Assembly (NCBI GenBank): GCA_026224805.1
Contig: JAMFRN010000074.1
Coordinates: 1-34,584, forward strand
Direction: 5' to 3'
Source: Nevskia soli
GTDB taxonomy: Bacteria; Pseudomonadota; Gammaproteobacteria; Nevskiales; Nevskiaceae
DNA length: 34,584 nucleotides
A program made the translations under genes and the position numbers. The notes under the pieces are model-generated. The model saw nothing but the letters and a program-made list of their open reading frames with translations. It was not told the origin of the DNA and did no database searches. This document shows, one piece after another, positions 1 to 34,584 of the stretch; position 1 is the stretch's first letter; each line of letters starts with the position of its first letter.

Positions 1-889
1 AGCCCTTGACGAACATCTCCGGGCGCAGCAGGAACTGCGGATTCGGCACGTTGCAGCGAATCGGCAGGGTATGCGTCGCCGGGTCGATGCTCGGGGCGAT
101 AAAGGCCACCTGCCCGGTGAAGCTCTGCCCCGGCAGGGAGCTGGACTGGAAGCTCAGCGTCTGCCCCAGCTTGAGCGCGGGATAGTCGCTGTCGTAGGTA
201 TTGGCGAACAACCATAGCGTGTCGAGGTTGGCCAGGGACATCAGCGCATCGCCGACATTGAGGTAGCCGCCCGGATCGACATTGCGCTGGGTCACCACGC
301 CGGAGATGGGGGCGCGCACCTTGAGGTATTCGTCGACCTGCCCGGTTTTGGCCAGGTTGGCGACATCTTCCGGGGAGGCGCCCAGCACCTTGAGTTTGTT
401 GGCAGCGGACTGGTAGGTGGCTTCGGCGTCGCCGCGCAGTTCGGCGTCGCTGCCATCTTTCGCAAGAGTGTCGCGGAAGCCTTTGGCGAGGATGAATTCG
501 TGCTCGGCGGAGATGTAGTCCGGGCTGTAGATTTCGGCCAGGGCGTCGCCCGCCTTTACCGACTGTCCCTCGAACACGAAGATGCGGCCCAGGCGCCCGG
601 CCACGCGCGAGGAGGCGATGCGCAGCTGCTGCTTGTCCAGCGACAGCTTGCCGGTGATGGGGATGGTGTCGGCCACCATCTGTTGCGTCGGCACGGCGGT
701 TTTGACGAAGTCGGGGTTGAAATCCTGCCCGGCTTTCGCCGGCTCCGCGTCGGCGGCTTTATCCGTGGCTTTGGCCGACGGACCGATCCCGGCGGATGCG
801 GGCGCGGACGCGCCGTGGCGTCCGGCGTAGTAGCCGGCCAGCAGGGCGAGCAGCACCAGTGGAATCAATAAGGCGAGCCGGCTTTTCAT
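1..889 (-). CDS. Efflux RND transporter periplasmic adaptor subunit (HlyD/CusB-like), C-terminus cut by window edge
   Basis: Minus-strand reading from ATG at 889: MKSRLALLIPLVLLALLAGYYAGRHGAS...VADTIPITGKLSLDKQQLRIASSRVAGRLGRIFVFEGQSVKAGDALAEIYSPDY...VRAPISGVVTQRNVDPGGYLNVGDALMSLANLDTLWLFANTYDSDYPALKLGQ; typical membrane-fusion-protein lipoyl/barrel motifs. Confidence 0.88.
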   Translation of the reverse strand, partial: MKSRLALLIPLVLLALLAGYYAGRHGASAPASAGIGPSAKATDKAADAEPAKAGQDFNPDFVKTAVPTQQMVADTIPITGKLSLDKQQLRIASSRVAGRLGRIFVFEGQSVKAGDALAEIYSPDYISAEHEFILAKGFRDTLAKDGSDAELRGDAEATYQSAANKLKVLGASPEDVANLAKTGQVDEYLKVRAPISGVVTQRNVDPGGYLNVGDALMSLANLDTLWLFANTYDSDYPALKLGQTLSFQSSSLPGQSFTGQVAFIAPSIDPATHTLPIRCNVPNPQFLLRPEMFVKG

Positions 890-890
890 G

Positions 891-2306
891 TCATTGGCTG
901 TCGGGGTCTTTGCCGATGGCGGCGGCGAGGGAGACATAAGCCTGCACGGCGGTATTCTGCGCCTGAATCAGGGTCAGTTCGGTATCGCGCAGGCCGGTTT
1001 GCGCGGTGAGCAGATCGGAGAAGCTGGTGCCGCCGTTGGAGGGGCCGTTGTTGCCATAGCCGGTGAGTGCCAGCCGATAGGCCATCTGCGCCTGCGGCAG
1101 CAGGTGTTCGCGGGTGAAGCGCAGCTGCTGCAAGGCGGTTTCCAGGCTGTGGTAGGCATTGGCCACGCCCAGATCGACTTGCTGCAGATTGGCCTGCTGT
1201 CCCGCCTGCGCCGCTTCGAGCTGCGCCTGGGCCTGGCTCAGGCCGGCTTTTTCCTTGGCAAAGCCCCAGGTCGGCAGATTGAAGCTGATGCCCAGGGAAT
1301 ACATGCGCATGGTTTGCAGCTGCACCACCGAGGGATCGGCGTAGCTGCCCGCGCTGAGCTGGAAATCCGGCCAGAACGACTTGTGCGCCAGGGCCACGCC
1401 CTTGTCGGCCGCCTCGACCTGGAACTCGCCGCCGGCGATCACCGGATTGGTCTTCTGCGCCAGCTCGATCAACTGCTCCACGGTCTGCGGCGGTAGGCGC
1501 GGGGTATCGTCCTGGTTCTGCACCTGCAACGGCGTCTGCGAGGGCTGGCCCAGCAGGGTGTTGATCTGCTCGGCCATGCTCCGGATCTGCTTGTCCAGCG
1601 CATAGCGGTCGTTCTGCAGGCTGCCGACCGCGACCTGGGCGTTGAGGAACTCGACATAGGCCGCGGCGTTGTTGGCATAGCGGACCTTGGCGATGGCCTT
1701 GATCTCCTCCAGCCTTTGCAGATCCTCGTCCATGAAATGCAGCTGGTCCTGCAGCGCCATCAACTGGTAGTAGGACAGCTTGAGCTGCGACACCAGCTGC
1801 AGCTCGAGGCTGTCGTACTGGCGCCCCACCACCTCGGCCTGGGCCCGGGCGATATCGCCCGCCAGGCTGCGCTTGCCCGGCCATAGCAGGGGCTGGGTAA
1901 AGTTGTAATAAGCGTAGAAACCGGAGTTGCGGTTGAAGTCGAAGGGGCCGCCGGTGTTGGCCTGCTCCAGCAGGCTGAACTGCGGCGCCGGCAGCGCCTC
2001 CGCCTGGGGCACCATCAGGCGCGCCGCGAGATAGGCCTGATGCGCCTGCCGCAACTGCGGATTGCCATGCCGCAGCGCGACGACCAGATCGTTCAGCGTC
2101 CAGGTACCCGCCGGCGCCGGATCAGCGGCGGCAGCCGGAGCCATTGCGGCGCACGCAAGAGCCAGCGCCGCGAACAGCGGCCTGCCGAGCGGCCTGCGGT
2201 GACGATTGCTGGATGGCGGGGACACGGGCGGAATGGAAACAGGACCGGAATCAGGATCGGGGGGCCCGCGGGGGGCAGAGACCTTCGGCGCGCAGGCTAT
2301 GCCCAA
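891..2306 (-). CDS. TolC-family outer membrane efflux protein (start codon uncertain; true start may lie inside the track ORF)
   Basis: ORF with signal peptide-like LFAALALACAAMAPAAAADP and OEP repeats; adjacent to the RND adaptor on the same strand. Confidence 0.85.
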   Translation of the reverse strand: MGIACAPKVSAPRGPPDPDSGPVSIPPVSPPSSNRHRRPLGRPLFAALALACAAMAPAAAADPAPAGTWTLNDLVVALRHGNPQLRQAHQAYLAARLMVPQAEALPAPQFSLLEQANTGGPFDFNRNSGFYAYYNFTQPLLWPGKRSLAGDIARAQAEVVGRQYDSLELQLVSQLKLSYYQLMALQDQLHFMDEDLQRLEEIKAIAKVRYANNAAAYVEFLNAQVAVGSLQNDRYALDKQIRSMAEQINTLLGQPSQTPLQVQNQDDTPRLPPQTVEQLIELAQKTNPVIAGGEFQVEAADKGVALAHKSFWPDFQLSAGSYADPSVVQLQTMRMYSLGISFNLPTWGFAKEKAGLSQAQAQLEAAQAGQQANLQQVDLGVANAYHSLETALQQLRFTREHLLPQAQMAYRLALTGYGNNGPSNGGTSFSDLLTAQTGLRDTELTLIQAQNTAVQAYVSLAAAIGKDPDSQ

Positions 2307-2364
2307 TTGCTTTCTCGAACCTTACGGCCGAGAGCCGCCGAAGGTTAAGTCAACTTATCAGTGG

Positions 2365-2406
2365 GGAGAAGCCACGCGGCGGCGGCCGATCGAAGACGAT
2401 GCGCAA
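2365..2406 (+). pseudogene. Fossil of the 5' end of the response-regulator gene at 4508 (SD, mutated start ACG, first codons)
   Basis: Gapless alignment to 4499-4540 (offset 2134), 36/42 identical by hand count, ending in a 19-bp exact match GATCGAAGACGATGCGCAA (2388-2406 and 4522-4540). Confidence 0.6.
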
Positions 2407-2493
2407 GGCGAGGACCCTGGCTTGATACCAGCACGCTTCACAAACTGGTCCTTCAGGGCCTGGCGCAGTCCGGGGAAAACGCTGCCGCAAAGG

Positions 2494-4263
2494 CTACAGA
2501 GTGGTGAAAAACAGGGCGGAACTCAGCGCCATGCCCAGCAGCAGGGCTTGCGCCAGCCGCCCGGCACGGGCGCAGGCGATGATGAAAGGCAGCAGCACCG
2601 GCAGGATGAAGCGGAAGTCGCTCTGGCAGGAAAATGGATGGGCAATGCGTGCGGCCAGCACGCTCGCCAGCCACAGCAGGCTGAGCAGGATCCAGGGCGC
2701 TTCGCGCCATACCGTCGGCGCCGACCAGCGCAACGCGGCGGCCCGCACCATCAGCAGCGCGATCAGCCACAGCAGCACCACGCCCCAGATGATGGCGATG
2801 ACGCGATGCAGCGTCCCTACGAAACTGAATTCGCCCGATAGCGCCGAGCGCAACAGGAAGTTCCAGAAGTTGGCGCGGCCGGTGGCGTCGTCGCGGGTGT
2901 CGAGCCAGGGCGTGCTGAGGAAGACCGGAATATCCAGCGGCAGGAAATAACGGAACTGGTTGGGCACGCGCAGGTTGGCGTCCAGATTGCCGATGTTGCC
3001 GATCAGCCAGTTGGAAAGCTGGCCATGGCTCCAGTAATAGAAATTGCGACCGAAGCTGAGCAGCATGCCCGTCGTCATCAACGCCGTCGCCGTGCCCGCA
3101 TCGATCCAGCGCCGCGTCTTGCGCCATCCGCCGGCGCGCAGCAGGCGCAGCGCGATCAGCGCCATCGCGGCCGCGGGCAGGGCGAAAGCAGTGCCCTTGC
3201 ACAGCAGCGCCAGGGCGATGCACGCGGCCATCGCCAGCAAATGACGCCGCCGTCCGCCGCGCCACCAGCGGAACATGAACCAGATGGCGACCGCCGCGGC
3301 AGCGTATAGCGGCGGGTCATTGCCGATACGCAGACCGTGGATGATGCCCGAAGGCCACAGCACCAGGGCCGCTGTCGCCACGCCGAGCACCAGCGGCCGG
3401 CGGCGCAGGGCCAGCCGCAGGGTCGCCATGGATGCGGCGAGGAATACCAGCCACAAGGCGAGCGCGAACGCCTGCAGCGCCTGCGCCTCGGGCAGGCCAA
3501 GCCATTGTGCCCAGCGCCAGACCAGGGCGCCGCCGATGTAGTACAGCGGCGGCTGTGCGTACTCCCAGCCCTGCCCCGGCAACGGCAGAGCCAGGTGCGT
3601 GGCGAGGTACTCGACATAGCCGAGATGGCCGCTTTCGCCAAAGCGCTTGACGTCGTAGTTGCGCCAGGTCCACGGCGTCGCCGCCCAGTAGCTGCAAAGC
3701 ACCAGCAGCGCGATGCCCAGCAGCACGGTTTGCCAGCGACGCAGCCGGAACGCCCGCACCAGGGCCAGAGCCCAGGGCAGCAAGGCCGCCGCCAGCAGCA
3801 GGCTGCGCCAGCCAGGCACCGGATCCAGGGCCAGACTGCCATTCCAGGCGTAGTTGTCGACGACGAAATCAAGTTGGTTGGCGCCGCGATGCAGCCAGGG
3901 CGACAGGTCCATGTCGAAGCCGTAGCGCCAGTCGCTCAGGCTGCCCGCCGGCACGCCTTCGAGCGGCACCGCCTGGCCGTTGATGCTCAGGCCAGTGAGC
4001 CGGTCGTCCGGTGTGATATGCCAGCGCCGCGGCGTCAGCCAGTTGACCGGCAAGCTGACGCTGAGCCGGTTGCCGTTGCTGATCTCGCTGAACAACCAGG
4101 GCATTGCAACCGCCCCCCCGCCGCGTCCGCTGGCGAGATGCTGGATGGCCGTCAGGCGCGGATAGACCAGTCCCAGCGCCAGGCTGATGCTCAGCAGGCC
4201 GACGAACGCCAGCACAATCGTGCTCGCGCCTGACAACGGCTTGATGATCTTCGCAAACGACAT
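2494..4263 (-). CDS. Polytopic membrane protein, glycosyltransferase-39-like (GT-C fold) with N-terminal extracytoplasmic domain
   Basis: ATG at 4263 (MSFAKIIKPLSGASTIVLAFVGLLSISLALGLVYPRL...); multiple TM segments; QPPLYY motif. The track ORF extension to 4593 is antisense to the response regulator and is discounted. Confidence 0.65.
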   Translation of the reverse strand: MSFAKIIKPLSGASTIVLAFVGLLSISLALGLVYPRLTAIQHLASGRGGGAVAMPWLFSEISNGNRLSVSLPVNWLTPRRWHITPDDRLTGLSINGQAVPLEGVPAGSLSDWRYGFDMDLSPWLHRGANQLDFVVDNYAWNGSLALDPVPGWRSLLLAAALLPWALALVRAFRLRRWQTVLLGIALLVLCSYWAATPWTWRNYDVKRFGESGHLGYVEYLATHLALPLPGQGWEYAQPPLYYIGGALVWRWAQWLGLPEAQALQAFALALWLVFLAASMATLRLALRRRPLVLGVATAALVLWPSGIIHGLRIGNDPPLYAAAAVAIWFMFRWWRGGRRRHLLAMAACIALALLCKGTAFALPAAAMALIALRLLRAGGWRKTRRWIDAGTATALMTTGMLLSFGRNFYYWSHGQLSNWLIGNIGNLDANLRVPNQFRYFLPLDIPVFLSTPWLDTRDDATGRANFWNFLLRSALSGEFSFVGTLHRVIAIIWGVVLLWLIALLMVRAAALRWSAPTVWREAPWILLSLLWLASVLAARIAHPFSCQSDFRFILPVLLPFIIACARAGRLAQALLLGMALSSALFFTTL

Positions 4264-4507
4264 CTGGCCCCCTGAGCTCAGCGTCAGCATACCGCTTGAG
4301 CGTGCCGGCTGGCTTGGCGGCCCAGGCGAGAACCGGCGCCATGAGCAGCAGGTCGCGGTAACTATTGCGGAATGGCGGGTACACTGGGCGGATGGCCGGA
4401 AAATCGACATCGGGGGCGCAACGAGCCCAGGCCATGCGTAATTACTTTCGCAGACACTATAGTTGGTGCCGTCCAGGGATAAGCTGGCGCACCTGCCGGG
4501 AGAACCC

Positions 4508-5185
4508 ATGCGGCTGCTGTTGATCGAAGACGATGCGCAAATCGCCGAAAGCCTGGGGCGCGCCCTGCGCCGCGGCGGCGACGTGGTCGACATCTACGGC
4601 ACGGCCCGCGACGCGGAGCAGGCGCTGCGGGCGGTCGATTACGCGCTGGTGATCCTGGACCTGGGGCTGCCCGACCGCGACGGCGGCACGCTGCTGCGGG
4701 GAATGCGCGCCCAAGACAACCATACGCCGGTGCTGGTGCTGACGGCCCGCGACGAGCTGAACGACCGCGTGCGCATGCTCGACCTCGGCGCCGACGACTA
4801 CATGGTCAAGCCGTTCGAACTGGTAGAGCTGCAGGCGCGCATCCGCGCGGTGGCGCGGCGTGCCATCGCCCGCTCCGGCGGCGACATCGGCGTCGGCGGC
4901 CTGCGCTTCGACCTGGCCGAGCGCCGCGCCTACGCCGGCGATGTGCCGCTGGAACTGTCGCCGCGCGAGCTGGGGGTGCTGGAAGTGCTGCTGCTGCGGC
5001 GCAGCCGGGTGGTGAGCAAGGCGCAGATCCAGGAGCATCTGTGCGACTGGGACGAGGCGCTGACCGACGGCGCCATCGAGCTTTACGTCCATCGCCTGCG
5101 CAAGAAGCTGGAAGGCAGCGAGGTGGAATTGCGCACCGTGCGCGGCTTCGGCTATCTGCTGCAAGCGACGCCTGGCACGGAGTAA
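4508..5185 (+). CDS. OmpR/PhoB-family response regulator
   Basis: MRLLLIEDDAQIAESL...LVILDLGLPDRDGG...LTARDELNDRVRMLDLGADDYMVKPF + winged-helix C-terminus VHRLRKKLEG..RTVRGFGYLL; GGAGAA Shine-Dalgarno before the ATG. Confidence 0.95.
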   Translation: MRLLLIEDDAQIAESLGRALRRGGDVVDIYGTARDAEQALRAVDYALVILDLGLPDRDGGTLLRGMRAQDNHTPVLVLTARDELNDRVRMLDLGADDYMVKPFELVELQARIRAVARRAIARSGGDIGVGGLRFDLAERRAYAGDVPLELSPRELGVLEVLLLRRSRVVSKAQIQEHLCDWDEALTDGAIELYVHRLRKKLEGSEVELRTVRGFGYLLQATPGTE

Positions 5186-5191
5186 ACCGTT

Positions 5192-6901
5192 TTGGCGCAA
5201 AGCTTTGCGGGTTTGCGCGGACGCCTGCTGCGGCTGCTGCTGACTCCGCTGCTGGCCCTGTTCGGCGTCAGCGGCTTCGCCTCTTATGCCCTGACCCTGC
5301 ATTACACCAACGACGTCTACGACGGCTGGCTTTACGATTCGGTCAATTCGCTGGCGCTGCTGGTGGGGCGCGGCGATCACGGCGTGATCCTGGACCTGCC
5401 GCAGCCGGCGGCGCGGCTGCTGGAATGGGACGTGGCCGATACCACCTATTACAAGGTGTCCGGCGCCCGCAGCGGGCTGATCGCCGGCAACGCCGACCTG
5501 CCCGCGCCGGGGCCGGACTTCGACACCTACCGCGACGCCCGCCTCTATGACGCGGTCATCGGCGACCGCCCGGTACGCGTTGTCGCGCTGGAGCTGCCGG
5601 CGCAGGCGCTCGGCGAAACGGTGACGGTGGAAGTGGCCGAGACCTTGAGCAAGCGCCGCTCGATGGCGCGGCAGATCCTGCTCGGGGTGCTGCTGCCGCA
5701 GCTGCTGCTGATCTGCGCGGCCGCTGCCGCCATCTGGCTCGGCATCCAGCTCGGCCTGGCGCCGCTGGCCAAGGTCGCCGCCCGGCTCGACGGGCCGGAG
5801 CCGCCGCAACCGCTGCCTGGCGCAAAGGGCCGGGCCGGGCTGCTGATGCGCGTGGTCGGCGATCCGCTGTTCGGCGGCGTGCTGGTGGCGATCGCCTTGG
5901 CGTTGCTGCTGCTGTTGCGCCAGCAGATCAACATTTCGTTCTCGCTGCTGTTCCTGAGCGCGGTGATCGCCAGCGCCTGGCTCGGCGGCAAGGTGCTGGG
6001 CTGGATCGCCGCGATCCTGTGCACGCTCGCGGTGGAGTACTTCTTCATGCGGCCCTACTACAGCCTCGGCGTGACCTACCAGGAGGCGCCGTATTTCGTC
6101 GCCTTCATGGTGTCGATGATCGCCGGAAACTGGTTCGGCATCTGGCGCAAGAACATGGACCTGACCTTGCGCCGCGCGCGGGATGAGCTGGAATCGCGCA
6201 TCCAGGCCGGCGGCATGGAGCTGGAAACTTCACAGCGGCGCTTCGTCGCCGACGCCGCCCACCAGCTGCGCACGCCGCTGACCGCGCTCAAGCTGAACAT
6301 CGAGCAGGCGATGAAGGAAGCGGAAACGGAGAGCTTGCGGCAGCCGCTGCGGGAAGCCTCGCTGGCGGCGGATCGGGTGATCCGCCTGTCCAACCAGCTG
6401 CTGCTGCTGGCGCGGACCGAGCCCAAGGCGCTGGCGGCGGTGCCGTTCGAACCCTTCGATCTGGTGGCGCTGGCCGCCGAAGTGGGCGCCGAGTGGGTGC
6501 CGCGGGCGCTGGAAAAGAATATCGACGTGACGCTGCAGGCGCCGCCGCGCCGCATCGAGCTGCGCGGCAGCCGGGTGCTGATCGCCGAGGTGTTCAACAA
6601 CCTGCTGGAAAATGCCGTCAAGTACCACCCGGGCGGCGGCAAGATCACCATTACCCTGTCCGCGCACCCCCATCCGACCCTGACGATCAGCGACGACGGG
6701 CCGGGCATTCCGGCGGCGCAGCGGGCGAACGTGCTGAAGCGCTTCTACCGCGGCGCCCGCAACAGCATCGACGGTAGCGGCCTGGGGCTGGCGATCGTGC
6801 ACGAAATCGTCAACGCGCACGGCGGCAGCCTGTTGCTTGGCGAAGGACTGGACGGACGCGGCTGCGGCGTACGCGTCGATTTTCCCGTGATGGCCGGCTG
6901 A
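5192..6901 (+). CDS. Sensor histidine kinase with KdpD-type DUF4118 four-TM module
   Basis: H-box FVADAAHQLRTPLTALKLNIEQA, ATPase motifs NLLENAVKYHP / SDDGPGIP / GSGLGLAIV; mid-protein LLLLRQQINISFSLLFLSAVIASAWLGGKVLGWIAAILCTLAVEYFFMRPYYSLGV resembles DUF4118. Confidence 0.93.
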   Translation: MAQSFAGLRGRLLRLLLTPLLALFGVSGFASYALTLHYTNDVYDGWLYDSVNSLALLVGRGDHGVILDLPQPAARLLEWDVADTTYYKVSGARSGLIAGNADLPAPGPDFDTYRDARLYDAVIGDRPVRVVALELPAQALGETVTVEVAETLSKRRSMARQILLGVLLPQLLLICAAAAAIWLGIQLGLAPLAKVAARLDGPEPPQPLPGAKGRAGLLMRVVGDPLFGGVLVAIALALLLLLRQQINISFSLLFLSAVIASAWLGGKVLGWIAAILCTLAVEYFFMRPYYSLGVTYQEAPYFVAFMVSMIAGNWFGIWRKNMDLTLRRARDELESRIQAGGMELETSQRRFVADAAHQLRTPLTALKLNIEQAMKEAETESLRQPLREASLAADRVIRLSNQLLLLARTEPKALAAVPFEPFDLVALAAEVGAEWVPRALEKNIDVTLQAPPRRIELRGSRVLIAEVFNNLLENAVKYHPGGGKITITLSAHPHPTLTISDDGPGIPAAQRANVLKRFYRGARNSIDGSGLGLAIVHEIVNAHGGSLLLGEGLDGRGCGVRVDFPVMAG

Positions 6902-6919
6902 ACCGCTGCGGATGCCGGG

Positions 6920-7885
6920 CTAGCCGCCCGCCCGCAGCCGCTCCTCGATGAACCTGCTCCACACTTCGTCCGGCTGCCATACCGCGAGCAGGTCGCGCTC
7001 CGCCACTTCGCGGGCCACGCCCAGGCGCAGCACCCGGTAGAGAAAGACGAAAGCGGAGACCCGCTTGTTGACGGCGCAATGGACGAAGACGCGGCGGCCG
7101 GCCTCGGCCTGCATCAGCGCGCCGAAGCGCGCGAAGTCATCCGCGGTCGGCGCTTCCCACACCACCGGCAGGTGGTGGTAGCGCAGGCCCTGCGCCTCCA
7201 CCGCGGCGGCTTCATCGGCCACGGCCCATTGCGAATCGGCCGGCAGCAGGTTGATCACGGTCTGGTAGCCGGCGCTGCGTACCGCCCAGAACTGCTCGGC
7301 GCTGGGCTGGCCGGCGGTGGCCAGCCGGTCGTCGATGACACGCAGTTGCGGGATCGCCTTGACCGCCTCGTTCTCGAATGGCTGGGGCGTGAGGCCGCGG
7401 CGGATCATCCAGTCGCGCAGGGCCAGGCCGGTGGCGGCCGGCCAGGGACGCAGCTGCTCCGGCGCCACTTTCTTGTATTCCACCAGTTCCTCGCCCAGCA
7501 CGATCTCGCCGGCGGCGACGACGTGATAGGCGATGATGATCTGGTTCATGCGCTGGAACGGATAGTGGCCGATGAATTCGGCGACGCGGCCTTTCAGCCC
7601 CAGCTCCTCCTCCACCTCGCGCAGCACGCCGGAGGCGGGATCGGGATCGTCCTTCTCGAGGAAGCCGGTAATGAGGGCGAACATCTTCGGCGGCCACATG
7701 CGGTTGCGCGCCAGGATCACCTGGCCCTCGTGCTCGACCACGGCAGCCACCACCGGCACCGGGTTGTCCCAGTGCACGAAGCCACAGTTGCTATCCGGAC
7801 AGCGCAGGCGCGGCGGCGGCTGGTCAACCTCGCCCATGGCGAGCGGCTTGGTGCAGCGCGGGCAGAATTTGAAGGTCTGATTCAC
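6920..7885 (-). CDS. Zinc-ribbon NUDIX hydrolase fused to a protein-tyrosine-phosphatase-like domain
   Basis: GTG start at 7885; CPRC..CPDSNC ribbon; NUDIX box GFLEKDDPDPASGVLREVEEELGL; C-terminal RVIDDRLATAGQPSAEQFWAVRSAGYQTVINLLP...VFVHCAVNKRVSAF. Confidence 0.85.
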   Translation of the reverse strand: MNQTFKFCPRCTKPLAMGEVDQPPPRLRCPDSNCGFVHWDNPVPVVAAVVEHEGQVILARNRMWPPKMFALITGFLEKDDPDPASGVLREVEEELGLKGRVAEFIGHYPFQRMNQIIIAYHVVAAGEIVLGEELVEYKKVAPEQLRPWPAATGLALRDWMIRRGLTPQPFENEAVKAIPQLRVIDDRLATAGQPSAEQFWAVRSAGYQTVINLLPADSQWAVADEAAAVEAQGLRYHHLPVVWEAPTADDFARFGALMQAEAGRRVFVHCAVNKRVSAFVFLYRVLRLGVAREVAERDLLAVWQPDEVWSRFIEERLRAGG

Positions 7886-8331
7886 GTTTCGTCTCCACCA
7901 AGTGCTACGAAGGTGCCGCTGTGGCGCACCACTTCCCGGCCGGCGCTGCGCAGCGTGCTGTGGATGGTGATACGGGCCCGCCGGCGCTTGCGCAGGGTGT
8001 CGAGGAAGCGCGTCCATTCCGCCGCCGGCAGGCTGCTCGCCGAAAAAAACTCTTCGGCCACCGGCTCGAGAAACTCGCACTCGCTTTTCTGCACCACGAT
8101 GCGCGCCTCCAGCCCTTCCTGGCGCAGGGACTGTTGCAGCAAGGCCCAGCCGCTGACGATGCCGAGGGTGGCGAGACTGCCGCCGAAAGCGGTGTCGCGG
8201 TGGTTGCGGTTGGGTGACAGCGGCGCCACCAGCTCGATGGCGCCGTCGCCGCTGTGCAGCACGCGCAGCTGCATCGCGGCGGTGAGCGGAATATGGCGAT
8301 GCAGGTATTCGGTCAGGGCTTCGGGTGACAT
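7882..8331 (-). CDS. YiiD C-terminal-like thioesterase (hot-dog fold)
   Basis: APLSPNRNHRDTAFGGSLATLGIVSGWALL; 4-bp overlap with the downstream NUDIX gene suggests translational coupling. Confidence 0.75.
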   Translation of the reverse strand: MSPEALTEYLHRHIPLTAAMQLRVLHSGDGAIELVAPLSPNRNHRDTAFGGSLATLGIVSGWALLQQSLRQEGLEARIVVQKSECEFLEPVAEEFFSASSLPAAEWTRFLDTLRKRRRARITIHSTLRSAGREVVRHSGTFVALGGDET

Positions 8332-8525
8332 GCGCGGGGGGCTGAACCGCCTCCGGGATGGAGGGCTGCGCGCACCTTACCGCAGCATGCCGCCAGCGGC
8401 CAGCACAGAGCCCATGGGCAACCGGGGGGCCGGCGATCTGCTCCGAACGCAGGAGGCTGGCGCCGGCGCTGGCTGCAATGATGCCGCCGCCGGACACGAT
8501 CCGGAACCGATCAGGGAGCCGGCTC

Positions 8526-9437
8526 ATGCCACAGAAGTGGACACTCGCCGAGATGCCGCGGCTGGACGACAAGCTGGCCGTGGTGACCGGGGCCAATCGC
8601 GGCCTGGGGCTGGAAATCTGCGTCGGCCTGGCCGGCGCCGGCGCCACCGTGGTGATGGCCTGCCGCGACGCGCGGCGGGCCGAGACGGCGGTGCAGGAGA
8701 TCCGGCGGCGGGTGCCGCAGGCGCGGCTGGAAGTGATGCCGCTGGACCTAGCCGACCTGTCCTCGGTGCGGCGTTTTGCGCAGGACTTCAACACGCGCTT
8801 CAGCCGCCTGGATCTGCTGATCAACAACGGCAGCGCCATCATGGTGCCGCTGCAGAAGACCCGCGACGGCTACGAGATGCATATCGGCACCAATCATCTC
8901 GGCCACTTCGTACTGACCGGCCTGCTGCTGGACCGGCTGGAGGCCACGCCCGGCTCGCGGGTGGTGAATACCTCCAGCATGGCGCACCGCCTGACCAAGG
9001 GCCTCAAGCTCGACGACCTGCACTTCGAGCGCCGGCCCTACAAGGAAATGGATGCCTATGGCCAGAGCAAGCTGGCCAGCCTGATCTATACCTTCGAGCT
9101 TGACCGGCGCCTGCGTCAGGCCGGCTCCGGCGTCATCGCCGCCGCCGCGCATCCGGGCTGGTCCAACACCAATCCGGACCAGGGGACCGCGCTGATGCGC
9201 TGGGCCAATTCATTCATGGCGCAGCCGGCGGCGATGGGCGCCCTGCCTTCGCTCTACGCCGCCACGGCGCCGGAGGTGCGGGGCGGCGACTACCTGGGCC
9301 CGGGCGGCTTCAAGGAGCTGCGCGGCCACCCGGCCAAGGTCGGCAGCAGCGACGAGGCGCGGGACCCGGAACTGGCCGCCCGGCTTTGGGCGCGGTCTGA
9401 ACTGCTGACGGGCGCCAAGTACCTGTCAGGTAGCTGA
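8526..9437 (+). CDS. Short-chain dehydrogenase/reductase
   Basis: TGANRGLGLEIC nucleotide-binding motif, NNGSA, YGQSKLASL catalytic YxxxK. Confidence 0.92.
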   Translation: MPQKWTLAEMPRLDDKLAVVTGANRGLGLEICVGLAGAGATVVMACRDARRAETAVQEIRRRVPQARLEVMPLDLADLSSVRRFAQDFNTRFSRLDLLINNGSAIMVPLQKTRDGYEMHIGTNHLGHFVLTGLLLDRLEATPGSRVVNTSSMAHRLTKGLKLDDLHFERRPYKEMDAYGQSKLASLIYTFELDRRLRQAGSGVIAAAAHPGWSNTNPDQGTALMRWANSFMAQPAAMGALPSLYAATAPEVRGGDYLGPGGFKELRGHPAKVGSSDEARDPELAARLWARSELLTGAKYLSGS

Positions 9438-9470
9438 CGCCGGGGCGGGCTTGGCTCATGATGGGGTTCG

Positions 9471-9487
9471 GGATCCGGTCCGGATCC
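9471..9487. promoter_or_regulatory. 17-bp palindrome GGATCCGG-T-CCGGATCC upstream of the cyclase gene (candidate operator)
   Basis: Perfect 8-bp arms around one base; immediately precedes GGGAGGAG SD and TTG start at 9506. Confidence 0.5.
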
Positions 9488-9505
9488 TGAGGGAGGAGAC
9501 CCCGC

Positions 9506-12500
9506 TTGCCAAGCTGCCATAACTGCGACGCCGCCAATCCGGACGGCGCCAGATTCTGCAACCAGTGCGGCACCCGCCTGGGCAACGAAGCCTCCGCCGA
9601 GGCGCCGCGCCGCGTCTATACGCCGCGGCATCTGGTGGAGCGGGTGCTCAACAGCCGAGCCGCCCTGATCGGCGAGCGCAAGCGGGTCACCGTGCTGTTC
9701 GTCGACATCAAGGGCTCCACCCGGCTGGCCGAGCAGGCCGGTGCCGAGGCCTGGCACCTGATCCTGGACCGCTACTTCACCCTGCTCAGCGGCGCGGTGC
9801 ACCGCTACGAGGGCACCGTCAACCAGTACACCGGTGACGGCATCATGGCCCTGTTCGGCGCGCCGCTGGCGCACGAGGACCATGCGGTGCGCGCCTGCTT
9901 CGCCGCGCTGGAGATGCAGCGCCAGGTGCGGCTTTACGCCGACGAGCTGCGCCTGTCCTCCGGGCTGAACCTGTCGATCCGCGTCGGCCTCAATACCGGC
10001 GAAGTGATCGTCGGCGCCATCGGCGACGACCTGCGCATGGATTACACCGCGCAGGGCCTGACGGTGAACCTGGCCGCGCGCATGGAGCAGATCTGCGAGC
10101 CGGGGCGCATCTACGCCACGCGCAATACGGCGGCGCTGGCCGAGGGCTATTTCCGCCTGCGCGACCTGGGCGAGATGGCGGTGGCCGGCATGGATCTGCC
10201 GCTGCGGGTCTACGAGGTGGAAGGCGAAGGCGTCATCAAAACCCGGCTGGAACGCGGCCTGGCGCGCGGCGCGGCGTGCTTCGTCGGGCGCGAGGCCGAG
10301 CGCCTGCAACTGCGCGCGGCGCTGGACGAGGCCCTGGCCGGACGCGGCCAGGTGGTGGCGGTGGTAGGCGAGGCCGGCATCGGCAAGAGCCGGCTGTGCC
10401 ATGAGTTCGCGCAGGACTGCGAACGCGGCGGCATCGCCGTGCACCGCGCTACCGGTGTGCCTTATGCGGCGGCGATGCCGTTCCACCCGGTGCAGACGCT
10501 GACGCGCCGGCGGCTGTGCCTGCCCGACGAGGGCGGCGCGGCGGAACTCAAGCGCCTCGCCGCCGGCGCCCTGCTGCTGTTCGACCCGGCCTCGGTGGCG
10601 CTGCTGCCGCGGCTGCTGGAATTTCTCGGCAGCGGCGAGGCTGCCGCGGTCGGCGCCGGCGCCACCGCCGACCGCAGGCAGCTGTTCGAGCTGCTGGCGC
10701 GGCTGCTGCCGCGCGCGGATGCGCCGCAGGTCCTGCTGGTGGAGGACCTGCATTTCGCCGATTCCGGCAGCGAGGCCTTCCTGGAGATGCTGATCGCGCA
10801 GGTGGCCGGCACCTCGACCCTGCTGCTGCTCAACTTCCGCCCGGACTACAGCGCGCCCTGGCTGGAGCGGCGGCCGCACCAGCGCATCGGCATCGGCGCG
10901 CTGGACCAGGCGCAGATCGAGGCGGTGGCAAGCGATCTGCTGGGCGCGCATGCCAGCGTGGCCGCGCTGCCGCAGGAGCTGAGCCGGCGCGCCGGCGGTA
11001 ATCCCTTCTATGTCGAGGAAGCGGTGCAGGCACTGAGCGAGACCGGGCATCTGCAAGGCTCGCACAGCGCCTACACACTGGCGCGCGCCATCGGGCGCTG
11101 GCCGATCCCCGACACGGTGCATGCCCTGGTGGCCGCGCGCGTCGACCGCCTCGGCGAAGCCGACAAGAACCTGCTGCAATCCGCCGCCATCATCGGCCTG
11201 GAGTTCCCGCAGCAGGTGCTGGCGCGCCTGGCCGATCTGCCGGCGGCGCAATGCGCCGAAGGCCTCAACACCCTGCACAGCCGCGGCTTCGTGCAGCCCA
11301 AGGCCGATGCGATCGGCATCTATGCCTTCAGCCATCCGCTGAGCCAGGACGTGGTTTACCGCGCCCAGCTGGAAACGCAGCGCAGCGCGGCGCACCGCCG
11401 CCTGGCGGAGCTGCTGGAGGGGGAACACCCGCTGACCGCGCCGCCCGACGACGACGCCGTGGCCATTGCCCATCACTGGCACCGCGCCGGCGATTGGGTG
11501 CGGGCGGCGGAATGGAACCTGCGCGCGGCCAGCTGGTCGTCGGCGCACGGCGCCAATGCCTCGCTGGCGCAGTTCCGCCTGGCGCAGAAGAATCTGCAGC
11601 GGGCGCCGCGCAATGCCGCCACCGACCGCCTGCGCATCCAGTCGCTGGCCGGGCTGGTGCGCATGGCGCAGTTCACCGACATCGCGCCGGAAGAAACCGA
11701 GGCCGCCTATGTCGAAGCGCGCGACCTGGCCGAGGCCAACCGCGACACCGCATCCCTGGCCGAGCTGCTGATTTCCTACAGCGCCGAGCAGCTGCACCGC
11801 GGCGACGCGCGCGAGGCGGTGCGCCTGGTCGGTGAGGCAGTGCGCCTGGCGGTGGACAGCGGCGCGCTGGAGCTGATCAACCGCTTCCGCTTGCAGCTGC
11901 TGCTGGTGCACAGCACCGCCGGCTATCCGCGCGAGGGCGCCGAGCTGGTCAGCGAAGCCGGCGGCGACGGCTGGCTGACCGAGCCGCTGGGCCCGGAGAA
12001 CTTCAATTCGCGCGCCTTCCACGCGCTGATCCTGGGCTGGCTCGGTCGCCTCGACCAGGCCCATGCGCAGCTGCGCGCGGCGCTGGCCTATGCCGAGCAG
12101 GAAGGGCGCGCCACCAGCTGGATGCACACCAACTGGATCGACCTGGCCGGCTTCAGCGGCGACCACAGCGGCGTGCTGCAGCAGGGCCAGCTGGCGCTGC
12201 AACGCGCCGAGATCGGTGGCAGCTCCTATTTTCGCGCCATCGCCCTGCGCGGCCTGGGCCTGGCGCATGTGCTGCTCGGCGACGGCGCGGCGGCGGTGCG
12301 CGTGCTGGAGCCGGCGCTACTGCTGGTGGCGCGCGGCGCCAATGCCCACCAGTTCCAGGCCCAGACCCTGGCAACCCTGGCCAAGGCCTATGTGCAGCTC
12401 GGCGCCTACGACCGCGCCCACGCCACCGCCAACGCCGCCATCGCCAGCGCGCAAAGCTCGCACTCGCGGGTGTGGGAGCTGACCTGCTGGGTCGCTTACT

Positions 12501-12736
12501 TCGAACTGCCGGCGCAGGGCCCCTGGAGCGGCCGCGTGGCGGAAGGCCTGCAGCGCATGGGGCAGCTGATCGACGCCACCGGCGCCGAGGTGCAGCGCCC
12601 CTGGTGGTGGCTGGCGCAGGCGCGCTGGGCCACCACCCCGGCCGAAGCCGCCGGCTATCGGGCGCGGGCGCTGGAGAGCTTCGCCAGCATCGGCGCGCAT
12701 GGGCATTTACGCAGGCTGGCGGCGCAGGCAGCCTAG
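9506..12736 (+). CDS. Zinc ribbon - class III adenylate/guanylate cyclase - AAA/STAND ATPase - TPR regulatory protein
   Basis: CHNCDAANPDGARFCNQCG; VTVLFVDIKGSTRL...YTGDGIMALFGAPLAHEDHA...TVNLAARMEQ; Walker A VGEAGIGKSRL; Walker B VLLVEDLHFAD; helical repeat C-terminus. TTG start. Confidence 0.9.
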   Translation: MPSCHNCDAANPDGARFCNQCGTRLGNEASAEAPRRVYTPRHLVERVLNSRAALIGERKRVTVLFVDIKGSTRLAEQAGAEAWHLILDRYFTLLSGAVHRYEGTVNQYTGDGIMALFGAPLAHEDHAVRACFAALEMQRQVRLYADELRLSSGLNLSIRVGLNTGEVIVGAIGDDLRMDYTAQGLTVNLAARMEQICEPGRIYATRNTAALAEGYFRLRDLGEMAVAGMDLPLRVYEVEGEGVIKTRLERGLARGAACFVGREAERLQLRAALDEALAGRGQVVAVVGEAGIGKSRLCHEFAQDCERGGIAVHRATGVPYAAAMPFHPVQTLTRRRLCLPDEGGAAELKRLAAGALLLFDPASVALLPRLLEFLGSGEAAAVGAGATADRRQLFELLARLLPRADAPQVLLVEDLHFADSGSEAFLEMLIAQVAGTSTLLLLNFRPDYSAPWLERRPHQRIGIGALDQAQIEAVASDLLGAHASVAALPQELSRRAGGNPFYVEEAVQALSETGHLQGSHSAYTLARAIGRWPIPDTVHALVAARVDRLGEADKNLLQSAAIIGLEFPQQVLARLADLPAAQCAEGLNTLHSRGFVQPKADAIGIYAFSHPLSQDVVYRAQLETQRSAAHRRLAELLEGEHPLTAPPDDDAVAIAHHWHRAGDWVRAAEWNLRAASWSSAHGANASLAQFRLAQKNLQRAPRNAATDRLRIQSLAGLVRMAQFTDIAPEETEAAYVEARDLAEANRDTASLAELLISYSAEQLHRGDAREAVRLVGEAVRLAVDSGALELINRFRLQLLLVHSTAGYPREGAELVSEAGGDGWLTEPLGPENFNSRAFHALILGWLGRLDQAHAQLRAALAYAEQEGRATSWMHTNWIDLAGFSGDHSGVLQQGQLALQRAEIGGSSYFRAIALRGLGLAHVLLGDGAAAVRVLEPALLLVARGANAHQFQAQTLATLAKAYVQLGAYDRAHATANAAIASAQSSHSRVWELTCWVAYFELPAQGPWSGRVAEGLQRMGQLIDATGAEVQRPWWWLAQARWATTPAEAAGYRARALESFASIGAHGHLRRLAAQAA

Positions 12737-12785
12737 GCTTGGTCGGTGGTATGCCTGGGCTGAAGTGGCTGATACGAGCTTGTTG

Positions 12786-12804
12786 CCTCTCCCGGAGGGA
12801 GAGG
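12786..12804 (-). terminator. Hairpin CCTCTCCC-GGA-GGGAGAGG downstream of the 12808-12897 small ORF
   Basis: Perfect 8-bp arms, located immediately after the small ORF stop; also resembles the genome's CCCTCTCC repeat family. Confidence 0.4.
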
Positions 12805-12807
12805 GGT

Positions 12808-12897
12808 TCAAGGTACCGCCAGGTCCATCGCCACCAGCGGCGGCAGCAGGAACATCAGGGCGACGAAGAATGCGAACCAGATCATCTGTTGACGCAT
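12808..12897 (-). CDS. Candidate 29-aa single-TM small protein MRQQMIWFAFFVALMFLLPPLVAMDLAVP
   Basis: ATG at 12897 preceded by AAAGGAG with 6-nt spacing (CCGGCAAAGGAGCCCGCCATG); hydrophobic core; stop then hairpin. Confidence 0.5.
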   Translation of the reverse strand: MRQQMIWFAFFVALMFLLPPLVAMDLAVP

Positions 12898-13062
12898 GGC
12901 GGGCTCCTTTGCCGGTGTGCCACAGGCGCAGTCTCCGCTCCGCGCCTGGCGGTGGATTGACCAAGCCATGCAAAGCGCGAGGAACCTTGTGCAGAATCGG
13001 TGCAGCGCGGTTTTCGCCGGCCGGCTGCTGCTAATCTGCTGGCCAATCCGGTCCCTGATGCG

Positions 13063-13761
13063 ATGAGTGCAATGGAAAAAATCCTGGTGGTGGACGACGA
13101 CCCGCATATCCGCGAGGTGGTGTGCTTCGCCTTGCAGAAGGCCGGCTATGCCACGGTCAGCGCCGAGAACGGCAAGCAGGCGCTGGATTGCTTCGGCCGC
13201 GAGCGTCCGGCCCTGGTGGTGCTGGACATCCTGATGCCGGAGATGGACGGCACCGAGGTCTGCCGCCGCCTGCGCGCCGCGCCGGCCACCGCGCACACGC
13301 CGATCCTGTTCGTCTCGAGCAAGGACGACGAGGTCGACCGCATCGTCGGACTGGAACTGGGCGGCGACGACTACGTCGCCAAGCCGTTCTCGCCGCGCGA
13401 GCTGGTAGCGCGGGTGCGCGCCATCCTGCGCCGCGCCACGCATGTCCCGACGCAAGCGCAACAGGCGCTCAGCCACGGCCGCCTGCGGCTGGACCTGGAC
13501 CGCTACGAAGCGTACTGGGACGACAAGCTGGTGGTGCTGACCCTGACCGAGTTCGGCATCCTGCGCACCCTGATCGAGCGACCCGGCAAGGTGTGCAGCC
13601 GCGATCACCTGATGAACACCGCCTACGAGCTGCACAAGATCGTCAGCGACCGCACCATCGACAGCCATGTGCGCCGGGTTCGTGCGAAGTTCAGCGCGCT
13701 GGGTGCCGATCCGGTGGAGACGCTGCATGGTGTGGGCTATCGCCTCGGCCCCTGCGAGTAA
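13063..13761 (+). CDS. OmpR-family response regulator
   Basis: MEKILVVDDDPHIREVV...LVVLDILMPEMDG...VSSKDDEVDRIVGLELGGDDYVAKPFSPREL; C-terminal DSHVRRVRAKF..VETLHGVGYRL. Confidence 0.95.
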   Translation: MSAMEKILVVDDDPHIREVVCFALQKAGYATVSAENGKQALDCFGRERPALVVLDILMPEMDGTEVCRRLRAAPATAHTPILFVSSKDDEVDRIVGLELGGDDYVAKPFSPRELVARVRAILRRATHVPTQAQQALSHGRLRLDLDRYEAYWDDKLVVLTLTEFGILRTLIERPGKVCSRDHLMNTAYELHKIVSDRTIDSHVRRVRAKFSALGADPVETLHGVGYRLGPCE

Positions 13762-13784
13762 GTCCGATCAGCGCCCAATCAATA

Positions 13785-13854
13785 GTAGGGCGGCCTGTGG
13801 CCGCCGATTGCTCCGTCCGAACGGCGCGGCAGCGGCGGCCACAGGCCGCCCTAC
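13785..13854. repeat. REP/BIME-like inverted repeat, family 1 (GTAGGGCGGCCTGTGGCCGCC ... GGCGGCCACAGGCCGCCCTAC)
   Basis: 21-bp perfect arms; second copy at 29570-29636. Confidence 0.9.
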
Positions 13855-13863
13855 AACGGCTAC

Positions 13864-13944
13864 GTCATACCGGCGCAAGCCGGTATCCAGAGCAGCGGAG
13901 GTACGCCCTCCGAATCCCTGGATACCGGCTTGCGCCGGTATGAC
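13864..13944. repeat. REP-like inverted repeat, family 2 (GTCATACCGGCGCAAGCCGGTATCCAG ... CTGGATACCGGCTTGCGCCGGTATGAC)
   Basis: 27-bp perfect inverted arms. Confidence 0.9.
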
Positions 13945-13970
13945 GCTGTTACGTATGGAGCCACAATAGC

Positions 13971-15644
13971 TTGAGCGTTCCAGCCCAGGAACTTCAGCGC
14001 AAACCCAGCGGCCTGTTCCGCCTGCGCCTGCGCACCATCCTGCTGCTGATCAACCTGGTGGTGCTGGTACTGCCGCTGGGCAGCATCTTCGTGCTGCGCA
14101 TCTACGAGAGCGCGCTGATCCGCCAGACCGAGTCGGAGCTGATCGCGCAGGGCGCGGTGATCGCCGCCGCTTACCAGACCGACTATGCGCGGCTCGCCGG
14201 CCACCATGAGCCGCATGCACCCGGCGACGTGGCAGCGCTGGATTACGGCAATCCGCTCCTGTGGCACCCGCCGCAGAATGCGGGCAACAGCCCCTGGCGG
14301 CCGCGCAGCGCGCAACTCGACCTGGCCGACGACAAGGTGCGCCCGCCGGTACCGGATCCGGCGGTGGCCGACAGCGCTGCCGACCCCATGGCGGAAACCT
14401 TGGGCCACGAACTGACGCCGGTGCTGCGCGGCGCCCAGCTCTACACCCTGGCCGGCATCCGCGTGGTCGACTTCAACGGCATCGTCGTGGCCACCACCAG
14501 CGAGGATCTCGGCGCCTCGCTGATCACGCGCGAGGAAGTGAGCCGTGCGCTGCAGGGCGAGCCGGTGAGCCTGCTGCGCTGGCGCGGCAACGAGACGCCG
14601 ACTTTCCTGGAGTCGGTCATCAGCCGTGGCGCGCATGTGTCGGTATTCGTGGCGCAACCCATCGTCCACGACGGCCGCGTGCTCGGCGCCGTGCTGCTGG
14701 TGCGTACGCCCGCCAACATCAAGCAGGCCATCCTGGGCAAGCGCACCGCCCTGCTGCGCGGCGCGCTATTCCTGCTGCTGGTGGTGCTGGCGCTATCGCT
14801 GTTCACCTCGCTCACCATCAGCCGCCCGGTGCATGCCCTGATCGAACAGGCGCGCCGCGCCGCCCGCGGCGAGCGCGGCGCGGTGACGCCGCTGCGCCAT
14901 GCCGGTACCCGCGAGATCCACGAGCTGTCCGAAACCATCGCCGCGATGGCCGCCACGCTGGAAAGTCGCGCCGCCTACATCCGCGACTTCGCCGCCCACG
15001 TCTCGCACGAATTCAAGACCCCGCTGACCTCGATGCAGGGCGCGGTGGAACTGCTGCGCGAGCACGACGCCGACATGTCCGGCAGCGAGCGCGAGCGCTT
15101 CCTCGGCATGGTCGCCGCCGACGCCAGCCGCCTGGAACGCCTGGTCCGCCGCCTGCTCGAACTGGCCCGCGCCGACGTGCTGCAACCGCGCCGCGAGCAA
15201 GCCGCTATCGCCGACATCGTCAACGCCGTGGCCACGCGCCAACGCGAACTGGGACTCGAAGTCACCGTCGACAACCAGGCCCCCGGCGCCCGCCTCGCCA
15301 TCGCCCCGGAAATCATCGACTCGATTCTCGGTACGCTCTGCGACAACGCCCGCCAACACGCCGGCGCCGGGGCGAGGGTCACCATCCGCTGCATCACCGA
15401 CAGCGCGACTCGGCAGCTCCTGATCGACTTCAGCGATAACGGGCCTGGCATTTCGGCGGCGAATGCAGCGAAGATTTTCGAGCCGTTTTTTACCACGGCG
15501 CGGGAGCGCGGCGGTACGGGCTTAGGGCTATCGATTACGCGATCGCTGCTGGCGGCGCATGGGGGCGGCATAGTGTTGCTGCCGACGCAGCAGGGCGCTA
15601 TGTTCCGCTTGAATTTGCCGCTGGTGTTGGAACCGACGGTTTAG
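13971..15644 (+). CDS. Sensor histidine kinase (TM-sensor-TM-HAMP-HisKA-HATPase)
   Basis: H-box FAAHVSHEFKTPLTSMQGAVELL; DNGPGIS; GGTGLGLSITRSLLAAHGG; partner of the regulator at 13063. TTG start. Confidence 0.93.
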   Translation: MSVPAQELQRKPSGLFRLRLRTILLLINLVVLVLPLGSIFVLRIYESALIRQTESELIAQGAVIAAAYQTDYARLAGHHEPHAPGDVAALDYGNPLLWHPPQNAGNSPWRPRSAQLDLADDKVRPPVPDPAVADSAADPMAETLGHELTPVLRGAQLYTLAGIRVVDFNGIVVATTSEDLGASLITREEVSRALQGEPVSLLRWRGNETPTFLESVISRGAHVSVFVAQPIVHDGRVLGAVLLVRTPANIKQAILGKRTALLRGALFLLLVVLALSLFTSLTISRPVHALIEQARRAARGERGAVTPLRHAGTREIHELSETIAAMAATLESRAAYIRDFAAHVSHEFKTPLTSMQGAVELLREHDADMSGSERERFLGMVAADASRLERLVRRLLELARADVLQPRREQAAIADIVNAVATRQRELGLEVTVDNQAPGARLAIAPEIIDSILGTLCDNARQHAGAGARVTIRCITDSATRQLLIDFSDNGPGISAANAAKIFEPFFTTARERGGTGLGLSITRSLLAAHGGGIVLLPTQQGAMFRLNLPLVLEPTV

Positions 15645-15727
15645 CGTTCGCAACTTTTGTATGCGCTGAAACTTTTGCGTACGCGCTTGCACACGACCAT
15701 TGGAGCCGCAGATTGAAAGTGCGGTTC

Positions 15728-16360
15728 CGCCTTGAAGGCGGGTATCTTTTCTTTGTCTCGCCAAAGAAAAGATACGAAAAGAAAGGCGACCCGATGTCTG
15801 CACTTCTCGCTCGCCGCCGATTTCACCCACAGGCCATGAATGGCCTGTGGGTGAAATCGGCGGCATCCCTGCCTTGACCCGCGTCTACGCGCGGACCTGA
15901 TCACCGCGAGCTGTGATGCTCGGCGCAGCCACACGGGGGAGAACGTCCACAGCCACATCAAAAGCAGAATCAAAAGTCTCGCGACACACTGCCTTTAGTC
16001 CCCTCTCCCCTTGGGGGAGAGGGTTAGGATGAGGGGTGGTTGCGGCGCGTAAGTCCAGAACTGGATTCCCGCCTTCGCGGGAATGACGCTGGTGAGGTTT
16101 TGCTTTTGATGTTGCCGTTGCTGTGCTTTGCCTTTGACGTTCCTCCCCGTGTGGCTGCGCCGAGCATCGCAAAGACGGAGTGGAATAGCCGCGCGCAGAC
16201 GCGGGCGAGGCAGGGATGGCCTGTCTAAAAAGCCCGCTCCGGCTGCGAAGCGCAGGGAACCGATCAATCACCGCAGGTGATTGATCGGCGCAGACATCGA
16301 GGCGGCGTTTCTTGGTTACTTCTTTCCGCTGTAGGAAAGAAGTAACTCGCCGAAGGCGAA
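15728..16360. repeat. Large composite inverted-repeat element (two ~250-bp arms each with two hairpins, 99-bp repeat nested in centre)
   Basis: See findings; includes hairpins 15742-15775, 15813-15864, 16260-16288, 16315-16346. Confidence 0.75.
15991..16089. repeat. 99-bp interspersed repeat, copy 1 (CCCCTCTCCCC..GGGGGAGAGGG + CTGGATTCCCGCCTTCGCGGGAATGACGC)
   Basis: 90/99 identity by hand alignment to 18414-18512. Confidence 0.85.
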
Positions 16361-16591
16361 AAACTTCGCTAAGGCGTCAGGAGGATCCGGCACGCGCGCA
16401 AGCGCACGCTGCGCTGTTTCAGAGTCAGAAAAAGGCCGCGATTGATGCGCTTCGCTGCGCTCAGCACATCCTACGCAGCTCAGAATGACAAGGGAGAGGT
16501 TAGTGCCGGTCCCTCGATACGCCCGCCAAGGCAGGCACTCGGGACGAACGGAGTTCATTGTTGGTCTTGTAAAAAGCGCCCCTTGCCCCAA

Positions 16592-16618
16592 CCCTCTCCC
16601 CACTTCGTGGGGAGAGGG
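16592..16618. repeat. Hairpin CCCTCTCCCC-ACTTCGT-GGGGAGAGGG upstream of the ABC operon
   Basis: 10-bp perfect arms; same core as the CCCTCTCC family. Confidence 0.7.
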
Positions 16619-16691
16619 AGAGAAAAATGATTACGGCTAACCCTGCCCCACAATACGCTACGCTTGTCCCCCCGACCCGAGCCCAGACCGC

Positions 16692-17629
<938 letters not shown>

Positions 17630-17633
<4 letters not shown>

Positions 17634-18409
17634 GCGCGGCCGGCTCTTTCAACGCGCGCGGCGTGTGGGCGATCTACCGCTTCGAGATGGCGCGCTTTCG
17701 CCGCACCCTGCTGCAAAGCCTGATCGCTCCGGTGATCAGCACGGCGCTGTACTTCGTGGTGTTCGGCTCGGCCATCGGCTCGCGCATGTCGCAGGTCGGC
17801 GGCGTGCCCTACGCGGCGTTCATCGTGCCGGGGCTGATCATGCTGTCGCTGTTCACCGAGAGCCTGTCCAACGCCTCCTTCGGCATCTACTTCCCCAAGT
17901 TCGTCGGCACCATTTACGAGTTGCTGTCGGCGCCGATCTCCTCGGTGGAGATCGTGCTGGCCTATGTCGGCGCGGCGGCGAGCAAGTCGATCCTGCTGGG
18001 CCTGGTGATCCTCGGCACCGCAGCGCTGTTCGTGCCGATCCACATCCTGCATCCCTTGTGGATGATCGCCTTCCTGGTGCTGACGGCGGCGAACTTCAGC
18101 CTGTTCGGCTTCATCACTGGCATCTGGGCCAAGAGCTTCGACCAGCTGCAGTTCATCCCGATGCTGGTGATCACGCCGCTGACCTTCCTCGGCGGCGCCT
18201 TCTATTCCATCGACATGCTGCCGCCGGCCTGGCGCACGGTGACGCTGTTCAACCCGGTGGTGTACCTGATCAGCGGCTTCCGCTGGTCCTTCTACGAAAC
18301 CTCCGACGTGGGCGTCGGCGTCAGCCTGGGCATGACGCTGGGCTTTTTCGCGCTGTGTCTGATACTGGTGACGTGGATTTTCAGAACCGGATATCGCCTG
18401 AAGAACTAA
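17630..18409 (+). CDS. ABC-2 type permease (YadH-like)
   Basis: ATGA overlap with the ATPase gene; [46 protein letters not shown]...[20 protein letters not shown]. Confidence 0.93.
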
Positions 18410-18413
18410 TTCC

Positions 18414-18512
18414 GCCTTGAGTCCCCTCTCCCCTCGGGGGAGAGGGCCAGGGTGAGGGGTGGTAGCGGCGCATACGGCCAGAACTGGATTCCCGCCTTCG
18501 CGGGAATGACGC
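18414..18512. repeat. 99-bp interspersed repeat, copy 2
   Basis: Same orientation as 15991-16089; begins 5 bp after the permease stop. Confidence 0.85.
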
Positions 18513-18549
18513 AGTCGTGGCGGTACCAAGTGTCGTTGACGGAAGCCTC

Positions 18550-19446
18550 TCAGCGCACCCACTGCGGGAAATACCCCAGCGTGTCCTGCAGCGCCGCATC
18601 ATGCGCCGGCACCACCACGAGCCCCGGGTGCTGGATCATCAGCTTGTGCAGCAGCTCGATCGCTTGCTGCGTCTGTTCGCGATCGTTGTCCGCGATGAGG
18701 CTGGCCAGCAAGGACTTGGGCCGCGCCTCTTTCAGCGCCTGCGCCGACCACACGGTATCGCCGCAGAACAGGTACTGCTTGCCCGAAGCCACCGTCAGCA
18801 ACAAGCCCACCGCGCCGGGCGTGTGCCCGGGCAGCGGCACCAGCACGGCGCTGCCGTCGCCGAACAGGTCGAGGCTGCGGGGAAAGCCGAAGTACGGTTT
18901 GTCCTCCAGCTCATAGGTGTGCCAGCGGATCGACGCCGGAGTGACCTGGGACGGAAAGGCGCGGGGAAAGCCGGGGTGGCGGTCCCAGTCGCGCTCCTCG
19001 GCGGTGATCCACACCTCCGCTTCCGGAAAATCCACCAGGCCGCTGGCGTGGTCCCAGTGGCTGTGGCTGAGGATGATGCGCGGCACCGCGATGCCGGCCT
19101 GGTCGAGCTGGTCCCGCGCCGGTGTCACCGGCGGCTCGTAGTAGAACGAGGGCCGGGCCCACCAGGGCATGTCCTCCTTGTATTGCGCTTCGATGTTGCG
19201 GCCGAGGCCGCTGTCGAACAGGAAGCTGCCGTGCGGGTGCTGCACCAGCACCGCGACATGATTGATCTCGATCTTCTGGAACAGGCTGCCGCCGGAATAG
19301 ACCAACCCGGCCTGCGCATGGACGTGGCCGGTCTTGATCAGGGAGAACGCCACGCCGTTGCCGGATGCGGCGGGTGCATCGGCCCGTACTGCGCCGACGA
19401 AAAGGGTAAGGACCAGTAGCAGGCCGGACAGCAGATGTTTTCTCAT
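18550..19446 (-). CDS. Secreted MBL-fold metallo-hydrolase
   Basis: Signal peptide MRKHLLSGLLLVLTLFVGAVRADA; metal motif ILSHSHWDHASG; LPGHTPGAVGLLL; FCGDTVW. Confidence 0.9.
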   Translation of the reverse strand: MRKHLLSGLLLVLTLFVGAVRADAPAASGNGVAFSLIKTGHVHAQAGLVYSGGSLFQKIEINHVAVLVQHPHGSFLFDSGLGRNIEAQYKEDMPWWARPSFYYEPPVTPARDQLDQAGIAVPRIILSHSHWDHASGLVDFPEAEVWITAEERDWDRHPGFPRAFPSQVTPASIRWHTYELEDKPYFGFPRSLDLFGDGSAVLVPLPGHTPGAVGLLLTVASGKQYLFCGDTVWSAQALKEARPKSLLASLIADNDREQTQQAIELLHKLMIQHPGLVVVPAHDAALQDTLGYFPQWVR

Positions 19447-20015
19447 GAAGCACTCCCGGAGAGATTGAGCAGTAGAGGCAGGCCGCTCCTGACCCGGCGC
19501 AGCGGCGCGCAATCGCGCTGCGCGCGCGACAGCAGCATCGCGCCTTCGATCAGGACCAGCAGGTGTTCGGCCAGATGGGCCGGGTTGGGGACCTTCAGGG
19601 CGCCGAGCCAGGCTTGCAGCCCCTGCTGCCACAGCGCATAGGCGCGGGCGCAGGCGGCCTGGATCGCATCGTCCAGCGCCGCCTGTTCCAGGGTGACGGT
19701 GGCGATGGGACAGCCTTTCTGGAAAGCCGAAGATTCGAATTCGGCGATGAAATGGTCGATCACCGCGGTCAGCCCGGGCAGTGCGCCGGGCTGGGCCATG
19801 CACAGCTCGCCCAGGCGCTGCGCCGTGACGCGCGCCGAATGGTCGATGGCCGCCACCGCCAGGTCCACCTTGCCGCCGGGGAAGTAGTGGTAAAGCGAGC
19901 CCTTCGGCGCCGCGCTTTCCGCCACGATCTGGTTCAGGCCGGTGTTGTGAAAGCCCTGCGTCTGCAGCAGGCGCGCGGTGGTTTCAATCAGGCGGACTCG
20001 GGCTACGGCTTCCAT
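19443..20015 (-). CDS. TetR/AcrR-family transcriptional regulator
   Basis: N-terminal HTH RLIETTARLLQTQGFHNTGLNQIVAESAAPKGSLYHYFPGGK; 4-bp overlap with MBL gene. Confidence 0.93.
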   Translation of the reverse strand: MEAVARVRLIETTARLLQTQGFHNTGLNQIVAESAAPKGSLYHYFPGGKVDLAVAAIDHSARVTAQRLGELCMAQPGALPGLTAVIDHFIAEFESSAFQKGCPIATVTLEQAALDDAIQAACARAYALWQQGLQAWLGALKVPNPAHLAEHLLVLIEGAMLLSRAQRDCAPLRRVRSGLPLLLNLSGSAS

Positions 20016-20035
20016 TGGCTTGTCTCTTCATGACT

Positions 20036-20053
20036 ATAACGACTGGTCTATAT
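20036..20053. promoter_or_regulatory. Candidate TetR-type operator ATAACGAC-TG-GTCTATAT
   Basis: Imperfect dyad, 6/8 complementary per arm, ~20 bp upstream of the TetR start. Confidence 0.45.
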
Positions 20054-20125
20054 AATCATGGACAAGTGAACGCCGTCAAATGGTAGTCGTTTGTGGGGCG
20101 GGCCGTGCCCGCCGATCCGCCCGCC

Positions 20126-20992
20126 CTAAGACGACGCGGCAGGCGTTTCCTGCTCCGGGTGCTCGGCAGCCAGTGCCTCGAAATCGGCGGCATAGTCGAG
20201 CAGGTGCGTGCGCAGGTGCTCGCGCTGGGCCGGTTCCAGGGTGGCGGAGATGTCGGACAACAACTGCAGCCAGCGCCCCCGCTCCACGGCCTCGGGCGAG
20301 CGCGGATCATCCGCGGTGTCGGAAAGAATGAAGTCGTGGAGGCGTTGTTCGAAGCCTGGTTGCGCCCGGGTCGCCAGCAAGGCGGCATAGCGGTCCAGAC
20401 TGGCGTGCCGCTCCTGTGCCTCGGCGGGCGTGCTGAGCTGCACCCGGGCGGCCCACTGCTCGACCAGTTGGCGTTGTTGCGCGTTGGGCCGGCCGATCCA
20501 GTCGTGCAGCGTGTCGTCCATCCGCTCGATCATGTGCTGGCGGCGCCCCTGCTCGCTCAGCTTCTGCGTCTTGCGCGATCTGCGGTCGATCTCCTTGCCG
20601 ATGCGCTGGATCATGTCCGCCACCTGCGCATCGCTCAATTCCACCTGCAGCCGGGCATATCCGGGCAGGGCCTCGCTCAGCAGATCGGTCCAGTTGGTGC
20701 TGACGCGGTCGCTGCAGGCCTCGAACTGTTCCCGGCTGAGCGCGCCGGCCTGCACTTGCGCAGCCAGTTGCCGCAACTCGGCCGCGTAGAGCGGCAACTG
20801 GGTGTGCCGATGCCAGCTCCACAGGCGCTGTATCTCCACATCGAAGGATTGTTTCTGCTGCGCGTTCAGGTCGACGTAATTGGAGGCCTGCCAGTGCAGC
20901 ACGGTGTCGAGATGGTCGTAGGCCAGCCGTGTGACGCTGCAGCCGGCCAGCAGCAGCGCGCAACAGCAAACCAGGATTTTCAGCGGGCGCAT
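20126..20992 (-). CDS. DUF6279-like lipoprotein
   Basis: MRPLKILVCCCALLLAGC lipobox followed by SVTRLAYDHLDTVLHWQASNYVDLNAQQKQSF. Confidence 0.8.
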   Translation of the reverse strand: MRPLKILVCCCALLLAGCSVTRLAYDHLDTVLHWQASNYVDLNAQQKQSFDVEIQRLWSWHRHTQLPLYAAELRQLAAQVQAGALSREQFEACSDRVSTNWTDLLSEALPGYARLQVELSDAQVADMIQRIGKEIDRRSRKTQKLSEQGRRQHMIERMDDTLHDWIGRPNAQQRQLVEQWAARVQLSTPAEAQERHASLDRYAALLATRAQPGFEQRLHDFILSDTADDPRSPEAVERGRWLQLLSDISATLEPAQREHLRTHLLDYAADFEALAAEHPEQETPAASS

Positions 20993-21253
20993 CGGCGCAC
21001 TCGGCTTTCCTGCGAAGAGAGGGCCAGCGTAAAGCAAAAGGCCCCCGGCTGGGGCGGTACCGTTTTCACCGGCCCGGGCCCGGCCTGGCCCCGCCCGATC
21101 CGCCGGAAACCGCCGTCGAACGCCCGCCTGCCGGCACTGTCATCCGGTCCTGGCAGGCCTCGTGCTAGCATCGGAGAGCACTGCAATCCTGATTTACGCA
21201 AAACGGCCACTCCTCCGGCCGTTGTCAGGGCCATCAATGGAGTGAGCCGGGCC

Positions 21254-22357
21254 ATGTCATCTGTTCATACTCTGCACCGTATCGACGCCACCGACCGTGG
21301 CGGCACCCGCGACCTGCGCCGCACCGGCCTGCATCCCGACCACTGGTATCCGCTGGCGCGCTCGACCCAGCTGAAGCCGGGCAAGACCCTGGCCGTCAAG
21401 TTCGGCGGCGAGCCCATCGTGCTGGTGCGGCCGCTGGCGGGCCAGGGCGAGGTATTCGCGCTGGAAGACCGCTGCGCGCACCGCCAGGTGCCGCTGCACC
21501 TGGGCGTGGTCAAGGGCGATCGCCTGCTGTGCAGCTATCACTGCTGGGCCTATAACCGCAGCGGGCAGTGCATCAATGTGCCCTACCTCGACGAAAAGCA
21601 GACCCTGCCCAATGGCGTGAAGGGCTACGCCTGCCGCGAGGCCTATGGCTTCGTCTTCGTCTTCACCGGCAACCAGGCCCTGGCCGCCACCACGCCGTTC
21701 CCGGACCTGCCGACGTATTCGAATCCCGCCTACAAGCACCGCCTGCTCGACCGCACCATCAACTGCCACTACTCGTTCATGCATGAGAACCTGATGGACA
21801 TGAACCATCAGTTCCTGCACCGCAGCCTGATGGGCAGCATCCGCCCGACCCTACTCGACGTGCGCGAGGGCGACGACTGGCTGGAAGCGGATTACACCTT
21901 CTCCCGCGCCGCCGGCAAGCAGCCGCTGGGCGAGCGCTTCATGATCGGCCGCGGCAAGCACGACGTGGCGAAGGACGGTCACGACCTGATGACCATCCGC
22001 ACCGGCTACCCCTACCAGAGCTTGAAGTTCTGGACCGCGGGCTCCGGCACCGATGAGCCGGCACTGGACCTGTGGAACGCCTACATGCCCACGGACAGCG
22101 AGCAGCGCGCCAACCAGACCTATGGCCTGATCATGATCCGCAAGCCGGGCATACCCGGCATGATCCACCTGCTGTGGCCGTTCATTTACTGGTTCACCGA
22201 GGGCATCTTCGGTCAGGACCGCGTGATCGTCGAAGCCGAGCAGCGCGCCTTCGACGAGCAGGGCGCCGACCGCAACCAGGAAATTTTCCCCGCCATCCAG
22301 AAGCTGAAGGATCTGCTGACCCGACGCGGCGTGCCGCTGAGCGGCATGCGGGGCTGA
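21254..22357 (+). CDS. Rieske [2Fe-2S] aromatic ring-hydroxylating oxygenase, alpha-subunit type
   Basis: CAHRQ..CSYHCW Rieske cluster; mononuclear iron motif MDMNHQFLH. The 20093-21253 extension in the track is antisense to the lipoprotein and is discounted. Confidence 0.92.
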   Translation: MSSVHTLHRIDATDRGGTRDLRRTGLHPDHWYPLARSTQLKPGKTLAVKFGGEPIVLVRPLAGQGEVFALEDRCAHRQVPLHLGVVKGDRLLCSYHCWAYNRSGQCINVPYLDEKQTLPNGVKGYACREAYGFVFVFTGNQALAATTPFPDLPTYSNPAYKHRLLDRTINCHYSFMHENLMDMNHQFLHRSLMGSIRPTLLDVREGDDWLEADYTFSRAAGKQPLGERFMIGRGKHDVAKDGHDLMTIRTGYPYQSLKFWTAGSGTDEPALDLWNAYMPTDSEQRANQTYGLIMIRKPGIPGMIHLLWPFIYWFTEGIFGQDRVIVEAEQRAFDEQGADRNQEIFPAIQKLKDLLTRRGVPLSGMRG

Positions 22358-22429
22358 GATGGACCGGCCAATCCTGCTGTCATCCTGAGCGCAGCGAAGG
22401 ATCTGGCCGGATTTAGCGCAAGCCTTGCC

Positions 22430-22591
22430 TCAACCGGGCTTGATGGTCCGCAAGGCCAGCTTTCTCTTCTCGTAGCAATCGCGGCAGTAGGAACGGGTCT
22501 TGTCCCGTTTGGCGGCGAGCATGGCGATGGGGCGGTGCCGGTGGCAGGAAGCGCACCAGAATTCAGGCTTGGTGGGTGTCGTTGCGGTCAA
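22430..22591 (-). CDS. Candidate 53-aa zinc-ribbon protein (TTG start; upstream start possible)
   Basis: Minus-strand translation MTATTPTKPEFWCASCHRHRPIAMLAAKRDKTRSYCRDCYEKRKLALRTIKPG*; CxxC-X19-CxxC. Confidence 0.6.
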   Translation of the reverse strand: MTATTPTKPEFWCASCHRHRPIAMLAAKRDKTRSYCRDCYEKRKLALRTIKPG

Positions 22592-22669
22592 TGGTTTACG
22601 CCGTGGCGGGCGATAGCGGCTATGCCTAGTATGCGCCGATCCGGTCGGATTGTGCGGACAGGCTGCTAT

Positions 22670-24031
22670 TCACTTGCCAATGCAGAAACTGGAAAAAATC
22701 CGCCCGAGCAGATCCTCGCTGCTGAAACGCCCGGTGATTTCATCGAGCGCCTGCTGCGCCAAGCGCAGTTCCTCGGCGATCAGTTCCGGGGAAGCATTTT
22801 TCGCGGCGTGGGCGCGGGCCAGGCGCAGCGAGGCCTGGGCCTGGCGCAGGGCGTCGAGATGGCGGCCGCGGGCGGTGAACAGGCCCTCGGCGCCGGCGGC
22901 GGCGAATCCGGCGGCGCGCTTGATCTCCGTGGCCAGCAGCTCGATGCCCTGGCCGGCGGCGGCGGACAGACGCAGGCGGACGCGGCCCCGGGTGTCCTGG
23001 TCGCGGCCCGGGGCGGCGCCGCTGAGATCGCATTTGTTGAACAGCAGCAGGGTTTCGATATCCGGCGGCAGGCGGGCCAGCAAGGAGGCATCGGCTTCGG
23101 TAAGACCGCTGCGGTCGTCGGCCAGGAACAGGATCAGCTCGGCTTTTTCCAGCGCGGCCCAGGCGCGGCGCACGCCTTCCTGTTCCACCGGATCCTGGGT
23201 GTCGCGCAGGCCGGCGGTGTCGATCACGGTGAGCGGCAGGCCGTCGACGACGATGTGCTCGCGCAACAGGTCACGGGTGGTGCCGGCATGGGGCGAGACG
23301 ATGGCGGCTTCGGCGCCGGCCAGGCGGTTGAGCAGGGTGGACTTGCCGACATTGGGCTGGCCGGCGATGGCCACGGTCATGCCTTCGCGCAGGCGGCGGC
23401 CCTGCGCCGCCTCGCGCATCAGGTCGGCGGTGATTTCCACCAGGCCGGCCGTGCGGTCGTGCAGGGTCTGCGGCGTAATCCAGGGTACGTCCTCGTCCGC
23501 GAAATCGAGCGCGGCCTCGAGGTCGGCGCGCACCGCGATGAGCTCGTCGAGCAGGCCCTGCACGCGCCTGGAGAATTCGCCCTGCAGGGAATGCAGCGCG
23601 GCGCGCACCGCGCTGCGACTGGACGCGTCGATCAGGTCGGCCACGGCTTCGGCCTGGGCCAGGTCGAGACAGCCGTTGAGAAAGGCGCGCTCGGAAAATT
23701 CGCCGGGCCGCGCCGGCCGCGCGCCGGCGGCGCAGGCGGCCTGCAGCAGCAGGCTCAGCACCATCGGCCCGCCGTGGCCCTGCAATTCCAGCACGTCCTC
23801 GCCGGTATAGGAGCGGGGCGCGGGGAAATACAGCAGCAGGCCCTGGTCGACGCGCTCGCCGACGGCGTCGCGGAAGCCGCGCAGCACAGCCTGGCGCGGC
23901 GGCGGCAGGGCGCCGGCTAGGGATTCGCAGATGCGCGGCACCAGCGGCCCGGACACGCGCACGATGCCGACGCCGCCGCGGCCCGGCGGCGTGGCGATGG
24001 CGGCGATGGTGTCGACGGCGGCGCGTTTCAT
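22670..24031 (-). CDS. mnmE: tRNA uridine-5-carboxymethylaminomethyl modification GTPase MnmE
   Basis: DTIAAIATPPGRGGVGIVRVSGP; GxxNxGKS GQPNVGKSTLLN; DTAGLRDT; C-terminal FCIGK. Confidence 0.98.
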   Translation of the reverse strand: MKRAAVDTIAAIATPPGRGGVGIVRVSGPLVPRICESLAGALPPPRQAVLRGFRDAVGERVDQGLLLYFPAPRSYTGEDVLELQGHGGPMVLSLLLQAACAAGARPARPGEFSERAFLNGCLDLAQAEAVADLIDASSRSAVRAALHSLQGEFSRRVQGLLDELIAVRADLEAALDFADEDVPWITPQTLHDRTAGLVEITADLMREAAQGRRLREGMTVAIAGQPNVGKSTLLNRLAGAEAAIVSPHAGTTRDLLREHIVVDGLPLTVIDTAGLRDTQDPVEQEGVRRAWAALEKAELILFLADDRSGLTEADASLLARLPPDIETLLLFNKCDLSGAAPGRDQDTRGRVRLRLSAAAGQGIELLATEIKRAAGFAAAGAEGLFTARGRHLDALRQAQASLRLARAHAAKNASPELIAEELRLAQQALDEITGRFSSEDLLGRIFSSFCIGK

Positions 24032-24070
24032 GTACGGCAGTGTAAACCCGCCTTCGTCACGAGGCCCAAA

Positions 24071-24102
24071 ACAACAATCCCCGCCGGAGCGGGGATTGTT
24101 GT
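24071..24102 (-). terminator. Rho-independent terminator between yidC and mnmE
   Basis: ACAACAATCCCCGC-CGGA-GCGGGGATTGTTGT 14-bp perfect arms followed on the minus strand by TTTT. Confidence 0.8.
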
Positions 24103-24127
24103 CACAAACCGTACGCGTCGGCGACGG

Positions 24128-25816
24128 CTACTTCTTCGACCCTTCCGCTTTCTTCAGGTCCGCCGCTTCCAGCCGCCGCGCGATGACCCATTGCTGCAGG
24201 ATGTTGGTCATGTTGCTGACCAGCCAGTACAGCACCAGGCCGACCGGGAAGAACAGGAACAGGCCGGTGAGGAAGATCGGCATGATGTTCATCATCTTGG
24301 CCTGGGTCGGGTCCATCGTCGCCGACTGGCCTGACAGGCGCTGCTGCACCCACATGCTGATGCCGTACAGCACTGGCAGGACGTAGTACGGATCGGGGCC
24401 GGACAGATCCTGCATCCACAGCACGAACGGCGCCTGGCGCAACTCGACGCTCTGGTTCAGCACCCAGTACAGGGCGAAGAACACCGGCATCTGCACCAGC
24501 AGCGGCCAGCAGCCGGCGAGCGGGTTGAAGCCTTCCTTCTTGTACAGCTCCATCATCGCCTTGTTGAGGCGCTCGCGGTCGTCGCCGAAGCGCTCGCGCA
24601 GTTCCTTGATGCGCGGGCTGAACCGCTTCATCTTCGCAGTGGAGCGGTACTGCGCCTCGGACAGCTTGAAGAACAGCGCCTTCACCGTGAGGGTCAGCAG
24701 GATGATCGACCAGCCCCAGTTGCCGGTGAGTGTGTGGTAGTGCGACAGCACCCAGAACAGCGGCTTGGCCACCGGCGCCAGAATGCCGTAGTCCTCGACC
24801 AGCTCGAACTTGTGCGCGACGCCTTCCAGGGTGTTGCCCTGGGAGATCGGGCCGATGTAGAGCTTGGCGTCGTAGCTGTGCTCGGCGCCGTCGGCGACCG
24901 GCGTGAGATCGCCCAGGTACTGCGCCTGGTACAGCGCGCCGCCGGAGACCTTCTTGCCACTCAGGTCCGCGCCCTGATCCTGCGGCGGAATGATGGCGGT
25001 GACGAAGTAATGCTGCACCAGGGCGATCCAGCCGCCGGTCTGCTTGACCTCGTAGGCTTCCTTGTCGAGATCCTTGAAGGCCTTCTTCTTGTACGCGCAG
25101 TCGTCGCTCTTTTCCTTCTGCACGCAGACGCCGATGCCGAAAAAGCCGGCGGCGGTGTGCAGGAAGCCGGGGCCCGCCTGGGTCGGCGGCGGCGTGCGCT
25201 GGTAGCGCAGGAAGGCGGCGGCCTGCAGCGGGCTGCCGCTATGGTTGGCCAGGGTCTGGGTCAGGCCGATCTCGTAGCTGCCGCGCTTGAAATGGAACAC
25301 CTTGCGCACGGTGTAGCCGGCGGCATCGGCGAACTCCAGCGGCACGTCGAGCGTATCGGCGCCATCGGCCAGCTTGTACTCGGCCTGCGGCGAGGTGAAG
25401 CTGGACTGGCCGCTGGTGAGCGGCTTCTCGGTGCCGGCCAGGCCGCTCTGGAAGGTGAAGATCTGACCGTCGCGGTCATCGAGCAGGTCGAGCTTCTGCT
25501 CGGGGTGCTTCTTGTCGGCGATGAAATCGCTCAGCTCGACCCGGCGCACTTCGCCGCCGGCCAGGGCGATATCCACCACCATGCGATCGGTCTGCACCTG
25601 CACCCGCTGCTGGGTGGGGCCGGCGCTTCCCGGCGCGATGTCGGTGGCGCCAGCCGCGGCGGCGCTGACCGGTACTCCGTTCGCGTCCAGCGTGGTATTG
25701 CTCGACGACGCCTGCAGCTGCGGTGGCTTGTTCGGGTAGTCGGTCTGCCAGGCCTGGTACAGCAGGAACAGGGACAGGCCGATCAACGCGATCAGCACCA
25801 TGCGGCGATTTTCCAT
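24128..25816 (-). CDS. yidC: Membrane protein insertase YidC
   Basis: MENRRMVLIALIGLSLFLLYQAWQ...GCWPLLVQMPVFFALYWVLNQSVELRQAPF... Confidence 0.98.
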   Translation of the reverse strand: MENRRMVLIALIGLSLFLLYQAWQTDYPNKPPQLQASSSNTTLDANGVPVSAAAAGATDIAPGSAGPTQQRVQVQTDRMVVDIALAGGEVRRVELSDFIADKKHPEQKLDLLDDRDGQIFTFQSGLAGTEKPLTSGQSSFTSPQAEYKLADGADTLDVPLEFADAAGYTVRKVFHFKRGSYEIGLTQTLANHSGSPLQAAAFLRYQRTPPPTQAGPGFLHTAAGFFGIGVCVQKEKSDDCAYKKKAFKDLDKEAYEVKQTGGWIALVQHYFVTAIIPPQDQGADLSGKKVSGGALYQAQYLGDLTPVADGAEHSYDAKLYIGPISQGNTLEGVAHKFELVEDYGILAPVAKPLFWVLSHYHTLTGNWGWSIILLTLTVKALFFKLSEAQYRSTAKMKRFSPRIKELRERFGDDRERLNKAMMELYKKEGFNPLAGCWPLLVQMPVFFALYWVLNQSVELRQAPFVLWMQDLSGPDPYYVLPVLYGISMWVQQRLSGQSATMDPTQAKMMNIMPIFLTGLFLFFPVGLVLYWLVSNMTNILQQWVIARRLEAADLKKAEGSKK

Positions 25817-25825
25817 GGGAAGCTT

Positions 25826-26077
25826 CTACCTGGGCTTGCAGACGGTGGAGCAGTGGGTGTGCAGGTGTTCCGGAACCGGGTCGTGGCCGCCAGCGTTCAG
25901 CGGATGGCAGCGCACAATGCGGCGCAAAGCTAACCAGCCGCCTCTGACAGGGCCATGACGGTCGATGGCCTCGGCGGCGTATTGGGAACAGGAAGGGTAA
26001 AAACGGCAGCGCGGCCCGAGCAACGGGCTTATGAAGCGCTGGTACGCGCGGATGAATCCGATGAGTAGCCGCCGCAT
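25826..26077 (-). CDS. yidD: Membrane protein insertion efficiency factor YidD
   Basis: [42 protein letters not shown]...[18 protein letters not shown]. Confidence 0.95.
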
Positions 26078-26427
26078 CGATCGATCACCTTGAGCCAGAT
26101 CTCCGCCAGAGTCGCGCGCAGCTGCTCGTTGTTCATGCCATGCAGGCCCGGCATGCCGTAGAACACCAGGTCCACCGGGGGCAACCGCTGCTGATTGTGC
26201 CGGAAGTTTTCGCGGATCAGCCGCTTGATGCGGTTGCGGTCCACCGCTCGCGGCGCGGCTTTGCGTGCGATGGCCAGCCCGAGCCGCGGATGGCCTGTGC
26301 CATTGTCCGGCCGGCATACCGCGGCCAGCGGCGTCCGCGTGATCCTGAATCCCTTGGCGAAAGCCTGCTTGAATTCGGCAGGCTGGCGGATGCGGACGCG
26401 CCTTTGCAGCTGCGCGCCCCTATGCAT
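26029..26427 (-). CDS. rnpA: Ribonuclease P protein component
   Basis: [18 protein letters not shown]...[29 protein letters not shown]; overlaps yidD by ~49 bp. Confidence 0.93.
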
Positions 26428-26482
26428 CGGCTCCAACTCAATCCCGAACCCAATCGTGGGCTCAACCTCGAGCTCAAGCGGC

Positions 26483-26617
26483 TTACGGGATGAGACGGGC
26501 GCGGCCCTTGGCGCGGCGACGCGACAGCACCAGACGACCACCGACAGTGGCCATACGGGCACGGAAACCGTGGGTGCGCTTGCGCCGCAGGGTATGCGGC
26601 TGGAACGTACGTTTCAT
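26483..26617 (-). CDS. rpmH: 50S ribosomal protein L34 (not in ORF track)
   Basis: [44 protein letters not shown], 44 aa. Confidence 0.97.
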
Positions 26618-26743
26618 GACTGCTTGCTCGAGCGGGACAAAAGAGGTCTATTTTATAGGTCTAACGCGCCATCAAGCAACAGCGGATTCCCGGCTGGTCT
26701 TGGAACCACTCTTGTTCATCGTTGTAACTCCTACATTTTAACC

Positions 26744-26752
26744 TGTGGATAA
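26744..26752 (-). promoter_or_regulatory. Consensus DnaA box TTATCCACA upstream of dnaA
   Basis: TGTGGATAA on + strand in the rpmH-dnaA intergenic region. Confidence 0.75.
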
Positions 26753-26798
26753 GTCAGCGGCTAACAGCTAGACTCTTCGTCCAAAAAGCGAATGAAAC

Positions 26799-28151
26799 AT
26801 GGACGGGCGGGGCATGCTGAGAGAGGACCTTTGGGATCGGTGCGTCGAGCGCCTCGAAGCGGAACTTCCCGGCAAGGAGATTGGCACCTGGATCAGGCCG
26901 CTGCGCGCCGTGGTGTCGGCCGACCAGGTGACGCTACTGGCGCCCAACCGCGTGGTGATGGAGCGTGTGCGCACCGACTTCCTGCAGAAGATCCAGCGCG
27001 CGGTGTCGAGCCTTGCCGCCTATGACCTCCACGTCAACATTGCGGTGGGCAGCGGCGCGGAACCGCGGCCCGCGGCATCTGGCAGCGCCAGCGGCGCGGC
27101 GCCGGCGGAAGCGGACGAGTATTCACCCTTCGTCAAGGGTCGCCTCGATCCGCGCTACACACTGCAGACGTTCATCGAAGGCAAGTCCAACTCCCAGGCG
27201 CGCGCCGCCGGCCAGCATGTGGCGAGCAGCCCCGGCAATGTCTACAACCCGCTGCTCATTTACGGCGAGTCCGGCCTGGGCAAGACCCATCTGATGCACG
27301 GCATCGGCAACGCCATCTCGGCGGGGCGGGAGAATGCGCGCATCGTCTATGTTGGCGCCGAGCAGTGGTTCAACCAGATGGTGTCGGCGATCCGTTTCGG
27401 CCGCCAGGCCGAGTTCAAGAATTTCTATCGCTCGGTCGATGCGCTGCTCATCGATGACATCCATTTCCTTGCAGGCAAAGAGCATTCGCAGGAAGAGTTC
27501 TTCCACACCTTCAACGCGCTGATCGACGGCCGCAAGCAGATCGTGCTGACCTGCGACCGCTATCCGCGCGAGCTCGACGCGCTCGACGAGCGCCTCAAGT
27601 CGCGTTTCACCTGGGGCCTGTCGGTGCCGATCGAGCCGCCAGAGCTGGAAACGCGCGTGGCGATCCTGCTGGCAAAGGCCGACACGCTCGGCATCCGCAT
27701 GCCCGACGATGTGGCGGCGCTGGTGGCGCAGCGCATCCGCTCCAACGTGCGTGAGCTGGAAGGCGCATTGCACCGCCTCAACGCCTCGGCGCGGCTGACC
27801 GGCACGCCGATCACCACCGAGTTCGCGCGCAGCTGCCTGAAGGACATGTTCGCGTCCTACGACCGCGCGGTGACACTGGAGAACATCAAGCGCACCGTCG
27901 CCGGCTACTACAACATCCGCCTGACCGACCTCAGCTCGGTGCGCCGCACGCGCACCTTGGCACGGCCGCGGCAGATGGCGATGTCGCTGGCCAAGGAGCT
28001 GACACAGCACAGCTATCCGGAAATCGGCGCCGCTTTCGGCAAGGACCACACCACCGTGCTGCACGCCTGCCGCAAGATGGTGGAGCTGAAACGGGACGAC
28101 GAACGCCTGCGCGAGGACTACGAAAACCTGCTGCGCATGCTGACCAATTAA
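26799..28151 (+). CDS. dnaA: Chromosomal replication initiator DnaA
   Basis: LLIYGESGLGKTHLMHGIGN; LLIDDIHFLAGKE; C-terminal RPRQMAMSLAKELTQHSYPEIGAAFGKDHTTVLHACRK. Confidence 0.99.
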   Translation: MDGRGMLREDLWDRCVERLEAELPGKEIGTWIRPLRAVVSADQVTLLAPNRVVMERVRTDFLQKIQRAVSSLAAYDLHVNIAVGSGAEPRPAASGSASGAAPAEADEYSPFVKGRLDPRYTLQTFIEGKSNSQARAAGQHVASSPGNVYNPLLIYGESGLGKTHLMHGIGNAISAGRENARIVYVGAEQWFNQMVSAIRFGRQAEFKNFYRSVDALLIDDIHFLAGKEHSQEEFFHTFNALIDGRKQIVLTCDRYPRELDALDERLKSRFTWGLSVPIEPPELETRVAILLAKADTLGIRMPDDVAALVAQRIRSNVRELEGALHRLNASARLTGTPITTEFARSCLKDMFASYDRAVTLENIKRTVAGYYNIRLTDLSSVRRTRTLARPRQMAMSLAKELTQHSYPEIGAAFGKDHTTVLHACRKMVELKRDDERLREDYENLLRMLTN

Positions 28152-28432
28152 TGACCTGTGCGCGGGCTTGCAAAGCTGGGTACGGAGGCTGGAATTGCCT
28201 GTGTATAATCCGGCGGATAAGCCTGAATATCTTTTTGTGCACAGCTTGCTAGATGCTAACCGGGCCTCGCACAGGTCCTGAATTCAGGCAAAAAGATAGA
28301 GCAAACTATTGAAAACGTTAGGATTTTAAGTTTTATCCAGCGTTTTATAGCCACACTATTAATACAGCTGTCTTTTATATTTAAAACCATATTTATCTAT
28401 AGTCCACCTGCCCAAGACACTGAACTCGCTCC
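28152..28432. other. Candidate oriC/DUE: AT-rich dnaA-dnaN intergenic region
   Basis: Strongly AT-rich block ~28290-28410; DnaA-box-like TTATCCAGC near 28333 and TGTGTATAA near 28200; 12-bp palindrome CCTGAATTCAGG (28277-28288); TATCTTTTTG (28228-28237) inverted with CAAAAAGATA (28289-28298). Confidence 0.55.
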
Positions 28433-29533
28433 ATGAATATCCAAATCCCGAGAGGCGAGCTGCTTTCCGCACTTCAGTCAGTGATCGGTGTGGTCGAGCG
28501 AAGACAGTCGCTGCCGATCCTCAGCAACATCCTGCTGGTGGCGCAGGAGGATGAGCTGGTGCTCACCGCCACCGATCTGGAGCTGCAGGTCGAGCGCCGG
28601 GTGCAGGTGCAGAACCTGACTCCGGGCAAGACCACCGCGCCGGCACGCAAGCTACACGACATTTGCCGCGGACTGCCGGAAGGCGCCACCATCGGCGTCG
28701 AGCTGAACCAGAACCGCCTGACCATGAAGTCGGGCAAGAGCCGGTTTACCCTGGCGACGCTGGATGCCGCCGAATTTCCCTCGCTCAGCGCTGCCGGCTC
28801 CGAGACCAAGTTGACGTTGACCGGCAAGGAGCTGAAGGAGCTGCTGAGCCGCACCCAGTTCGCCATGGCGCAGCAGGATGTGCGCTATTACCTCAACGGC
28901 CTGCTGCTGGAGATCCGCGCCAACCGCGTGCGCACCGTGGCCACCGATGGCCACCGCCTGGCCATGGCCGAGCTGCGCCGCGACACCGGGGTGAAGAAGG
29001 ACCTGCAGGTGATCCTGCCGCGCAAGACCGTGCTGGAACTACAGCGCCTGGTGGAAGCGGACGATACCGAGATCCAGCTCAATCTCTCCGCCAACCAGGT
29101 GCAGGTGGACCTGGACGGCCTCAAGCTGACCTCCAAGCTGATTGAGGGCCGCTTCCCGGATTACGAGCGCGTCATTCCGGAAGGCTCGGACAAGACCGTG
29201 CATGGCGATCGCGGCCGGGTGCGCGCGGCGCTGTCGCGTGCGGCGATTCTGTCGAACGAGAAATTCCGCGGCGTGCGCCTGACCCTGTCCGGCAGCACTC
29301 TGCGCATCCAGACGCAGAACCCGGAGCAGGAAGAGGCGGAAGAGGAGGTCGAGGTGCAGTACAGCGGCACGCCGCTGGAAATCGGCTTCAACGTCGGCTA
29401 CCTGCTCGATGCGCTCGACGCCATCGAAGGCAACGAGTTCATCATGGAGCTGCGCAGCGGCGACGCCAGCGGCCTGGTCTACGACGCGGCCAACAACGCC
29501 AACAAGTACGTCGTGATGCCGATGCGGCTTTGA
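28433..29533 (+). CDS. dnaN: DNA polymerase III beta clamp
   Basis: MNIQIPRGELLSALQSVIGVVERRQSLPILSNILL...NKYVVMPMRL. Confidence 0.99.
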   Translation: MNIQIPRGELLSALQSVIGVVERRQSLPILSNILLVAQEDELVLTATDLELQVERRVQVQNLTPGKTTAPARKLHDICRGLPEGATIGVELNQNRLTMKSGKSRFTLATLDAAEFPSLSAAGSETKLTLTGKELKELLSRTQFAMAQQDVRYYLNGLLLEIRANRVRTVATDGHRLAMAELRRDTGVKKDLQVILPRKTVLELQRLVEADDTEIQLNLSANQVQVDLDGLKLTSKLIEGRFPDYERVIPEGSDKTVHGDRGRVRAALSRAAILSNEKFRGVRLTLSGSTLRIQTQNPEQEEAEEEVEVQYSGTPLEIGFNVGYLLDALDAIEGNEFIMELRSGDASGLVYDAANNANKYVVMPMRL

Positions 29534-29569
29534 GGGCTGACCTGCATTTCAAACTCAATTGACCTCATC

Positions 29570-29636
29570 GTAGGGCGGCCTGTGGCCGCGGGCTGTTCCC
29601 GCGCTCCGCAAAGCCGGCGGCCACAGGCCGCCCTAC
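29570..29636. repeat. REP/BIME-like inverted repeat, family 1, copy 2 (dnaN-recF intergenic)
   Basis: GTAGGGCGGCCTGTGGCCGC ... GCGGCCACAGGCCGCCCTAC. Confidence 0.9.
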
Positions 29637-29727
29637 AAATACTTCGGCATCGAGCTTCATCCAGCGCCCCCTGGTTAAACCCCGGGGGCGTTGTCGTTTC
29701 CATTTCCGCGTTAACGCTGATCGCGCC

Positions 29728-30843
29728 ATGCTGATCAGCCAGCTCCAGGCGCGCGACTTCCGTCTGTTCGGCAATCTGCTGCTGGACGCACACCCGCGCT
29801 TCAACCTGATCACCGGCGACAACGGCGCCGGCAAGACCTCGCTCTTGGAAGCCCTGCATGTGCTCGGACGGGGCAATAGCTGGCGGGTGCTGCCGGCGCA
29901 GCTGGCGCGCGACGGGACCCAGGCCTGGCAGGTGGCGGGGCAGATCGTCGATCCCTCCGGCGCACCGCCGGATCTGCTCAAGCTGACCTGGCGTGACCGG
30001 GAAATCGCCATCGAGTACGGCGAGGGTGAGCTGGCCCTGTCGGAACTGGTGCGCCGCTTGCCCTTGCAGATCCTCGATCCCGGCATGCACCGCATGCTGG
30101 AAGAGGGGCCGGGGATACGCCGCCGTTTCCTCGATTGGGGTGTGTTCCACGTGGAACATCGTTTCATGCCGACCTGGAAACGCGCCCGCCGGGCCCTGCG
30201 TCAGCGCAACGCCATGCTGCGAGAGGGCGGTACGCCGGCACAGCTGGCGCCCTGGAACCGGGAGTTGGCGGAGTCCGCCGAGCAGCTCAGCGCCCAGCGT
30301 CGGGCCCATGCGCTTGAGGTGGAAGCCCGCAGCCAGGCATTGCTGGCGGAGTTGCTGCCGGGCGAACGCTGGCAGCTGCGCTACAGCCAAGGCTGGGATG
30401 CGGACCGCAGTTATCTGGAAGTGCTGGAAGCTAGCCTGGAGCGGGACCGGCGCCATGGCCTGACCATGAGCGGGCCGCAGCGCGCCGAGCTGGGTTTTTA
30501 CACCGCACACCTTGGGATGCATCCGGATGGTGAAGGCGGCGCCGCCAAGGCGGTAAAGGGCCGCATCAGCCGCGGCCAGCAGAAGCTGCTGGTGGCGGCC
30601 TTCGTCCTGGCGCAGTGCTGGATCGTGGCGGAGCGGGGCGGCAGGGTGCCGGTGCTGCTGCTGGACGATTTCACCGCCGAGTTGTCATCCGCGTTCCAAA
30701 CGCGCCTACTGCAGGCCTTGCTGGCGTATCCCGGCCAGAAATTCGTCACCGCGCTGGAGCTGCCAGAGGCGATGAAAAACACCCTCGACGCCCATATGTT
30801 CCACGTGGAACATGGAATGCTGCGACCCGGTACAAACGGGTAA
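29728..30843 (+). CDS. recF: DNA replication and repair protein RecF
   Basis: MLISQLQARDFRLFGNLLLDAHPRFNLITGDNGAGKTSLLEALHVLGRG...KGRISRGQQKLLVAAFVLAQ; VPVLLLDDFTAELS. Confidence 0.98.
   Translation: MLISQLQARDFRLFGNLLLDAHPRFNLITGDNGAGKTSLLEALHVLGRGNSWRVLPAQLARDGTQAWQVAGQIVDPSGAPPDLLKLTWRDREIAIEYGEGELALSELVRRLPLQILDPGMHRMLEEGPGIRRRFLDWGVFHVEHRFMPTWKRARRALRQRNAMLREGGTPAQLAPWNRELAESAEQLSAQRRAHALEVEARSQALLAELLPGERWQLRYSQGWDADRSYLEVLEASLERDRRHGLTMSGPQRAELGFYTAHLGMHPDGEGGAAKAVKGRISRGQQKLLVAAFVLAQCWIVAERGGRVPVLLLDDFTAELSSAFQTRLLQALLAYPGQKFVTALELPEAMKNTLDAHMFHVEHGMLRPGTNG
30143..30158. promoter_or_regulatory. parS-like site TGTTCCACGTGGAACA (site 1, inside recF)
   Basis: Perfect 16-bp palindrome, GTTCCACGTGGAAC core as in Pseudomonas parS. 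Confidence 0.85.
30797..30812. promoter_or_regulatory. parS-like site TGTTCCACGTGGAACA (site 2, inside recF 3' end)
   Basis: Identical 16-bp palindrome 654 bp from site 1. Confidence 0.85.
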
Positions 30844-30867
30844 AATAGGCAGTCAGAAAAGAACTAG

Positions 30868-33288
<2,421 letters not shown>

Positions 33289-33308
33289 TGTTGTTGTAGG
33301 TCCGTAGG

Positions 33309-33347
33309 GCGCCAAAGTAATTGCGACTCGCGCCATAATTCTGCGAC
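33309..33347. repeat. Two tandem related ~18-bp repeats (GCGCCAAAGTAATTGCGAC / GCGCCATAATTCTGCGAC), possible IS terminus relic
   Basis: Direct repeats at 33309-33327 and 33330-33347; no transposase in window. Confidence 0.4.
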
Positions 33348-33500
33348 TAAAAACCGTTAGTTAGCGCGACTGACCTATTTTCCGCCAACGTGAAACGCGG
33401 AAGTCGTTCCCAGCTCCTAGCAGCTGATGACACAGTGATTGAAATTCTTTGCGTCTGTGGTCCGACTTCACCCCGCAGCCATCTAGAATATGCATAACGA

Positions 33501-33526
33501 AATGCCCACTCATACGAATGGGCATT
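33501..33526. terminator. Hairpin AATGCCCA..TGGGCATT at the convergent end of gyrB and the helicase remnant
   Basis: 8-bp perfect arms, 10-nt loop. Confidence 0.5.
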
Positions 33527-34378
33527 GTCGTTTCCGGGATTCGTCGTCTCCGTTCCGATCCGTTTTCGGCACGCGTGGACTTTGCTGCCTTGTGTGCTGC
33601 CCAGAGAAAAAGTAAATCATCATCATCGTCGGCGGTACTTCAGATAGAAAGCCCGACCAATTATTACCTCTTTCCGCGACTGAGGTGGCGTTCAGGCGAT
33701 CGCAGTGAGCGAAGCTAACTCCCTCCGCAAACGTTGCCAACTCTTCGGCGGTCAATTTGACGGCCATGTCGCTATTGCCTTCAAGTCTCATCGCGGAAAC
33801 AGGTGCTTGAACGCTCAATGCATCAAATTTGACGCGCCCTCCCCCATTAGCAGCGGCACGCGCGTAGGTCCGGTTCGCCTTCGTACCAGCAAATGTTCAT
33901 GTACGCGTCTGACTTTCTTTGACCCTCGACATTAAGTGAGTATCGGAAGACAGAGACAACTCGTCCTGCAAAGCAGCAAGCTCAACTTTTCCACGCTGCG
34001 AAAGCTGGATAGCAGGTGACACGCCCTCTGCCAAGACAGTACGGATACCCTGGCACACCTCTCGGCTTAAAGTACGAGCACCTCCCATCCAACGAGCTTT
34101 GCCGCCTTCTTTCGCAGGCTCCAGCCAAACAATCCGTTTGGACCACTCGACCTCCTTCACCAGCCAACTGCGACCAGCCAGAAGAAGCAGCCTCTGAGGC
34201 TCTTCTCCGGTCAGCACTGTCGGATCGATGTAACCAACCTCGGCACTTCCGCATCTACCTGTCAGGAGCTGTGCGCCACTAAAGGAAGCCAGCAAATCGC
34301 GATAGTGGCCCCGGCCGAACTCTCGCTCTGTTTGCGGGCCGATGCGAACCAATCCCTCCGCGCTGTCCAGATAACTAC
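33510..34378 (-). pseudogene. C-terminal remnant of BrxHI/Lhr-family helicase with in-frame TGA at 33897-33899
   Basis: SYLDSAEGLVRIGPQTEREFGRGHYRDLLASFSGAQLLTGRCGSAEVGYIDPTVLTGEEPQRLLLLAGRSWLVKEVEWSKRIVWLEPAKEGGKARWMGGARTLSREVCQGIRTVL...ESQTRT* then same frame TFAGTKANRTYA....; both track ORFs (33897-34352 and 33510-33818) share this frame. Confidence 0.6.
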
Positions 34379-34519
34379 GATGTAGGGTGGATTGCCCACT
34401 ACCGCATGATATTGGCGGCCCAGAATACGCTGCACCTCTGCGATATCCTCACTGGCGTACAGGAGCAGCTTAGCGCGGCGTTGGAGCAGTTGAGGGTAAA
34501 GGATGCCGAACAGAGCTCG
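34379..34519 (-). pseudogene. Internal fragment of an N6-adenine methyltransferase, PglX-like (NPPY motif)
   Basis: Minus-strand RALFGILYPQLLQRRAKLLLYASEDIAEVQRILGRQYHAVVGNPPYI; in-frame TAG just upstream (34520-34522) and loss of family-like sequence right after NPPYI. Confidence 0.6.
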
Positions 34520-34584
34520 CTACTGCGCTCCCTCCTGGAGAATGCAAGTGGCGGTAGGAAACATTCTTCTAGTCGTCGTGCGCC

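Follow-up and report, generated by a model that had tools for sequence, protein, structure and literature searches.

Two diverged copies of a divergent efflux-regulator promoter region, with reciprocal dead gene starts, in a Nevskia soli contig

A single divergent promoter region, once shared by an efflux operon and a two-component system, survives as two diverged copies in contig JAMFRN010000074.1 of Nevskia soli (assembly GCA_026224805.1). We use "the window" for the whole stretch of DNA that was analysed, 34,584 nucleotides, which is the entire contig (G000:C196) of a fragmented, 84% complete, metagenome-type assembly. The copies, at 2134-2421 and 4304-4557, are 67% identical. The left copy carries the live start of an outer-membrane efflux gene (OMF) and the dead start of a response regulator (RR), and the right copy carries a dead OMF start and the live RR. 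The homology is colinear across both flanking gene starts and ends in truncated gene copies at the junctions, as in the remnant of a tandem duplication. The copies, their stubs, the gene orders in relatives, and the conservation and half loss of a putative regulatory box are direct observations. Tandem duplication followed by partial deletion, with the promoter split in two and the box kept on the left, is in our judgement quite probably the best explanation for them; the order of events, binding by the RR and the effects on expression are what we infer.

Read from left to right, the locus comprises a truncated efflux periplasmic adaptor gene (MFP; 2..937, minus strand), the OMF (891..2225, minus strand), a glycosyltransferase-like membrane gene (2494..4263, minus strand), the RR (4508..5185, plus strand) and a sensor histidine kinase (HK; 5192..6901, plus strand). 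The most informative relative is Nevskia sp. isolate RYN_593 (record JAQGNS010000491.1, hereafter G006), a metagenome-assembled genome of the same genus. The adaptor, an ORF cut by the contig start and open at that end, is 65% identical to the G006 adaptor, which scores above the cut-off for TIGR01730. The OMF is intact, matches PF02321 (E 1e-40) and shares about 82-85% of its amino acids with its G006 counterpart. The glycosyltransferase-like gene, intact and starting at an ATG at 4263 or 4290, has 79% amino acid identity to that of G006; against the PMT_2 (GT39-like) Pfam model the window and G006 proteins score 20.7 and 23.1 bits, below the gathering score of 26.1 bits, and a PDB sequence search returned no solved relative. 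Of 58 family genomes, 4 contain relatives of it, and all four belong to this genus. The RR is intact and of the OmpR/PhoB type, with PF00072 (82.7 bits) and PF00486 (Trans_reg_C winged helix, 63 bits) both above cut-off, and is 94-95% identical to its orthologues in G006 and in a further relative, G001. The HK carries 2CSK_N, HisKA and HATPase_c domains. The dN/dS ratios (NG86) are 0.24 for the OMF, 0.22 for the glycosyltransferase and 0.08 for the RR; judged by their sequences, all three genes are alive and under purifying selection. An Rfam scan of the window gave zero matches, and a scan for sigma-70 promoters and terminators gave none above shuffles.

Farther along the window, yidC (minus strand) and dnaA, dnaN, a recF-like gene and gyrB (plus strand) are clustered at 24128-33288, suggesting that the window probably lies near the chromosome replication origin. 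At 9290-12736 two ORFs, of 992 and 1076 amino acids, overlap in antisense, and the 992-residue one has no Pfam match.

A gapped, lenient alignment of 2134-2421 with 4304-4557 scored 72; 500 shuffles averaged 16 and reached at most 28. An earlier sequence-only reading had matched 2365-2406 to the SD and first codons of the regulator, with the ATG of the fossil changed to ACG, and had traced weaker similarity upstream. The match is real: the longest family returned mechanically by a repeat finder is a gapless 73-nt pair, 2334-2406 and 4468-4540, 73% identical, whose last 19 bases are identical and fall within RR codons 6-11. The ACG was found where it had been reported, at 2374-2376. The similarity upstream of the 42-bp core scored 46, whereas 1000 shuffles gave at most 25 and random window segments at most 34.5, and it extends further than had been claimed. 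The homology also enters the OMF coding start, where 2134-2225 aligned with 4304-4384 scored 29.5, against a null maximum of 18.5 (2000 shuffles plus 1000 background segments). The duplication remnant is thereby confirmed and is larger than first reported. For the strictly non-coding part (2226-2372 versus 4385-4507) the score was 20.0, where 2000 shuffles averaged 9.8 and reached at most 21.0, a modest result when taken alone; the case for duplication rests on the colinear whole and on the coding stubs at both ends.

The same stubs bear on the idea that these are unrelated promoters, alike because one regulator binds both. The two regions do have one half-site of the putative box in common, and both flank genes of one system, but homology that continues through coding starts at either end, in the 19-base identity and the OMF stub, goes beyond what a binding site can explain, and the shared box is gone from one copy. 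We find this idea hardly credible.

The RR stub in the left copy (2374..2421, plus strand) reads ACG CGG CGG CGG CCG ATC GAA GAC GAT GCG CAA ... and aligns with the RR start: the start codon is gone (ATG to ACG), the conserved LLL that follows has become RRP, and IEDDAQ is kept. Between this stub and the stop of the glycosyltransferase lie 72 bp (2422..2493) without a convincing match; a search of 31 genomes and of all loci returned short chance matches only. The OMF signal-peptide stub in the right copy (4304..4384, minus strand), with its GTG at 4384, reads VYPPFRNSYRDLLLMAPVLAWAAKPAG and corresponds to the OMF start VSPPSSNRHRRPLGRPLFAALALACAAMAPAA. It is fused to what remains of an RND-glycosyltransferase linker (4264..4303, minus strand), which is near-identical to the G006 linker CTCAAGCGGTATGCTG..GGGGGCCAGATG; in G006 that linker separates the RND stop from the glycosyltransferase. 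In G006 (L048, around 7508) the OMF starts with ATG; the two window copies have ATT or ATC at the corresponding codon, and the GTG three codons downstream, at 2225, is the likely OMF start in the window. The earlier placement of the glycosyltransferase between two copies of the intergenic region thus stands, whereas the notion of a one-sided fossil does not, since the OMF stub makes the fossils reciprocal.

The state of the stubs also speaks to the possibility of an assembly chimera, which a fragmented assembly of the metagenome type might invite. A chimera would join living sequences, but the two stubs show decay, and the shared 19-mer is not where the junctions fall: they lie beyond it. An artefact of this kind is accordingly a very remote prospect.

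The G006 contig carries, in order, the glycosyltransferase, RND, adaptor and OMF genes, all on the minus strand, followed across a single intergenic region by the RR (plus strand) and HK. Three blocks of it correspond to the window in changed order: G006 5305-7606 to window 7-2326, 180-1967 to 2507-4300, and 7682-8991 to 4495-5780. Each is 79-81% identical, and this similarity among blocks fits one vertical history. The OMF and RR are directly divergent across one intergenic region in three congeners, G006, G008 and G011, which bears out the earlier proposal that the efflux operon and the two-component system were once divergent neighbours. G011 has this divergence and lacks the glycosyltransferase; in G008 the start of that gene is seen at a contig end. 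In G001 the RR-HK pair is present and the efflux operon is absent at the locus (L052, G001:C300); its RR is 95% identical to that of the window, and the gene beside the pair is one that we take, from reading its translation, to be pyruvate dehydrogenase E1-like (aceE). The split arrangement was seen in only one genome among those examined.

The glycosyltransferase is the last gene of the efflux operon in G006, and this weighs on the possibility that a mobile element or foreign DNA carried it in between OMF and RR, duplicating the target. Such an insertion would account for its position exactly between the copies. Against it, the duplicated stretch is about 250-290 bp long with gene starts at both ends, the gene comes with its native RND linker, and no transposase was noticed among the annotated ORFs around it, a subset of which was scanned. 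We regard insertion as very unlikely. As the gene was already the operon's final one in G006, it is, on comparative grounds, an original part of the efflux operon and not an outside gene.

A non-coding segment of the window, 15660-16630, matches sequence downstream of the G006 glycosyltransferase and near the end of the G001 contig that bears the HK. It includes a GGTTACTTTTCTTTGGGCG-type inverted repeat and resembles a family of interspersed repeats in the genus.

Duplication and partial deletion would account for the locus as follows. The ancestral order would have been that of Nevskia sp. RYN_593, glycosyltransferase-RND-adaptor-OMF, divergent from RR-HK over one intergenic region. A tandem duplication would have copied the operon, the intergenic region and the first ~16 RR codons beside the original. 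The copy adjoining the real RR would then have lost the RND, the adaptor and all of the OMF from about codon 28 onward, leaving the glycosyltransferase behind an OMF-start stub and each surviving promoter region with the dead start of the gene it had lost.

The timing of the event is suggested by the OMF start, where the two window copies score 29.5 against each other and the right copy scores only 15.5 against G006, favouring an event after the split from G006. A three-way alignment of the intergenic regions (left, right and G006) gave site patterns of 41/35/35, nearly a star, and identities of 67, 64 and 65%. These comparisons are also the ones that address whether the left efflux segment arose by duplication in place or came in from a relative through recombination. 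Gene order alone cannot separate the two histories, and the near-star pattern is compatible with import, but the equal identity of all three segments to G006 and the closer resemblance of the two window copies at the OMF start argue against it. We consider import unlikely.

If the duplication happened in place, an RND gene should lie left of the window, perhaps together with another glycosyltransferase copy or what is left of one. The contig begins inside the adaptor gene, and these predicted genes fall beyond the assembled sequence; the rest of the assembly, which is 84% complete, did not yield another copy of RND and glycosyltransferase, the operon genes still to be accounted for. A single RND fragment matched, on contig C154. 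It was examined as a candidate for the absent left part, but with 89% identity to the paralogous operon of G001 and only 81% to G006 it belongs to the paralogous operon. That second efflux operon of the same genome is split over contigs (G000:C209:15748-17438, L058, and G000:C154:1-616, L066) and has an OMF about 70% identical to the one described here. C154 also bears a further RR (54%) that has no box.

The putative box, CTTWC-N6-CTTWC, was first suggested by a CTTTC-N6-CTTAC direct repeat in an alignment of relatives. It was scored as CTTW[CA] half-sites with a period of 11 within 300 bp upstream of the RR, on the RR-coding strand. A perfect half-site pair was found on that one strand upstream of the RR in 20 of 24 relatives, a set in which some loci are closely related to each other and a few had given the motif idea, compared with 3 of 400 random 300-mers. 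In another set, which shares some members with the first, the box preceded 9/9 RRs of at least 50% identity, 1/15 at 45-50% and 1/54 below that. The regulator subfamily with the candidate box occurs in Nevskiales relatives and several Rhodocyclales-type genomes. Because the box occurs upstream of the RR both where the divergent neighbour is the efflux operon and where it is another gene, it probably serves autoregulation of the RR as well as the pump. Genome-wide there were 7 matches, against 9 for a reversed control; with no such excess, the motif by itself is not enough to define a regulon. The promoters of the paralogous operon (C209 and relatives) lack a perfect box.

The left copy of the promoter region holds a perfect match to the box, CTTTC-N6-CTTAC (2310..2325, plus strand), the sole perfect match in the window. 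In the right copy the corresponding sequence is CTTTC-N6-ACTAT (4445..4460, plus strand), with the first half-site kept and the second lost, and no other box scoring above 7/10 lies within 300 bp before the window RR. The box has been lost as well in G001, where the RR is likewise away from the pump. The right promoter, which would serve the regulator and the glycosyltransferase, has thus probably lost the candidate box, and only the left copy, beside the pump, is likely to keep the regulator's binding site.

These observations do not favour the proposal of the sequence-only reading that both transcription units are kept under the same regulator, as the only conserved regulator-associated box is intact on the left and half lost on the right. 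The right copy might still bind the regulator, and both units might still be co-regulated, through the half-site that remains: in Klebsiella PmrA, the isolated DNA-binding domain prefers the first half-site, binding it much more strongly than the second (PMC3973317). Without its second half-site, and with no substitute box near the RR, the right copy nevertheless makes this doubtful. Under duplication and partial deletion, a single two-way promoter would have become two. The left one, with the intact box, would drive the efflux operon, still under the regulator; the right one, with half a box, would drive RR-HK and, from the former OMF promoter, the glycosyltransferase, over which the regulator's control, including autoregulation, may be weakened or lost. 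More tentatively, and at somewhat less than even odds in our estimation, the shared promoter may have been split into two specialised ones, the RR losing its autoregulatory box, being freed from feedback and gaining the glycosyltransferase as its divergent partner, with the same loss occurring independently in G001.

The locus is of interest as a readable intermediate of operon rewiring for which the undisturbed, pre-event order survives in a relative; the genes that each promoter copy once served can be told from the reciprocal dead starts. It offers a natural experiment on the fate of feedback once a regulator is separated from its target and, for a little-studied regulator subfamily, a binding-site prediction that can be tested, CTTWC-N6-CTTWC.

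Among known systems, PmrA/BasR provides the window RR with its best NCBIfam and PDB sequence matches, although the score against the PmrA/BasR equivalog model NF007928 is 212.9 bits, below the cut-off of 330 bits. The candidate box resembles the PmrA box, CTTAAG-N5-xTTAAT, in being a head-to-tail direct repeat with a period of 11 (PMC3973317), but its half-sites are CTTWC instead of the CTTAA type. Unlike PmrA/BasR, the RR here neighbours a CusA/CzcA-type efflux operon. That assignment rests on the orthologous RND of G006, which scores above the TIGR00914 cut-off for CusA/CzcA (HME) heavy-metal efflux proteins (881.7 versus 701.45), the window's own RND lying beyond the contig end. As in CusA/CzcA operons, an adaptor and an OMF are present in G006 and the regulator genes are divergent; unlike them, the G006 operon ends with a glycosyltransferase-like gene, which in the window adjoins the regulator.

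Operons in general can change their gene order through tandem duplication and later partial deletion of the copies. The window shares with this mechanism the colinear copies and the partial genes at the junctions, and differs in having reciprocal gene starts around a two-way promoter, which make the order of events readable, and a regulatory box kept in one copy. It is a real and well-preserved duplication remnant that instructively illustrates a known type of event; it does not represent a new type of system.
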